A stretch of DNA of 64,000 bases. It comes from an uncultured Burkholderiales bacterium. GTDB lineage: Bacteria; Pseudomonadota; Gammaproteobacteria; Burkholderiales; Burkholderiaceae_C. The position numbers and the translations under genes were made by a program. The notes beneath the pieces were generated by a model. The model was not told the origin of the DNA. It searched no databases and saw only the letters and a list, made by a program, of their open reading frames with translations. Location of the stretch: the NCBI GenBank assembly GCA_903832625.1, contig CAILCI010000010.1:1-64000 (forward strand), written 5' to 3'. Of the stretch, positions 1 through 64,000 are shown in pieces; the stretch's first letter is position 1, and the number at the start of each line of letters is the position of its first letter.

Positions 1-383
1 CCAATGGCGTGCGTAGGCACTTGACCGGTGATGACGACCATGGGAATGCTGTCCATGTACGCGGTAGCAATACCTGTGACGGCATTGGTGACGCCCGGAC
101 CTGAGGTGACCAAGGCCACGCCGACATCGCCGGTGGCACGGGCATAACCGTCGGCGGCGTGCACCGCAGCTTGCTCATGGCGCACCAGCACGTGCTGCAT
201 GGTGTCTTGCTTGTAGAGCGCGTCGTAAATGTAGAGAACGGAGCCACCGGGGTAGCCCCAGATGAATTTGACGTTTTCAGCTTGCAGGGCTTTGACCAAT
301 ATCTCAGCGCCCATCAATTCTGGGGTCGGCGACTTGGTGTCGTGGGAAGATGCGGCGTGTGTGCCGGCTTGTGGGGTGTCCAT
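1..383 (-). CDS. ilvI: acetolactate synthase large subunit (5' part, cut by window edge)
   Basis: Thiamine-diphosphate enzyme that condenses two pyruvates, or pyruvate and 2-oxobutyrate, at the first common step of branched-chain amino acid synthesis. The 127 visible residues begin with a variable stretch of about 20 residues. They then show the TPP-family N-terminal fold: [10 protein letters not shown], the catalytic glutamate in [16 protein letters not shown] (Glu70), and the substrate-binding region [19 protein letters not shown]. The start ATG is at 381-383, directly after the variable head of the protein. The rest lies beyond the window, so the symbol (ilvI versus ilvB) rests on the family only. 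It is divergent from the sigma-factor gene, with a 254-base shared upstream region. Confidence 0.9.
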
Positions 384-541
384 GATTAACCTTAGTGAAT
401 TTCGTGAAAGAAAAACCTGGGGTGCTTCTTCACCCACCCTTGTGAGGCGGTGTTGAAACTTTGAACCGTCAGCCATGAGCGCATTTGTTGGTCGCGCCGA
501 ACTGGGGCTCGTTTGCCATATTTGTCGGATTGCAACCGAGT

Positions 542-607
542 ATTATGGCATTGAATGTGACACACTTTGATACATTCTCACGAATAAAGCATTTCAAATG
601 CCATAAT
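542..607. promoter_or_regulatory. widely spaced inverted repeat upstream of the sigma-factor gene
   Basis: Two perfect 11-base arms, ATTATGGCATT (542-552) and AATGCCATAAT (597-607), face each other across 44 bases in the divergent ilvI/sigma intergenic region. The inner region is AT-rich and would suit a promoter. The spacing is about four helical turns, as expected for a looped or dimer-of-dimers operator. That the repeat is there is seen directly; a regulatory role is inferred. Confidence 0.35.
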
Positions 608-637
608 TCGCGTCGAATTAACACCAACTTAGACTCA

Positions 638-1207
638 GTGGCCTCCTCCAAAGAACTGTCAGACTTCCTGCAAAGCGTGGAAAAGCGTGCCTTCAAGCGC
701 TCGCTCTACCACGTTCGCGACGACGAAGCGGCTTTGGACATCGTGCAAGACAGCATGATGAAATTGGCAGAGCACTACGGCGACAAGCCCGCCGAAGAAC
801 TGCCGATGTTGTTTCAGCGCATTCTCTCCAACACCACGCTGGATTGGTTTCGTCGCAACAAAACCCGCCGCGCCTTGTTCAGCAATTTCAGCGATTTTGA
901 GTCCAGCAATGGCGAAGATGATGATTTCAACTTGCTTGAATCCATCAGTTTGGTGCAAGATTCGCCCGACACACTGAGCGAAGAAGCGAAGTTCCTCACA
1001 AATGCGAACTTCAAAGAAATTGAAGAAGAGATAGAAAAATTGCCGATGCGTCAACGAGAAGCCTTCCTGCTGCGTTATTGGGAGGAGTTGGATGTCGCGG
1101 AGACAGCATCTGCTATGGGATGTTCAGAAGGAAGTGTTAAAACCCACTGTTCACGCGCCGTTCTCGCACTCAGCAAAGCACTCACCACCAAAGGGCTCAA
1201 GCCATGA
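638..1207 (+). CDS. ECF-type RNA polymerase sigma factor
   Basis: A sigma-70 family factor of about 189 residues, the size of ECF or group-4 factors. It has region 2 (AFKRSLYHVRDDEAALDIVQ and the following PMLFQRILSNTTLDWFRR, which binds the -10 element and core polymerase). An acidic linker follows, then region 4 (LPMRQREAFLLRYWEELDVA and GCSEGSVKTHCSRA, a helix-turn-helix for the -35 element). I chose the GTG at 638 because family members begin at the ASSKELSDF motif. The reading frame stays open upstream to 485, but that extension is not sigma-like. The stop overlaps the start of the DUF3619 gene by 4 bases, so the two are translationally coupled, as sigma and anti-sigma genes often are. 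Confidence 0.85.
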   Translation: MASSKELSDFLQSVEKRAFKRSLYHVRDDEAALDIVQDSMMKLAEHYGDKPAEELPMLFQRILSNTTLDWFRRNKTRRALFSNFSDFESSNGEDDDFNLLESISLVQDSPDTLSEEAKFLTNANFKEIEEEIEKLPMRQREAFLLRYWEELDVAETASAMGCSEGSVKTHCSRAVLALSKALTTKGLKP

Positions 1208-1674
1208 AAAACAACGCACAACTTCTCATCGACCGACAAAACCAGTTTGGTTTGCGCGTTGCTGCGCGTTTAGATGCGGCTTGCAAAGACCTGCCCCACG
1301 ACATTCAAGCGCGCTTGAGCGCAGCGCGTACACGCGCCGTTGCGGCCAAAATCACCTCGCACATTCAGGTTCGAGCCAGCCAAGTAGTGGGGCAATCCAG
1401 TGGCTCAGCGTTGTTGGGCATGGGCGCAGACGAGGGCTTGAATTTATGGAACCGCTTGGCTTCGCTTTTGCCTTTGGTGGCCTTGGTAGCGGGTTTAGGC
1501 TTGATTCAACATTTGGTGGACAACATGCGCGTGGACGAATTGACCGAAGTGGATTCGGCTATGTTGTCTGACGACTTGCCTCCAACCGCCTACGCCGACC
1601 CCGGTTTTTTGCAGTTTCTCAAAATGCCGCTGACTACCAGCGAGAGCGAAACCTCTAGCGAGACCAAAGAATAA
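1204..1674 (+). CDS. DUF3619 family membrane protein, possible anti-sigma partner
   Basis: A 156-residue protein. Its N-terminal half is charged and helical (ARLDAACKDLPHDIQARLSA), followed by one clear membrane segment near residues 89-105 (LLPLVALVAGLGLIQ) and an acidic tail. It resembles the DUF3619 family found in Burkholderiales next to sigma-factor genes. The start codon overlaps the sigma-factor stop (ATGA). The layout of a cytoplasmic helical part plus a single membrane helix, together with the coupling, fits a membrane-bound anti-sigma factor. This role is inferred from context, since no zinc-binding anti-sigma motif is present. Confidence 0.7.
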   Translation: MKNNAQLLIDRQNQFGLRVAARLDAACKDLPHDIQARLSAARTRAVAAKITSHIQVRASQVVGQSSGSALLGMGADEGLNLWNRLASLLPLVALVAGLGLIQHLVDNMRVDELTEVDSAMLSDDLPPTAYADPGFLQFLKMPLTTSESETSSETKE

Positions 1675-1678
1675 ACAC

Positions 1679-2287
1679 ATGCTGCGCCTGACTCGTATCC
1701 CGCACACTTTTGTGACCATGCTCTTGGTTGCGAATTGTTGGGGCGCGTCAGTGTGGGCACAACCAGCACCCGCCGACAAAATCTCTGCCGACAAGCCTGC
1801 CCTGGTCGTTGCGGGCAAGCCCACTTGGAGCGAACTCACCGCCGAACAACGCCAAGCCTTGGCTCCTTTGGCCGAACAATGGGCCAGCATTCCTGAGGTC
1901 GGCAAACGCAAGTGGCTCAATATTTCGCGCAACTTTGACCAACTCAGCGCCGAAGAAAAATCTTTGGTGCAAGGCCGTATGCGCGAATGGGCCGCTTTGA
2001 GCCCGCAACAGCGCAACGTCGCACGCTTGAACTACGCCGACGCCAAACAGCTCTCGCAAGACGAAAAACGCGCCAAATGGGAAGCCTATCAAGCCTTGAG
2101 CCCAGAGGCCAAGCAAAAGCTAGCCACCCAACAACAAAAGCCCGCCCCCAACGGCGCTGCGCCTGCCATCAAGCCACAACCCGCACAAAAGCTGGCTTCT
2201 CTGCCCGCGCCTAGCGACAGCAAACCGCTGCCGCGCATTGACACGCAGCAGTCCAATCCTGTCACTTTGCTGCCTGCACAGCATTAA
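1679..2287 (+). CDS. DUF3106 family exported protein
   Basis: A 202-residue protein starting with a probable signal peptide (hydrophobic TFVTMLLVANCWGASVWA, cleavage near residue 27). The mature part carries repeated short units of the type LxxEQRQALAPLAEQW, WLNISRNFDQLSAEE and MREWAALSPQQRN, typical of DUF3106. The C-terminus is a low-complexity Ala/Pro/Gln tail. It likely works in the periplasm, and its biochemical function is unknown. It lies 4 bases after the DUF3619 gene in what looks like one operon with the sigma factor, so it could be a target or a sensor part of that regulatory module. Confidence 0.75.
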   Translation: MLRLTRIPHTFVTMLLVANCWGASVWAQPAPADKISADKPALVVAGKPTWSELTAEQRQALAPLAEQWASIPEVGKRKWLNISRNFDQLSAEEKSLVQGRMREWAALSPQQRNVARLNYADAKQLSQDEKRAKWEAYQALSPEAKQKLATQQQKPAPNGAAPAIKPQPAQKLASLPAPSDSKPLPRIDTQQSNPVTLLPAQH

Positions 2288-2312
2288 ATCTGTCCCCCTG
2301 CTTTCTTCTTTC

Positions 2313-2831
2313 ATGATTTCTGAAGCTTCTCAAGCCCAGCAGACGCGTCTTCTGGCACCTCGTCTTTTGCGTCGAATGGCGTGTTGGATGTATGAAGGTT
2401 TGTTGCTCTTTGGTGTGGTGTTCATCTCTGGCTATTTGTTCAGCACTTTGACGCAAACCCGCAATGCCTTGGACAACCGCCATGCGCTGCAAGCTTTTTT
2501 ATTTCTCGTCTTTGCGGTTTATTTTTCTTGGTTTGGCAACAAAGGCCAAACCTTGGCGATGAAGACTTGGAATATTCGATTGGTCGATGTCCATGGCCAA
2601 GCGGTCACGCGCCAACGTGCTTTTTTGCGCTACGTGCTGAGCTGGATTTGGTTCTTACCCCCCTTGGTGGCGGTTGCGCCCTATGAACTCAGCGGCGGCG
2701 AGGTGATGGTGATTTGCTTGGGTTGGGTGGCTGTGTGGGCGATTTTGAGCCGTTTTCAAACTGACAAACAGTTTTGGCATGATGTATGGGCTGGCACCCG
2801 CCTGATTCACTCAGAACCTCTGAGCCGATAA
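2313..2831 (+). CDS. RDD family membrane protein
   Basis: A 172-residue integral membrane protein of the RDD family. It has the expected N-terminal Arg-rich motif (LLAPRLLRRMACWMYEGLLLF). Three to four hydrophobic helices follow, around residues 20-40, 60-75, 100-125 and 130-150. Family transport function is poorly defined; some members act as ion exchangers. I chose the ATG at 2313 (MISEASQAQQTRLLAP) because an in-frame upstream extension would overlap the DUF3106 gene and add a non-family N-terminus. It lies 25 bases after DUF3106 on the same strand. Confidence 0.8.
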   Translation: MISEASQAQQTRLLAPRLLRRMACWMYEGLLLFGVVFISGYLFSTLTQTRNALDNRHALQAFLFLVFAVYFSWFGNKGQTLAMKTWNIRLVDVHGQAVTRQRAFLRYVLSWIWFLPPLVAVAPYELSGGEVMVICLGWVAVWAILSRFQTDKQFWHDVWAGTRLIHSEPLSR

Positions 2832-2864
2832 ACCCCTGAGCCATTGAGCCAATCCCGTCCAAAC

Positions 2865-3251
2865 ATGCACGAAGAAGTCAACCCACAAAAAGCCCGCACC
2901 GGCTTTAGCCGCGTCTGGCACGCGTTTGGATATTCCATTAGTGGCCTCAAAGCCGCTTGGTATGAAAAAGCCTTTCGTCAAGAAGCTATTTTTTCAGTGG
3001 TGATGATTCCCAGCGCTTTTTGGGTGGGGCAAAGTTGGGTAGAAATTGCCCTCCTGATTGGCTCTATTTTGTTGGTCATGATTGTTGAGCTGCTCAACAC
3101 AGGCATCGAATCAGCCATTGACCGCATTGGCCCCGAATGGCACGCCTTGGCCAAACGCGCCAAAGACATGGGCAGCGCCGCTGTTCTTATGTCTTTGCTG
3201 TTTTGCCTGGGTATTTGGGGTGCGGCGATTCGTGCTTTGGTGCTGGCATGA
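2865..3251 (+). CDS. dgkA: diacylglycerol kinase
   Basis: Small membrane enzyme (128 residues, usual size about 120) that phosphorylates diacylglycerol with ATP, recycling the lipid left by periplasmic glycan synthesis. The family signature VELLNTGIESAIDRIGPEWH is present, with the following RAKDMGSAAV segment, and there are three membrane helices. The ATG at 2865 gives MHEEVNPQKARTGFSRVW; an alternative TTG at 2844 would add seven residues. The stop overlaps the start of the next gene by 4 bases. Confidence 0.88.
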   Translation: MHEEVNPQKARTGFSRVWHAFGYSISGLKAAWYEKAFRQEAIFSVVMIPSAFWVGQSWVEIALLIGSILLVMIVELLNTGIESAIDRIGPEWHALAKRAKDMGSAAVLMSLLFCLGIWGAAIRALVLA

Positions 3252-3850
3252 GCAGCACAGCGTCAAAAGCACCCGCTTTTTCAATATGCGTTTATTGCGG
3301 CTCGCGCAGTGGCGTCTCGCCAGCGTATGCCGAAGTTGCTCAGCGTGTAGGCCAATGGATTGGCGACCACGGCGGCCAATTGGTCTATGGTGGCGGCAAC
3401 AACGGTTTGATGGGCTTGGTGGCGCAATCTGCGGCCCAAGCGGGCGCACGGGTGGTGGGCATCATTCCCAAAGCCTTGCAAACCTTAGAGAACACGCGCC
3501 ACGCTTGCACCGAGCTGCATGTGGTGGACAACATGCATGAGCGCAAACGCATGATGGCCGAACGCGCCGACGCTTTCATCGCCCTGCCCGGCGGTATTGG
3601 AACATTTGAAGAGTTTTTTGAAGTCTGGACGTGGCGTCAACTGGGCTACCACGACAAACCGATTGGCTTGCTCAATACCAACGGCTATTACAACGGGCTG
3701 ATTGACTTTGCCCAACACAGCGTAGGGCAAGGTTTTTTGAGCGAAAAACAACTCGATTTGGTGCGCTTTGGCACCGAACCCGAGGAAATGTTGCAAGCCT
3801 TGGTGCAAGCGGCTGGGTTTGTGCCGCCTGCTGAATTCAAAAATATTTAA
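3248..3850 (+). CDS. LOG family protein (TIGR00730, nucleotide 5'-monophosphate phosphoribohydrolase-like)
   Basis: A 200-residue Rossmann-fold protein. It shows the N-terminal SICVYCGSRSGVSPAY, the glycine-rich LVYGGGNNGLMGLVA and the diagnostic PGGIGTFEEFFEVWTWRQLG motif with catalytic Arg/Glu. Family members split cytokinin ribotides or other nucleoside monophosphates to the base and ribose phosphate. The bacterial role outside plant-associated species is often nucleotide housekeeping. The start ATG at 3248 overlaps the dgkA stop (ATGA). Confidence 0.88.
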   Translation: MSSTASKAPAFSICVYCGSRSGVSPAYAEVAQRVGQWIGDHGGQLVYGGGNNGLMGLVAQSAAQAGARVVGIIPKALQTLENTRHACTELHVVDNMHERKRMMAERADAFIALPGGIGTFEEFFEVWTWRQLGYHDKPIGLLNTNGYYNGLIDFAQHSVGQGFLSEKQLDLVRFGTEPEEMLQALVQAAGFVPPAEFKNI

Positions 3851-3856
3851 AACACG

Positions 3857-3880
3857 GGGCTGGGTGCAGCCCAGCATTGT
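3857..3880. terminator. hairpin between convergent LOG and glnB genes
   Basis: GCTGGG (3859-3864) pairs with CCCAGC (3870-3875) around a TGCAG loop, in the 30-base gap between two convergent stops. There is no strong T-tract on either side, so it is at best a weak bidirectional terminator. Confidence 0.4.
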
Positions 3881-4234
<354 letters not shown>

Positions 4235-4249
4235 TCAAAAAACATGTGC

Positions 4250-5935
4250 TCAGGCACGAAACTTATTGGTAATAGGATAACGCCAATCTTTACCAAAACT
4301 GCGGTGCGTGACGCGAATTCCTACCGGAGACTGGCGGCGCTTGTATTCATTGAGGCGAATCAAACGCGTGACCTTCTCCACATCGGCTTTGTCAAATCCA
4401 GCGGCAATGATGTCGGCGGAGCTTTGATCGTTTTCCATATAGCGCGAGACAATTTCGTCCAACACGTCGTAGGGCGGCAAGCTGTCTTGGTCTTTTTGGT
4501 CGGGACGCAATTCGGCGCTGGGGGGGCGTGTGATGATGCGCTCTGGAATGGGGTTGGCGCCCGTGCCGTAAGGATCGTGCGCGTTGCGCCAAAGTGCGAG
4601 TTTGAACACCAGTGTTTTGGCCACGTCTTTGATGACGGCAAAGCCGCCCGCCATGTCGCCATACAACGTGCAATAGCCCGTCGCCATTTCGCTTTTGTTG
4701 CCGGTGGTCAGCACAATTGAGCCAAATTTGTTGGACAAGGCCATGAGCAGCGTGCCACGAATGCGGGCTTGGATGTTTTCTTCCGTTGTGTCTAAGGCCG
4801 TGCCTGCAAAGTTGCTTTGCAGCGTATTCAAAAACGCTTCGAATTCGGGCACGATGGACAATTCTTCGTAGCGCACGCCCAAGCGCTGCGCCATGTCGCG
4901 GGCATCCAGCCAGCTGATTTCTGCGGTGTAGGGCGACGGCATCATGACGGCGCGTACTTTGTCGGCGCCCAGCGCATCGACCGCAATGGCCATGACCAAG
5001 GCTGAATCGATGCCGCCCGACAAACCCAGCAAAGCGCCGGGAAAACCGTTTTTGCCCACATAGTCGCGCACACCCAATACCAAAGCGTGCCACAAATCGG
5101 CCTCTAGGCTGGCGTGGGGCGCGGTGGTGGCAGACAGCAAAACTGTGCCATGTTTGGCTTGCGGCGTGGCCTTGTTTGGCGCAACAGCCACAGCAAAAAG
5201 CTCTTCGCCAAAACTCACGGCCCTGCCCGCCAAACTTTGGTCGGCATTCAAAGCAAAAGATCGGCCTTCAAACACCACCTCGTCTTGTCCACCCACCAAA
5301 TGGGCGTAAATGAGGGGCAAGCCGGTGTCGCGCACACGTTCGCGCATGGCGTTTTCGCGCTCGTCGCCTTTGCCCACATGAAACGGCGACGCATTGATGA
5401 CCGCCAAAATGTCTGCGCCTGCGGCTTGGGTGTCTAGCGCGGGTTGGGCAAACCAAGCGTCTTCGCAAATCAGCAGCCCCACGCGCACGCCTTGCACCTC
5501 AAACACACAGGGCGCGTGGCCGGGCATGAAATAGCGTCGTTCGTCAAATACTTGGTAATTGGGCAATTCGCGTTTGGCGTATTGCGCCACCACGCGGCCT
5601 TCGCACAGCACGCTGGCCATGTTGAGGCGGCGCTGCACGGCGACCGAGCGGCTGCGTTCGTCACCGCCGCTGGGGTGGCCGACCACCACATGCAAGTCTT
5701 TCAACCCTGCCAATTCATGGGCCATGGTTTTGAGGGCATCATCACAGGCTAGGATGAAGGATGGACGCAAAAACAAATCTTCCGCCGCATAGCCGCACAA
5801 CGACAGCTCGGGCGTGAGCAACAGACGCGCACCTTGTGCATAAGCCGTTTGTGCGGCGTGGATGATTTTTTGCGCGTTACCCGCGATGTCGCCCACAACA
5901 AAGTTCAATTGAGCAACACTGATTTTGAAAGACAT
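4250..5935 (-). CDS. nadE: glutamine-dependent NAD+ synthetase
   Basis: Last step of NAD synthesis: nicotinic acid adenine dinucleotide is amidated using ammonia taken from glutamine. The 561 residues form two domains. The N-terminal nitrilase-type glutaminase has its Glu-Lys-Cys triad at Glu43 (TPELSLCGY), Lys121 (YAKRELPNY) and Cys157 (LLICEDAW). The synthetase domain has the ATP pyrophosphatase P-loop SGGIDS at 306-311 and later LTTGNKSEMATGY. The domain order and length match the two-domain bacterial enzyme. It is followed by glnB. Confidence 0.96.
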   Translation of the reverse strand: MSFKISVAQLNFVVGDIAGNAQKIIHAAQTAYAQGARLLLTPELSLCGYAAEDLFLRPSFILACDDALKTMAHELAGLKDLHVVVGHPSGGDERSRSVAVQRRLNMASVLCEGRVVAQYAKRELPNYQVFDERRYFMPGHAPCVFEVQGVRVGLLICEDAWFAQPALDTQAAGADILAVINASPFHVGKGDERENAMRERVRDTGLPLIYAHLVGGQDEVVFEGRSFALNADQSLAGRAVSFGEELFAVAVAPNKATPQAKHGTVLLSATTAPHASLEADLWHALVLGVRDYVGKNGFPGALLGLSGGIDSALVMAIAVDALGADKVRAVMMPSPYTAEISWLDARDMAQRLGVRYEELSIVPEFEAFLNTLQSNFAGTALDTTEENIQARIRGTLLMALSNKFGSIVLTTGNKSEMATGYCTLYGDMAGGFAVIKDVAKTLVFKLALWRNAHDPYGTGANPIPERIITRPPSAELRPDQKDQDSLPPYDVLDEIVSRYMENDQSSADIIAAGFDKADVEKVTRLIRLNEYKRRQSPVGIRVTHRSFGKDWRYPITNKFRA

Positions 5936-5963
5936 GGTGGCGGGTTATTCGTCAGAGTGAAAC

Positions 5964-7130
5964 ATGCAAGAAAAACACAAGAATTATCTCACCCGCATCG
6001 ATGACGACCCGCAAGCACTGGACGCCGCGCCATGGGACGCCTTGTGTGCAGCGCAAGACCTGCCCTCGCCTTTCATGCGCCACGCCTATTTGTCGGCGCT
6101 GCACACCAGCCACAGCGCTTGCGCCAAAACCGGCTGGGCCGTGCAGTTTGTCAGCCTGTGGCTGCACGACAGCTTGCAAGCCGCGTGCGCGCTGTATGTC
6201 AAAAACCATTCGTATGGCGAATACGTGTTTGACTGGCCGTGGGCCAATGCTTACGAGCAACACGGCCTGAGCTATTACCCCAAAGCGGTGATTGCCGTGC
6301 CTTTCACGCCCGTGCCCGGTTCGCGCTTGCTGGCGGTGGATGACGCGGCTCGCCAAGCTTTGCTGCACGCCTGCATAGAGCACGCCAAGGCTTTGAATGT
6401 GTCGTCCTTGCACCTGTTGTTTGACAGCCCCGCCGACCGCGCGGCGGTGCACGCCTTGCAATTGCTGGAACGCCAAACCGTGCAATTTCATTGGCACAAC
6501 GCGGGTTTTGAAAACTTCGATGCGTTTTTAGCCAGCTTGAACCAAGAAAAACGCAAAAAAATCAAACAAGAGCGCCGTCGCGTGGCGGATGCGGGCGTGA
6601 GTTTCAGCGTGCACCAGGGCACAGCCATCACCTCGGCGCAATGGGATTTTTTCTACGACTGCTACGAACGCACTTACCTCGAACACGGCAATGCGCCTTA
6701 TTTGACGCGGGCGTTTTTTGAGCAGATGCAGCACACCATGCCCGAAAACTGGGTGTTGTTCATCGCCCAGCGCGAAGGCCGCGCCATTGCCAGCAGCTTG
6801 ATTGGCGTGCAAGACCTCGGCACAGCCCACGCTGTGGCGTATGGCCGCTATTGGGGCGCGCTAGAGCGGGTGGATTGCCTACATTTTGAAGCGTGTTATT
6901 ACCAACCGCTGATGTGGTGCATCGCCCACGGCGTGAGCCGATTTGAAGGCGGCGCACAAGGTGAACACAAAATGTCTCGCGCCTTGATGCCCACACCCAC
7001 CTACAGCGCCCACTGGTTGGCACATCCCGCATTTGCCGATGCGGTGGAGCGGTTTTTGGAACGAGAAACGGCGGGCGTGGAAGGTTATTTGGAGAGTTTG
7101 GCGGCTCGCTCGCCGTTTAAGCATTCATGA
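5964..7130 (+). CDS. FemAB/GNAT-like acyltransferase (PF04339-type peptidoglycan family protein)
   Basis: A 388-residue protein with two GNAT-like halves typical of the FemAB-like group named for peptidogalycan biosynthesis or recognition. Recognisable stretches are FMRHAYLSALHTSHSA near the N-terminus, the lysine/arginine-rich LNQEKRKKIKQERRR in the middle and FEGGAQGEHKMSRALMPTPT near the C-terminus. There is no signal peptide or membrane segment. The precise acyl donor and acceptor are not known. It is divergent from nadE, with 28 bases between the starts, so the promoters overlap. Confidence 0.8.
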   Translation: MQEKHKNYLTRIDDDPQALDAAPWDALCAAQDLPSPFMRHAYLSALHTSHSACAKTGWAVQFVSLWLHDSLQAACALYVKNHSYGEYVFDWPWANAYEQHGLSYYPKAVIAVPFTPVPGSRLLAVDDAARQALLHACIEHAKALNVSSLHLLFDSPADRAAVHALQLLERQTVQFHWHNAGFENFDAFLASLNQEKRKKIKQERRRVADAGVSFSVHQGTAITSAQWDFFYDCYERTYLEHGNAPYLTRAFFEQMQHTMPENWVLFIAQREGRAIASSLIGVQDLGTAHAVAYGRYWGALERVDCLHFEACYYQPLMWCIAHGVSRFEGGAQGEHKMSRALMPTPTYSAHWLAHPAFADAVERFLERETAGVEGYLESLAARSPFKHS

Positions 7131-7225
7131 GAGCAAGCTTTAGGCATTGCACTGATTGCTTCAATTCGCGAAATATTTAAATTCGCCAACAACGCATTTC
7201 CAACATTTCCCATCAGTATTAACAA

Positions 7226-7277
7226 GATGCTAAAAACCGAAGTGTCCAATCGTTTGGACACTTCGGTTTTTAGCATC
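7226..7277. repeat. perfect 52-base palindrome, copy 1
   Basis: Arms of 24 bases (7226-7249 and 7254-7277) are perfectly complementary around a four-base TCGT loop. The inner core GAAGTGTCCAA/TTGGACACTTC is shared with a second palindrome about 100 bases further on. The outer arms (GATGCTAAAAACC) differ between the copies. The run of A on the left and T on the right would allow bidirectional termination, but the arms are longer than a usual terminator. Confidence 0.85.
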
Positions 7278-7379
7278 TCGACAAAATCACCAAAAATCAT
7301 AGCTTTTCAATGGTTTTCGTAGCTTAAAAAAACCTCAACAGCGCGTTACCCCCTGTTTTCCAGCTAATTCCCAAAAGAT

Positions 7380-7425
7380 GAAAAAACACGAAGTGTCCAA
7401 TCGATTGGACACTTCGTGTTTTTTC
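7380..7425. repeat. perfect 46-base palindrome, copy 2
   Basis: The sequence is fully self-complementary from 7380 to 7425, with TCGA at the centre. It has the same GAAGTGTCCAATCG core as copy 1, flanked by GAAAAAACAC and GTGTTTTTTC. In transcripts from either strand it would form a long hairpin followed by U residues, so it may act as a bidirectional terminator. The reuse of an 11-base core in two palindromes points to a repeat family. Confidence 0.85.
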
Positions 7426-7480
7426 TGGATTTGAGCTTTTTTCTAAGGCGTGAACAAATCGTCAAAACTCACTTTGCTCA

Positions 7481-7511
7481 ACAAAAAAAATGCCCTCATC
7501 AGAGGGCATTT
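7481..7511 (-). terminator. rho-independent terminator of ppa
   Basis: Read on the minus strand, AATGCCCTCT pairs with AGGGCATT through a GATG-type loop and is followed by eight T residues, starting about 25 bases past the ppa stop. Confidence 0.85.
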
Positions 7512-7534
7512 GGATTGTCTGAAGCAGACAAAGA

Positions 7535-8071
7535 TCAAGCATTCGCCTTGTGATAAGCCGCAATGCCATCCATGATTTCTTTTTTGGCTGACTCTGGGCC
7601 TTCCCAGCCTTTGATCTTGACCCATTTGCCTTTTTCCAAATCTTTGTAGTGTTCAAAGAAGTGCGCAATGGTGCGCAGGCGCAGCTCGTTCATGTCTTCT
7701 GGTTTTTGCCAGTGGCTGTAGATGGGCAAAATTTTGTCGGTGGGCACTGCCAAGACTTTGCCGTCTTGTCCGCCTTCGTCTTCCATCAACAAAATGCCGA
7801 TGGGGCGGCATGGGACGACCACACCTGGAATCAGCGGGAAAGGCGTGATGACCAACACATCCACCGGGTCGCCGTCACCGGCGATGGTTTTGGGCACATA
7901 ACCGTAGTTGGTGGGGTAGTGCATGGCCGTACCCATGAAGCGGTCCACGAAGATCGCGCCGGATTCTTTGTCCACTTCGTATTTCACGGGATCAGCGTTC
8001 ATCGGAATTTCGATGATCACGTTGAAGGCTTCGGGTGCATTCTTACCAGGATGAACTTTATCTAAGGACAT
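7535..8071 (-). CDS. ppa: inorganic pyrophosphatase, soluble family I
   Basis: Hydrolyses pyrophosphate to two phosphates in the cytoplasm and pulls biosynthetic reactions forward. The 178 residues match family I. Key stretches are EIPMNADPVKYEVDKESGAIFVDRF (read in shorter blocks), HYPTNYGYVPKT, and the metal-binding signature DGDPVDVLVITPFPL with its three aspartates, followed by DEGGQDGKVLAVP. It is divergent from the membrane-bound pyrophosphatase gene hppA, so both enzymes for the same substrate sit back to back over a 216-base shared region. Confidence 0.95.
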   Translation of the reverse strand: MSLDKVHPGKNAPEAFNVIIEIPMNADPVKYEVDKESGAIFVDRFMGTAMHYPTNYGYVPKTIAGDGDPVDVLVITPFPLIPGVVVPCRPIGILLMEDEGGQDGKVLAVPTDKILPIYSHWQKPEDMNELRLRTIAHFFEHYKDLEKGKWVKIKGWEGPESAKKEIMDGIAAYHKANA

Positions 8072-8287
8072 GGTGTCTCGTTTGAGGTTGAAAAATGAAT
8101 GAATTCACTAGGATTAACCCCGATTTTACTTTCATGAGGCTTTCGAACTCACAACAAAGCCTATAAAGTGTCTTGGTTGGCCAATCACAGCGCAAGGTTT
8201 TCCTTGTTGGCTGGAGGAAGCAACGCAGCGGTGAAGCCGTTTTGCGTGGCTTCACCTTCAGTGCGAAACAACAATCAAGGAGACCTT

Positions 8288-10330
8288 ATGTCTGGAAATT
8301 CAGCGCTACTTTTTGCGCTTGCGTGCGGCCTTGTGGCCGTGATTTATGGTTTTTGGGCGCGCTCATCGATTCTTGCGATGGATGCAGGCAACGCCCGAAT
8401 GCAGGAAATTGCAGCGGCCATTCAACAAGGCGCAGCGGCGTATCTGGCGCGTCAATACCGAACCATCGCAGTGGTTGGTGTGGTGTTGACGGTGCTCATC
8501 GGACTCTTTCTCAACGTCACCACCGCCATTGGGTTTGTCGTGGGTGCAGTGCTTTCGGGCGCTTGCGGCTTCATTGGCATGAATGTGTCGGTCAAGGCCA
8601 ATGTGCGCACGGCACAAGCGGCCACGCACGGCATTGGCCCAGCGTTGGACGTGGCGTTCAAAGGCGGCGCGATCACGGGCATGTTGGTGGTCGGTTTGGG
8701 TCTGTTGGGTGTGGGCGGTTTTTATTGGTTTTTGGCAAGCAATGGTGCTGCTGACCAAAACTTGGCCACCCTGCTCAATCCCTTGATTGGCTTGGCTTTT
8801 GGTTCTTCGCTTATTTCGATTTTTGCGCGTTTGGGCGGCGGCATTTTCACCAAAGGCGCTGACGTGGGCGCGGACTTGGTGGGCAAGGTCGAAGCTGGCA
8901 TTCCAGAAGACGATCCGCGCAACCCTGCGGTGATTGCCGACAACGTGGGCGACAACGTGGGCGACTGCGCTGGCATGGCCGCCGATTTGTTTGAAACCTA
9001 TGCGGTCACGCTCATTGCCACCATGATGCTGGGTGCCTTGATGCTCACCTCCATCAGCACACAAGCGGTGATGTACCCCTTGGTGTTGGGCGGCGTGTCC
9101 ATCATTGCGTCCATCATTGGTTGCTTTTTTGTCAAAGCCTCACCCGGCATGAAAAACGTCATGCCAGCTTTGTACAAAGGTTTGATCGTGGCGGGCGTGT
9201 TGAGTTTGGTGGCGTTTTATTTCGTCACCGTCAACATGATTCCTGACGACGCCTTGGGCGCTGGCACGCAACTGCGCTTGTTTGGCGCCTGCGCTGTGGG
9301 CTTGGTGTTGACCGCTGCCTTGGTGTGGATCACCGAATACTACACAGGCACCGACTACGCGCCGGTCAAACATGTGGCGCAAGCTTCTACAACGGGTCAC
9401 GCGACCAACATCATTGCGGGCATTGGCGTGTCGATGAAATCGACCGCTTGGCCCGTACTGTCTGTGTGCGTGGCGATTGTGGCGGCACACAGCTTGGCGG
9501 GCTTGTATGGCGTGGCAATTGCTGCCACGGCCATGTTGAGCATGGCGGGCATTGTGGTGGCCTTGGACGCTTACGGCCCCATCACCGACAACGCGGGTGG
9601 CATTGCAGAAATGGCCGAATTGCCCAGCAGCGTGCGCGATGTGACCGACCCCTTGGACGCCGTGGGCAACACCACCAAAGCCGTGACCAAGGGCTACGCC
9701 ATTGGTTCTGCGGGTTTGGCCGCTTTGGTGTTGTTTGCCGATTACACCCACAAGTTAGAAACTGCGGGCAAAGCCGTGACTTTTGACTTGTCCAACCCCA
9801 TGGTGATTGTGGGCTTGTTCATCGGCGGGCTGATTCCCTACCTGTTTGGCGCCATGGCCATGGAAGCTGTGGGTCGCTCCGCAGGCGCTGTGGTGGAAGA
9901 AGTGCGTCGCCAATTCCGCGAAATTCCAGGCATCATGGAAGGCACGGCCAAACCCGAATATGGCCGCGCAGTCGATATGCTGACCACAGCCGCCATCAAA
10001 GAAATGATGATTCCATCGCTTTTACCTGTGGTGGTGCCCATTTTGGTGGGCGTGTTCTTAGGCCCCACGGCCTTGGGCGGTTTGCTGATGGGCACCATCG
10101 TGACGGGCTTGTTTGTTGCCATCTCGATGTGTACCGGCGGCGGCGCTTGGGACAACGCCAAAAAATACATTGAAGACGGCCACTTCGGCGGCAAAGGCAG
10201 CGATGCCCACAAAGCCGCTGTGACGGGCGACACCGTGGGCGATCCTTACAAAGACACGGCGGGACCTGCGGTCAACCCCTTGATCAAGATCATCAACATT
10301 GTGGCGTTGTTGATCGTGCCATTGCTCTGA
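8288..10330 (+). CDS. hppA: K+-independent proton-translocating membrane pyrophosphatase
   Basis: An integral membrane pump of 680 residues, with about 16 helices expected. It couples pyrophosphate hydrolysis to proton export. Substrate and magnesium sites are seen as [20 protein letters not shown] and [19 protein letters not shown] near residues 195-235, and later as [19 protein letters not shown]. The motif [10 protein letters not shown] places lysine at 464 and threonine at 467, the pair known to mark K+-independent pumps; K+-dependent ones have alanine and glycine or alanine. The ATG at 8288 follows the ribosome site AAGGAG. Longer in-frame reading upstream is not conserved. A strong terminator follows. 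Confidence 0.95.
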
Positions 10331-10348
10331 TCTAGACCAACCACATCA

Positions 10349-10380
10349 AAGCCCCGTGGTGAACACTACGGGGCTTTTTT
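10349..10380 (+). terminator. rho-independent terminator of hppA
   Basis: AAGCCCCGT (10349-10357) pairs with ACGGGGCTT (10368-10376), followed by TTTTTT. It ends against the stop of the convergent ribokinase-like gene. Confidence 0.88.
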
Positions 10381-11335
10381 ATGCCTGCGCCAACCATGCT
10401 CGCACGGCTTCAAGCGTGGGCATGGCGCTGACTGCGCCCACCGCTTGGGTGGAGAGCGCTGCTGCGGCATTGGCCTGTGCCAAGGCTTGCGGCCAAATGG
10501 CTTGCCATTCTTGTGTCTGTGCCTTTTCTGTGTGGCCTGCCCGTGCTGCGGCCAACGCAGCAGCCAATGTTCCGGTAAAGGTGTCGCCCGCGCCCACGGT
10601 ATCGACCACACGCACCGCGTGTCCGGCTACAGCCAGTGGCGCAAGGCCAGCACGATACAAACAGCAGCCTTGTGCGCCCAAAGTCACCACCACTGCGCCC
10701 ACGCCGCGCTGCAACAGCACCTGCGCAGCGGCGGCCACATCGTGCTCGCCCGTATGAGCCAGCAATTCGCCTTCGTTGGGCGTGAGCACATCGACCAAAG
10801 GCCAAAGCGCATCAGGCACAGGATTGGCGGGTGCGGGGTTCAAGAGCGTCAACACACCATTTTTGCGAGCGCATTCAAACGCCGCTTGGGTTGCAGCCAG
10901 CGGCACTTCGCAATTGGACACCAGCACTTGGGCTTGCGCAATTTGGGGCTGCGCCGCCAAGACGTGTTGCGCGGTCATGCCAGCGCCTGCGCCGGGATAG
11001 ACGGCGATGGAGTTGTCGCCGTCGTCATACACCATGATCAAAGCCACGCCGCTGCTCTCGCCCTTGGCGCGAACAACATGGCCAATGTCCATGCCCTCTT
11101 GCGTCCACAACGACAAGGCCATTTGGCCTAAGTCGTCGTCGCCCACACGCGCGATGACGCACACCTGCGCGCCTTGTCTGGCACAAGCCACGGCGGCGTT
11201 GCTGCCTTTGCCACCGGGCAAGCGTTGCAATTGCGGCGACATGACGGTTTGGCCTCGCGCCAAAGGCTGGGCAATGCGCGCCATGAAGTCCACATTCCAA
11301 CTCGCAAGGCAGACCACGTTGGGCGCTGACATCAT
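10379..11335 (-). CDS. ribokinase-like PfkB family sugar kinase
   Basis: A sugar kinase of about 318 residues. Ribokinase-type features are the glycine pair LPGGKGSNAAVACARQGA near residue 40, VGDDDLGQ, the NPAPANPVPD strand, LTPNEGELLAHTGE and the catalytic anion hole DTVGAGDTFTGTLAAAL with its base aspartate. The true sugar is unknown. As the last gene of the TRAP operon, it probably phosphorylates the imported compound or its product. The ATG at 11335 overlaps the dctM stop by 4 bases; a second ATG follows immediately at 11332. Confidence 0.85.
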   Translation of the reverse strand: MMSAPNVVCLASWNVDFMARIAQPLARGQTVMSPQLQRLPGGKGSNAAVACARQGAQVCVIARVGDDDLGQMALSLWTQEGMDIGHVVRAKGESSGVALIMVYDDGDNSIAVYPGAGAGMTAQHVLAAQPQIAQAQVLVSNCEVPLAATQAAFECARKNGVLTLLNPAPANPVPDALWPLVDVLTPNEGELLAHTGEHDVAAAAQVLLQRGVGAVVVTLGAQGCCLYRAGLAPLAVAGHAVRVVDTVGAGDTFTGTLAAALAAARAGHTEKAQTQEWQAIWPQALAQANAAAALSTQAVGAVSAMPTLEAVRAWLAQA

Positions 11336-12639
11336 CCGGCTCCTTTTGCGCCGTAGCCCATGGTGTGCGGCAACCACAGCACGATGTCGGGGAACACGGT
11401 CATCGCTACCAGCAAGCCCAGCAACATGACCAAAAACAGCCAGCCTTCGCGCATCATCTCGCCAATTGGAATACCGGTGAGTGCTTTGGTGACAAACAAC
11501 AACATGCCAAAGGGCGGATGGATCAAACCAATCATCATATTGAGCACCACCAGCACACCAAAATGCACCAAGTCAATGCCCAAGAGTTTGACCGCTGGCA
11601 GCAACATCGGCACAAACACCAGCAACAACACCGACACATCTAAAAAGCAACCCAAGGCCAAAAACAACACATTGACCATGAACAAAAACTGCAAGCGACT
11701 CAGATGCAAGCCATCGACCCACGCGGCCATCATCTGCGGTACACCTTCGGCAGTGAAGGCATAGTTCAAAATGAAAGAGCCAGCCAAAATCACCGTAATC
11801 ACCGCGCTGGCTCGGGTTGATTCCAACACCACGCCCCAAAAACTGCGCCAACTCAAGGCGCGAAACACCAAGGCAGCCAAGATCAAGGAATGCAAGGCCG
11901 CCACAGCCGCCGCTTCGGTGGGCGTGAACGCGCCCGAATAAATGCCACCCAACAACACAATCGGCATCGACAAAGGCAAGGCTCCGCGAAACACAATGCC
12001 TGGCCATTCTTTGAGCGGAATCGGGTCTTCACGCGGCATATTGCGTTTGACCGCAATAAAGTGCACCACGCCCATCATCAACAAGCTCATGCACACGCCA
12101 GGCACGACGCCGCCTAAAAACAATGCGCCCACCGACGCGCCCGAGACCAGCGCGTAAATCACCATAGGAATCGAGGGCGGAATAATGGGCCCCAAGGTGG
12201 CACTCGCCACCACCACCGCGCCTGCAAAGCCGCGTGTGTATTCCGGTTTTTTGAGCATTTGGCGAATCGTCACCAATCCAGGCCCCGCAGCATCGGCAAT
12301 GGCACTGCCGCTCATGCCGGAAAAAATCACGCTCACCAAAATATCAACCTGCGCCAAGCCGCCACGCATACGCCCGACCAAGATGCGGCAAAAATCAAAA
12401 ATGCGCTCGCTCACCGTACCCGCATTCATGATGTTGGCGGCGAACACAAACAGCGGCACGGCCAAAAGCACATAACTGTTGTACAAACCGTTGCTGATTT
12501 GCTCGGCCACCAAACCCACGTCTTGGCCTTTGACCAACAAATACGCCACGCCCGACATCATCATGGAAAAACCAATCGGCATGCGCAGCAACATGCCCAG
12601 CACCACAACGCCCACCAAAGCCCACATGGCAGTACTCAT
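11332..12639 (-). CDS. dctM: TRAP transporter large membrane subunit (DctM type)
   Basis: The large permease of a sodium-driven tripartite TRAP transporter (435 residues, about 12 helices). Recognisable family stretches are GMLLRMPIGFSMMMSGVAYL at the N-terminus, GSAIADAAGPGLVTIRQM, and SATLGPIIPPSIPMVIYAL with the proline-rich conserved turn. It overlaps dctQ upstream and the kinase gene downstream by 4 bases each, so the three are translated as a unit. The ligand is not defined by this subunit. Confidence 0.93.
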   Translation of the reverse strand: MSTAMWALVGVVVLGMLLRMPIGFSMMMSGVAYLLVKGQDVGLVAEQISNGLYNSYVLLAVPLFVFAANIMNAGTVSERIFDFCRILVGRMRGGLAQVDILVSVIFSGMSGSAIADAAGPGLVTIRQMLKKPEYTRGFAGAVVVASATLGPIIPPSIPMVIYALVSGASVGALFLGGVVPGVCMSLLMMGVVHFIAVKRNMPREDPIPLKEWPGIVFRGALPLSMPIVLLGGIYSGAFTPTEAAAVAALHSLILAALVFRALSWRSFWGVVLESTRASAVITVILAGSFILNYAFTAEGVPQMMAAWVDGLHLSRLQFLFMVNVLFLALGCFLDVSVLLLVFVPMLLPAVKLLGIDLVHFGVLVVLNMMIGLIHPPFGMLLFVTKALTGIPIGEMMREGWLFLVMLLGLLVAMTVFPDIVLWLPHTMGYGAKGAG

Positions 12640-13130
12640 GGCGCTATTCCTTTTTCTTCCAGCCCTTGGTCTTCAAGACCTTTGCCTTGAATAGAACACA
12701 CAACCGCCCAAGCGCTGCGCACCACCAAGGCCACCAGCAAAAGCACAAACGGCATAAAAATCCATTCGAATGAAATACCCAAGACAGGCGAGCCCTCGCG
12801 CCCCATGAAGTGCACATAGTCCCAGCAGGCAGGAATTGCCGCCAAGGCCAAACCACCGATCATCAAATTGCCCACAATGCGCATGATGCGGCGCGTGTTG
12901 CGTCCCACGCTGTTCCACAGCAAATCGAACATGACATGTTCGCGCTCTGGCACCATCATGCCCGCTGCCCACAAAATGGCCCACAAATACAAAATCACGG
13001 CCAGCTCATCCGTCCACGGCAAGGGCTGGTTGAATCCAAATCGCAGCGTGATTTGCACCAAAAACGTCAGGAACAAAGCCAAGAAAATCAGGCCGCCGAG
13101 TGTATCGGCCAAGTGTTTGAGCCAACGCAT
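12636..13130 (-). CDS. dctQ: TRAP transporter small membrane subunit (DctQ type)
   Basis: A 164-residue protein with four helices. The family motif NQPLPWTDELAVILYLWAIL lies at about residues 34-53 and the conserved MVPEREHVMFDLLW follows it. It forms the membrane complex with the DctM subunit. It lies 3 bases downstream of the binding-protein gene and overlaps dctM. Confidence 0.92.
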   Translation of the reverse strand: MRWLKHLADTLGGLIFLALFLTFLVQITLRFGFNQPLPWTDELAVILYLWAILWAAGMMVPEREHVMFDLLWNSVGRNTRRIMRIVGNLMIGGLALAAIPACWDYVHFMGREGSPVLGISFEWIFMPFVLLLVALVVRSAWAVVCSIQGKGLEDQGLEEKGIAP

Positions 13131-13133
13131 AAA

Positions 13134-14144
13134 TCAGCGAGTGTTGTTGATGCGCTCAAGCAAGCCCGCAGGCCAAACCTTGGCGTAGTCAGACTTGGCG
13201 TAGGTGTTTTGCACCGATTTGCGAAAGGCTTCCACATCGGGCGTGGTGACTTGCAAGCCTTGTTGTTTGAAGAAGTCCACAATTTGCGCTTCTTCTTTGA
13301 TGCGGTTGTCATTGTTGTATTGCGCAGCGGCTTGGGCTGCGGCTTTGAGGTGGGTTTGTTGCGCGGGCGTGAGCGCATTCCACGCTTTGTTTGAAATGGC
13401 GATAAAAATGCCATCGACCAAATGGTTGGTCATCACCAATTGCTTGGTGACTTCGTAAAACTTGGCTGCGCGAACAGTGGGTAAAGGGTTGTCTTGGCCG
13501 TCAATCGTGCCAGTTTTGAGACCCAAATACACCTCGCCAAAAGCCAGCGGCGTGGCCGTTGCGCCCAAAGCTTCACCCAAGAACAACCACTCTTTAGAAG
13601 CGGGCATACGCAGTTTGACGCCTTTGAGGTCAGCCGGCGTTTTGACCGCCCTCACCTCACTCAAGTTCACCTGCCGAGTCCCTAAATAAGCGGTGGACAA
13701 CACGGTGACGTCCATTTTTTCGGCAACGGTTTTGAACAACTCTGTGCCAATGGGGCCGTTGAAGATTTTTTGCTGATGCGCTGGATCGCGCACCACATAG
13801 CCAGCGGTGAAGATGGAGAACTCAGGCACCAACTTGGCGATGTCAAAAGCAGAAATGGCCGACAACTCCAAGTTGCCGCGTGCCATGGCAGCAGGCTCGG
13901 TGCCTTGTTTGAACAAGGAAGCATTCAGGTTGATTTGCACATCGAACTGATTGGGATCAGACTTGTCCAAGGCTTCTTTGAACACGGTCCACATCTTGGC
14001 GTGCCAGTCGTCAGGCACAGCGGGCGTGGAGATGCGCAACACCGTTTTGCTCTGCGCAATAGCCGCGCCCGAGACGCTGCACAATGCCAAGGCACAAGCG
14101 CTGGCGGCTAAAAATTTGCGACGAAAGTGAGTCAAGTTAGTCAT
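13134..14144 (-). CDS. dctP: TRAP transporter substrate-binding protein (DctP type)
   Basis: A periplasmic solute receptor of 336 residues. The signal peptide is at about residues 1-30 (RRKFLAASACALALCSVSGAAIAQ). The mature domain has the acid-ligand signature LKGVKLRMPASKEW, whose arginine pairs with a carboxylate in known DctP proteins. It also has GEVYLGLKTGTIDGQDNPL. The ligand is therefore expected to be an organic or sugar acid. The ATG at 14144 is preferred over an upstream in-frame start because it begins right before the signal peptide. Confidence 0.9.
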   Translation of the reverse strand: MTNLTHFRRKFLAASACALALCSVSGAAIAQSKTVLRISTPAVPDDWHAKMWTVFKEALDKSDPNQFDVQINLNASLFKQGTEPAAMARGNLELSAISAFDIAKLVPEFSIFTAGYVVRDPAHQQKIFNGPIGTELFKTVAEKMDVTVLSTAYLGTRQVNLSEVRAVKTPADLKGVKLRMPASKEWLFLGEALGATATPLAFGEVYLGLKTGTIDGQDNPLPTVRAAKFYEVTKQLVMTNHLVDGIFIAISNKAWNALTPAQQTHLKAAAQAAAQYNNDNRIKEEAQIVDFFKQQGLQVTTPDVEAFRKSVQNTYAKSDYAKVWPAGLLERINNTR

Positions 14145-14195
14145 GCGGCGTCTCCTAAAAATACGGTTTTTTTTGAAAAATTCAATCACGAAACA

Positions 14196-15125
14196 TCAAT
14201 CTGTTTGCGGGTTCACCGCAAAGCCTTGCAGCGATTGCCTGAGCAACGCCAATTGCGCGGGCGGCAAAGCCACCAAAGGCGCACGCACACGCAACCACGC
14301 TTCGTCGTTGTGCAACACGCTCATCACGCCTTTGAGTGCGGGCAACAAGGCAAAAGGTTTGAGCAAATCCAACATCGCTTGAATACGCTGTGCGTCAGCC
14401 GCGTGGCTAGCGCCATCAGGCGCCAACACCGAGCGGTGCACCAGCTTGGGCAAAAAATTCGCCAAACCGCTGATCGCGCCGGTACTGCCCAAACGCCCCA
14501 TGGTGGGCAAGTCGGGCTCATTGCCCACGTAGACCGTGATGTCGGGCATAAAAGCTTGCGCCAAAGACACAGAAAAAGCGCGTTCACAGCCACTGTCTTT
14601 GATGCCCGCGATGATGTGCGGATAGCGCGCAATCAACTGCGCAATGACGTCGTGCGACAAACCCACGCCCGCGACTTGCGGAATGTGATACAGATACAAG
14701 CGCCAACTGGGCTGCGCCATGGCGTCAATCACTTGCGTGTAAGCATTGAAAACACCTTCGTCGCTCACGCCTTTGAAAAAGAATGGCGGCAACATCAAAC
14801 AACCGTGCACGCCATGCGCCACTGCATGACGTGTCAGCGTCACCACATCGCCCAGCGCGGCACAACTGGTCGAGAGCATGATGCGCTCAGGCGCAATGCC
14901 ACTCTTGATGAGCTGATCCAGCGCATCCATACGCTCTTGCAGCGTAAAAGACGGGCCTTCGCCAGTGGTGCCAAACGGCGTTACGCCTTTGCAACCCGCT
15001 TGCAGCAAATGTTTGGCGTGAGCCGCAAACTTGGCATGGTCAATATTGCCGTGTGCATCCAAAGGCGTGAGCAATGCAGGCCAAATGCCTTGAAAGCCGT
15101 TGTGGGCGTTGATCGTGTCGATCAT
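14196..15125 (-). CDS. dihydrodipicolinate synthase-family lyase/aldolase, first gene of the TRAP operon
   Basis: A class I aldolase of about 309 residues with the DHDPS (DapA/NanA) fold. GTTGEGPSFTLQER is the pyruvate-binding loop. The tyrosine in LYLYHIPQVAG and the Schiff-base lysine in IIAGIKDSG are both present. Being co-transcribed with a TRAP transporter and a sugar kinase rather than with lysine genes argues against lysine synthesis. A 2-keto-3-deoxy sugar acid or sialic-acid-like lyase is more likely. The ATG at 15125 has a GAAAG ribosome site; an in-frame ATG at 15173 lacks one. A candidate GntR operator lies 70-87 bases upstream. Confidence 0.82.
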   Translation of the reverse strand: MIDTINAHNGFQGIWPALLTPLDAHGNIDHAKFAAHAKHLLQAGCKGVTPFGTTGEGPSFTLQERMDALDQLIKSGIAPERIMLSTSCAALGDVVTLTRHAVAHGVHGCLMLPPFFFKGVSDEGVFNAYTQVIDAMAQPSWRLYLYHIPQVAGVGLSHDVIAQLIARYPHIIAGIKDSGCERAFSVSLAQAFMPDITVYVGNEPDLPTMGRLGSTGAISGLANFLPKLVHRSVLAPDGASHAADAQRIQAMLDLLKPFALLPALKGVMSVLHNDEAWLRVRAPLVALPPAQLALLRQSLQGFAVNPQTD

Positions 15126-15193
15126 GGTGGAGCTTTCTGAGTTGGACGGTGACAGGGCCGCGAAACCAGACATGACCCACGCGTCAAAATAGT

Positions 15194-15212
15194 GATGAAT
15201 AGTAAATAGATT
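15194..15212 (+). promoter_or_regulatory. candidate GntR operator, TRAP/DHDPS operon copy
   Basis: GATGAATAGTAAATAGATT matches the site before the GntR gene (48022-48040) at 15 of 19 positions and the site before the second ABC importer (52902-52920) at 14 of 19. It is an imperfect palindrome built of AATNNATA-type halves. It lies in the promoter region of the DHDPS/TRAP/kinase operon. Direct similarity is seen; binding is inferred. Confidence 0.5.
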
Positions 15213-15249
15213 TGCGTGCGTGATTGCGAGGAATTACCCGCATTTAGAC

Positions 15250-15278
15250 AAAAAAATCCCCGGTCAAAGCCGGGGATT
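15250..15278 (-). terminator. rho-independent terminator of the 2-oxoglutarate dehydrogenase operon
   Basis: On the minus strand AATCCCCGG and CCGGGGATT form a 9-base stem with a 6-base loop, followed by seven T residues. It starts 25 bases past the E3 gene stop. Confidence 0.88.
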
Positions 15279-15302
15279 GAGGCAAGCATGAAAACTTTAA
15301 AC

Positions 15303-16730
15303 TCAGAAATTCAGCGTGCGTTTGTCCACCGCCAAAGCCGCTTCTTTCGTGGCTTCCGACAAGGAAGGATGCGCGTGGCAAATGCGCGCAATGTCTTCGG
15401 CAGAGGCTTTGAACTCCATGGCCACCACAGCCTCAGAAATCAATTCTGAAGCCATGGGCCCGACAATGTGAACGCCCAAAATTTCGTCGGTTTTGGCGTC
15501 GGCCAAAAACTTGACCATGCCCGTGGTGTCGCCCAAAGCGCGCGCACGACCGTTCGCCAGGAATGGGAAAGTGCCCGCTTTGTAAGCCACGCCGTCGGCT
15601 TTGAGTTGTTGCTCGGTGCGACCCACCCACGCAATTTCAGGGCTGGTGTAGATCACCCAAGGAATGGTGTTGAAGTTGACATGCCCGTGCTGACCTGCGA
15701 TGCGCTCGGCCACGGCAACGCCCTCTTCTTCGGCTTTATGCGCCAGCATGGGGCCACGCACCACGTCGCCCACCGCCCAGACGCCGGGCACATTGGTTTT
15801 GCATTCGCCGTCCACAGCAATCGCGCCGCGTTCGTCCAGTTGCAGGCCAATCGCTTCGGCATTCAAGCCGATGGTGTTGGGCACGCGGCCAATTGAGACC
15901 ACCAGCTTGTCCGCTTCCAGAGCCACGGCTTCGCCTTTGGCATTGGTGTAGTTGACGGTGACGCCTTTTTTGCCGTTGACAATTTCGCCCACTTTCACGC
16001 CAAGCTCGATCTTTAAGCCCTGCTTGTCAAAAGCTTTTTTGGCTTCTTTGGCAATTTGCTCGTCCACCGCGCCCAAGAATGTGGGCAGGCCTTCGAGAAT
16101 GGTCACATCCGCGCCCAAACGACGCCAGACCGAGCCCATTTCCAAACCAATCACGCCAGAGCCAATGAGTGCCAATTTTTTAGGCACAGCACCGACGCGC
16201 AACGCGCCATCGTTGGACAGCACATTGACTTCGTCAAACGGCACACCAGCCAAAGCACGGGCGTTCGAGCCTGTGGCAATGATGACTTGCTTGCCGGTGA
16301 TGGACTCTTCGGTTTTGCCCGCCACCTTGATCTCGTAACCGCCCTCGACCTTGCCGACAAAGCTGCCGCGACCGTGGAAGAACGTGACCTTGTTCTTTTT
16401 GAACAAGTACAAAATGCCATCGTTGTTTTGTTTGACCACGTTGTCTTTGCGCGCCAACATTTGCGCCACGTCCATCTTCACGTCTTTGGCGGAAATGCCG
16501 TGCTCGGCAAAGTGGTGGTTGGCATGGTCAAAATGCTCGCTCGATTGCAGCAAAGCCTTAGACGGAATGCATCCCACGTTGGTGCAAGTGCCGCCAGGTG
16601 CAGGACCACCCGCAGCGTTTTTCCACTCGTCAATACAGGCGACTTGGAAACCGAGTTGCGCAGCGCGAATGGCCGCAATATAACCACCGGGGCCAGCACC
16701 GATGACGACGACGTCGAATTGTTTGCTCAT
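15303..16730 (-). CDS. lpdA: dihydrolipoamide dehydrogenase E3 of 2-oxoglutarate dehydrogenase
   Basis: Flavoprotein that reoxidises dihydrolipoamide with NAD+. The 475 residues show the FAD motif [13 protein letters not shown], the redox disulfide in [16 protein letters not shown], the NAD motif [20 protein letters not shown], and the C-terminal [13 protein letters not shown] with the catalytic His-Glu pair. It is the last gene of the odhA-odhB-lpdA operon, 14 bases after odhB. A second, longer E3 with a lipoyl domain belongs to the pyruvate dehydrogenase cluster at 56846-58678, so each complex has its own E3. Confidence 0.95.
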
Positions 16731-16744
16731 GAATCGTCCTTCAA

Positions 16745-17998
16745 TCAGATATCAAACAACAAGCGCGCTGGATCTTCCAGTGCTTCTTTCATGGCGACCA
16801 AGCCCAACACGGCTTCGCGGCCATCGATGATGCGGTGGTCGTAAGACATGGCGAAGTAGTTCATGGGGCGAACCACGACTTGGCCGTTTTCCACCATCGC
16901 ACGGTCTTTGGTGGCGTGAACGCCCAAAATCGCAGACTGTGGCGGGTTGATGATGGGGGTGGACATCATGGAGCCAAACGTGCCGCCGTTGGAGATGGAG
17001 AAGGTGCCGCCGGTCATCTCTTCGATGCCCAGTTTGCCGTCGCGCGCTTTGACGCCGAATTCGGCAATCTTTTTCTCGATGTCGGCAAAGCTCATTTGGT
17101 CGGCGTTGCGCAAAATTGGCACCACCAAACCACGGGGCGAGCCCACAGCAATACCGATGTCAAAGTAGCCGTGATAGACGATGTCGTTGCCATCGACCGA
17201 GGCGTTCAAGACGGGGAATTTCTTCAAGGCATGCACCGCTGCTTTGACGAAGAAGCTCATGAAGCCCAGCTTGACGCCGTGCTCTTTTTCGAACTTCTCT
17301 TGCATGCGTTTGCGCATGTCCATGACGGGTGCCATGTTGATTTCGTTGAAGGTGGTCAAAATCGCGTTGGTCGATTGCGATTGCAACAAGCGTTCGGCCA
17401 CACGCGCACGCAAACGCGTCATAGGCACGCGCTGCTCTGGGCGGTCTCCCAAGTTGACGGCCACAGGCGCGGCCACTTGCGGCAAGGCTTTGGTGGGTGC
17501 GCCGGTTGGAATGACGCCAGGGGTCGATTGCACGCCGCCTGCAACGGCAGACAGAACATCGCCCTTGGTCACGCGGCCATCTTTGCCCGTGCCAGCCACA
17601 GAGCCAGCCGCCAAATTGTTGTCAGCCATGAGCTTGGCTGCAGCTGGCATGGCCACGCCAGCTTTGCTGGTGGATGAAGCGGCAACTGCCGCAGGAGCCG
17701 CAGCCGCAGGTGCGGCGGGTGCAGGCGCAGCGGCAGGAGCAGCAGCGCCAGCGACGGCTTCGGTATCAATGCGTGCAATGAGTTGCTCGGCAGCCACTGT
17801 GCCACCGTCAGGGACCACGAGTTCGACCAACACGCCAGCGGCGGGCGCAGGCACTTCGAGCACGACTTTGTCGGTTTCGATGTCGATCAAGATTTCATCC
17901 ATCGCGACGGCTTCGCCGACTTTCTTTTTCCATTGCAGCATGGTGGCTTCGGCCACGGATTCGGAGAGCTGCGGGACTTTAACTTCTACGATTGCCAT
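16745..17998 (-). CDS. odhB: 2-oxoglutarate dehydrogenase E2, dihydrolipoyl succinyltransferase
   Basis: Core of the TCA cycle complex, transferring succinyl groups to CoA. In order it has one lipoyl domain (lysine in [18 protein letters not shown], about residue 43) and a long Ala/Pro linker. The E1/E3-binding motif [20 protein letters not shown] comes next, then the acyltransferase domain ending with the catalytic histidine in [14 protein letters not shown]. The 417 residues are the usual length. It sits 39 bases after odhA. Confidence 0.95.
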
Positions 17999-18037
17999 AT
18001 CAATATTTCCTGAATGTGAGGTGTTCGGTTCAACGAT

Positions 18038-20905
18038 TTATTTGGTCAGCACAAAGCCTTTGAGCTTGCCGAATGCGCCTTCGACCAGCGCTTTTTGCTG
18101 CTCTTGGTGCAAGTGTGAGTAACCCACGGCTGGCGACGCAGAAGCGGCGCGGCCCGAATAGCCCAGCTTTTGGCCAGCGCTCATGTTTTCGTGGATGTAG
18201 TGCTGCACGAAGAACCATGCGCCTTGGTTTTGTGGCTCGTCTTGCGTCCACACCAATTCGGTGGCGTTGGGGTATTTTTTGAGTTCAGCCGCAAATGCTT
18301 TGTGGGGGAATGGGTAGAGCTGTTCGGCGCGCAAAATCGCGACGTCGTCAGCACCCAGTTCTTCGCGTTTTTTGACCAAGTCGTAGTAAACCTTGCCCGA
18401 GCACACCAAAACACGTTTGACCTTGTCAGCCTTGAGCGCTTTGTTTTCTGGCAGCACAGTTTGGAAGCCACCTTTGGTGAACTCAGACACAGGCGATGTC
18501 GCGTCTTTGTTACGCAACAAGGACTTGGGCGTGAAAATGATCAAAGGCTTGCGCAAGTCGCGCACCATTTGGCGACGCAACACGTGGAAGATTTGGCTGG
18601 CCGTGGTCGGTTGCACGATTTGCATGTTGGTGTCAGCCGCCAACTGCATGAAGCGCTCCAAACGTGCCGAGCTGTGCTCTGGGCCTTGGCCTTCGTAGCC
18701 GTGTGGCAGCATCAGCGTCAAGCCGTTGACGCGACCCCACTTCACTTCGCCCGAAGCAATGAACTGGTCAATCACCACTTGTGCGCCGTTGGCGAAGTCG
18801 CCAAACTGGGCTTCCCAAATCACCAAGGTGTTAGGGTCGTTGGAGGCGTAGCCGTATTCAAAGCCCAGCACCGCTTCTTCCGACAAGATGGAGTCGATGA
18901 CGGTGAAAGGCGCTTGGTTTTCTGCAACATGTTGCAAAGCCACATAAGTGCCTGTGTCCCATTTTTCACGCTTTTGATCGTGAATCACAGCATGGCGGTG
19001 GGTGAAGGTGCCGCGACCGCAGTCTTCGCCGGACAAACGCACGGGGTAGCCGCTGGCCACCAGCGATGCGAAGGCCATGTGTTCGCCCATGCCCCAATCG
19101 ACGTTGACTTCGCCACGACCCATGGCAGCGCGGTCGTCATAGACTTTTTTGACCAGCGCGTGCGGTGTGACGGTTTCTGGAATGGTGGTGATTTTTTCGG
19201 CCAAGCGTCTCCACTCGGACATCGGAATGGCCGTGTCAGCCGAGTCTGTCCACTTCTTGCCCAAGAAGGGCGCCCAGTCCACGGTGAACTTGGTTTTGAA
19301 GTTGGTCAACACAGGATCATCGGTGTGCTTGCCAGCATCCAAGGCGGCGCGGTAGGCTTTGACCATGTCGTCGCCCAAGGTGTCGCCCAAGCCTTGCATG
19401 GCCAGTTTGTCGGCAAACAGTTTGCGCGTGCCGGGGTGAGCACCAATTTTTTTGTACATCAGCGGCTGTGTCAACGCGGGTGTGTCTTGTTCGTTGTGGC
19501 CGAGTTTGCGGAAACACACGATGTCAATCACCACGTCTTTGCTAAACACCATGCGGTATTCCAGCGCCAATTGGGTGGCCAAGACCACGGCTTCTGGATC
19601 GTCGCCATTGACGTGCAACACAGGCGCTTCGACCATCTTCACAATGTCGGTACAGAACACGCTGGAGCGCATGTCCCGTGGGTCAGAGGTGGTGAAACCA
19701 ATTTGGTTGTTGATGATGATGTGCACTGTGCCACCGGTGGAGTAACCACGGGTTTGCGCCAGCGCCAGCGTTTCTTGGTTGACGCCTTGGCCGCCAAAGG
19801 CCGAGTCGCCGTGCACCAACACGGGCAACACTTGTTTGCCGTGCGGGTCAGCACGACGGTCCATGCGTGCGCGCACCGAACCTTCGACCACCGGGTTGAC
19901 GATTTCCAAGTGCGAGGGGTTGAACGCCAAAGACAAGTGAACTGGGCCGCCCGAGGTGCTCACGTCGGAGCTGAAACCTTGGTGGTATTTCACATCGCCT
20001 GCGGGCAATTCTTCGGGCGCGGTGTGATCGAACTCGGCGAACAAATCGGCTGGCAATTTGCGCATGGTGTTGACCAACACGTTCAAGCGACCACGGTGCG
20101 CCATGCCGATCACAACTTCTTGCACGCCTTTGACGCCTGCTGCGTGGATGAGTTCGTCCATCGCAGCGATGAAGCTTTCGCCACCTTCGAGCGAGAAGCG
20201 TTTTTGGCCGACATACTTGGTGTGCAAGTAGCGCTCCAAGCCTTCAGCAGCGGTCAAGCGCTCCAAGATGTTTTTCTTTTTATCAGCATTGAAGCTGGGT
20301 TTGCTGCGAATGCTTTCGAGCTTTTCTTGCCACCAGCGTTTTTCACCCATTTCTGAGGTGTACATGAACTCAGCGCCCAAGGTGCCGCAATAGGTTTCGC
20401 GCAAGGCATTGAGCAACTCGCGCAGGCTCATGCGGTCTTTGCCAAAGAAGGTGTTGCTGGTGTCGAACACGGTTTCTTGATCGGCATCGGTGAAGCCATA
20501 AAAAGAAGGTTCGAGGTCAGGGATATTGGGGCGCTCGGTGCGCTTCAAAGGATCGAGGTCCGCCCAGCGTTGACCGACGTTGCGGTAAGCGGCGATGAGT
20601 TGTTGAACGGCGGTGCGTTTGCGGCCCATTTCAACATCGGCGCTGGCCATGACAACTTTGGTGCCGCCTTGTTTGGCGCGTTCTGCAAAGGCGTTGATGA
20701 CGGGCAAGTGCGGCACGTCTTTGGCATTGGAGCCATCGACTGCGGGTACGTGCTGCAAAGCATCAAAGTACTCGCGCCAAGAATCTGGGACGCTGCCGGG
20801 GTTGGCTAAATAGCTTTCGTACATCTCTTCGACATACGGAGCATTGCCCCCGAACAAATAGGTATTGCCTGAATAGGCTTGGTAGACGGATGATGTCTCG
20901 TTCAT
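18038..20905 (-). CDS. odhA: 2-oxoglutarate dehydrogenase E1
   Basis: Thiamine-diphosphate enzyme that decarboxylates 2-oxoglutarate and loads succinyl onto lipoyl-E2. The 955 residues start MNETSSVYQAYSGNTYLFGG, as in the SucA family. They include VVIGMAHRGRLNVLVNTMRK, the TPP-binding HGDSAFGGQGVNQETLAL with IIINNQIGFTT, and the C-terminal transketolase-like MLPHGYEGQGPEHSSARLER. I chose the ATG at 20905 because GGAGG lies just upstream. In-frame extension to 21001 is not family-like. It heads the odhA-odhB-lpdA operon. Confidence 0.95.
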   Translation of the reverse strand: MNETSSVYQAYSGNTYLFGGNAPYVEEMYESYLANPGSVPDSWREYFDALQHVPAVDGSNAKDVPHLPVINAFAERAKQGGTKVVMASADVEMGRKRTAVQQLIAAYRNVGQRWADLDPLKRTERPNIPDLEPSFYGFTDADQETVFDTSNTFFGKDRMSLRELLNALRETYCGTLGAEFMYTSEMGEKRWWQEKLESIRSKPSFNADKKKNILERLTAAEGLERYLHTKYVGQKRFSLEGGESFIAAMDELIHAAGVKGVQEVVIGMAHRGRLNVLVNTMRKLPADLFAEFDHTAPEELPAGDVKYHQGFSSDVSTSGGPVHLSLAFNPSHLEIVNPVVEGSVRARMDRRADPHGKQVLPVLVHGDSAFGGQGVNQETLALAQTRGYSTGGTVHIIINNQIGFTTSDPRDMRSSVFCTDIVKMVEAPVLHVNGDDPEAVVLATQLALEYRMVFSKDVVIDIVCFRKLGHNEQDTPALTQPLMYKKIGAHPGTRKLFADKLAMQGLGDTLGDDMVKAYRAALDAGKHTDDPVLTNFKTKFTVDWAPFLGKKWTDSADTAIPMSEWRRLAEKITTIPETVTPHALVKKVYDDRAAMGRGEVNVDWGMGEHMAFASLVASGYPVRLSGEDCGRGTFTHRHAVIHDQKREKWDTGTYVALQHVAENQAPFTVIDSILSEEAVLGFEYGYASNDPNTLVIWEAQFGDFANGAQVVIDQFIASGEVKWGRVNGLTLMLPHGYEGQGPEHSSARLERFMQLAADTNMQIVQPTTASQIFHVLRRQMVRDLRKPLIIFTPKSLLRNKDATSPVSEFTKGGFQTVLPENKALKADKVKRVLVCSGKVYYDLVKKREELGADDVAILRAEQLYPFPHKAFAAELKKYPNATELVWTQDEPQNQGAWFFVQHYIHENMSAGQKLGYSGRAASASPAVGYSHLHQEQQKALVEGAFGKLKGFVLTK

Positions 20906-21099
20906 TTTGCGCTGACCTCCGTTCCCCTTCAGGGAACATAAGCTGGTTGAAAAAACCTCCCGCAACACGGCTGAACCGATTAGCGGATGCGACTGTGGCA
21001 AGGAAGGGCCTTAGTACATCCGACATTGTGCCACTGTTCACAGCACCGATTCGCGTTTTTTTACGGCTTATTTGTTAGTTATCGTTCGTTTTGAAAGCT

Positions 21100-22992
<1,893 letters not shown>

Positions 22993-23079
22993 GCGTTTGT
23001 CTCCTCGTTGACGTCATACTGAATTCATAATTATGAGAAGACCTGACTTGCAACAGGCTGACTTACACAGATTTTTAAC

Positions 23080-23685
23080 TTACTTGATTAAAGCTTGAAT
23101 TTCGTGAAATGGGTCGGCATCGGCGCTGCGCAACCATTCGAACAACACCATTTCGGTGGTGACCAGCTCTGCGCCCGCGCCCGCCAAGCGGTCAAAGGCA
23201 GCGTCGCGGTTGCGCTCGGTGCGCGAGCCACAGGCGTCGGTCACCACAAACACCTGAAACTCATCTTGGAGCAAATCGAGCGCGGTTTGCAGCAAGCAAA
23301 TATGGGCTTCAACGCCGGCAATGACAATGGTTTCGCGCTTGGGACTGGACTGCGGCACGGCTTTTTGCAAATGCTTGGGCAGGCTGCGGGCATTGCCGCC
23401 TTGCGGACGCGGATTGGGCCGCAGCACATCGATCAAGCCTTCTTCGCAGGCGCTAAAACTCATTTTGGCCAGCGTGCGACGGCACAACTCGCGCATGGCC
23501 TGCGGGTTTTGCCCCAGTTTGTCTGGGTTTTGTTCGGTGCCGAAGGTGGGAATTTCAAACAAATGCGCGGCCTCGGCCAAACGCTGGGCATTGGCGAGCA
23601 CTTGTTCGCCTTCGAAAATTGCTGGCATGAGGCGCGACTGAAAGTCCACCAAAACCAGTTGCGATTCTTGATCGTCCATCAACAT
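23080..23685 (-). CDS. isochorismatase-family cysteine hydrolase
   Basis: A 201-residue member of the isochorismatase-like superfamily, close to the YcaC group. The triad is visible as aspartate in LVLVDFQSRLMPA, lysine in LAKMSFSACEE and cysteine in VEAHICLLQTALDLL. Substrates in this group are mostly amides and remain undefined here. It is 87 bases upstream of prpE on the same strand; I see no functional link. Confidence 0.85.
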   Translation of the reverse strand: MLMDDQESQLVLVDFQSRLMPAIFEGEQVLANAQRLAEAAHLFEIPTFGTEQNPDKLGQNPQAMRELCRRTLAKMSFSACEEGLIDVLRPNPRPQGGNARSLPKHLQKAVPQSSPKRETIVIAGVEAHICLLQTALDLLQDEFQVFVVTDACGSRTERNRDAAFDRLAGAGAELVTTEMVLFEWLRSADADPFHEIQALIK

Positions 23686-23823
23686 GCTGTGTTCCTGAAA
23701 AAAATGCGTGACTGGTGTGGAGTATCGGCTATCTCGCTAAGACAAAATTTATAAAAATTAACGGTAATGAAATCAAACAGTTAGCGCAGATTCTTGATCA
23801 TTTGTATCAGCTAGAATGCCGGC

Positions 23824-24381
23824 ATGATCAAACGCGCCCTCCTAGCGATGTGTGTGATGGCCAGTGCCCATGCTGCGCCCAATCCACAACCCGCCGACGA
23901 CATTGAGAAATACCTCAATGACCGTGGCGTGCTCGCGCAAATGGATTTCATCCGCCAAAAAGTGGGTGGCAAAGCGTCTGAGTTGGTGGTCAATGCCATG
24001 GGCTTTTTGGGCGTGCCCTACCGTCGCGGCGGCACAGACGCCGACACGGGTTTTGATTGCAGCGGTTTTGTGCGCTCCATGTACGAGCAAACTGTCGGCT
24101 TGGTGTTGCCACGCCGCGCGCGCGACCAAGCCGCAGTCACCGAAAAAATCGACAAACAAGATTTGCAACCCGGCGACTTGGTGTTTTTCAACACCATGCG
24201 TCAAACCTTTAGCCATGTGGGCATTTATTTGGGTGACAACAAGTTCATCCATTCGCCCAAACCCGGCCAGCAAGTGCGCATTGACGATATGCGGCAAGCT
24301 TATTGGCAGCAGCGCTTTACGGGTGCGCGTCGGGTTGAGGCCAAAGATGGCAATTTAGCTGCCAGAGCGCAGCAGCCCTGA
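23824..24381 (+). CDS. exported NlpC/P60 peptidoglycan endopeptidase
   Basis: A 185-residue protein with a short signal peptide (KRALLAMCVMASAHA) and one NlpC/P60 domain. The catalytic cysteine is in FDCSGFVRSMYE (about residue 78), the first histidine in FSHVGIYLGDN and the third polar residue in FIHSPKPG. Such enzymes cut the D-Glu to diaminopimelate bond in cell-wall peptides. The start ATG at 23824 fits the signal peptide. It ends 9 bases before the convergent S4-domain gene. Confidence 0.9.
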   Translation: MIKRALLAMCVMASAHAAPNPQPADDIEKYLNDRGVLAQMDFIRQKVGGKASELVVNAMGFLGVPYRRGGTDADTGFDCSGFVRSMYEQTVGLVLPRRARDQAAVTEKIDKQDLQPGDLVFFNTMRQTFSHVGIYLGDNKFIHSPKPGQQVRIDDMRQAYWQQRFTGARRVEAKDGNLAARAQQP

Positions 24382-24390
24382 GTTTTCGTT

Positions 24391-25062
24391 TTAAAACCGC
24401 TCAAACTCATCCAAAGTGCGCCAAGCCCCAGGCGCCACATCGCCCAAGCTCACACGCCCTAAGCGAATGCGTCGCAGCGCAGTCATTTGCAACTGCGCTT
24501 GGTCGCACAAATAAGCCACCAAACCAAGATGCGAGCCCTTGACGGCAAAACGCAAAGTGCTCATCTGCGGCTTGCTGCTGCTCACACTCACTTTGGCCAC
24601 GGGCAAGCGTTGGCGCTCGTCTTTGAGCAAACGCTGCATCAAAGCCAAAGCCTCGGCGGGCACTTCGCCGCGCACATCGGCCATCAACTCATGCTCCATC
24701 TCGCCCATGTGCTCGGTGAGTTTGCGCTCGACGCGCCAATCTTGGGTAAACACCACCAAACCACTGGCCGCTTGCTCCAGCGGCACAAGTGAGCCGAGTT
24801 TGCTCAAACGCCCAGTGAGTTGCGCAACTTGTCCAGCCGCCTTGTGCAACACATAGGTGGCGGGCTTGAGATTGAGCAAACTGGCGTGCTCGTCCACCGT
24901 CACCTCTTGCTGGAGCACGCGATGCTGGGGCTCCAACACAACGACACCACCCACGCGCACAAAACCCGCCGCAATGAATTGTTCGGCCTGCGTGCGTGAA
25001 CAGTCACGCAATTGCATGACGCATTTGGAGAGGCGGACGCCCTCAGAAAGAGAAGATTGCAT
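24391..25062 (-). CDS. RsuA/RluB-like pseudouridine synthase with altered active site
   Basis: A 223-residue protein with an N-terminal S4 RNA-binding domain (VRLSKCVMQLRDCSRTQAEQ and GFVRVGGVVV). A pseudouridine synthase-like domain follows, ending in the typical RRIRLGRVSLGDVAPGAWRTL. In the family the catalytic aspartate sits in the motif GRLDxxTxGL. Here the matching stretch reads VPLEQAASGLVVFTQD, with glutamate in place of aspartate and proline in place of arginine. It may therefore bind RNA without modifying it. The ATG at 25062 precedes the S4 domain closely. Confidence 0.75.
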   Translation of the reverse strand: MQSSLSEGVRLSKCVMQLRDCSRTQAEQFIAAGFVRVGGVVVLEPQHRVLQQEVTVDEHASLLNLKPATYVLHKAAGQVAQLTGRLSKLGSLVPLEQAASGLVVFTQDWRVERKLTEHMGEMEHELMADVRGEVPAEALALMQRLLKDERQRLPVAKVSVSSSKPQMSTLRFAVKGSHLGLVAYLCDQAQLQMTALRRIRLGRVSLGDVAPGAWRTLDEFERF

Positions 25063-25105
25063 GAAAAAAACAAAGACCAAAGAGCTTCAATGGTAAGGTG
25101 TCGCG

Positions 25106-25813
25106 ATGAACTCACAACTAGATCACTTAATCGTTGCCGCAAAAACCCTGTCGCAAGGCGTGCAATGGTGCGAAGACACCTTTGGCATCACCCCCGGCGC
25201 AGGCGGCGAACACGACAAATTTGGCACGCACAACCGCTTGTTCAAAATTGCCACGCCCACGTTTCCAATGGCGTATTTGGAAATCATCGCCATCAACCCC
25301 GCCACGCCGCTGCCCAAACAACACAAGAACAAACGTTGGTTCGACTTAGACGACCCACGCGTGATCGCAGCCATTGCCAAGGAGCCGCGCTTGATCCACT
25401 TTGTGGCCAGCACCACCGACATCAAAGCCGATCGGCAAGCCTTGCGCGAGCAACAAATAGAGCGCGGCAACGTGATTCATGCCAGCCGCAAAACCAACCG
25501 AGGTCGGCTGCAATGGCAGATCACCGTGCGCGACGACGGCGAACGCCTGTTTGACGGCACGCTGCCCACCCTCATTCAATGGGGCAAAGAAGACGCAGCC
25601 GACCCGCTGCGCCTGCACCCACGCAGCACCCTGCCCCGCTCGGGCGTGAGCCTGCAAGACCTAGAAATTACCCATCCCAGCGCCACCAAACTCCAAGCGG
25701 CGTATGACGCGATTGGGCTCAAAGGCATTGGCGTGCTTGAGGGTGCAGCCAATATTTGCGCGACTTTCAACACGCCCAAGGGCATGGTGAAGCTGGAGAG
25801 TTTGGGGCTGTGA
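25106..25813 (+). CDS. VOC superfamily glyoxalase-like protein
   Basis: A 235-residue protein of the glyoxalase-like (PF13468-type) group. It starts MNSQLDHLIVAAKTLSQGVQW with the His of the first VOC half and has GAGGEHDKFGTHNRLF and FPMAYLEIIAINP. A second half ends VCATFNTPKGMVKL-like (read: NICATFNTPKGMVKLES). The reaction is unknown. It is divergent from the S4-domain gene, with starts 44 bases apart, and convergent with the PemK gene 5 bases on. Confidence 0.8.
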   Translation: MNSQLDHLIVAAKTLSQGVQWCEDTFGITPGAGGEHDKFGTHNRLFKIATPTFPMAYLEIIAINPATPLPKQHKNKRWFDLDDPRVIAAIAKEPRLIHFVASTTDIKADRQALREQQIERGNVIHASRKTNRGRLQWQITVRDDGERLFDGTLPTLIQWGKEDAADPLRLHPRSTLPRSGVSLQDLEITHPSATKLQAAYDAIGLKGIGVLEGAANICATFNTPKGMVKLESLGL

Positions 25814-25817
25814 GGCG

Positions 25818-26147
25818 CTACAAGCCAAGATACTGACGCAACGCATTTTCAAGACGCGCCATGTCTGACGGTGCAATTTCACCCACATATTTGCCCGCTC
25901 TTGTTTTGTCCGCTGTCCGATATTGATACACCAGTGCAACCGAAGTCTCACCCGCCGAAGGAACTGCAATAGAAACAGGCTCATACACTTTGGCAGATGA
26001 CGACAGGGGCACCACGCCAATGGTGCGAAATTGCTTGTTAAACGGGGTGAGAGAAAGCACCACACAAGGTCGTGCAACACCTTGTTGTTCACTACCGCGC
26101 GCGGGTTCAAGGTTGAATCGGTAAATTTGACCGCGTTTGAATTCCAT
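25818..26147 (-). CDS. PemK/MazF-family endoribonuclease toxin
   Basis: A 109-residue type II toxin, the family size. It begins with RGQIYRFNLEPARGSEQQG, the SH3-like barrel start, followed by RPCVVLSLTPFNK and IGVVPLSSSA with the conserved substrate-contact residues. YQYRTADKTR precedes the C-terminal helix. It lies 12 bases downstream of its likely antitoxin, the normal order for such pairs. Confidence 0.88.
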   Translation of the reverse strand: MEFKRGQIYRFNLEPARGSEQQGVARPCVVLSLTPFNKQFRTIGVVPLSSSAKVYEPVSIAVPSAGETSVALVYQYRTADKTRAGKYVGEIAPSDMARLENALRQYLGL

Positions 26148-26159
26148 GGCACTCAGGCT

Positions 26160-26414
26160 TTATTCGGGAATACCTTCGAGGCCGTCGCCAATGGTGGCGT
26201 CCCAAAGTTTTTCATCTGCTAGTGCCTCGGCATTTGCCGGATCATTCATGAATGCAGCAGCAATGGCCTCAAGCTCTTTTTCTCGGATAACCAGTGCTTG
26301 CTGCATATAAGCCTCAATCACGCGACTGCGTTCACCCGCAGGAACAACGGCATTGAAACGCTGGAGCGTGGGGGCTGAAATGGAATACGAGGCGCGAAGT
26401 GTGGTCGCCGACAT
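26160..26414 (-). CDS. antitoxin of the PemK pair
   Basis: An 84-residue protein. Its N-terminal part, TTLRASYSISAPTLQRFNAVVPAGERSRV, fits a ribbon-helix-helix DNA-binding fold, followed by an acidic tail (DEKLWDATIGDGLEG) of the kind that occupies the toxin. It is encoded directly upstream of the PemK-like gene on the same strand. An AT-rich stretch before the ATG (26415-26491) would hold an autoregulated promoter. Confidence 0.82.
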   Translation of the reverse strand: MSATTLRASYSISAPTLQRFNAVVPAGERSRVIEAYMQQALVIREKELEAIAAAFMNDPANAEALADEKLWDATIGDGLEGIPE

Positions 26415-26491
26415 GATGAGTGCTCCTTATGCAATACACAGTATTACTGCATCATGCGGCAAGTATATCCAATTTACAGCCTTCATCAAGC

Positions 26492-27658
26492 CTAGTTCTC
26501 TTTCGGCAAACTCGCCAACAAGCCCATGCCCAAAGCCATCACCGCTGCGGTGATCCACAACGCACCTTTGAAGCTGCCGCTGCTTTGCGCCATCATGCCT
26601 GCCACGACGGGCGCAATGATTTGTGCAGCGCCGTAGCTCAAGGTCAGGCGTGCCATGGCTTTGCCAGGGTTTTGGGGTGAGCGACGTCCGACCAAAGCCA
26701 AGGTCAAACTCACAATGCCAATGAAGGTCGCGCCATAACCGAGAGCACCCAGCAAAGCGGCAATCAAAGAACCCGACATGGCGGGCAAAACAATGGCCAA
26801 AGTTTGCAAGCCAAAAGCCAGCAACAAAGCGCGGGTGTCACCCCAGCGGCGAGCCACGCGGTCCCAGACAAACACAGCGGGCATGGCGGCCATGCCCACC
26901 AAGCCCCAAGCCAATGCGCCTTGCCCAGCCAACGCAGGTTCGCGCTCGACAATCGCCACGGTGAACGTGGCGCTGATGACAAAGCCCCAACCCGCCGCAA
27001 AATAGCTCGCCAACATCGTCCATGCCCAACGGCGCGACATCACGGGGGCAGTGGCGTCAGCCGTCGAGGCCGTGACTGGCGGCGGCACGGGTGGTCGCCA
27101 AGCCCAAGCCGGGATGAAAAACACCACCGCCAGAGCCGACAAGCTCAACCACTGACCTTGCCAATCGCTCCACAGCATGGACAAACTCCACGAGCCCACA
27201 GCAGAAAACACAATGCCCAGTCCAATGCCAATGAAGTGCAGCCCCAGCTCAGGCCGCTGACCATGCCGCATGAGCCAACCCAACACCAAGCCAGAACCCA
27301 GCAACATGCCCGTTGCACCGCACAAGCCGCCGATGTAGCGCAGCAGCATCCAAGCAGGCATATAGGGCGCGATGGCCATGGCGGCGGTACACAGCAAGGC
27401 CATCCACAGGCCTGTGCTGTAGAGCCATTGCCGCCAACGCGGATTCTCAATCCATGCAGCAGCCAAAGCGCCTGTCATGTAGCCCGCGTAATTGATGGAG
27501 GCCAGTGTGCCAGCGGCTGCATCGCTCAAACCGGTTTGCGCTTGCAAGCTGGGCAACAAGGGCGTGTAGGCAAATCGTGCCAAGCCAATGGTGAGCACCA
27601 AGCCACAAATACCGCCCACCGTGACCTGCCAAGGTCGCAAAGCATGTGTTGAAGTCAT
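26492..27658 (-). CDS. MFS transporter of the YbfB/YjiJ family
   Basis: A 388-residue major facilitator with about 12 membrane helices. Family marks are LTIGLARFAYTPLLPSLQAQ near the N-terminus, SINYAGYMTGALAA and LLGALGYGATFIGIVSLTLAL in the C-terminal half. The substrate is unknown. It begins 11 bases after glpD on the same strand and may be read as the last gene of the glycerol operon. Confidence 0.85.
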   Translation of the reverse strand: MTSTHALRPWQVTVGGICGLVLTIGLARFAYTPLLPSLQAQTGLSDAAAGTLASINYAGYMTGALAAAWIENPRWRQWLYSTGLWMALLCTAAMAIAPYMPAWMLLRYIGGLCGATGMLLGSGLVLGWLMRHGQRPELGLHFIGIGLGIVFSAVGSWSLSMLWSDWQGQWLSLSALAVVFFIPAWAWRPPVPPPVTASTADATAPVMSRRWAWTMLASYFAAGWGFVISATFTVAIVEREPALAGQGALAWGLVGMAAMPAVFVWDRVARRWGDTRALLLAFGLQTLAIVLPAMSGSLIAALLGALGYGATFIGIVSLTLALVGRRSPQNPGKAMARLTLSYGAAQIIAPVVAGMMAQSSGSFKGALWITAAVMALGMGLLASLPKEN

Positions 27659-27669
27659 GGGTTGAAAAG

Positions 27670-29232
27670 CTATAAAACGTAGTGCGATGCTACTTGAAGG
27701 AAATCCTCCAATTTAGGATCGCAAGCGGTTTCGCTTTTCAAGATGTCGGCCACTTGAGGTGCGACGCGCATGGCCGCACGCGCATCCAAAAACAACAGGC
27801 GCGAACGGCGTGCCAAGACGTCTTCCACCGTGCGGGCAAATTCGTGTTGCGCGGCAAAACGAATCATGGCTTCGTTGAGTTCGGGCGTGATCCAGTGATC
27901 TGCACCCGCTGTGGCTTGGATTTGCGCTTGCTCGCTGCCGTACAAATGAAGGCCTGCGGCTTGGGTGATGGAGACGTGTTGCGCAGCGCTCTTTGGCGCA
28001 CCCACCAAGCTGCAATCTTGGCTGCTGCTGTGCGCATGCTTGGTGTGAATCAGTGTGGCCTTGATGCACTGGCTCAGCACGTCTTCCGCCATGGCGCGGT
28101 AGGTCGTCCATTTGCCGCCTGTGACCGTGACCAAGCCGCTGCGGCTGATGAGCACGGTGTGCTCGCGGCTCAAGCCTTTGGTGTTGTCGCCCTCGTCGTC
28201 TTGCGGTTTGACCAAGGGTCGCAAGCCCACCCACACGCTGCGCACATCGGCGCGGGTCGGTGCGCGTTGCAAATAGCGGGCGGATTCTTGCAAAATAAAT
28301 TCGACCTCCGACTCAAACGCCTGCGGCTCACGCGGTAAATCGTGGCGGGGGGTGTCGGTCGTGCCCAAAATGACTTTGCCCAACCACGGCACAGCAAACA
28401 ACACGCGGCCATCGGCTGTGCTGGGCACTAACAGCGCATGATCGCTGTTTAAAAATTCTCGGTCCACCACCAAGTGAACGCCTTGACTGGGGGCGACCAT
28501 GGCTTTGACTTGGCGGTCAATGGCCAAACCATCCATTTCGCGCAGCGCATCGACCCACACGCCCGTGGCGTTGATGACGCAATGGGCTTGCACATCAAAG
28601 GCGCGCCCCGTTTCTTGGTCTTGGCATTGCAGCCCGACCACGCGTTTGTTGTCATGCTTGAGCGCGGTCACAGGACAGTAGTTGATGAGCAATGCGCCTT
28701 GCTGCTCGGCAGTGCGAGCCAGAGCCAAGGCCAGCCGCGCATCATCAAACTGGCCATCCCAATACTGCACGCCGCCACGCAAACCCTTTTGTTGAGCTTG
28801 TGGCAAGCGCTTGAGCACTTCGTTGCGGCTTAAAAATTTGGTTCGACCGACGCCAGATTTTCCGGCCAAGAGGTCATAGAGCATCAAGCCTATGCCATAA
28901 AAGGCCGTCTCCCACCAACGGTAAGACGGCATGACAAAGGGCAGCGGTTGCGCCAAATGCGGCGCGTTGTGCAGCAACACCGCACGTTCGTGCAGCGCCT
29001 CGCGCACCAAACTCACATTGCCTTGTGCCAAATAACGCACGCCGCCGTGTACCAGCTTGGTCGCGCGCGATGAGGTGCCTTTGGCAAAGTCATGCGATTC
29101 CAATAACACCACGCGCAAACCACGCAATGCCGCATCCAAGGCAATGCCCAAGCCGGTTGCACCGCCACCCACAACGGCGACGTCAAAAGGCTGAGAAGCT
29201 TGTAATTGTTCGAATAATTCTTGACGCGACAT
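27670..29232 (-). CDS. glpD: aerobic glycerol-3-phosphate dehydrogenase
   Basis: FAD enzyme at the inner membrane that oxidises glycerol-3-phosphate to dihydroxyacetone phosphate and feeds electrons to quinone. The 520 residues start with the dinucleotide fold DVAVVGGGATGLGIALDAALRG-type motif (residues 17-38). They continue with SHDFAKGTSSRATKLVHGGV and the C-terminal GGKWTTYRAMAED. It follows glpV after a strong terminator-like hairpin, so it may be expressed by readthrough or from its own short promoter region. Confidence 0.95.
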   Translation of the reverse strand: MSRQELFEQLQASQPFDVAVVGGGATGLGIALDAALRGLRVVLLESHDFAKGTSSRATKLVHGGVRYLAQGNVSLVREALHERAVLLHNAPHLAQPLPFVMPSYRWWETAFYGIGLMLYDLLAGKSGVGRTKFLSRNEVLKRLPQAQQKGLRGGVQYWDGQFDDARLALALARTAEQQGALLINYCPVTALKHDNKRVVGLQCQDQETGRAFDVQAHCVINATGVWVDALREMDGLAIDRQVKAMVAPSQGVHLVVDREFLNSDHALLVPSTADGRVLFAVPWLGKVILGTTDTPRHDLPREPQAFESEVEFILQESARYLQRAPTRADVRSVWVGLRPLVKPQDDEGDNTKGLSREHTVLISRSGLVTVTGGKWTTYRAMAEDVLSQCIKATLIHTKHAHSSSQDCSLVGAPKSAAQHVSITQAAGLHLYGSEQAQIQATAGADHWITPELNEAMIRFAAQHEFARTVEDVLARRSRLLFLDARAAMRVAPQVADILKSETACDPKLEDFLQVASHYVL

Positions 29233-29250
29233 GAGATCAAAATTCAGTTC

Positions 29251-29284
29251 AAAAAAAAGGAGGCCACCTGTTGAGCGGCCTCCT
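29251..29284 (-). terminator. terminator hairpin between glpV and glpD
   Basis: On the minus strand AGGAGGCC and GGCCTCCT form an 8-base stem with an 11-base loop, followed by eight T residues. It sits 12 bases past the glpV stop and ends 19 bases before the glpD start, so it should lower glpD transcription relative to the ABC genes. Confidence 0.85.
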
Positions 29285-29295
29285 GTGCGTGCTAC

Positions 29296-31029
29296 TTAGC
29301 GAACACGGCCTTCTTTCCAAGCATTCAACAGCTTGTCGTAAGCGATGGTTTCACCCTTGGGTTTCTCGTTGTCGAGTTTTTTCCAAGGAGCGCCCTTGTC
29401 GCTGAGCCATTTGGCGGGATCAATTTTGGGATTGAGCTTAGGTGCGCACTGAGCCATGCCCGCGCGTTCCAAACGACCCATCACTTGGTCCATTTCTTCA
29501 GCCAAATTGTCCATCGCGCCTTGTGGAGTTTTTTCGCCGGTCACAGCTTGTGCGACGTTTTTCCACCAGAGTTGCGCGAGTTTTGGATAGTCAGGCACGT
29601 TGGTGCCAGTCGGTGTCCAAGCCACGCGTGCAGGGCTGCGATAGAACTCCACCAAGCCGCCCAGTTTGGGTGCCAAATCGGTCATGGCTTGGCTGCGGAT
29701 GTCGCTCTCGCGGATGGGGGTCAAACCCACAATGGTTTTCTTGAGCGAAACGGTTTTGCTGGTGACAAACTGCGCATACAACCAAGCGGCTGCTGTTTTG
29801 CTTTCGTCATGGCCTTTGAAGAAGGTCCAAGAACCCACGTCTTGGTAGCCGTTTTGCATGCCTTGTTTCCAGTACGGGCCGTTGGGGCCAGGAGCCATGC
29901 GCCATTTGGGTGTGCCGTCGGCATTGACGACGGGCAAACCGGGCTTGGTCATGTCAGCCGTGAAGGCGGTGTACCAGAAAATTTGCTGTGCAATTTGACC
30001 CTGTGCTGGCACAGGACCGGCTTCGCCAAAGGTCATGCCCGTGGCTTCTTTGGGCGCGTATTTCTTCATCCAGTCCACGTACTTGGTAAGTGCGTAAACA
30101 GCGGCTGGCGAGTTGGTTGCGCCACCGCGAGACACCGATGCGCCCACGGGCGTACATTTGTCGTCGGCCACGCGAATGCCCCACTCGTCCACGGGCATGC
30201 CGTTGGGAATGCCTTTGTCAGCCGTACCAGCCATGGACAACCAAGCGTCGGTGAAACGCCAGCCCAATGAAGGGTCTTTCTTGCCGTAGTCCATGTGACC
30301 GTAGATGGCTTTGCCGTCGATGTTTTTCACATCATTGGTGAAGAAGTCAGCAATGTCTTCGTAAGCGCTCCAATTGAGAGGCACGCCCAAGTCGTAGCCG
30401 TATTTGGCTTTGAATTTGTCTTGCAAGTCTTTGCGGGCGAACAAGTCAGCGCGGAACCAATACAGGTTGGCGAATTGTTGGTCAGGCAATTGGTAGAGCT
30501 TCTTGTCGGGACCTGTGGTGAAGCTGGTGCCGATGAAGTCTTTCAAATCGAGGCCTGGGTTGGTCCACTCTTTGCCGTTGCCTGCCATGTAGTCGGACAA
30601 GGGCAAGATTTTTCCGTAACGGTAGTGCGTACCAATCAGGTCGGAGTCAGAAATCCAACCGTCATAGATGGACTTGCCCGATTGCATCGAGGTTTGGAGT
30701 TTTTCAACCACGTCACCTTCTTGGATCAAATCGTGTTTGACCTTGATGCCTGTGATTTCTTCGAACGCCTTGGCCAGCGTTTTGGATTCGTATTCGTGGG
30801 TGGTGATGGTTTCAGAGACCACCGAGATTTCATTCACGCCTTTGGCTTTGAGTTTTTTAGCCGCGTCCATGAACCATTTCAATTCGGCCATTTGCTTGTC
30901 TTTGGACAAGGTGGAGGGTTGAAACTCGCTGTCGACCCACTTTTTAGCTTCTGGTTCGCCCGCCCACGCGCTGTGGCCTAGCACCACGGCTGCGGCGGCA
31001 AATGCCAGCGCACTATGCTTCATCTTCAT
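29296..31029 (-). CDS. glpV: glycerol ABC transporter substrate-binding protein
   Basis: A periplasmic binding protein of 577 residues, much longer than usual sugar binders (about 420), as known for the GlpV type. The signal peptide is KHSALAFAAAAVVLGHSAWA, then EPEAKKWVDSEFQPSTL. Downstream motifs include SETITTHEYESKTLA and SGKSIYDGWISDSDLIGTHY. I chose the ATG at 31029, just after the GGAG site. It is last of the glpSTPQUV ABC operon, matching the gene order described for Rhizobium leguminosarum. Confidence 0.92.
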   Translation of the reverse strand: MKMKHSALAFAAAAVVLGHSAWAGEPEAKKWVDSEFQPSTLSKDKQMAELKWFMDAAKKLKAKGVNEISVVSETITTHEYESKTLAKAFEEITGIKVKHDLIQEGDVVEKLQTSMQSGKSIYDGWISDSDLIGTHYRYGKILPLSDYMAGNGKEWTNPGLDLKDFIGTSFTTGPDKKLYQLPDQQFANLYWFRADLFARKDLQDKFKAKYGYDLGVPLNWSAYEDIADFFTNDVKNIDGKAIYGHMDYGKKDPSLGWRFTDAWLSMAGTADKGIPNGMPVDEWGIRVADDKCTPVGASVSRGGATNSPAAVYALTKYVDWMKKYAPKEATGMTFGEAGPVPAQGQIAQQIFWYTAFTADMTKPGLPVVNADGTPKWRMAPGPNGPYWKQGMQNGYQDVGSWTFFKGHDESKTAAAWLYAQFVTSKTVSLKKTIVGLTPIRESDIRSQAMTDLAPKLGGLVEFYRSPARVAWTPTGTNVPDYPKLAQLWWKNVAQAVTGEKTPQGAMDNLAEEMDQVMGRLERAGMAQCAPKLNPKIDPAKWLSDKGAPWKKLDNEKPKGETIAYDKLLNAWKEGRVR

Positions 31030-31114
31030 GTCTGTCTCCTCAAGCGTTGTGTTCCCCACGTTGATCTAGCTCGGTCTGGGGGAATGAAGCAGACCGAATC
31101 GGGTGACTGTTTGT

Positions 31115-31423
31115 TCAGCCCTTGCGCATGACAAGTACCAACCAAACTGCACTCAGCGTTGTGCCCCACCAAATCGAGGGTTCTTCCAACAATCCCAACT
31201 CACTGGCCAGCCATCCGGCAAGGCCGACAAACATCAAATTGATGTAGGCCGCGCCCAGCAAACCAATGAACAACCTATCTCCCCGCGTGGTGACGAGCGG
31301 CAAAAAACCTTTGCGTGCAACGGTGGGAGATTTGATCTCCCACACCGTCATGCCTGCCAACATCAGCACCACCACGATGAAAAACACAGCCACAGGGGGC
31401 GTCCAATACATCCAACTCAACAT
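31115..31423 (-). CDS. glpU: small membrane protein of the glycerol ABC operon (DUF2160)
   Basis: A 102-residue protein with three hydrophobic helices (VAVFFIVVVLMLAGM, LLGAAYINLMFVGLAGWLA and WWGTTLSAVWLVLVM). It belongs to DUF2160, whose members sit between the permease and binding-protein genes of glycerol ABC operons. A role as an accessory membrane subunit is likely but unproven. The ATG at 31423 has a perfect GGAGG site; an upstream in-frame start would overlap glpQ. Confidence 0.85.
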   Translation of the reverse strand: MLSWMYWTPPVAVFFIVVVLMLAGMTVWEIKSPTVARKGFLPLVTTRGDRLFIGLLGAAYINLMFVGLAGWLASELGLLEEPSIWWGTTLSAVWLVLVMRKG

Positions 31424-31433
31424 GACGCCTCCT

Positions 31434-32246
31434 TTAGACGCGACCCATCGCAAAACCTTTTGCGATGTAGTGACGGACAAAATAAATCACGATCGCACCG
31501 GGCACGATGGTCAACATGCCCGCAGCGGCCAGAGTCGCCCAGTCCATGCCTGATGCGCTCACGGTGCGCGTCATGGTGGCGACAATCGGTTTGGCATTCA
31601 CACTGGTGAGGGTGCGCGCCAGCAGCAATTCGACCCAGCTGAACATGAAGCAAAAGAATGCCGTCACACCCACGCCAGCTTTGATGAGCGGTAAAAAGAT
31701 GCGCACAAAAAAGCGGGGAAAGCTGTAGCCGTCGATGTAGGCCGTTTCATCAATCTCGCGTGGAATGCCGCTCATGAAGCCTTCCAAAATCCACACCGCC
31801 AGCGGCACGTTAAAAAGCAAATGCGCCAAGGCCACCGCCAAGTGCGTGTCCATCAAACCCACGGTGGTGTAGAGCTGAAAGAACGGCAGCAAAAACACAG
31901 CCGGCGGCGTCATGCGGTTGGTGAGCAACCAAAAGAACACATGCTTGTCACCCAAAAAGCTGTAGCGCGAAAACGCATAGGCCGCGGGCAAGGCCACACT
32001 CACAGAAATCAGGGTGTTGATGCCCACATAAATCAGGCTGTTGATATAGCCCGAATACCACGACTCATCGGTGAAGATGGTCATGTAATTGGCAAAGGTG
32101 ATGTGCTGTGGAAACAGGGTGAAGGTGGACAAAATTTCTTCATTGGTGCGCAAGCTCATGTTGAACATCCAATAAATGGGCAACAGCGCAAACAGCAAAT
32201 ACAGCCACAAAAAAATTGTCCGCTTTTTAAAACGTGCCTCAAGCAT
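31434..32246 (-). CDS. glpQ: glycerol ABC transporter permease
   Basis: Inner-membrane permease of 270 residues with the MalG-type pattern of six helices. The coupling-helix motif EGFMSGIPREIDETAYIDGY contacts the ATPase. It starts 8 bases inside the end of glpP (overlap 32239-32246). Together with GlpP it forms the channel of the glycerol importer. Confidence 0.92.
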   Translation of the reverse strand: MLEARFKKRTIFLWLYLLFALLPIYWMFNMSLRTNEEILSTFTLFPQHITFANYMTIFTDESWYSGYINSLIYVGINTLISVSVALPAAYAFSRYSFLGDKHVFFWLLTNRMTPPAVFLLPFFQLYTTVGLMDTHLAVALAHLLFNVPLAVWILEGFMSGIPREIDETAYIDGYSFPRFFVRIFLPLIKAGVGVTAFFCFMFSWVELLLARTLTSVNAKPIVATMTRTVSASGMDWATLAAAGMLTIVPGAIVIYFVRHYIAKGFAMGRV

Positions 32247-33120
32247 GTTCGCTCTCCTTGGCGGCAGTGCCGACCTGCTGCATCCAGTTGTAGAGGATGA
32301 AGCACAGCAGCAAAATAATCAGAAAATAAATCAGTGAGAACGCCGCCGCAGGCCCCAAATCAAACTGACCGACAGCTTTTTGAGTGAGGTACTGACTCAA
32401 GAAGGTGGTTGCGTTGCCAGGCCCGCCACCGGTGAGCACAAAGGGTTCGGTGTAAATCATGAAGCTGTCCATGAAACGCAACAGCACTGCAATCATCAAA
32501 ACGCCGCGCATTTTGGGCAGTTGAATGAAGCGAAAGACGGCAAATTTAGATGCGCCGTCAATTCGCGCAGCTTGGTAATAGGCATCGGGGATACTGCGCA
32601 AACCTGCAAAAGCCAAAAGCGCCACCAAAGGCGTCCAATGCCACACATCCATGATGAGCACGGTCAACCACGCATCGGTGGCGTTGCCTGTGTAGTTGTA
32701 ATCAACGCCCATGGCTTGCAAGGTGTAGCCCAACAAACCAATGTCAGCCCGACCATAAATTTGCCAAATCGTCCCCACCACATTCCACGGAATGAGCAAA
32801 GACAAGGCCACTGTCACCAGCGTGATGGAAGAGCGCCAACCCTGAGCCGGCATAGACAAAGCCAAGGCCACGCCCAGTGGAATTTCGATCAACAACACCG
32901 AGAAAGAAAACACCAGTTGACGCCACAGCGCCTCATGCAAATCTTGATCGCGCATGACCGCCGCAAACCACTCGGTACCGACGAAGACGCGCCGCTCAGG
33001 CGAGATGATGTCTTGCACCGAGTAATTGACCACGGTCATGAGTGGCACGATGGCCGAAAAGGCCACGCACAGCAAAACGGGCAGGATCAGAAACCACGCT
33101 TTTTGATTGACGGGCTTCAT
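32239..33120 (-). CDS. glpP: glycerol ABC transporter permease
   Basis: Inner-membrane permease of 293 residues with the MalF-type pattern. The coupling motif GLRSIPDAYYQAARIDGAS is followed by LTGGGPGNATTFLSQYLTQ, the usual distal loop. The start overlaps the end of glpT by 4 bases. Confidence 0.92.
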   Translation of the reverse strand: MKPVNQKAWFLILPVLLCVAFSAIVPLMTVVNYSVQDIISPERRVFVGTEWFAAVMRDQDLHEALWRQLVFSFSVLLIEIPLGVALALSMPAQGWRSSITLVTVALSLLIPWNVVGTIWQIYGRADIGLLGYTLQAMGVDYNYTGNATDAWLTVLIMDVWHWTPLVALLAFAGLRSIPDAYYQAARIDGASKFAVFRFIQLPKMRGVLMIAVLLRFMDSFMIYTEPFVLTGGGPGNATTFLSQYLTQKAVGQFDLGPAAAFSLIYFLIILLLCFILYNWMQQVGTAAKESEHA

Positions 33121-34205
33121 GCCAGCAACTCCTCATTCTTGTAAAAGCAGGTGTGCGCACCCAAGACTTGTAGGTGGACGCTTTGACCTGGCTGCAAGCT
33201 CTCGTGGTCGAGCGGTAAACGCACACGCAGGATTTCGCCTTCGCATTGCGCTGTCATCAAGTAGCTGGTCCCCAAATCTTGCCAACGTAGCACTTGCGCG
33301 GGCAAGGTATTGCTTTGAGGCGCGGCTGACACACCCACGTATTCGGGGCGAATGCCAAGGCGCAGCTCGTTGGCGCTTTGCAAGCGAGCACTTTGTACGG
33401 CGTCAAGCATGAGCAAGCTTTGACCAATGTGCAGGCATTCACCACGGCGCACGGCGGGCAAAAAGTTCATGCCGGGCGAGCCAATGAAGTGACCGACAAA
33501 GGTGTGTTGCGGGCGCTCAAACAAATCTTCGGCACTGCCCATTTGCACTGCGCGACCTCGGGTCATGACGACGACTTCTTGAGCAAAGGTCAAGGCTTCG
33601 ACTTGGTCGTGGGTGACGTAGATGAGTGTGAGTTTGAATTCTTGGTGAATTTGTTTGAGCTTGCGACGCAACTGCCATTTCAAGTGCGGGTCAATGACGG
33701 TGAGTGGTTCGTCAAACAAAATCGCAGCCACATCGGGACGCACCAAGCCGCGACCGAGCGAGATTTTTTGTTTGGCATCTGCTGACAAACCCGAGGCGCG
33801 TTGGTCGAGTTGACCGCTGAGCTCAAGCATCTCGGCAATTTCACCCACGCGCTGGCGAATGAAGTCTTCTTTCATGCCGCGATTGCGCAAAGGAAACGCC
33901 AAATTTTGCGCCACGGTCATGGTGTCGTAGAGCACCGGAAACTGAAACACCTGCGCGATGTTGCGCTCTTGCGGTGTTTTGCGCGTGACGTCCACGCCAT
34001 CAAACGACACGCTGCCGTGTGAAGGCTGTACCAAGCCCGACATGATGTTGAGCATGGTGGTTTTGCCACAGCCCGAAGGCCCCAGCAGCGCATAAGCGCC
34101 GCCTGCGCGAAAACTCATCTTCAGGGGCAACAAGGCGTAATCGCTGTCTTGCTGCGGGTTGGGCGCGTAGGCGTGCGCCAAATCTAGATCGATGCGGGCG
34201 GCCAT
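33117..34205 (-). CDS. glpT: glycerol ABC transporter ATPase
   Basis: ATP-binding subunit of 362 residues with an extra OB-type regulatory tail as in CUT1 ATPases. The Walker A GPSGCGKTTML is intact. The signature reads LSADAKQKISLGRGLVR, with A in place of the usual GG, as is known for this operon's second ATPase. Walker B ILFDEPLTVIDPHLKW and the switch histidine in [11 protein letters not shown] are present. I chose the ATG at 34205; upstream in-frame sequence is not conserved. It pairs with GlpS as a heterodimer. Confidence 0.9.
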   Translation of the reverse strand: MAARIDLDLAHAYAPNPQQDSDYALLPLKMSFRAGGAYALLGPSGCGKTTMLNIMSGLVQPSHGSVSFDGVDVTRKTPQERNIAQVFQFPVLYDTMTVAQNLAFPLRNRGMKEDFIRQRVGEIAEMLELSGQLDQRASGLSADAKQKISLGRGLVRPDVAAILFDEPLTVIDPHLKWQLRRKLKQIHQEFKLTLIYVTHDQVEALTFAQEVVVMTRGRAVQMGSAEDLFERPQHTFVGHFIGSPGMNFLPAVRRGECLHIGQSLLMLDAVQSARLQSANELRLGIRPEYVGVSAAPQSNTLPAQVLRWQDLGTSYLMTAQCEGEILRVRLPLDHESLQPGQSVHLQVLGAHTCFYKNEELLA

Positions 34206-34206
34206 A

Positions 34207-35286
34207 TCAACGCCCTCCTTTTTCAAACGCCAAGGGTGCTCGCAAGAGCTTGCCTTGTTGCGCAAAGACATAGACATCGTCTGGGTTGAAAAAAACTTCG
34301 ATGTTCGAGCCCAGCTCAAACACATGCACGCCCGTGCGCTGCATGACCAATTCGCCCATGGGCGTGTGTAAATGCACAAAAGTGTCGGTGCCTGAAATTT
34401 CAGCCAATTGCACGCGCCCCATGACCGAGACGTCGTTGGCGTTTGCGGTGACGCGCAAAGCCGCTGCGCGAATGCCCAGAGTCACCTCGTTGCTGGAGTT
34501 GTTTAAGCCCTGCAAATCTAAACGCGGACCCGATGCAATTTGCCAATGCGTGCCGGTGGCTTGCGCATGGAGCACATTGAGCGGCGGGTCGCTGAAAGCA
34601 CGCGCCACCGCCAAAGATTGCGGACGGCGAAACACTTCCAGCGTGGGGCCGTATTGCAACAGGCGACCTTCTTGCAGCACTGCGGTGTAGCCGCCCAAGA
34701 GCAAGGCCTCGCCGGGTTCGGTGGTGGCATAAACCACGGTGGAATCGCCCGTGGCAAACAATTGGGTGAGTTCGTCGCGCAATTCTTCGCGTAGCTTGTA
34801 GTCCAGATTGACCAAGGGTTCGTCGAGCAACATCAAGGGCGCGTTTTTGGCCAATGCACGCGCCAATGCGACCCGCTGTTGTTGTCCGCCAGAGAGTTCT
34901 GCGGGCAGACGCTGCAAAAACGGGTCGATGCGCAAGCGCTGCGCCAAGTTGCGCACTTTGGCGTCAATGTCGGCTTCGCCGCGCAAACGCAGGGGCGAGG
35001 CAATGTTGTCAAACACCGTCATCGACGGATAGTTGATGAACTGCTGGTAGACCATGGCCACATTGCGCTCGCGCACGGGCACGCCTGTCACGTCTTGCTC
35101 ATCTACCCACACACGGCCTATGCTGGGCACATCCAATCCTGCCATCAAACGCATGACGCTGGTTTTGCCCGCCTGGGTTGCGCCCAGCAAAACCGTCACA
35201 GCGCCCGGCACCAAGTTCAAGTCCAACGGATGCAAATGCACCGCTGCACCGACTGACTTACCCACTTGTTTCAATGAAAGCTTCAC
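34207..35286 (-). CDS. glpS: glycerol ABC transporter ATPase, first gene of the operon
   Basis: A 359-residue ABC ATPase. Walker A reads LLGATQAGKTSVM, a non-standard form with GATQAGKT. The signature LSGGQQQRVALARAL and Walker B LMLLDEPLVNLDYKLR are regular. The switch region reads VVYATTEPGEAL, where the usual histidine is replaced, so this site may be catalytically weak and the GlpS/GlpT pair asymmetric. It is divergent from glpR, with GlpR-type half-sites in between. Confidence 0.9.
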   Translation of the reverse strand: MKLSLKQVGKSVGAAVHLHPLDLNLVPGAVTVLLGATQAGKTSVMRLMAGLDVPSIGRVWVDEQDVTGVPVRERNVAMVYQQFINYPSMTVFDNIASPLRLRGEADIDAKVRNLAQRLRIDPFLQRLPAELSGGQQQRVALARALAKNAPLMLLDEPLVNLDYKLREELRDELTQLFATGDSTVVYATTEPGEALLLGGYTAVLQEGRLLQYGPTLEVFRRPQSLAVARAFSDPPLNVLHAQATGTHWQIASGPRLDLQGLNNSSNEVTLGIRAAALRVTANANDVSVMGRVQLAEISGTDTFVHLHTPMGELVMQRTGVHVFELGSNIEVFFNPDDVYVFAQQGKLLRAPLAFEKGGR

Positions 35287-35324
35287 GCTTGGCCTATGTC
35301 CTATGAAAATGATTATTTTCTTTT

Positions 35325-35395
35325 ATGTTCGCATTCTGGTTCGCATTTGATTGAAAAGATGTGGTACTTACCCTGACTCGAACACATTCGAACAT
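35325..35395. promoter_or_regulatory. cluster of GlpR-type half-sites
   Basis: The glpS/glpR gap contains ATGTTCG (35325-35331), GGTTCGCAT (35338-35346), CGAACA (35379-35384) and TTCGAACAT (35387-35395). These match the halves of the palindromic DeoR-type GlpR operator, TGTTCG and CGAACA. They flank both promoters, so GlpR probably represses the ABC operon and itself. Confidence 0.6.
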
Positions 35396-35411
35396 GATTT
35401 ATTGTTATGAC

Positions 35412-36182
35412 ATGTCGCCCAATCCACGCCAATCCGAGCTATTGAACCTTGTTAAATCACAAGGTGTCGCTTCTATTGATTTTTTGGCAGACAAATTTGG
35501 AGTCACTTTGCAAACCGTCAGGCGCGATGTGCAGCGTTTGAGCGAGGCGGGGTTTCTCACCCGGTTTCATGGCGGTGTGCGCTTGCCCACCTCAACCACC
35601 GAAAACATTGCCTACCGCCAGCGCCAAGCCCTCAACGACGAGGCCAAAGCCCGCATCGCCAAAGCCATTGCCCAGCGCGTGCCCAACGGTTGCTCACTCA
35701 TCATGAACATTGGCACGACCATTGAAGCCGTTGCGCGCGAGTTGATGCAGCACCAAGATTTGCGCATCATCACCAACAACCTCAACATTGCCACCTTGCT
35801 CAGTGGCAATCCTGAGTTTGAAGTCATCGTCACAGGCGGCGTGGTGCGCGGCTTGGACCAAGGCGTGGTGGGCGAAGCGACGGTGGACTTCATCCGCCAA
35901 TTCAAGGTGGACATTGGCTTGATTGGCATCAGCGGCATTGAGGCCGATGGCACGCTGCGCGACTACGATTACCGCGAGGTCAAGGTTTCGCGTGCCATCA
36001 TCGAGCATTCCCGCGAAGTCTGGCTGGCCGCAGACCACAGCAAATTCAACCGCCCCGCAATGGTCGAACTCGCGGGCATGGCCGACATTGACCGCGTCTT
36101 CACCGACCAAGCGCCGCCCGACACCTTTGAACACATGATGGAACAAGCCGGCGTGGAATGCGTCATTGCCTCGATTCACTGA
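35412..36182 (+). CDS. glpR: DeoR-family glycerol-3-phosphate regulon repressor
   Basis: A 256-residue DeoR regulator. The N-terminal winged helix-turn-helix reads RQSELLNLVKSQGVASIDFL and DKFGVTLQTVRRDVQRLSE. The sugar-phosphate sensing domain contains GTTIEAVARELMQH and ISGIEADGTLRDYDYREVKV. The context (glpK behind it, glpS divergent) supports glycerol-3-phosphate as the effector. The ATG at 35412 precedes SPNPRQSELL; an in-frame ATG at 35394 is also possible. No strong ribosome site is seen. Confidence 0.9.
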   Translation: MSPNPRQSELLNLVKSQGVASIDFLADKFGVTLQTVRRDVQRLSEAGFLTRFHGGVRLPTSTTENIAYRQRQALNDEAKARIAKAIAQRVPNGCSLIMNIGTTIEAVARELMQHQDLRIITNNLNIATLLSGNPEFEVIVTGGVVRGLDQGVVGEATVDFIRQFKVDIGLIGISGIEADGTLRDYDYREVKVSRAIIEHSREVWLAADHSKFNRPAMVELAGMADIDRVFTDQAPPDTFEHMMEQAGVECVIASIH

Positions 36183-36190
36183 TAAACCCC

Positions 36191-37684
36191 ATGAAATACC
36201 TCTTAGCCATCGACCAAGGAACTTCCAGCTCGCGCAGCATTGTGTTTGCGCCCGACGGCCACATCGTGGCGATGGCGCAGCGCGAGTTTGAACAAATCTT
36301 CCCCAACCCCGGCTGGGTCGAACACAACCCAATGGAGATTTGGAGCAGCCAACTCGCCACCATCCACGAGGTGTTGAAAAAAGCCAATCTGCAAGTGAGC
36401 GACTTGTTGGCCGCAGGCATCACCAACCAACGCGAAACCACCGTGGTGTGGCACCGTGAAACGGGTCAACCCATCTACAACGCCATTGTTTGGCAAGACC
36501 GACGGGCGGAAAACCAATGCATTGCCTTGCGCGAACAAGGCCATGCAGCAATGGTGCAACAAAAAACCGGCCTCATCATCGATGCCTATTTTTCAGGCAC
36601 CAAGCTGCAATGGATTTTGGATCACGTCCCCCATGCCCGTGATCTGGCCGAAGCCGGAAAACTCGCCTTTGGCACGGTGGACACCTGGCTGATTTGGCAA
36701 CTCACCCAAGGCCGTGTTCATGCCACCGATGTGAGCAACGCCTCGCGCACCATGCTCTTCAATGTGCACACCAACCAATGGGACGACGATTTGCTGGCTT
36801 TGCTGCGCATTCCAAAATCGCTCATGCCACACGTGCAGCCCTCTGCCAGTGACTTTGGTGCGATAGACGCCTCGTTCTTGGGCGCGAGTCTGCCCATTGG
36901 CGGCGTGGCCGGAGACCAACAAAGCGCTTTGTTTGGCCAAACCTGTTGGACGGCAGGACAAGCCAAAAACACCTATGGCACGGGCTGCTTTGCGCTCATG
37001 CACACCGGCACAAAATTCTTGACCAGCCAAAACGGTCTCATCACCACCAGCGCCGCGCAAACGGGCAGCACGCCTGAGTTTGCGCTGGAAGGCAGCGTCT
37101 TCATTGGCGGTGCGGTGGTGCAGTGGCTGCGCGACGGGCTGCACGCCTTCAAACACAGGGCTGAGGTGCAAGCGCTGGCGCAAAGCGCGGGCGACGCAGG
37201 CGGCGTGGTCATGGTGCCAGCCTTCACAGGCTTGGGTGCGCCGTATTGGAAGGCCGAAGCACGCGGCGCGATTGTGGGCATCACACGCGGCACCACCATG
37301 GCGCATTTGGCCTATGCCGCGCTAGAGAGTATTGCGTTTCAAAGCACGGCACTGCTCGAAGCCATGAGCCGCGACGCAGTGCAAAACGGCGGTTTGCCTG
37401 TGCAAGAACTGCGCGTCGATGGCGGTGCCTGCGCCAACGATTTGCTCATGCAAATGCAAGCCGATTTGCTGGGCATTCCCGTGGTGCGCCCTGCTGTGAT
37501 TGAAACCACGGCCTTGGGTGCAGCGTATTTAGCGGGCTTGCACTGTGGCCTGTATGCCGACCCACACGATTTGTCTGCGCAGTGGCGGGTTGAAAAACGC
37601 TTTGAACCCATCCTGTCGCGCGACCAAGCCCAACACAAAATGAATGCGTGGAATCACGCCGTTCGCCAAACCACTGCTGCTTAA
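36191..37684 (+). CDS. glpK: glycerol kinase
   Basis: Phosphorylates glycerol to glycerol-3-phosphate with ATP, trapping the imported compound. The 497 residues are the usual FGGY size. They start YLLAIDQGTSSSRSIVF and contain the glycerol-binding WRETGQ-type region TVVWHRETGQPIYNAIVWQD. The second FGGY signature stands near ALESIAFQSTALLEAM, with the metal and ATP residues in GVAGDQQSALFGQ. It follows glpR by 8 bases and is followed 7 bases later by a Gfo/Idh gene in the same operon. Confidence 0.95.
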   Translation: MKYLLAIDQGTSSSRSIVFAPDGHIVAMAQREFEQIFPNPGWVEHNPMEIWSSQLATIHEVLKKANLQVSDLLAAGITNQRETTVVWHRETGQPIYNAIVWQDRRAENQCIALREQGHAAMVQQKTGLIIDAYFSGTKLQWILDHVPHARDLAEAGKLAFGTVDTWLIWQLTQGRVHATDVSNASRTMLFNVHTNQWDDDLLALLRIPKSLMPHVQPSASDFGAIDASFLGASLPIGGVAGDQQSALFGQTCWTAGQAKNTYGTGCFALMHTGTKFLTSQNGLITTSAAQTGSTPEFALEGSVFIGGAVVQWLRDGLHAFKHRAEVQALAQSAGDAGGVVMVPAFTGLGAPYWKAEARGAIVGITRGTTMAHLAYAALESIAFQSTALLEAMSRDAVQNGGLPVQELRVDGGACANDLLMQMQADLLGIPVVRPAVIETTALGAAYLAGLHCGLYADPHDLSAQWRVEKRFEPILSRDQAQHKMNAWNHAVRQTTAA

Positions 37685-37691
37685 TCAACAC

Positions 37692-38816
37692 ATGAAAAAC
37701 ACTCGCTACGGATTCATCGGCTGCGGCATGATGGGTCAAGAACATTTGCGCAATATTGCACTGCTGCAACACGCAGTGGTCACCCGCATCTTCGAACCCG
37801 ATGACGCCATGGCCGAACTCAGCCTGACGTTTGCGCCGCAAGCCCGGCGCAGCGCATCCATGGACGAGGTGATCTTGGCCGACGACGTGGACTGCTTGGT
37901 CATCACCAGCCCCAACTTTCGACATGCCGAGCAAATCAAGCACATTGCCAGCTTGCGGCAAATTCCGGTGTTGCTGGAAAAACCCGCTTGCACCTCGATT
38001 GAGCAAGTCCGCGAATTGCAAGAACTCGCCAAGCACTACACCCAAGCCATTTGGGTGGCCATGGAATACCGCTACATGCCGCCGATTCAACGCTTGGTGG
38101 ACGAGGTGCACAGCCAAGTCAACACGGGCGCGGTCAATCTCATCAGCATTCGCGAGCACCGCTTTCCGTTTCTCACCAAAGTGGGCGACTGGAACCGCTT
38201 CAACCGCTACACAGGCGGCACCTTGGTGGAGAAATGCTGCCACTTCTTCGATTTGATGCGCTTGCTCACGCAAAGCGAAGCCACGCGCATTTATGCCTCG
38301 GCATCGGTGGCACACAACCATTTGGACGAACGCTACCCCGACGGCACGCCCGATATTTTGGACAACGCCTATGTGGTGGTGGACTTCGCCTCCGGCCAAC
38401 GCGCTGTGCTGGAGTTGTGCATGTTTGCCGAAGGTGCGCGTTACCAAGAAGAAATTTCTGTCGTTGGCCCCAAGGCCAAAGTCGAGTGCTTTGTGCCAGG
38501 GCCTGGCCGCTTTTGGCCCGCGCATTTGGGCGCAGCTCCAACGCCCTTGTTGGTGTTGAGCCCGCGTCACCCCAAAGGCCCCACCGAGCTAGAAGTGCCC
38601 GTCGATCCTGCGGCCTTGGCAGCAGGCGACCACAACGGTTCGACTTTCTACCAACACCAACGCTTTCAAGCCGTGGTCAATGGCACGGGCGGGCTGGAAG
38701 TGAGCCTGCACGACGGTTTGGCCGCTGTGCGCATGGGCTTGGCAGCACAAGAGTCGGCGCGCACTGGCCAAGCGATTGACATGCGAAGCGGGGTATTTTC
38801 TGCCTCCGGGCTGTAA
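37692..38816 (+). CDS. Gfo/Idh/MocA-family sugar oxidoreductase
   Basis: A 374-residue NAD(P)-dependent dehydrogenase. The N-terminal Rossmann part is YGFIGCGMMGQEHLRNIALL, followed by the conserved VLLEKPACTSIEQVREL (Lys of the EKP motif). The C-terminal barrel has YTGGTLVEKCCHFFDLMRLL with the catalytic histidine. The substrate is probably a free sugar or inositol-type compound. It is fused to the glycerol operon by a 7-base gap after glpK and precedes a sugar ABC operon by 102 bases, so it could serve either. Confidence 0.85.
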   Translation: MKNTRYGFIGCGMMGQEHLRNIALLQHAVVTRIFEPDDAMAELSLTFAPQARRSASMDEVILADDVDCLVITSPNFRHAEQIKHIASLRQIPVLLEKPACTSIEQVRELQELAKHYTQAIWVAMEYRYMPPIQRLVDEVHSQVNTGAVNLISIREHRFPFLTKVGDWNRFNRYTGGTLVEKCCHFFDLMRLLTQSEATRIYASASVAHNHLDERYPDGTPDILDNAYVVVDFASGQRAVLELCMFAEGARYQEEISVVGPKAKVECFVPGPGRFWPAHLGAAPTPLLVLSPRHPKGPTELEVPVDPAALAAGDHNGSTFYQHQRFQAVVNGTGGLEVSLHDGLAAVRMGLAAQESARTGQAIDMRSGVFSASGL

Positions 38817-38875
38817 GCCCACGTCATGGCGTTGTCATGACTTATGGGTGAAAACTCTAAGTTCTGACAGTCCTT

Positions 38876-38894
38876 CATCAAACTACCATTCATC
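38876..38894 (-). promoter_or_regulatory. weak candidate operator before the first sugar ABC operon
   Basis: Read on the minus strand, GATGAATGGTAGTTTGATG agrees with the operator-like site at 15194-15212 at 14 of 19 positions, but with the one at 48022-48040 at only 12 of 19. It lies 25-43 bases before the binding-protein gene. The match is mostly in one half, so this is a tentative call. Confidence 0.25.
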
Positions 38895-38918
38895 ATACGT
38901 TTAACAAAAGGTATTTCC

Positions 38919-40208
38919 ATGTTTAAAACTGAATCAATTTTGCAACGCCACGCTTTCAAAACCTTGGCTTTGGCCTTGATGGCTGCAGGCGCTGTGTCGG
39001 CTCAAGCACAAGAAGTGCGCGTCATGTGTTACCAAGACGGCGTAGAGTGCGACGTCACCGCCGAATTGGCCAAGAAGTTTGAAGCTCAAAACCCAGGCGT
39101 CAAAATTGTGGTGGACACCGTGCCCTACAAAACCATTGTTGAACAACTCCCCGTTCAACTCGCCGCAGGCCAAGGCCCTGACATTGCCCGCGTGACCGAT
39201 TTGGGTGGCTTGTCCAAGTTCTACATGGACATTTCCCCCAACCTCAAAGACCGCAAATACTTTGACACCCAATTTGGCAGCACCGCCGCATGGTTGCACA
39301 CCGATGCAAGCGACAAAGGCATTTACGGTTTCATGTCACAGCTCACCATGACTGGCCCCTATGTCAACAAAACTTTGTTTGACCAAGCCAAAGTCGCCCT
39401 GCCCGGCCCCAAAGCCACTTGGGACGATTGGGTAGCCGCCGCCAACAAAGTGGCCAAAGCCACACAAACCAAAGCCGCCATGGCGTGGGATCGTTCAGGC
39501 CACCGTTTTGCAGGCCCCGCCATCAGCAACGGCGCAGCGATTTTCGATGCCAAAGGCGATTTGGTCGTAGACGCCGGCTACAAAAACACCATCAGCAAAT
39601 TTGTCGGCTGGCACAAAGACGGCACCATGCTCAAAGAAGTGTGGTCAGGCTCAGGCGGCTCTACCTATGCCGACTCGATTGGCGAATTCATCAACGGCAA
39701 TGTGGTCATGGTTTTGTCGGGCTCATGGCAAATCAACCGCTTGCAAAAAGACATTGGCAACAAGTTCGATTGGGAAGCGGTGCCCAACCCCTGCGGCGCA
39801 GCCGCATGTACAGGCATTCCCGGTGGTGCCGCTTGGGTGGCTTTGAAAACCAGCAAATCACCCAAAGAAACCGCAGCCTTCTTGAACTTCATGGCGGCTG
39901 AGGCCAACTATGCCGACTTCATTGCCAAGACCAACAACATCCCTGCCCACGCAGGCTTGGCGAAAAAAGGCGTGAACTACACCAGCGCACAACCTGCAGC
40001 CAAAGCGGCTTTGGGCGTGTTCAGTGGCGGTGTGGCCAATTTGTCGCCCGTGGCCTACAAATTCCAAGGCTACAAATACAACCGCGCCATCATGTTGCCC
40101 ACCGTTTCGCGCGTGACGCAAGCCTTGGTCGGCGAATTGAGCGTGGACGAAGCCGTCAACAAACTCAACGCCGACATGCAAGACGCAGTCAAGCAAGCGC
40201 AAAAGTAA
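38919..40208 (+). CDS. CUT1 sugar ABC transporter substrate-binding protein
   Basis: A 429-residue periplasmic binding protein with a signal peptide ending near ALALMAAGAVSAQAQ. The mature part starts EVRVMCYQDGVECDVTAELA and includes PVQLAAGQGPDIARVTDL, VLSGSWQINRLQKDIG and PNPCGAAACTGIPGG. Two cysteine pairs suggest disulfides. A clear AAAGG ribosome site precedes the ATG. With the two permeases, the ATPase and a GH31 enzyme behind it, it is expected to bind an oligosaccharide or glucoside. Confidence 0.87.
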   Translation: MFKTESILQRHAFKTLALALMAAGAVSAQAQEVRVMCYQDGVECDVTAELAKKFEAQNPGVKIVVDTVPYKTIVEQLPVQLAAGQGPDIARVTDLGGLSKFYMDISPNLKDRKYFDTQFGSTAAWLHTDASDKGIYGFMSQLTMTGPYVNKTLFDQAKVALPGPKATWDDWVAAANKVAKATQTKAAMAWDRSGHRFAGPAISNGAAIFDAKGDLVVDAGYKNTISKFVGWHKDGTMLKEVWSGSGGSTYADSIGEFINGNVVMVLSGSWQINRLQKDIGNKFDWEAVPNPCGAAACTGIPGGAAWVALKTSKSPKETAAFLNFMAAEANYADFIAKTNNIPAHAGLAKKGVNYTSAQPAAKAALGVFSGGVANLSPVAYKFQGYKYNRAIMLPTVSRVTQALVGELSVDEAVNKLNADMQDAVKQAQK

Positions 40209-40217
40209 GCCTGCGCT

Positions 40218-41195
40218 GTGCGTTTTCTTGCTTTCTTTTTTAACCTCCTAGAACCCGTGTTTGCACTCAGCCAGAAATGGCTGGGGCAATCGCGGCTGGC
40301 TTGGTTGTTTGTCGGCCCCAATTTGTTGGTGTTTGGCCTGTTCACGTTTTTGCCCATTGTCATCAACGTGTTCTATGCCACATCGGCGGGCGTGGCCTTG
40401 ATGCCTGCCGATCGGCCTTTCAGCGGTTTAGAGAACTTCCAAACCCTGTTTGAATGCCGCGACTACTTTGACTTTCAAACCTGCCGCAAAGACGTGTTCT
40501 GGCGCGCCATTGGCAACACTTTGCAGTTCAGCGTGATTCAAGTCACGCTGATGGTCTTGTTTTCTTTGCTCACCGCCTTGGTGTTGAACCGCAAAATCAT
40601 CGGTCGCGGTTTTTGGCGCGGCGTGTTTTTCTACCCAGTTTTGCTGTCACCCGTGGTGGTGGCTTTGATTTGGAAATGGTTGCTGAAAAGCCAAGGCGTG
40701 TTCAATGCCGCGTTGGTGGCCATGGATCATCCGCCCATCGAGTGGTTGACCGACAGCCACTGGGCATTCTTTTGGACCATCTTTGTGTCGATTTGGGCGC
40801 ACATGGGTTTTTACACCCTTATTCTCTTGGCGGGCTTGCAAGCCATTCCCAAAGACGTGTATGAAGCTGCGCTGATGGACAAGGCCTCACCGTGGCGCAC
40901 CCTCACGCGCATCACCCTGCCCTTGCTCATGCCCAATTTGATTGTGGTGTTGGTGCTGGCCATGATTCGCGCCGTGCAGGTGTTTGACGAAGTGTTTGTG
41001 CTCACAGGCGGCGGCCCCGGCTCGGCCACGACCTTCATTGTTCAGTTCATTTACCAAACCGGTTTTGCAGAGCAAATTCACTTGTATGGTTTGGCGGCTG
41101 CGGCTTCTTTGGCGTTGGCCGTGGGCTTGATTGTGCTGACCTTGCTCCAACTCAAACTCACTCGCGCCAAAGACGCTGGACAAAAGGTGCGCTGA
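40218..41195 (+). CDS. sugar ABC transporter permease (MalF type)
   Basis: A 325-residue permease with six or seven helices. The coupling motif LAGLQAIPKDVYEAALMDKAS and the distal LTGGGPGSATTFIVQFIYQTG are present. The first periplasmic loop is long and carries a cysteine pair (FECRDYFDFQTCRKD). The GTG at 40218 is the start. It is 9 bases past the binding-protein gene. Confidence 0.87.
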   Translation: MRFLAFFFNLLEPVFALSQKWLGQSRLAWLFVGPNLLVFGLFTFLPIVINVFYATSAGVALMPADRPFSGLENFQTLFECRDYFDFQTCRKDVFWRAIGNTLQFSVIQVTLMVLFSLLTALVLNRKIIGRGFWRGVFFYPVLLSPVVVALIWKWLLKSQGVFNAALVAMDHPPIEWLTDSHWAFFWTIFVSIWAHMGFYTLILLAGLQAIPKDVYEAALMDKASPWRTLTRITLPLLMPNLIVVLVLAMIRAVQVFDEVFVLTGGGPGSATTFIVQFIYQTGFAEQIHLYGLAAAASLALAVGLIVLTLLQLKLTRAKDAGQKVR

Positions 41196-41196
41196 T

Positions 41197-42243
41197 ATGT
41201 TGTTGAAATTTCTCACCCGCACCCGCCATGCGCAACGCTTGGGTTGGACCGATGCGCTGAGCTACGCTTACCTCGTGGTCGGACTGTTCACCCTGTTCGC
41301 GCCTGTGCTGTGGCTGCTCATGTCGTCATTCAAAACCGAATCGGCGATTGGCGAATTTCCGCCCACTTTTTTGCCTTACACGCAACGCACTGTGCAGGTG
41401 GACAACTACCCCCAGCCCTTGCCCCTGTTCCATGTGACTTTGGATGACGGACAAGTCAAACCCATGGCGCAAGTCAGCCGCATTGGCATCATGGCGACCA
41501 TGGTGGATCCGGAGCATCCGCAAGAAACGGTGCAGGTCAAACTGCTGCAACGCCAGCCTGTGCGCGAGCTCAAATTCGCCTTCAACAACTACACCGAGTT
41601 GTTTGGCAAATTTGCCTTTGGCACGTATTTATTCAACAGCGTGTTCATCACGGTGGTGGCCACGGTGCTGACCTTGCTCTTCAATTCGATGGCGGCTTTT
41701 GCGCTCTCCAAATACAAGTTCACTGGGCAAAAAACGGTGTTCTTGCTCATCATCGCGACCTTGATGATTCCGCCCACCATCGTCTTGGTGCCCATCTTTT
41801 TGGTGATCAACTCGGTGGGCTTGCTCAACAGCTTGTGGGGCGTGATCTTGCCCGCAGTGGCCACGCCCACGGGTGTGTTTTTGCTGCGCCAATACATGCT
41901 CACCATCCCGGACGAGTTGCTCGAAGCCGCCCGCATGGACCACGCCAGCGAATGGCGTATTTACTGGCGCATCGTGCTGCCGCTGAGCGCGCCGGCTTTG
42001 GCGGTGCTGGCCATTTTCTCGGTCATGTGGCGCTGGAATGATTTCTTGCTGCCCTTGATCGTGCTCTCCAAATCGGAGTTTTTCACCTTGCAATTGGCTT
42101 TGAATTCTTTCCAAGGTGAGCTCAACACCCAATGGCATTACTTGCTGGCCATGACCGTCATCACCTTGCTGCCTGTGACCTTGGTGTTTGCTTTCTTGCA
42201 GCGCTACATCACCACCGGCATTGCCAGTGCGGGTGTCAAATAA
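41197..42243 (+). CDS. sugar ABC transporter permease with periplasmic insertion (MalG type)
   Basis: A 348-residue permease. Between the first helix (YAYLVVGLFTLFAPVLWLLM) and the transport core is an insertion of about 80 residues (positions 50-130). It contains QVDNYPQPLPLFHVTLDDGQ and VKLLQRQPVRELKFAFNN, and predicts a folded periplasmic domain. The coupling motif TIPDELLEAARMDHASEWRI is regular. One base separates it from the previous stop. Confidence 0.86.
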   Translation: MLLKFLTRTRHAQRLGWTDALSYAYLVVGLFTLFAPVLWLLMSSFKTESAIGEFPPTFLPYTQRTVQVDNYPQPLPLFHVTLDDGQVKPMAQVSRIGIMATMVDPEHPQETVQVKLLQRQPVRELKFAFNNYTELFGKFAFGTYLFNSVFITVVATVLTLLFNSMAAFALSKYKFTGQKTVFLLIIATLMIPPTIVLVPIFLVINSVGLLNSLWGVILPAVATPTGVFLLRQYMLTIPDELLEAARMDHASEWRIYWRIVLPLSAPALAVLAIFSVMWRWNDFLLPLIVLSKSEFFTLQLALNSFQGELNTQWHYLLAMTVITLLPVTLVFAFLQRYITTGIASAGVK

Positions 42244-42256
42244 CTGAGGATTTTTT

Positions 42257-43291
42257 GTGTCCACGCTAGAACTTCACGCCACCACCAAATCATTTGGCAA
42301 CACCCATGTCATCCCAGCGCTTGACTTGCAGGTCAAGCACGGTGAATTCATGGTGTTTGTCGGACCTTCGGGTTGCGGCAAATCCACCCTGCTGCGCATG
42401 ATTGCGGGTTTGGAAGACACCACTTCCGGTGAGATTCGCATTGACGGCCAAGTGGTCAACACCGTGTCTGCGGCAGACCGTGGCTGTGCCATGGTGTTTC
42501 AGTCTTATGCCTTGTATCCGCACATGAGCGTCTACGCCAACATGGCGTTTGGCTTGGAAAACATGGGCTTGAAAAAAGATCTCATCACGCAAAAAGTCAA
42601 CGAAGCCGCCAAGTTGCTGCGCTTGGACAGCTTGCTGGACAGACGCCCCACGCAACTCTCAGGCGGGCAACGCCAGCGCGTGGCGATTGGCCGCGCGATT
42701 GTGCGCGAGCCGAAAATTTTTCTGTTCGACGAACCCCTCTCCAACCTCGACGCCGAGTTGCGCGTGTCCATGCGCAGCGAGTTGCGCGAGTTGCACCAAC
42801 GCTTGGGCGCGACCATGATTTATGTCACCCACGACCAAGTCGAGGCCATGACATTGGCCGACCGCATTGTGGTGCTGCGTCAAGGACGCATCGAACAAGT
42901 CGGCACACCACAAGCCCTGTACGAGCGCCCCGCCAACACCTTTGTGGCCGGCTTCATTGGCAGCCCGCGCATGAACTTCATTCCGGTCCAGAGCTTGTCT
43001 ACGCAAGCAACGCACAGTTTTGCGCCACAACACGCGCATGAAATTGGCATTCGCCCAGAACACCTGAGCGTATGTGGCGAGCACGAAGGATTGGCCGTGA
43101 CGGTGAAGAACACCGAATACATGGGTTCACAAACCTTGGTGCAAGGCGTCTTGGCCGACGGCACCAAAGTCGAAGCCTTGCTGCAAGACACCGCGCCGCC
43201 TGCTGTGAATTCCACGTTGCATCTCAACACCACTTTGGCACACATTCATCGCTTTGATGCCCAAGGACTCGCCCTAGGAAACACACCATGA
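42257..43291 (+). CDS. sugar ABC transporter ATPase (MsmK/UgpC type)
   Basis: A 344-residue CUT1 ATPase. Walker [14 protein letters not shown], the Q-loop in [11 protein letters not shown], the signature [17 protein letters not shown], Walker [17 protein letters not shown] and the switch histidine in [13 protein letters not shown] are all intact. The tail contains [13 protein letters not shown] and [10 protein letters not shown], a regulatory OB-like domain. The GTG at 42257 has GAGGA upstream. Its stop overlaps the GH31 start by 4 bases. Confidence 0.9.
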
Positions 43292-45429
43292 CGCCTTGGA
43301 GCGCCACCCAATGGATCCCTCACGCGCAAGGCGCGGACATCCGTTTGCAACAACACGGCCAGATGCGCTTGCGTTTTTTGAGCGACAGCATGGCTCGGGT
43401 GACGGTCAAGCCTGCCACAGGCTACCGTGAGCCCCATACCTGGGCAATTTCACCTTTAAGCACTGCCTCAGAAAACTCCGAAGCTCCGTGGCAAGGTCGT
43501 AGCCGAGACGACTTGTCGGGCTTTGCTACGCCTACCGTGCAGCATCAGCAACACGAGGCGCTGCAAACACTCTCCACAGCCAAGCTGCGCGTGGAATTGC
43601 ACACCCAGCCGCTGCGCTTGGTTTGGCACTGGTTGGATACGCCTGAGCCCCGTGTGGTGGTATCTGACCGCTGGACCAGCGCCTACCTGAGCGACAAGCG
43701 CACAGGCTCGGTACGCCACTACATTCAGCGCGACGACGCCGAAAAGTTTTATGGCTTGGGCGACAAGACCGGACGCTTGAACCTCAGCGGTCGGCGCTTG
43801 CGTACGCTGGCCATGGATTCGCTGGGCTACGACCCCGAACACGGCGACCCGCTCTACAAACACTGGCCTTTTGTCTTGAGCCGCACACCGCAAGGCCAAT
43901 GGGTGGGCATTTATTACGACACCTTGGCCGCTTGCACCTTTGACTTTGGTTGCGAGCACGATAACTACCACGACTTCTACCGCTACGTCGATATTGACGA
44001 CGGCGACCTCGACTACTACCTCATGGTGGGCAACTCGCCCGCTGAGGTCATTGCGCAGTTCATGCAACTCATAGGCGGCACGCACTTGCCCCCGCGTTGG
44101 AGTTTGGGCTACGCACAGACGGCGATGGGCTTGGCCGATTCGCCCGACGCGCAAACGCAGCTCTCCAAGTTCATTGATTTGACGCAGCAGCACAAAGTGC
44201 CTGTGTCGGCCTTTCATTACGGCTCGGGGTACTCCACGCGCGGCAAGCGCCGCTATGTGTTCACTTGGAACCACGACAAATTTCCTGATCCCAAGACGCT
44301 GAATCAAAAATTTCAAGACCACGGCATGCACTTGGTGGCCAACATCAAGCCATGTTTGTTGGACGACCATCCTGCCTTTGAGCAACATGTCAAGGCTGGA
44401 ACTTTCATCCAAGACACAGCTCAACAACCCGTGGTTGAGCCTTATTGGGACGGCCAAGGCGCGCATTTGGATTTCACCAACCCGCTAGCCGTTGCTTGGT
44501 GGCAAAGCCAACTCAAAGCGCAAATCTTGGACTACGGCATTGACGCGGGTTGGAATGACAACAACGAATATGCCATCCTCAACGAAGACGCGCAATCCAA
44601 TGGCTGGGGCAGTGCCACGCCCATGCACCGTTCTAGGCCGCTGCACGCGCTCTTGATGACCCGCGCCACCTTCGAAGCGCAAGCCCAGGCCTTGGGACGC
44701 GAACAGGTGTTCACCGTCACCCGCGCTGGGCCACCCGGCATTCAACGCTATGCGCAAACTTGGTCGGGTGACAACACCACCAGTTGGCGCACGCTGAAAT
44801 GGAACATTCGCACTGGCTTGCAAATGAGCTTGTCGGGCATGTTCAACGTCGGCCACGATGTGGGCGGTTTTTACGGCCCCCTGCCCGATGCCGAGTTGTT
44901 TTTGCGCTGGGTGCAAGCCAGTTGCCTCAACCCACGCATGGTGATGAACTCATGGAAAGCAGGCAATGTCAGCAACCTGCCGTGGATGCACCCCGAGGTG
45001 AAAAACGAAGTCGTCGCGGCCATCCAATTGCGCTACACCTTGATGCCCTATTTGTGGCAACTGTTCGAGCGTGCTTCCTCACACCACGAGCCGATCATCC
45101 GTCCCACGTTCTACGACTTTGCCGACGACGCGCAATGCTTTGAAGACAGTGACGACTTCATGCTGGGCGCTTGGCTCTTGGTCGCACCTGTGGTGCAAGC
45201 CGGACAAACCCAACGCGAGGTGTATTTGCCGCAACTCAAAGCCGGAGAAGCTTGGTTTGACTTTGAAACCGGCCAACGCTTTGAAGCGGGCAAGACACAC
45301 ACCGTTGCCGCGCCTTTGAACAAACTGCCATTGTTTGCCCGTCAAGGCGCGGTCATTGAATGTGCTGCGCCACAAGTCGGCAGTGTGGCCAAGTTTGATG
45401 ATCCGGTGACAACAACGCGCCAGTTTTAA
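43288..45429 (+). CDS. GH31 family glycosidase (alpha-glucosidase-like)
   Basis: A 713-residue cytoplasmic enzyme (no signal peptide) of glycoside hydrolase family 31. The likely nucleophile is Asp424 in [10 protein letters not shown] and the acid/base Asp495 in [10 protein letters not shown]. Upstream is [19 protein letters not shown] (309-327) followed by [15 protein letters not shown]. In known sulfoquinovosidases this position carries a QDWxGxR-type motif that binds the sulfonate; it is absent here. So an alpha-glucosidase or related specificity is more likely, though the neighbouring sulfonate genes leave the question open. It is the last gene of the sugar ABC operon. Confidence 0.85.
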
Positions 45430-45434
45430 AGCGC

Positions 45435-45459
45435 TGCGCGGGGCTTTGAACCCCGCGCA
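45435..45459. terminator. hairpin between convergent GH31 and flavin reductase genes
   Basis: TGCGCGGGG (45435-45443) pairs with CCCCGCGCA (45451-45459) around a 7-base loop. Only short A or T runs flank it (AAAA on one side, TTTAAAA on the other), so it may end transcription from both sides moderately. Confidence 0.5.
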
Positions 45460-45463
45460 AAAC

Positions 45464-45940
45464 TCACACCAAGCTGCTGGCCATCTGCCCAAATTTGCTT
45501 TGCGCAAACAGCAAAGGCGATTGATCGCTCCAGCCAAAGTGCTGGACTTCGCCCAACAAAATATCGTGGTCACCCGCCGAGACCACTTGCACCAAGCTGC
45601 AATCAAACCAAGCCAAGGCTTGGTTGAGCTTCAAGCGGCCTGAATCCAAGCGCTGCATGTCCACGCCTGCAAATCGTTCGTCCAAGCTGCCTTTGGCGAA
45701 TTGAAGCGCCAGGGCTTCTTGGTCGGCTGTCAACACATTGACGGTGTACCCCGCGCCTTGGGTAAAGGCCACATGGCTGTTGGCATTTTTACGAATGCTC
45801 CACAGCACCATGCGCGGCTCAAGCGACACCGAAGCGAACGAGTTGCATGTCATGCCCCAATCGGTCTGTTCGTGCTGCGTGGTGACCACCGTCACCCCCG
45901 TGGCGAAGCAAGACAAGGCGTTGCGGTATTCGCGACTCAT
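45464..45940 (-). CDS. smoA: flavin reductase, SmoA-like partner of the monooxygenase
   Basis: A 158-residue NAD(P)H:flavin oxidoreductase of the flavin reductase-like domain family. It shows CFATGVTVVTT, CNSFASVSLEPRMVLWSI for flavin contact and SAGDHDILLGEVQ for the dimer edge. It would supply reduced FMN to the class II monooxygenase encoded two genes upstream. The start overlaps the stop of the aldo-keto reductase gene by 4 bases. The symbol follows the sulfoquinovose oxidative desulfonation pathway and is an assignment by context. Confidence 0.82.
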   Translation of the reverse strand: MSREYRNALSCFATGVTVVTTQHEQTDWGMTCNSFASVSLEPRMVLWSIRKNANSHVAFTQGAGYTVNVLTADQEALALQFAKGSLDERFAGVDMQRLDSGRLKLNQALAWFDCSLVQVVSAGDHDILLGEVQHFGWSDQSPLLFAQSKFGQMASSLV

Positions 45941-46842
45941 GGCACTTCGGCGCCTTGCGCCAACTCATAGAGTTCAAACCAAGTTTGACGGTCGAGCTTG
46001 ACCTCAAAGGCTTTGTGAAAAGCTTGAATGCGCGACAAATCATTTGTGCCCATCACAGGCAAGACTTGCGCGGGATGGTGCAGCAACCACGCAATGGCGA
46101 TGGCAGTTTCGTCCACACCGTGGGCTTGCGCCAAGGCTTTGAGTTTGGCTGATAAACGCAGTGCGGCGGGCTCTTGGCTCCACAAACGGCCCCCCCCCAA
46201 AGGCGACCAAGCCATGACAGGCTGGCGGTGCTGTTGAGCTTGCGCCATTTGGCCGTTGGTCAAGGGCGCAGTAGCCATCAGGCTGAGTTCAATTTGATTG
46301 GTGACCAAGCGGTGTTTCATGCACGACTGCAACAAGTCCATGTCCCAAGGCATGAAGTTGGAGACGCCTGCTGCGCGAATTTTTCCGGCGTCAATCAAAG
46401 CATCCAAACACGCGCCCAAGGCCTGTGCGTCCATCAGCGGATCAGGGCGGTGGATGAGCAAAACATCGATCACCTCCACGCCGATGCGTTGCAGCGAACG
46501 CTCCACACTGGCGCTGACGTGTGCGGGCGTGGTGTCGTAATGTTTGACGCGGGTGGTCGGCCACTGTTGGGACAACAACATGATGTCGGTCTTGGTGACG
46601 ATTTGCATCTTGGCTTTGAGCGCTGGATGCGCGCGCAAGGTATCGCCAAACAAGCTTTCACAGCGGTAGTCACCATAAATGTCGGCATGGTCAAACGTGG
46701 TGATGCCTTGGTCTAAGCAAGCCTGAATGCGCCCAGCAACGGCATTGGGCGAGGTATCGGCGGCTTCGGACAAGCGCCACACGCCATAGGCCATGCGGCT
46801 CAAAGAAATTTCTTTAGACAAGGCAATAGAAGGAACATTCAT
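45937..46842 (-). CDS. smoB: aldo-keto reductase, SmoB-like (6-oxo-glucose reductase)
   Basis: A 301-residue AKR barrel enzyme. The expected catalytic tetrad maps to Asp51 and Tyr56 (FDHADIYG), Lys84 (IVTKTDI) and His131 (LLIHRPDPL). Several stretches agree closely with the Agrobacterium SmoB sequence as I recall it: RVKHYDTTPAHVSASVE, GVSNFMPWDMDLLQS and MAWSPLGGGRLW. SmoB reduces 6-oxo-glucose, made from sulfoquinovose, to glucose. The start overlaps the monooxygenase stop and the stop overlaps smoA. A run of nine G codes for part of LGGGR. Confidence 0.85.
   Translation of the reverse strand: MNVPSIALSKEISLSRMAYGVWRLSEAADTSPNAVAGRIQACLDQGITTFDHADIYGDYRCESLFGDTLRAHPALKAKMQIVTKTDIMLLSQQWPTTRVKHYDTTPAHVSASVERSLQRIGVEVIDVLLIHRPDPLMDAQALGACLDALIDAGKIRAAGVSNFMPWDMDLLQSCMKHRLVTNQIELSLMATAPLTNGQMAQAQQHRQPVMAWSPLGGGRLWSQEPAALRLSAKLKALAQAHGVDETAIAIAWLLHHPAQVLPVMGTNDLSRIQAFHKAFEVKLDRQTWFELYELAQGAEVP
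46190..46198. repeat. nine-base homopolymer inside the aldo-keto reductase gene
   Basis: Nine C residues on the plus strand (nine G in the coding strand) encode the glycines of PLGGGR. The frame is intact as given. Tracts of this length are prone to slippage, and none as long was noticed elsewhere in the window's genes. Confidence 0.6.
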
Positions 46843-47996
46843 CGACGGACTCCAACGCCCAAAGGCGTCGCGGGGGTTTGAGAGGGAACGCGCCCATATT
46901 CTTGGGCGAGCGAACAGGTGGTGAGCTGTGGCAAGACTTTGGTGCCAAAGATTTCACATTCTTGCAGATGGGGATAGCCCGAGAAGATGAAGGCGCGAAT
47001 CCCCATTTTTTGGTAGTCATGGATTTCGCTCAACACCTGATCGACACTGCCCACCAAGGCGGCACCGCAGCCGCTACGGGCGCGGCCAACGCCGGTCCAC
47101 ATGTGCGGCTCGATGTAGCCTTCGTCGTCGGCGAGTTCGCGGTTTTTGGCTTGATGCGCCACGCCCAAACTCACAGCGTCTAAAGCGCGTTGGCGAATTT
47201 CTCGGCCTTTTTCGTCGTCGAGTTGGGACACCAGTTCACGCGCGTATTCACGCGCCTCGGCCTCGGTGTCGCGCACAATCATGTGGATGCGCAAGCCGTA
47301 GTCGAGCACGCGATTGTGTTTGGCGGCGCGGGCGTGAACGTCTTTCATGCGTTGCGCCAAGACGTCTTTGGTTTCGGGCCACATCAAATACGTGTCGCAA
47401 TGCGCACCGCACAATTCCAGTGCGTCGGGGCTGTAGCCACCGAAGTACAACAAGGGACCGCCGTTGGTTTGGTAGGGGCGCACCGGGTCGGTGGTCAAAC
47501 CTTTGAATTTGTAAATTTCGCCGTCGTAGTTGATCTCGTCTTGCGTCCAAGCTTGTTTCAAAATTTCCACCACTTCCCACGAACGGCGGTAACGGTAAGC
47601 GCTGTCTTCGACTTGACCCGGGAAGTCGGAAGAAATCACGTTCAAGGTCAATCGGCCTTTGAGCATGTGATCGAGCGTGGCCACGGTGCGCGCCAACATG
47701 ATGGGATGCAGCTCGCCACAACGGATGGCGGCCAGCAAATTCATGCGTGAGGTGAGAGGCGCCAAGCCTGCGGCAAACGTCAGAGTGTCTTGCCCGACTT
47801 GATAAGACGAAGGACACAAAATATTGCGAAAGCCCAGCTCTTCAGCACGCAGCGCAATTTTGCTGGTGTTTTCCCAACTGCTGCGGTATTGACCTTCAGG
47901 CACACCCAAATGCCCAAAATCGTCCGAGCACAAGGGCGCGAACCAAGCCACTTCTGCGCCTTTTACATCTTCACCGCGAACGGGTACTACGCTCAT
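46839..47996 (-). CDS. smoC: SsuD-like FMNH2-dependent monooxygenase, probable sulfoquinovose monooxygenase
   Basis: A 385-residue LLM-type (class II) flavin monooxygenase closely built like alkanesulfonate monooxygenase SsuD. Sulfonate-binding residues match: Arg236 and His238 (YGLRIHMIVRD), Arg307 (WTGVGRARSG) and Tyr341 (SGYPHLQE). The SsuD cysteine in GRSCEDAW is replaced (SSYQVGQD). It uses O2 and reduced flavin to cut a C-S bond, releasing sulfite and an aldehyde. Partner genes point to sulfoquinovose: an AKR instead of taurine-like genes, and a CUT1 sugar importer instead of SsuABC. The ATG at 47996 has a GGAG site; a candidate operator lies just upstream. Confidence 0.82.
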   Translation of the reverse strand: MSVVPVRGEDVKGAEVAWFAPLCSDDFGHLGVPEGQYRSSWENTSKIALRAEELGFRNILCPSSYQVGQDTLTFAAGLAPLTSRMNLLAAIRCGELHPIMLARTVATLDHMLKGRLTLNVISSDFPGQVEDSAYRYRRSWEVVEILKQAWTQDEINYDGEIYKFKGLTTDPVRPYQTNGGPLLYFGGYSPDALELCGAHCDTYLMWPETKDVLAQRMKDVHARAAKHNRVLDYGLRIHMIVRDTEAEAREYARELVSQLDDEKGREIRQRALDAVSLGVAHQAKNRELADDEGYIEPHMWTGVGRARSGCGAALVGSVDQVLSEIHDYQKMGIRAFIFSGYPHLQECEIFGTKVLPQLTTCSLAQEYGRVPSQTPATPLGVGVRR

Positions 47997-48021
47997 GATG
48001 TCATCTCCAAATTTAAGAATG

Positions 48022-48040
48022 AATGAATAGTATATGAATT
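48022..48040. promoter_or_regulatory. candidate GntR operator between the monooxygenase and GntR genes
   Basis: AATGAATAGTATATGAATT is an imperfect palindrome (AATNNATA halves around one central base). It lies between the divergent monooxygenase and GntR starts (26 and 38 bases away). Similar 19-base sites are found at 15194-15212 and 52902-52920. Confidence 0.6.
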
Positions 48041-48077
48041 TTAAGCCTTCGGCAAAATTTTTTGTCATACTTGGGAC

Positions 48078-48800
48078 ATGAAAACCCTCGCCCCCGCCCA
48101 GCCACTGCCAAAGTTTTTGCAAATCTCAGAGTTGTTGAGCCGTCAAATTCGTGCTGGCCACTTTCGCACTGGCGAGCGCTTGCCCACGGAAGCTGAATTA
48201 GCGCAATCATTGGATGTGGCCGTCGGAACGCTGCGCAAAGCCTTGGACGTTCTAGAAAAACAACAAGTCATTGAGCGCATTCAAGGCTCGGGCACTTATG
48301 TGCGCAGCGGCAACACAGGCAAAAGCATTTACGAGTTTTTCAGGCTAGAGCTGCACGATGGCCCCGGCATGCCCAGCGCCCACATCTTGAGCGTGGACAA
48401 GCTGGAGCGACCCCAGGATGTTCCGACATTCGGCGCAGATGCCAAGCCCCAAAGCGCATGGCGCGTGCGACGCTTGCGATTTTTGAATCAAACCCCCGTG
48501 GCTCTCGAGGAGATTTGGTTTGATGCCAAACACACCCGTCAACTCAAAGCCTCACAGCTGGGTGAGTCCATGTATTTGTTCTACCAACAAAACTTCCAAC
48601 TCTGGATCAGCCGCGTGGAAGACCACATCTACGCCCAAGATGTTCCCACGTGGACAGTACCCGAGTTTGGCGTGAAAGCCAAAAAAACCACAGGCTACAT
48701 CGAGCGTTTATCGTGGACAGCGAACAACGAGTTGGCAGAGTTTTCTAAAACTTGGTTTGATGCCAAGCTGTGTCGGTATTCTTCGCGATTGAGTCAATGA
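48078..48800 (+). CDS. GntR-family regulator (HutC/UTRA type) of the sulfonate-sugar cluster
   Basis: A 240-residue regulator. The winged helix reads KFLQISELLSRQIRAGHFRTGERLPTEAELAQ in continuous segments (residues 12-43), followed by VAVGTLRKALDVLEKQQVIERIQGSGTYVR. The C-terminal UTRA ligand domain starts at about residue 80 and ends SWTANNELAEFSKTWFDAKL. It is divergent from the monooxygenase operon and convergent with the second ABC operon (3-base gap to the permease stop). No clear Shine-Dalgarno precedes the ATG. The likely effector is a sugar of this pathway. Confidence 0.88.
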   Translation: MKTLAPAQPLPKFLQISELLSRQIRAGHFRTGERLPTEAELAQSLDVAVGTLRKALDVLEKQQVIERIQGSGTYVRSGNTGKSIYEFFRLELHDGPGMPSAHILSVDKLERPQDVPTFGADAKPQSAWRVRRLRFLNQTPVALEEIWFDAKHTRQLKASQLGESMYLFYQQNFQLWISRVEDHIYAQDVPTWTVPEFGVKAKKTTGYIERLSWTANNELAEFSKTWFDAKLCRYSSRLSQ

Positions 48801-48803
48801 AAC

Positions 48804-49634
48804 TCAACCCTTCAAGCCACCTTGCGTCAACCCACCAATCACCCGTTCCTGAAAAAACACAATCAACAGCGCCACAGGAATCACCGTCACCACCAAGGCT
48901 GCGCTGATGACTGGCCAGGGAAACGTAAATTCACCTTGGTACATGGCAATCCCCACAGGCGCGGTGCGCATGGCGGCGGCTGAGTTGAGCGACAAAGCCA
49001 GCAAGAACTCATCCCACGCATTCACAAACGCCAAGATGCCCGCAGTGAACACACCCGGCGCAGCCAACGGCAACACGATGCGCCACAAGGCGCCTACGCG
49101 CGAGCACCCGTCAATCATGGCTGCGTTTTCCAAATCACGCGGAATGCTTTGGAAAAAACTCACCAGCACCAAGGTGCACACAGGCATGTTGATGACGGTG
49201 TAAGGAATGACCAGCGCCGTATAAGTGTTGAGCAAATTCAGGCTGCGCATGGTCTCAAAAATCGGTACCAAGAGCGTGATGATGGGGAACATGCTGCTCG
49301 CCACAATCGCAGTCAACACCCATTGACGGCGACGCAAATTCAAACGTGCAATCGCATAGGCCGCGCAGGTCGCCACAAACAAAGAGGTCAGGGTTGACAC
49401 ACTGGCGACGATCAGGCTGTTGCTCAAATAACGCAACAAGGGCTGGGTGGTGAATGCGCCCACATAGTGTTCGAACGTGGCATGTTGCGGCCACCAAGTG
49501 ATGGGCTTGGCCACCAGTTCAGACTCGGCTTTGAAAGAGGTCAGCACCATCCACAAAAGCGGGAAAAAACCGTTCACCATTAGCCAAGCTGCAGCCAACC
49601 AACGCAAACGTGCCGAAGTCCACAGGTTCTTCAT
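48804..49634 (-). CDS. sugar ABC transporter permease (MalG type), second system
   Basis: A 276-residue permease with the coupling motif SFFQSIPRDLENAAMIDGCSR and the six-helix CUT1 pattern. It starts inside the end of the other permease gene (4-base overlap). Together they form the channel of the importer next to the GntR gene. It is the last gene of the operon and meets the GntR gene end to end. Confidence 0.88.
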   Translation of the reverse strand: MKNLWTSARLRWLAAAWLMVNGFFPLLWMVLTSFKAESELVAKPITWWPQHATFEHYVGAFTTQPLLRYLSNSLIVASVSTLTSLFVATCAAYAIARLNLRRRQWVLTAIVASSMFPIITLLVPIFETMRSLNLLNTYTALVIPYTVINMPVCTLVLVSFFQSIPRDLENAAMIDGCSRVGALWRIVLPLAAPGVFTAGILAFVNAWDEFLLALSLNSAAAMRTAPVGIAMYQGEFTFPWPVISAALVVTVIPVALLIVFFQERVIGGLTQGGLKG

Positions 49635-50494
49635 GCGGCCCGCCCCACATGCTTCAAATACACACCCGTCACCAACAAGGACATGACAAACATCAACACC
49701 GCCAAGGTCGAGCCATAGCCCAAGTCCAAATAATCGACCGTGGTTTTGTGGATCAACATGGCCAAGGTTTGGGTGGCGCTGCCCGGCCCTCCTTTGGTCA
49801 TGGTGTAGGGAATGTCAAAGGTTTGCAAGGCGGTCAGTGTTCTAAAAATCAAGGCCACCACCATGCTGGGCACCAGCAAGGGCAAGGTGATTTGCCAAAA
49901 CTGTTGCCAAGGTGTTGCTCCATCGACCTCGGCGGCTTCGTACAAAGAGCGCGGAATCATTTGCAAACCCGCCAACAAAATGAGCGCCATGAACGAGCTG
50001 GTCTTCCAGATGATGGTCAAACAAATCGCAGCAAACGCCCATCCGGGACGCAGCAGCCACATGGTCGGTTCCTGCAAGCCTGCCATGCGCAACACATCGT
50101 TGACGATGCCGTAATCGGTATGGAAAAACCACGCAAAAATCAAGCCGCAAAAACTCAGTGGCAAAGCCCACGGCAAGAGCAAGGCCAGTCGCACGGGCCA
50201 TTTACGCTTGAAAGGCAAGTTGGCCAACATCGCAAACGCCAAGCCCACCAACAAAGCCCCCGGCACGGTGATGAGCGTGATGCCCAGCGTGTTGAACATG
50301 GCTTCCCAAAACTCTTTGTCTTGCAAGGCGTCGGCATAGTTTTGCCAGCCCACAAAGCCCGTGCTTTGAAAAAAGCTGTTGTAGATCAGCTTGCCCACCG
50401 GATAGACCACCACCAACGCAATCAAAGCGAACGCTGGCGTGAGCAAGAGCCACGCCAGCGTTTTTTCAGAAGGATCGCGCCAAGTGCTTTTCAT
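49631..50494 (-). CDS. sugar ABC transporter permease (MalF type), second system
   Basis: A 287-residue permease. The coupling motif AGLQMIPRSLYEAAEVDGAT and the distal TKGGPGSATQTLAMLIHKTTV are regular. It starts 8 bases after the binding-protein stop. In context, it is part of the importer that probably feeds the monooxygenase pathway. Confidence 0.88.
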   Translation of the reverse strand: MKSTWRDPSEKTLAWLLLTPAFALIALVVVYPVGKLIYNSFFQSTGFVGWQNYADALQDKEFWEAMFNTLGITLITVPGALLVGLAFAMLANLPFKRKWPVRLALLLPWALPLSFCGLIFAWFFHTDYGIVNDVLRMAGLQEPTMWLLRPGWAFAAICLTIIWKTSSFMALILLAGLQMIPRSLYEAAEVDGATPWQQFWQITLPLLVPSMVVALIFRTLTALQTFDIPYTMTKGGPGSATQTLAMLIHKTTVDYLDLGYGSTLAVLMFVMSLLVTGVYLKHVGRAA

Positions 50495-50502
50495 CGCGGC
50501 AA

Positions 50503-51783
50503 TCAGCGCATCACGCGGCCTAAGCGGCCTTCGATGTCAGACACCGCATCGGCAGGCGTTTTGGTGCGTGCCAAGGCTGCGCTGGTGTTGGTGCGCACCA
50601 CGTCGCTGACTTGTCCATATTGGCTGCTGATGGGGCGCGCTTGCCCGTTGATGATGACGTTGGCCGCATCTTTGAACCAAGGCGCTTGCTTGAGCACATC
50701 GGCCTCGGTGTAGACGCTTTGGTAAACCGGCAGCAAAGAACCCTCCACCGCCAAGAATTTGCTGGCCTCCGGCGTGCTCATGTATTTGATGAGGTTGGCC
50801 GCAGCCGATTTGTTTTTGCTGAACGCACTCAGCGCCCATTGCCAGCCACCCACACAGGTTGCGCTCTTGCCACCCGTCATGGCGGGCAGCGGCATGACGC
50901 CAACTTTGCCTTTGACTTGGCTGTCAGGTGCGTCTTTGAACACATCCCACGCAAAGCCCCAGTTGATGGCGAACAAGACTTGTCCAGCTTTGAATTCATT
51001 GACTGTCACAGGTGTGGTGACTTCGGCAATGTTTTTCTTCATCACGCCCGTGTCCACCAAATTGAGCCACATGTTGAGGCCTTTGACTGCGGCGTCTTTG
51101 TCCAAAGTCAGCTTGCCGGAAGCATCGTTGAACTGTTTGCCTTGGCTCCAATAAGGCAGCAAGAAAGTGCAAACCGCGCCTTCAATCGGCGCGCCTTGAA
51201 TGCTCAAGCCCTGCAAGTTGGGGTTCTTCTCAGCGTCCAGCACTTTTTTGCTGGCTGCGGCCAACTCGTCCCACGTGTGCGGTTCTTTGATGCCGTATTT
51301 GTCCAACAAGTCTTTGCGGTAGTACATGAACATGGCGTCTGAAAACGCGGGCATGGCTGCGAGTTTGCCGTTGACCACATCGGCCTGCGCATACACAGGC
51401 AAATAGGGTTTGAGCGCACTCACGCCACCGGGGATATAGCTGTCCAAAGGCTCCAACCAACCCGCATTGAAATACTGCGCGGGGTTGACGATGTCGATCA
51501 TGTAGATGTCAATCGCGGAATCTTTGGCGTTGAGCACGGTGCTCAGATATTGGCGCTGCAACTCGCTGGTGGCACCGCCCGTTTCAAGCTCAATGGTGAC
51601 ACCGGGGTTTTGCGCTTGGTACTTGTCAAACAGCTTGCGCATCAAGTCTGGGCGTTGGTTTTGCCCACCCGAAAAAACACGCAGCTTGGTGTCAGCCCAA
51701 GCGCTGTGGCCAGCAAATGCGGCGCATACCAGCAAAGAACCCGCTAAGCGCGCCAAGTGGCGAATGGTTTGTTTGTTTTGCAT
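50503..51783 (-). CDS. sugar ABC transporter substrate-binding protein, second system
   Basis: A 426-residue periplasmic protein with a signal peptide (LAGSLLVCAAFAGHSAWA). The mature domain starts DTKLRVFSGGQNQRPDLMRK and includes GGATSELQRQYLSTVLNAK, IYMIDIVNPAQYFNAGWLEP and SAFSKNKSAAANLIKYMSTP. It belongs to the CUT1 type that takes disaccharides and glycosides. By analogy with SmoF of Agrobacterium it is the best candidate for binding sulfoquinovosyl glycerol, though I could not verify sulfonate contacts. Confidence 0.86.
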   Translation of the reverse strand: MQNKQTIRHLARLAGSLLVCAAFAGHSAWADTKLRVFSGGQNQRPDLMRKLFDKYQAQNPGVTIELETGGATSELQRQYLSTVLNAKDSAIDIYMIDIVNPAQYFNAGWLEPLDSYIPGGVSALKPYLPVYAQADVVNGKLAAMPAFSDAMFMYYRKDLLDKYGIKEPHTWDELAAASKKVLDAEKNPNLQGLSIQGAPIEGAVCTFLLPYWSQGKQFNDASGKLTLDKDAAVKGLNMWLNLVDTGVMKKNIAEVTTPVTVNEFKAGQVLFAINWGFAWDVFKDAPDSQVKGKVGVMPLPAMTGGKSATCVGGWQWALSAFSKNKSAAANLIKYMSTPEASKFLAVEGSLLPVYQSVYTEADVLKQAPWFKDAANVIINGQARPISSQYGQVSDVVRTNTSAALARTKTPADAVSDIEGRLGRVMR

Positions 51784-51822
51784 CTTCGACTCCTCGTTGA
51801 ATGGACATGAATCTTCAAAAAA

Positions 51823-52896
51823 TCACAGTGCCAGCGTGCTGTGTGCATCAAAAAAATGCAGGTGCTGGTGTGAGACGTACAGCTTGACAAGAGCGTCAAT
51901 CGGCGCTTTGAACTCAGCAGGCAAACGCGCAACCAACTCCACATCACCTAAGGCAAAAGTCACCAAAGTTTCTGCACCCAAGGGTTCGAGCAGCGCCACG
52001 CGGGTTTGCAATACCGCATCGGTTGCTGATTGTGCTTGCAGGTGCAAATTTTCAGGCCGAATGCCCACTGTGATGGCGCTGGCCGCAGCGCAGCGCTTGG
52101 CCTGTTCCGAGCTGATGGCGAGGCTTTGTTGCGCCAGCACAAGGCTCTCGCCCTGCAAGTGTGCAGGCAACAAATTCATCGGCGGCGAGCCAATGAAGCC
52201 CGCCACAAACAAATTGGCTGGATGCTTATAGATGACTTCGGGCGTGTCGAACTGCACCACGCGCCCGCCTTGCATGATGGCAATGCGGTCGGCCAGCGTC
52301 ATGGCCTCCACCTGGTCGTGCGTGACATACACAATGGTCGCGCCCAAACGGTGGTGCAGCTTCTTGATTTCACTGCGCATTTCGTCGCGCATTTGCGCGT
52401 CCAAGTTGGAGAGCGGTTCGTCAAACAAAAACACTTGGGGCTGGCGCACAATGGCGCGCCCAATCGCCACCCGCTGGCGCTGTCCGCCCGACAAAGCCGC
52501 AGGCTTGCGCCCTAGCAAATGCTCGATCTTGAGCAACTTGGCCGCGTCGTTGACGCGCTGCGCAATCTCAGCCTCGGGCATTTTGCGCAAGCGCAGGCCA
52601 AAGGCCATGTTTTCAAACAGTGTTTTGTGGGGATACAGCGCATAGTCTTGAAACACCATGGCAATGTCGCGTGATCTTGGCGGCAAGTCGTTGACCCGCG
52701 TTTCGCCAATCGTGATGTCGCCCCCCGTCACGCTCTCTAGCCCCGCCAGCATGCGCAGCAGCGTGGACTTGCCACAGCCTGACGGTCCGACCAGCACAAC
52801 AAATTCACCATCGGCCACATCCACGTCAATGCCGTGCAAGACGGTGTTTAAACCGTCATAACTTTTACTGACGTTGCGAAGTGATACGTGCGCCAT
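51823..52896 (-). CDS. sugar ABC transporter ATPase, second system, operon head
   Basis: A 357-residue CUT1 ATPase with Walker [14 protein letters not shown], signature [17 protein letters not shown], Walker [17 protein letters not shown] and switch His in [11 protein letters not shown]. The C-terminal regulatory domain has GFIGSPPMNLLPA and VGIRPENLHL. The ATG at 52896 starts MAHVSLRNVSKSYDG, the family norm. The candidate GntR operator ends only 5 bases before it, so the leader is very short or absent. Confidence 0.9.
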   Translation of the reverse strand: MAHVSLRNVSKSYDGLNTVLHGIDVDVADGEFVVLVGPSGCGKSTLLRMLAGLESVTGGDITIGETRVNDLPPRSRDIAMVFQDYALYPHKTLFENMAFGLRLRKMPEAEIAQRVNDAAKLLKIEHLLGRKPAALSGGQRQRVAIGRAIVRQPQVFLFDEPLSNLDAQMRDEMRSEIKKLHHRLGATIVYVTHDQVEAMTLADRIAIMQGGRVVQFDTPEVIYKHPANLFVAGFIGSPPMNLLPAHLQGESLVLAQQSLAISSEQAKRCAAASAITVGIRPENLHLQAQSATDAVLQTRVALLEPLGAETLVTFALGDVELVARLPAEFKAPIDALVKLYVSHQHLHFFDAHSTLAL

Positions 52897-52901
52897 TAAT
52901 G

Positions 52902-52920
52902 TATTAATAGTGAATGAATT
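52902..52920. promoter_or_regulatory. candidate GntR operator before the second sugar ABC operon
   Basis: TATTAATAGTGAATGAATT agrees with the site at 48022-48040 at 15 of 19 positions. It sits 5 bases upstream of the ATPase start, where a bound repressor would block transcription. Confidence 0.5.
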
Positions 52921-53048
52921 ACAAAACGATGGCAGAGCATAACGCATCACCATCGTGAATTTTGCGCTTTTTTTGCTTTTGTCACTGCATTGACATAGGG
53001 GTTTATTCCAATGCACTGATATTTGTTCAACCTACTTGAGGAGTTGCC

Positions 53049-54638
53049 ATGGACCGTCGTCGCTTTTTGAATTCTTCCGCCCTCTTGGGTGCGCAAACCT
53101 TGGTTGCGCCCACGCTGGCTCTGGCGCAAGCCCCTGCCATCATTACCCGAGACGCCATGCGTCCACAGTTTCCATCGGGCATTCAAAGCGGCGACGCAAC
53201 CTCAAACGCTGCCATCATCTGGGCGCGTAGCGACCGCCCATCACGCATGTGGGTGGAGTGGGCAACCACCGCCAACTTTGCCAACGCTCAGCGCGTGCGC
53301 GGCAACTACTTGCTCGACAACACCGACTACACAGGCCGCATTGATTTGACGCAACTGCCCAGCGGTCAAGAAATTTTCTACCGCGTGGTGCTGCAAGATT
53401 TGCACAACGAGCGCGTGTTGTCCGAGGCCATGAGTGGTCATCTGCGCTTGCCGCAGGCCTCCACAGACAAAGCCACCCGCAATGTACGCTTTGCTTGGAG
53501 CGGCGACACCGTGGGGCAAGGCTGGGGCATCAACGAGGCGTGGGGTGGCATGAAAATTTATGAACAAATCCGCCAAATCAATCCTGACTTCTTTTTGCAC
53601 AGCGGCGACAACATTTATGCCGATGGCCCCATCACCGCCGAAGTCAAATTGCCCGATAGCACGATGTGGCACAACGTCGTGACCGAAGAGGTCAGCAAAG
53701 TGGCTGAGACTTTGAACGAATTCCGTGGCCGCTACCGCTACAACATGATGGACGCCAACCTGCGTCGCATGGCCGCCGATGTGCCGCAAATTTGGCAATG
53801 GGACGACCATGAAGTCATGAACAATTACTCAGACTCCAAAGACGTCTCACAAGACGCGCGATACAGCGAAAAAAATATTCCCTTGATGGTCGCCCGTGCC
53901 ACCAAAGCCTTTCACGAATTCGCGCCCATGCGTGAGTTTGGCAACAAAGAGTCCGAGCGCGTCTACCGCCAAATCTCGCACGGTCCCTTGCTCGACATGT
54001 TCGTCGTGGACATGCGCAGCTACCGAGGTCCCAACAGCGCCAACTTGCAAACCGCAGAAACCGAAGAATCCGCCTTCATGGGTCGCCCGCAAGTGGCTTG
54101 GCTCATTGACGGGTTGAAAAAATCCAAAGCCACTTGGAAAGTCATTGCCGCCGACATGCCGATTGGTTTGCAAGTCCCCGATGGCAAAACGCCCGAAGGC
54201 CAAGACAAATGGGAAGCCATTGCCAACGGCGACAACGGCGTGGCCAAAGGCCGTGAGCTTGAAATGGCACGACTGCTGCGCGAGATCAAAAAAGCCAACA
54301 TCCACAACGTGGTGTGGCTCACCGCCGATGTGCATTACACCGCCGCGCATTTTTACGATCCCAACAAAGCCAAGTTCAGCGATTTCAATCCTTTTTGGGA
54401 ATTCGTCTCCGGCCCACTCAACGCTGGTGCTTTTGGCCCCAACTTGCCCGACGACACTTTTGGTCTGCAAGTGGTCTACCAAAAAGCTCCGAAAGAGCAA
54501 AACGCAGCGCCCTCCACAGGCATGCAGTTCTTCGGTCAAGTGGACATTGACGCCAAAACCCGCGCCATGACGGTCACGCTCAAAGACTTGACGGGTGCTT
54601 CGCTCTACAGCAAGACCTTGACGCCTGTGCGCGCCTAA
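53049..54638 (+). CDS. phoD: Tat-exported PhoD-type alkaline phosphatase/phosphodiesterase
   Basis: A 529-residue enzyme for releasing phosphate from esters or phosphodiesters outside the cytoplasm. The N-terminus MDRRRFLNSSALLGAQ carries the twin-arginine motif. Metal-site stretches are RFAWSGDTVGQGW, FFLHSGDNIYADGP, WQWDDHEVMNNY and WLTADVHYTAAHF. The ATG at 53049 follows GAGGAG. A hairpin terminator follows the stop. It is divergent from the second sugar ABC operon. Confidence 0.9.
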   Translation: MDRRRFLNSSALLGAQTLVAPTLALAQAPAIITRDAMRPQFPSGIQSGDATSNAAIIWARSDRPSRMWVEWATTANFANAQRVRGNYLLDNTDYTGRIDLTQLPSGQEIFYRVVLQDLHNERVLSEAMSGHLRLPQASTDKATRNVRFAWSGDTVGQGWGINEAWGGMKIYEQIRQINPDFFLHSGDNIYADGPITAEVKLPDSTMWHNVVTEEVSKVAETLNEFRGRYRYNMMDANLRRMAADVPQIWQWDDHEVMNNYSDSKDVSQDARYSEKNIPLMVARATKAFHEFAPMREFGNKESERVYRQISHGPLLDMFVVDMRSYRGPNSANLQTAETEESAFMGRPQVAWLIDGLKKSKATWKVIAADMPIGLQVPDGKTPEGQDKWEAIANGDNGVAKGRELEMARLLREIKKANIHNVVWLTADVHYTAAHFYDPNKAKFSDFNPFWEFVSGPLNAGAFGPNLPDDTFGLQVVYQKAPKEQNAAPSTGMQFFGQVDIDAKTRAMTVTLKDLTGASLYSKTLTPVRA

Positions 54639-54681
54639 GTCTCGACACTAGAGATCGCACACCTCTAAAGTGCACGACAAT

Positions 54682-54716
54682 CAAGGCTTTGCGTTTTCGC
54701 AAGGCCTTGGTTTTTT
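54682..54716 (+). terminator. terminator of phoD abutting the rbgA start
   Basis: CAAGGCTTTGCG (54682-54693) pairs with CGCAAGGCCTTG (54698-54709), with one wobble, around TTTT, followed by GTTTTTT. The ATG of the next gene starts directly after the T-run at 54717. Confidence 0.8.
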
Positions 54717-55652
54717 ATGGCGATTCAATGGTTTCCCGGACACATGCACCTCACGCGCAAGGCGATTGGGGAGCGCATGGCTGAAATCGATGTCGTCATC
54801 GAAATGCTCGACGCCCGCCTGCCGGGCTCCAGCGCCAACCCCATGTTGGCCGAGCTGATACAAAACAAGCCCGGCCTCAAAATCTTGAGCAAACAAGACA
54901 TGGCCGACCCCGAGCGCACCGCCGCTTGGCTGGCGCATTACAACGCCCTGCCCAACGTGCGCGCTTTGGCACTCGACACCAGCATGACCAGCCCTGCCCG
55001 GGCTTTGATCGACGCTTGCCACCAACTCGCGCCTTTGCGCGGCGGCATGGTCAAGCCCATGCGGGTGCTGATTTGTGGCATTCCCAACGTGGGCAAATCC
55101 ACGCTCATCAACACCCTCAAGGGCAAACGCGCCGCCAAAACCGGCGACGAAGCGGGCGTGACCAAGCTGGAGCAGCGCATCACCTTGGCTGACGACTTTT
55201 ATTTGTACGACACGCCCGGCGTGCTGTGGCCGCGCATCATCGTGCCGCAAAGCGGCTACAACTTGGCCGCCAGCGGCGCCATGGGCGTGAATGCTTTTGA
55301 TGAAGAAGAAGTCGCTCTGGAGTTGCTCAACTACCTCATTCCCCGCTACCCGCACGCGTTTGAGACACGCTACAAAATCAAAGACGTGAGCAGCCACAGC
55401 GACGAGCAAATGCTCACCGCGATTGCGCGACACCGAGGCGCCGTGCAAAGCGGTGGCCGCGTGGACACCACCAAGGCCGCGCATATCGTGATTCACGACT
55501 TTCGATCAGGCGCGCTGGGTCGTTTGACCTTGGAGACGCCCGAAGAATTCGCCACTTGGTTGGCCGCTGGCCAACTGGCCGACGCCGAACGTGCTGAACG
55601 CAAAGCGGCGCGAGAGAAGATCAAAAAGCCTCCACGCAAGCCCGCCGCCTGA
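54717..55652 (+). CDS. rbgA: RbgA/YlqF-type circularly permuted GTPase for ribosome assembly
   Basis: A 311-residue GTPase of the YlqF/RbgA group that helps late large-subunit assembly. The permuted order is visible: G4 as LKILSKQDMAD (residues 52-62), G1 as LICGIPNVGKSTLIN (about 119) and G3 as LYDTPGVLW. The start MAIQWFPGHMHLTRKAIGE is the family N-terminus, so ATG 54717 is right although no Shine-Dalgarno is present. The C-terminus is a basic tail (KAAREKIKKPPRKPAA). Confidence 0.9.
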   Translation: MAIQWFPGHMHLTRKAIGERMAEIDVVIEMLDARLPGSSANPMLAELIQNKPGLKILSKQDMADPERTAAWLAHYNALPNVRALALDTSMTSPARALIDACHQLAPLRGGMVKPMRVLICGIPNVGKSTLINTLKGKRAAKTGDEAGVTKLEQRITLADDFYLYDTPGVLWPRIIVPQSGYNLAASGAMGVNAFDEEEVALELLNYLIPRYPHAFETRYKIKDVSSHSDEQMLTAIARHRGAVQSGGRVDTTKAAHIVIHDFRSGALGRLTLETPEEFATWLAAGQLADAERAERKAAREKIKKPPRKPAA

Positions 55653-55661
55653 AAACCCTGC

Positions 55662-56261
55662 ATGCAACACCACCCCACCCCCGACAAAGAAGCCATCGCC
55701 CTGCTGCCACCGTTTGAGCGCTTGGGACTCGATCGCATCCACTTGGTCAACACAGGCGAACAAGCGCAGCATGCCTATGCCCAACTGTGCAAAACAGCGG
55801 CGTGGGGTTTTGACACTGAATCCAAACCCACCTTCAAAGTGGGCGAGCAATCGGACGGGCCGCATGTGCTGCAACTCGCCACCGCCGGGTGCGCTTGGGT
55901 GTTTCAATTGCACGACCCCGCATGCCGCACCATTGCTGCCGATTTATTGGCTTTGGGTGGCGTTGTCAAAGCGGGATTTGGTTTGGGCGATGACCGCAAA
56001 CGCATCATCCACAAACTGGGCATAGAGCCCGCTGGCATTGTGGAGCTCAACACGATCTTCAGAGAACGCGGCTATCGCAAAGACATGGGCGTCAAAGGCG
56101 CCGTGGCGGTGTTGTTCCACCAACGCTTCATCAAATCTAAAAAAGCCTCCACCAGCAATTGGGCGAACCCGCATTTGAGCGAAGCACAATTGGTCTATGC
56201 GGCCAATGATGCTTATGCGGCGTTCAAGGTGTGGGAAGCGCTATCTGGCGAGCCTAATTGA
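55662..56261 (+). CDS. RNase D-like 3'-5' exonuclease domain protein
   Basis: A 199-residue DEDD-type exonuclease. The ExoI motif is WGFDTESKPTF (Asp, Glu), ExoII is near AGFGLGDDRKRI and ExoIII is VYAANDAYAAFKVW with the tyrosine and aspartate. Family members trim RNA or act in DNA repair; there is no HRDC domain, so it is not full RNase D. It lies 9 bases after rbgA and likely shares its transcript. Confidence 0.85.
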   Translation: MQHHPTPDKEAIALLPPFERLGLDRIHLVNTGEQAQHAYAQLCKTAAWGFDTESKPTFKVGEQSDGPHVLQLATAGCAWVFQLHDPACRTIAADLLALGGVVKAGFGLGDDRKRIIHKLGIEPAGIVELNTIFRERGYRKDMGVKGAVAVLFHQRFIKSKKASTSNWANPHLSEAQLVYAANDAYAAFKVWEALSGEPN

Positions 56262-56276
56262 AGCTGGGTCAAAGGT

Positions 56277-56522
56277 CTAAAGTTTAGGCATTTCATCGCC
56301 TGCCTCTGCTGAAACGCTAGGCACCAAGTTCAGCAAATGATCAAAATCGCTGCGCTTTCCTTGGGCAGCTTCTGCTTTGAGGTAGTCAAGAGTTAAGACA
56401 GACGCCATTTTTTCAGACACTGCGCTGGCAATGAACTGATTGACCGAAATTTCATCACGTTCGGCAAGTTCACGAATTTTTTGGTGAACAGAGTTGGGCA
56501 ATCGCACGGTCAAAGCAGTCAT
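56277..56522 (-). CDS. ribbon-helix-helix antitoxin-like protein
   Basis: An 81-residue protein. It begins TALTVRLPNSVHQKIRELAE, a ribbon-helix-helix DNA-binding fold, followed by DEISVNQFIASAVSEK. The C-terminal part is acidic (FDHLLNLVPSVSAEAGDE). Its start overlaps the end of the PIN-type sequence by 4 bases. The order is reversed to the usual antitoxin-first layout. The antitoxin looks intact while its toxin is truncated. Confidence 0.82.
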   Translation of the reverse strand: MTALTVRLPNSVHQKIRELAERDEISVNQFIASAVSEKMASVLTLDYLKAEAAQGKRSDFDHLLNLVPSVSAEAGDEMPKL

Positions 56523-56785
56523 GATTTACTCCTCAACGTCTTAAGAAAATCTGCGGGTGATAAAACCACCACGTTTAACTCAGAAGCACGACGGAAATCT
56601 TTCACATTGTGCGTCACGATAAAAGAGCTACCTGATGCGACCGCGCACTCCAACACCATGTCGTCATCTGGATCGTGCAAAAACGGTCGCCATAAAAAAT
56701 ACACATCTTGCAAATGCGCCAAGGAAGCCAAGTACCGCAAAAATGCCAGCGCATTCTCAGGTGTCGCACCCGTATGGTATTCCTG
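56519..56785 (-). pseudogene. truncated PIN-domain toxin
   Basis: The frame ends with a recognisable C-terminal PIN region: FLWRPFLHDPDDDMVLE, IVTHNVKDFRR and VVVLSPADFLKTL. These hold the second and third acidic residues of the nuclease site. Upstream, the frame passes through EYHTGATPENALAFLRYL and then runs into the lpdA terminator and stop (TAA 56846-56848). It has no room for the N-terminal DTN-type segment of about 50 residues with the first catalytic aspartate. Only a TTG is available as a start (56738-56740). It is thus a remnant. Confidence 0.75.
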
Positions 56786-56791
56786 AAACTC

Positions 56792-56825
56792 AAAAGCCGC
56801 TGACCCATTCAGGCCAGCGGCTTTT
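56792..56825 (-). terminator. rho-independent terminator of the pyruvate dehydrogenase operon
   Basis: On the minus strand AAAAGCCGCTG and CAGCGGCTTTT form an 11-base stem with a 12-base loop, followed by a T-rich end. It begins about 21 bases past the lpdA stop. Confidence 0.85.
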
Positions 56826-56845
56826 AAACCAACACAAGCAGCGTC

Positions 56846-58678
56846 TTATTTCTTGCTCGGTGGCAAATCCGTGCAAGAGCCGTGTGCCACTTCCGCCGCC
56901 ATGCCAATGCTTTCGCCCAAGGTGGGATGCGGGTGAATGGTTTTGCCAATGTCCACGGCGTCTGCGCCCATTTCGATGGCGAGTGCAACTTCGCCAATCA
57001 TGTCGCCCGCGTGGGTGCCGACCATGCCACCGCCCAAAATTTTGCCATGGCCGTGGGCTTCAGGGCTGTCGTCAAACAAGAGTTTGGTCACGCCTTCGTC
57101 GCGTCCATTGGCAATCGCGCGGCCTGAGGCTGTCCACGGGAACAGACCTTTTTTGACTTTGATGCCTTGCGCTTTGGCTTGGTCTTCGGTCAAACCCACC
57201 CAAGCCACTTCGGGGTCGGTGTAGGCCACGCTGGGGATGACGCGGGCGTTGAAAGCCGCTGAAGCCAGCTCTTTGTTGCCCTGCAATTCGCCCGCAATGA
57301 CTTCGGCTGCCACATGCGCTTCGTGCACGGCTTTATGTGCCAACATCGGTTGACCCACAATGTCGCCAATCGCGAAGATATGCGGCACGTTGGTACGCAT
57401 TTGAATATCGACGTTGATAAAGCCACGATCAGTCACCGCCACACCGGCTTTGTCAGCGCCAATTTTTTTGCCATTGGGCGTGCGACCGACGGCTTGCAAC
57501 ACCAGGTCGTAGACCTGCGGCGCAGGCACAGTCACACCAGCCTCTGCGGGCTCGAACGTGACTTCAATGCCTTCGGGCAAGGCGCGTGCCGACACCGTTT
57601 TGGTTTTGAGCATGATGTTGTCAAAGCGCTTGGCATTCATTTTTTGCCAGACTTTGACCAAATCACGGTCAGCACCTTGCATGAGGCCGTCCATCATTTC
57701 CACCACGTCTAAGCGTGCGCCCAGCGTGCTGTAGACCGTACCCATTTCCAAGCCGATGATGCCGCCGCCCAAGATGAGCATGCGCTTGGGCACTTCTTTG
57801 AGTGCCAGAGCACCCGTGCTGTCAACCACGCGCGGGTCTTTGGGCATAAAGGGCAAATGCACGGCTTGTGAGCCTGCGGCAATGATGGCGCGTTTGAAGG
57901 CCACCACTTTTTTGCTGCCCGTTTTTTCTTGGCCGCTGCCGCTGGTTTCTTCCACTTCTAAGTGATTCGCGCCGACAAACTGTCCCAAGCCGCGCACGGT
58001 CGTGACCTTGCGCATTTTGGCCATTGCGGCCAAACCGCCTGTGAGTTTGCCAATCACTTTTTCTTTGTGACTGCGCAGCTTGTCAATGTTGACCGTGGGC
58101 GCGCCAAAGTCCACGCCCAAATCGGCCATGTGACTGACTTCGTCCATGACGGATGCAACGTGCAACAAGGCTTTGGAAGGAATGCAACCCACGTTCAAGC
58201 ACACGCCGCCCAAAGTGGAGTAGCGTTCAACCACCACAACTTTGAGGCCTAAGTCTGCGGCTCGAAATGCGGCGGAATAACCACCAGGGCCGCCGCCCAA
58301 AACGAGCACATCGCATTCAAGATCTGCCGTGCCGCCGAAGCTGGAAGCCACGGGAGCGGGTGCAGATGCAGGGGCTGCTGTAGGAGCTGCTGCCTGAGCA
58401 GGCGTAGCCGCTGCGCTAGGTGCCGCTTGAGCCACGGCTCCCGCTGCGTCCAACACCAGCACCACACTGCCCTCGCCCACGTTGTCGCCCAATTTAACTT
58501 TGAGCTCTTTGACCACGCCCGCGTGTGAGGATGGAATTTCCATTGACGCTTTGTCAGACTCCACTGTGATGAGCGATTGCTCAGCTTGAATGGTGTCGCC
58601 CACTTTGACGAGCAACTCGATCACAGCGACTTGCTTGAAGTCGCCAATGTCTGGAACTTTGATGTCTATGAGTGCCAT
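56846..58678 (-). CDS. lpdA: dihydrolipoamide dehydrogenase E3 of pyruvate dehydrogenase, with lipoyl domain
   Basis: A 610-residue E3 flavoprotein with an N-terminal lipoyl domain (lysine in [16 protein letters not shown], about residue 43) and an Ala/Pro linker. The E3 body begins at about 125: FAD motif [20 protein letters not shown], disulfide in [22 protein letters not shown] motif [20 protein letters not shown] and C-terminal [15 protein letters not shown]. The lipoyl fusion is typical of beta-proteobacterial and Neisseria pyruvate dehydrogenases. It is the last gene of aceE-aceF-lpdA. Confidence 0.95.
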
Positions 58679-58687
58679 CTTGCGTCC

Positions 58688-60382
58688 TTACAACAGTAGG
58701 CGACGGAAGTCGCTCAAAATTTGTCCCAGGAAAGCGTTGAAACGCGCAGCCGCTGCGCCGTCAATCACGCGGTGGTCCCAGGTCAAGCTCAACGGCAGCA
58801 TCAAGCGCGGCACGAATTGTTTGCCGTCCCACACGGGCTCCATCGTGCTTTTGCACACGCCCAAAATGGCCACTTCAGGCGCATTGATGATGGGCGTGAA
58901 GTACTTGCCACCAATGCCCCCCAGGCTGGAGATGGTGAAAGTTGCGCCCGACATTTCGGCGGGGCCGAGTTTGCCATCGCGGGCTTTTTTGGCCAACTCT
59001 GACATTTCTTGGCTGATTTGCAGCACGCCTTTTTTGTCGCAATCGCGGATGACAGGCACCATCAAACCATTGGGTGTGTCAGCCGCAAAGCCGATGTGCC
59101 AATAGTTTTTATAAACCAGCGCATCGCCGTCGAGCGAGCTGTTGAACTCGGGGTATTTTTTGAGCGCGGCCACGCAGGCTTTGATCAAGAACGCCAACAT
59201 GGTGACTTTGACGCCCGATTTTTCGTTCTCTTTGTTGGTCGAAACGCGGAAGGCTTCGAGGTCGGTGATGTCTGCATCGTCATGGTTGGTGACGGCAGGA
59301 ATCATCACCGCGTTGCGCAACAAATTGGCCCCGCTGATTTTCTTGATGCGGCCCATTTCTTTGCGTTCAATCGGGCCAAATTTGGCGAAGTCCACTTTCG
59401 GCCAAGGGATGAGACCCAAGCCCGCGCCGTCGGCAGCGCCCGCAGGCGCTTTGGCTGCTTGAGCTTTGGTTTGCGCCGCGCCCGACATGACTGCTTTGGT
59501 GAAAGCTTGCACATCGTCTTGGGTGATGCGTCCTTTGGGACCATTGCCTTTGACTTCGTCAAGCGGCACGCCCAATTCCCGGGCAAACTTCCGCACCGAA
59601 GGCGAAGCGTGGGGCAAGCCCACTGGCGCGCTACCGGGTGCATGTGCAGGTGTGGCCACTGCAGCCACGGCACTTGGAGCCGATGCCGATGCGCTAGGTG
59701 CCACAAGGTTCGCAGCCGAAGGCGCGCTGGTTGCCACAGAAGCCGCAGCGCTGGAAGCGACAGCGGTCGATGCCGCAGCAGTGGCAGCAACAGCACCTTC
59801 CAGTACCGCCAGCAAATCGCCAATGTTGACCGTGTCGCCGACTTTGACTTTGAGTTCTTTGAGCACGCCCGCCGCCGAGGATGGAATTTCCATCGAGGCT
59901 TTGTCTGACTCCACCGTGATCAGCGATTGCTCTACTTTGATGGCGTCGCCTGGTTTGACGAACACCTCGATCACCGCCACGTCTTTGAAATCGCCAATAT
60001 CAGGCACATGAATTTCAATGGAACCCGTCGCGGCAGCAACAGGCGCAGCGCTTGCCACAGGGGCTGGAGTTGGGGCTGCGGAAGACGCAGCAGCCGCGCT
60101 CACTGCTGGAGCTGCAGGAGCCGCGGCAGCAGGCGCAGCCGCTCCTTGCGCTTCCAAGACGACGACCAAAGAACCTTCTTTGACCTTGTCGCCCAATGCA
60201 ACTTTGAGCTCTTTGACCACGCCCGCCGTGCTCGAAGGAATTTCCATCGAGGCTTTGTCTGATTCGACGGTGATGAGCGACTGCTCGGCCTTGACCGTAT
60301 CGCCCACTTTGACCAGCAGTTCAATGACTGCCACTTCGTCGAAATCCCCGATGTCCGGGACTTTTACTTCTACCAATGCCAT
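58688..60382 (-). CDS. aceF: pyruvate dehydrogenase E2, dihydrolipoyl acetyltransferase
   Basis: A 564-residue E2 with two lipoyl domains at about residues 1-78 and 120-200 (each with [13 protein letters not shown] and its lipoylated lysine). The Ala/Pro/Ser linkers are long. The subunit-binding motif [20 protein letters not shown] follows, then the acetyltransferase core ending with [16 protein letters not shown] (catalytic histidine). It lies 18 bases after aceE and 9 before lpdA. Confidence 0.95.
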
Positions 60383-60400
60383 GTTATGTCTCCCGGAGTT

Positions 60401-63112
60401 TTAGGCGTAAAGAGGGTTCACTTTGTCGGCTTTGATGCCGTATTTTTGGATCGCTTCGGCCACTTTTTCAGCGGGCACTGCGCCGTCTTCGCTCAAAGCT
60501 TTCAAAGCTGCGACCACGATGAAGTGGCGGTTGATCTCAAAGTGTTCACGCAATTTGCTGCGGAAGTCAGAGCGGCCAAAACCGTCTGTGCCCAGCACTT
60601 TGTAGGTGCGGCCTTTGGGAATGAAAGGACGAATTTGCTCGGCATAGGCCTTCATGTAGTCGGTCGATGCCACCACGGGGCCCACAAACGGGTCGAGTTG
60701 CGCAGTGACGAACGGCACTTGCGGCGCATCGGTGGGATGCAGCATGTTGTGGCGCTCTGCCGCTTGACCATCACGGGTGAGTTCGTTAAAGCTTGGGCAG
60801 CTCCACACGTTGGCGGCCACGCCCCAGTCTTGCGCCAGCAAATCGCGTGCGGCCATGGACTCGCGCAAGATCGTGCCCGAGCCGAGCAAGTTCACACGCG
60901 GTGCTTTTTTAGCGCCCTCGCCTTGTTGCAACAAATACATGCCTTTGATGATTTGCTCTTCTGTGCCAGCTTTGAGGCCAGGCATGGCGTAGTTTTCGTT
61001 GAGCAAGGTCAGGTAGTAAAACACGTTGTCTTGTTTTTCCACCATGCGCTTCAAACCGTGGTGCAAGATCACGCCCACTTCGTGCGCAAACGTCGGGTCA
61101 TACGACACGCAGTTGGGAATGGTGTTGGCCAAAATATGGCTGTGGCCGTCTTCGTGTTGCAAGCCTTCGCCGTTCAACGTGGTGCGGCCCGATGTGCCAC
61201 CCAACAAGAACCCACGCGCTTGCATGTCGCCCGCCGCCCAGGCCAAGTCGCCAATGCGTTGGAAGCCAAACATCGAGTAGTACACATAGAACGGCACCAT
61301 GATGCGGTTGCTGGTGGAGTAGCTGGTCGCAGCAGCAATCCAGCTCGACATACCGCCGGCTTCGTTGATACCCTCTTGCAAAATTTGACCCGCTTTGTCT
61401 TCGCGGTAATACATCACTTGGTCTTTGTCGACGGGCGTGTATTGCTGGCCAGCGGGGTTGTAGATACCGATTTGGCGGAACAAACCTTCCATGCCAAAGG
61501 TACGCGCTTCGTCCACCAAGATCGGAACAATGCGAGGTCCCAAAGCTTGGTCTCGCAGCAGTTGCGTCAAAAAGCGCACATAGGCTTGGGTGGTAGAAAT
61601 TTCGCGGCCTTCAGCCGTGGGCTCCATCACCGATTTGAACACCTCAATGGACGGCACGGTAAAGCTCTCATCGGCTTTGGTACGACGGTGCGGCAAATAG
61701 CCACCCAAGGCCTTGCGGCGCTCGTGCAGGTATTTCATTTCTGGTGTGTCGTCAGCCGGTTTGTAAAACGGCACATTGGCCAACTCGCTGTCGGGCACGG
61801 GAATGTTGAAGCGATCACGCATGTAGCGCACATCGTCGTCGGTGAGTTTTTTGGTTTGGTGAACGTTGTTCTTGCCTTCACCCGCTTTACCCATGCCAAA
61901 ACCTTTGACGGTTTTGATGAGCAACACCGTCGGTTGACCTTTGTGGTTGACCGCTTTGTGATACGCCGCATAGACCTTTTGTGGGTCGTGGCCGCCGCGT
62001 TTTAAGTTCCAAATTTCGTCGTCGCTCAGGTGGGCGACCATCTCCAGCGTGCGTGGATCGCGGCCAAAGAAATGTTTGCGCACATACGCGCCGTCGTTGG
62101 CTTTGAAGGCTTGGTAGTCGCCATCCAAAGTCTCCATCATGAGTTTGCGCAAAGCGCCGTCTTTGTCGCGAGCCAAGAGCGGATCCCACTCGCTGCCCCA
62201 CAGCAGTTTGATGACGTTCCAGCCTGCGCCACGGAATTCGCCTTCCAACTCTTGCACGATCTTGCCGTTGCCGCGCACCGGGCCGTCCAAGCGTTGCAAA
62301 TTGCAGTTGATGACAAAGATGAGGTTGTCCAAATTTTCACGCGCAGCCAAGCCAATCGCGCCCAAAGATTCCACTTCGTCCATCTCGCCATCACCGCAGA
62401 ACACCCAAACTTTGCGGTTTTCGGTATTGGCAATGCCGCGTGCGTGCAAGTATTTCAAAAAGCGCGCTTGGTAAATCGCCATCAAAGGCCCCAAGCCCAT
62501 GGACACGGTGGGGAACTGCCAAAACTCGGGCATGAGTTTGGGATGCGGGTAGCTCGACAAGCCTTTGCCATCGACCTCTTGGCGGAAATTGAGCAATTGC
62601 TCTTCGCTCAAACGGCCTTCCAAATAAGCGCGGGCATAAACGCCGGGCGATACGTGGCCTTGGATGTACAAACAGTCGCCACCGTGGTTTTCGCTCTCAG
62701 CGTGCCAGAAGTGGTTAAAGCCCGCGCCGAACATGTGTGCCAGCGAAGCGAAGGAGCCAATGTGTCCGCCCAAGTCGCCACCGTCCACAGGATGATGGCG
62801 GTTGGCTTTGACCACCATGGCCATCGCGTTCCAGCGCATGTAAGCGCGCAGACGTTCTTCAATCTCGATGTTGCCGGGGCAATGCGCTTCTTGCTCAGGC
62901 GCAATGCTGTTGACATAGCCGGTGTTGGCGGAGAAAGGCATGTCCACGCTGCTTTCTCGCGCTTGTTCGAGCAATTGCTCTAACAAGAAGTGGGCGCGTT
63001 CGGGGCCCTCGGCTTGGATGACGGCGGACAGTGCGTCCAACCATTCACGGGTTTCTTGACTGTCCACATCGTTTGCGGCAAATGTGCGCAGATCATTGGG
63101 CTGTGCTGACAT
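60401..63112 (-). CDS. aceE: pyruvate dehydrogenase E1, homodimeric type
   Basis: A thiamine-diphosphate enzyme of 903 residues that decarboxylates pyruvate and acetylates lipoyl-E2. It is the homodimeric AceE type. Stretches include NTGYVNSIAPEQEAHCPGNI, VFCGDGEMDEVESLGAIGLA with the cofactor loop, HQTKKLTDDDVRYMRDRFNI and GLQHEDGHSHILANTIPNC. The ATG at 63112 is preceded by AAAGGAG. It heads the PDH operon. The 144-base AT-rich gap on its far side is shared with a divergent sensor-kinase gene. Confidence 0.95.
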   Translation of the reverse strand: MSAQPNDLRTFAANDVDSQETREWLDALSAVIQAEGPERAHFLLEQLLEQARESSVDMPFSANTGYVNSIAPEQEAHCPGNIEIEERLRAYMRWNAMAMVVKANRHHPVDGGDLGGHIGSFASLAHMFGAGFNHFWHAESENHGGDCLYIQGHVSPGVYARAYLEGRLSEEQLLNFRQEVDGKGLSSYPHPKLMPEFWQFPTVSMGLGPLMAIYQARFLKYLHARGIANTENRKVWVFCGDGEMDEVESLGAIGLAARENLDNLIFVINCNLQRLDGPVRGNGKIVQELEGEFRGAGWNVIKLLWGSEWDPLLARDKDGALRKLMMETLDGDYQAFKANDGAYVRKHFFGRDPRTLEMVAHLSDDEIWNLKRGGHDPQKVYAAYHKAVNHKGQPTVLLIKTVKGFGMGKAGEGKNNVHQTKKLTDDDVRYMRDRFNIPVPDSELANVPFYKPADDTPEMKYLHERRKALGGYLPHRRTKADESFTVPSIEVFKSVMEPTAEGREISTTQAYVRFLTQLLRDQALGPRIVPILVDEARTFGMEGLFRQIGIYNPAGQQYTPVDKDQVMYYREDKAGQILQEGINEAGGMSSWIAAATSYSTSNRIMVPFYVYYSMFGFQRIGDLAWAAGDMQARGFLLGGTSGRTTLNGEGLQHEDGHSHILANTIPNCVSYDPTFAHEVGVILHHGLKRMVEKQDNVFYYLTLLNENYAMPGLKAGTEEQIIKGMYLLQQGEGAKKAPRVNLLGSGTILRESMAARDLLAQDWGVAANVWSCPSFNELTRDGQAAERHNMLHPTDAPQVPFVTAQLDPFVGPVVASTDYMKAYAEQIRPFIPKGRTYKVLGTDGFGRSDFRSKLREHFEINRHFIVVAALKALSEDGAVPAEKVAEAIQKYGIKADKVNPLYA

Positions 63113-63256
63113 GCTTGTCTCCTTTTAGTTCACTAAGGTTTTTTGATGAAGCGAAGTTTCGCATATTTTTCGGAAAATTTCAAATAGCGATTTTCAATTT
63201 CTTATTATGAAATTTGATCAGAAAAGCCAATGGAATCAAGCTAAACTGATCTGGAC

Positions 63257-64000
63257 ATGTTTAAAAAACTACTGATCACCCTCTCGCACCCCTTGGTCGC
63301 ACGCTGGCGCAGCTGGTGGCGCAGCCAAAGCCCAAGCAAGCAAGACCGCTTCGCACTGATCGGACCGGTTGCGGCTGTGTTGTTGTTTTTAGCCGCAATC
63401 ACCACTGCACTGGCCTATCTTAAGTATGAAGAAATGGACCGAGAACAAGAAATTGTTCGACGCGATGTGGAATATGCACAACAGCGCCTGCGCATTCGCC
63501 TCTTGGAGCGTCAAGAATTGGTCATGCGCATGGCGCGCGACATAGCCAATGACGAAACAAGGCTGAGTGGCTTTACCAGCGAAGCACGCAATTTGTTAGC
63601 ACAAAGCCCCGAAATCTCGAGCCTGACATGGGTGGGCAGCAATAAAAACATCAAAGCCAGCTACTCCAGCGCCAGTGCCAATCCGGCTTTGATTCGCACC
63701 GTCGGCTCGACGCTGTCGCGCAACGAAATCAATGAGACCTTTGATTTGGCCCATGCCTTGTCGCAGCCCGTCTACAGCCAGCCCTTCAAGCTGATGCAAA
63801 TGATGCCCTCGCCGATCCACCAAATTCAGCTCCAAGTCCCCATCTTGAACAAGGGCAAGTTTGAAGGCGTGTTGATGGCCGACTACAGCTTGGACGACAT
63901 CATGCGCTTTGCTGTCCCCAATGAAATTGTGTTGAAGTACGCCGTGTCCATGCGAGATGTGGAAAACCATGTCTTGGCTGGGCAAATCACGGACAAGCGC
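63257..64000 (+). CDS. membrane sensor protein, probable two-component histidine kinase (5' part)
   Basis: The 248 visible residues begin MFKKLLITLSHPLVARWRSW. One membrane helix lies at about 34-52 (ALIGPVAAVLLFLAAIT). A long periplasmic domain follows, with an amphipathic helix (YEEMDREQEIVRRDVEYAQQ) and a second PAS/CACHE-like part (SLTWVGSNKNIKASYSS, LQVPILNKGKFEGVLMADYS). No kinase domain is reached before the window ends. The histidine-kinase call is inferred from the architecture; a diguanylate cyclase sensor is possible. It is divergent from aceE. Confidence 0.6.
   Translation, partial: MFKKLLITLSHPLVARWRSWWRSQSPSKQDRFALIGPVAAVLLFLAAITTALAYLKYEEMDREQEIVRRDVEYAQQRLRIRLLERQELVMRMARDIANDETRLSGFTSEARNLLAQSPEISSLTWVGSNKNIKASYSSASANPALIRTVGSTLSRNEINETFDLAHALSQPVYSQPFKLMQMMPSPIHQIQLQVPILNKGKFEGVLMADYSLDDIMRFAVPNEIVLKYAVSMRDVENHVLAGQITDKR

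Follow-up and report, generated by a model that had tools for sequence, protein, structure and literature searches.

Does the gene cluster at 45464–52896 of the window (the whole 64,000-nucleotide stretch analysed here) encode the oxidative desulfonation of sulfoquinovose (SQ), a sulfur-bearing sugar found in the membrane lipids of plants and algae, and on which substrate would it act? The sequence-only reading had proposed the sulfo-SMO pathway, in a freshwater betaproteobacterium. Judged at the sequence level, it is highly probable that this is an oxidative sulfo-SMO (sulfo-ASMO) locus that would act on sulfoquinovosyl glycerol (SQGro).

Gene content of the locus

The ORF coordinates confirm that the three enzyme genes, smoA, smoB and smoC, overlap by 4 bases at both junctions, and the divergent GntR gene and four-gene CUT1 importer described earlier are borne out by the ORFs and Pfam matches.

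45464–45940, minus: SmoA-like flavin reductase (Pfam Flavin_Reduct; flanked by smoB and the convergent GH31 gene)
45937–46842, minus: SmoB-like aldo-keto reductase (Pfam Aldo_ket_red; top PDB match 7bby/7bbz, E 1e-103)
46839–47996, minus: SmoC-like sulfoquinovose monooxygenase (Pfam Bac_luciferase; 7olf, E 3e-198; tree)
48078–48800, plus: GntR regulator, divergent from smoC (Pfam GntR and UTRA)
48804–49634, minus: importer permease (Pfam BPD_transp_1)
49631–50494, minus: importer permease (Pfam BPD_transp_1)
50503–51783, minus: SmoF-like sulfoquinovosyl glycerol-binding protein (Pfam SBP_bac_1; SmoF 7nbz)
51823–52896, minus: importer ATPase, ATG at 52896 (Pfam ABC_tran; UgpC-type)

The PDB output names for 7olf, 7oh2, 7bby and 7bbz are generic; we take 7olf to be the SmoC structure and 7bby/7bbz to be SmoB. 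The binding protein has its best structural match in 7nbz, which the output does name SmoF (207/396 identical, 52%, E 1e-138). A SmoF-type protein is missing from 11 of 20 SmoC-positive genomes, so that importer is not universal. The genes smoC, smoB and gntR co-occur in most of the 80 named loci, a recurrence indicating that the gene set is not a product of chance; gntR adjoins smoC in 70 of the 80.

A recent study takes as its criterion for sulfo-SMO that the genes of SmoB and SmoC share a 10-ORF window (PMC13372026), and here the two genes are adjacent and overlap. Further features of the pathway are a dedicated flavin reductase, encoded at 45464–45940, a SmoF-type SQGro importer, represented by the binding protein above, and a sulfoquinovosidase of family GH31 or GH188, for which a GH188 gene lies at 37692–38816. 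The locus reaches well beyond 45464–52896, and the sulfoquinovosidase gene is an addition to what the sequence-only reading had noticed.

The monooxygenase groups with SmoC

Although the ORF list starts the monooxygenase at a TTG (48122), its match to 7olf begins only at residue 43, which makes the ATG at 47996 the likely start. Over this match 285 of 384 residues are identical (74%), compared with 117 of 365 (32%) for Escherichia coli SsuD, and the curated SsuD model scores it at 239 bits, below the cut-off of 518. The genome holds a single relative of the monooxygenase at E 0.001. A tree with SsuD and SmoC, proposed earlier as a check against clustering with alkanesulfonate enzymes, showed no such clustering: among its 82 rows the protein is nested within the SmoC-like group encoded by smo loci, and SsuD forms a distant outgroup.

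It has to be considered that the enzyme is of the alkanesulfonate or methanesulfonate type and scavenges sulfur, its sugar-gene neighbours being incidental. The nearest PDB chain is indeed named methanesulfonate sulfonatase, and the active-site residues cited earlier, W206, R236, H238, R307 and Y341, are shared with E. coli SsuD in the alignment. The claim that the sulfonate residues are kept therefore stands, but its use as evidence for SmoC does not, since the five indicate a sulfonate monooxygenase but cannot tell SmoC from SsuD. Given the identities, the SsuD model score, the tree and the linkage to SmoB, SmoF and SqgA, we regard this explanation as extremely improbable; on identity, tree and neighbours we reject an SsuD or methanesulfonate function.

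A predicted GH188 sulfoquinovosidase gene behind glycerol kinase

At lower coordinates in the window, the sulfoquinovosidase gene sits among genes of glycerol metabolism.

27670–29232, minus: glycerol-3-phosphate dehydrogenase GlpD (PRK12266, E 3e-94, under the curated cut-off)
29296–35286, minus: ABC importer beside the glp genes (ORFs and ATPase families; no family named a substrate)
35361–36182, plus: GlpR-like DeoR regulator (PRK10906, E 2e-83, under the curated cut-off)
36158–37684, plus: glycerol kinase GlpK (TIGR01311, above cut-off)
37692–38816, plus: GH188 NAD-dependent sulfoquinovosidase SqgA, predicted activity (8qc2/8qc3, E 1e-112; 8zn9, 1e-142; eight ligand residues)

The ABC importer, presumably GlpVPQST-like, is probably for glycerol. 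Alignment shows that SqgA keeps all eight GH188 ligand residues (K107, Y136, R166, L170, K172, E189, H193 and H321 in ArSqgA numbering), of which R166, L170 and K172 bind the sulfonate (PMC10755693). SqgA at a minimum of 59% identity was found in 12 of 13 SmoC-positive but 0 of 386 SmoC-negative family genomes (SmoC cut-off E 1e-120), and in 9/9 SmoC-positive genus genomes (cut-off E 1e-60), counts that disregard the kinship of the genomes. Relatives at 38–43% identity, counted as another subfamily by identity alone, occur in 27 SmoC-negative genomes.

The sqgA gene starts 7 bp behind the end of glpK. Genes of the glp set lie beside sqgA in 6 of the 80 named loci and 2 of 17 sqgA-centred regions, in more than one arrangement; none was seen there in most named loci, many of which end too early to show it. 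The adjoining glycerol genes in several loci make SQGro the likely substrate.

A conserved direct-repeat box before smoC

Using a matrix built without the window, we located two copies of a conserved box.

48019–48041, minus: 23-bp direct-repeat box before smoC, candidate GntR operator (37.9 bits; present in 75/80 relatives)
52899–52921, minus: second copy, 2 nt before the importer ATPase start codon (21.1 bits)

A scan of the 64 kb found nothing else above 8.7 bits, and no box before sqgA. A search of the host's own genome with a pattern written to fit both copies gave no further mismatch-free match, the only other close copy being the one that precedes the SmoF-type importer. This copy is imperfect, and its distance of 2 nt from the start codon compares with ~40–50 nt in relatives.

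The box might instead be a core promoter element of smoC, as it contains the -10-like hexamer TATACT and, in 28 of the 29 loci used for training, ends 18–22 nt ahead of smoC. However, the conserved stretch is a direct repeat 23 nt long (pairwise identity 85%, compared with 44% and 39% in the flanking sequence; inverted repeats as operator were not supported), and it precedes other operons too. Its absence also tracks that of the regulator gene: all five of the 80 loci without a smoC box lack an adjacent gntR, as opposed to 5 of the 75 box-bearing loci (Fisher 1e-5), although the five span only about three lineages. We therefore consider a core promoter element unlikely and favour a GntR operator.

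The second importer and the GH31 enzyme

Between sqgA and the smo genes lie a further importer and a glycosidase gene.

38919–43291, plus: second CUT1 sugar importer, comprising a binding protein, two permeases and an ATPase (ORFs, family matches)
43288–45429, plus: GH31 glycosidase, not a YihQ-type sulfoquinovosidase (Pfam, residue alignment)

Might both serve SQ use, the importer carrying SQGro and the GH31 enzyme acting as an alternative sulfoquinovosidase? The importer is enriched with SmoC (9/13 SmoC-positive against 12/386 SmoC-negative family genomes), six of 14 distinct smo-linked loci have the box in front of it, and four genomes that are 97–100% complete and have no SmoF-type protein (G029, G084, G192 and G237) carry it within the smo locus. 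On the other hand, it lacks the box in the other 8 of these loci, in the window and in all 12 SmoC-negative genomes that have it. At Q262, Q288, R301, W304 and Y508, which we take to be the sulfonate-pocket positions of YihQ, the GH31 enzyme has A, A, R, Y and F, and the retained R301 is replaced by Q in 10 of 15 relatives. Given the changed pocket we reject the GH31 enzyme as the sulfoquinovosidase, and given the presence of both in SmoC-negative genomes we reject a strictly SQ-specific pair. A joint SQ role is rather doubtful, the importer role being its likelier half.

Proposed pathway

From the gene identities, residues, co-occurrence and box conservation observed above, we infer the following substrates, products and regulation. 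The SmoF-type importer would take up SQGro or SQ, and SqgA would split SQGro into SQ and glycerol, the latter passing to GlpK and GlpD. With reduced flavin provided by SmoA, SmoC would oxidise SQ, yielding 6-dehydroglucose and sulfite; SmoB would then reduce the 6-dehydroglucose to glucose for a glucokinase, whose gene was found elsewhere in the genome. No SorA-kind sulfite dehydrogenase was found in the genome, its sole PF00174 protein being MsrP. Control of smoCBA and the importer most likely lies with the GntR protein, acting at the 23-bp box; sqgA, which is box-less here, probably follows glycerol control. The locus may be linked to algal sulfolipid.

A possible wider island, and the significance of the locus

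The region from 27.7 to 53 kb may also be read, tentatively, as a single island for salvaging phototroph glycerol glycosides. In this reading, free glycerol would be handled by the ABC importer, GlpK and GlpD, non-sulfonated glycosyl glycerol (e.g. glucosyl- or galactosylglycerol) by the second importer and GH31 enzyme, and SQGro by the SmoF importer, SqgA and SmoABC. In SmoC-negative G105 the genes run glpK-glpR-glpD-importer-GH31 and sqgA is absent; G029 shares this order but carries sqgA after glpD, ahead of the importer, which suggests that SqgA joined an existing glp-importer-GH31 locus. The GntR/box regulon would have taken in the second importer in some relatives but not in others.

According to the accessible text of a 2026 13C-SQ labelling study, Comamonadaceae and Burkholderiaceae were labelled, no canonical SQ cluster was reported for the labelled member of Burkholderiaceae, and Comamonadaceae were not among the sulfo-SMO taxa (PMC13372026). 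The present host belongs to a common lake-dwelling group and apparently has a complete set for import, glycerol removal and desulfonation to glucose. Similar loci occur in cultured Limnohabitans strains (Limnohabitans planktonicus II-D5, Limnohabitans sp. B9-3 and L. lacus HM2-2), and such loci allow a direct test of whether lake bacteria themselves degrade plant and algal sulfolipid. The box offers a regulon that can be tested and a way to locate further SQ genes across the alpha-, beta- and gammaproteobacteria.

Comparison with known systems

The sulfo-SMO systems of Agrobacterium tumefaciens and Novosphingobium aromaticivorans likewise comprise SmoA, SmoB, SmoC, a GntR regulator and a SmoF-type importer; the present locus additionally has, between sqgA and the smo genes, another CUT1 importer and a GH31 enzyme that is not a sulfoquinovosidase. 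The sulfoquinovosidase of A. tumefaciens is a GH31 enzyme (PMC9594981); here a GH188 enzyme is encoded in the glycerol kinase operon. With the GH188 SqgA of Arthrobacter and Flavobacterium our protein shares the fold family, the NAD-binding domain and the eight ligand residues, but its gene lies directly behind glycerol kinase, in a betaproteobacterial host. GH188 SqgA also occurs in sulfo-SMO clusters of Roseobacter (PMC10755693). Glycerol kinase adjoins SQ genes in the sulfo-SFT cluster of Eubacterium rectale as well, where it has been proposed to act on the glycerol of SQGro (PMC11968277), but that anaerobe uses another pathway and a GH31 sulfoquinovosidase. The SsuEADCB alkanesulfonate system shares the two-component FMNH2 monooxygenase chemistry and the sulfonate residues, and differs in its importer type, its lack of sugar enzymes and a monooxygenase of only 32% identity. 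Best matches to SmoC, SmoB and SmoF and the tree support the earlier proposal of sulfo-SMO in a betaproteobacterium. Its occurrence there is not new, as two reviews place the pathway in alpha- and beta-proteobacteria. The pathway itself is already known; the present locus links it to glycerol genes and a conserved DNA box.

The sulfo-SMO locus and its sulfoquinovosidase

The window, bases 1-64000 of a 78-kb contig from a 2.62-Mb genome (99.8% complete), carries a locus for sulfo-SMO, the oxidative sulfoquinovose (SQ) pathway, in which a GH188 sulfoquinovosidase is linked to glycerol catabolism. The smo enzymes, GntR regulator and sugar importer proposed by the sequence-only reading were all found where it had placed them, with the expected Pfam domains. 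The locus is arranged as follows.

37692-38816, GH188 sulfoquinovosidase, sqgA
38919-43291, plus strand, second CUT1 sugar importer
43288-45429, plus strand, GH31 gene
45464-45940, minus strand, smoA
45937-46842, minus strand, smoB
46839-47996, minus strand, smoC
48019-48041, minus strand, 23-bp box before smoC
48078-48800, plus strand, gntR
48804-52896, minus strand, SmoF-type importer
52899-52921, minus strand, 23-bp box before the importer ATPase

Window SmoC matched 7olf (E 3e-198) and 7oh2 (E 1e-195), which we take to be SmoC structures; alkanesulfonate monooxygenases in the PDB matched at 5e-59 and weaker, and identity was 285/384 to 7olf versus 117/365 to SsuD. SmoB is presumably represented by 7bby and 7bbz. 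The binding protein is identical at 207/396 positions to 7nbz, labelled SmoF in the database output. A quick maximum-likelihood tree was built from 81 SmoC-like sequences together with SsuD of E. coli. In it, two MAG proteins grouped with window SmoC (SH-aLRT 95), and this group was nested in a betaproteobacterial, mostly Comamonadaceae, SmoC set; other Comamonadaceae, rhizobial and roseobacter SmoC-like proteins lay further out, and SsuD was remote. No second SmoC relative was detected in the genome at E 0.001.

The sqgA product matched 8zn9 (1e-142) and the GH188 structures 8qc3 and 8qc2 (1e-112; 8QC2 is a crystal structure, PMC11465081), with the next family appearing only at 6e-15. All eight ligand residues described in PMC10755693 (K107, Y136, R166, L170, K172, E189, H193 and H321) are kept in the alignment, and the same paper places GH188 genes in sulfo-SMO clusters.

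Co-occurrence of SqgA with SmoC

Among 399 family genomes, SmoC was found in 13 (cut-off E 1e-120) and SqgA relatives in 39 (E 1e-60), 12 at 59-100% identity and 27 at 38-43%. Every genome of the former group was SmoC-positive, so that SqgA at this identity occurs in 12/13 SmoC-positive versus 0/386 SmoC-negative genomes (Fisher's test, 5e-22, uncorrected for kinship). The 27 genomes with more distant relatives were all SmoC-negative; in one of them (G286, locus L132) the relative lies upstream of a second-importer copy. At genus level, SmoC was present in 9/84 genomes and SqgA in 9/9 of those. The union of both sets gave 20 SmoC-positive genomes, 19 with SqgA: 15 within 20 kb of SmoC on the same contig and four on different contigs (G061, G318, G385 and G444). 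SqgA was not found in G245, a 70%-complete genome.

Glycerol genes and two import modules

Only 7 bp separate the end of glpK from the start of sqgA. The same order occurs in relatives G052 (locus L010) and G061 (L111), and glpD, glpR or glpK adjoins sqgA in other arrangements in L108 (genome G029), L048, L034, L037, L041 and L070. Besides the window, glycerol genes thus adjoin sqgA in 2/17 sqgA-centred regions and in 6/80 named loci; many of the named loci stop too soon for a judgement. In the close relative G061, glpK-sqgA-importer-GH31 and smoABC-gntR sit on different contigs (C10 and C20), and the window's locus may therefore consist of two separable halves. The locus of G052, another close relative (85% complete), has smoC, smoB, sqgA, glpK, the second importer and GH31, and lacks smoA and the SmoF-type importer.

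The SmoF-type binding protein was found in 9/20 SmoC-positive genomes. That of the second importer occurred in 21/399 family genomes, 9/13 SmoC-positive versus 12/386 SmoC-negative (Fisher, 3e-10). Because it lies inside the smo locus of four near-complete genomes (G029, G084, G192 and G237; 97-100%) without a SmoF-type protein, the second importer may import sulfoquinovosyl glycerol (SQGro) there. The second module also adjoins glp genes in SmoC-negative G105 and G213 (2/12 such loci fetched), which hints at a glycosyl-glycerol substrate. The GH31 enzyme, present in 28/399 family genomes (E 1e-150), keeps both YihQ catalytic aspartates in the window; the YihQ sulfonate pocket, at the residues we take to form it, is not kept.

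In Agrobacterium albertimagni (L089, 12763-15721), a DctQ-DctM-DctP TRAP transporter stands behind smoA in place of the SmoF-type ABC importer, followed by a PF03601 membrane protein. Divergent from the window's importer operon is a large ORF (53049-54638), possibly PhoD-phosphatase-like by eye, with no NCBIfam match at 1e-40.

A candidate GntR operator

Box sequences upstream of smoC from 29 loci, window excluded (betaproteobacterial records and one labelled only Pseudomonadota), served as the training set for a scoring matrix. Leave-one-out scores were at least 27.9 bits in 29/29; 46/51 untrained loci and 0/1600 control stretches away from smoC promoters reached 11 bits. Pairwise identity fell from 0.85 within the box to 0.44 and 0.39 on its two sides. 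The majority consensus over 38 loci numbered L050 or higher, which are alpha- and gammaproteobacterial with some Comamonadaceae, reads AAATTGATACACTATTGATCTAC. The window's smoC copy scored 37.9 bits and its importer copy 21.1, with no other score in the window above 8.7. Genome-wide, a pattern fitted to both copies found only these two without mismatches, and two additional matches at three mismatches each. Five loci lack the smoC box, all without adjacent gntR; in five others the box is present but adjacent gntR is absent.

Further boxes in relatives' loci
Before the SmoF-type importer: L013, L014, L017, L024, L030, L032, L033, L034, L037, L041, L044, L113
Before sqgA: L026, L032, L035, L043, L113
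Before the second importer: L020, L021, L023, L025 and L112 (one genome), L043, L118

Before the second importer, 12/12 SmoC-negative loci and 4/4 copies away from smo in SmoC-positive genomes scored no higher than 0.3.

Relation to known systems

Literature searches on SQ with Limnohabitans, sulfoquinovosidase with glycerol kinase, and SQ with GntR and operator did not find the glycerol coupling and control box in print; the first returned no paper and the last, judging by titles, none on the sulfo-SMO pathway. This kind of pathway is itself already known; PMC12890257 and PMC9594981 assign it for the most part to alpha- and beta-proteobacteria, and SQ feeding yielded 13C-labelled Comamonadaceae and Burkholderiaceae according to PMC13372026. 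A glycerol kinase for SQGro-derived glycerol has already been proposed in Eubacterium rectale by PMC11968277, the only paper found on sulfoquinovosidase with glycerol kinase.
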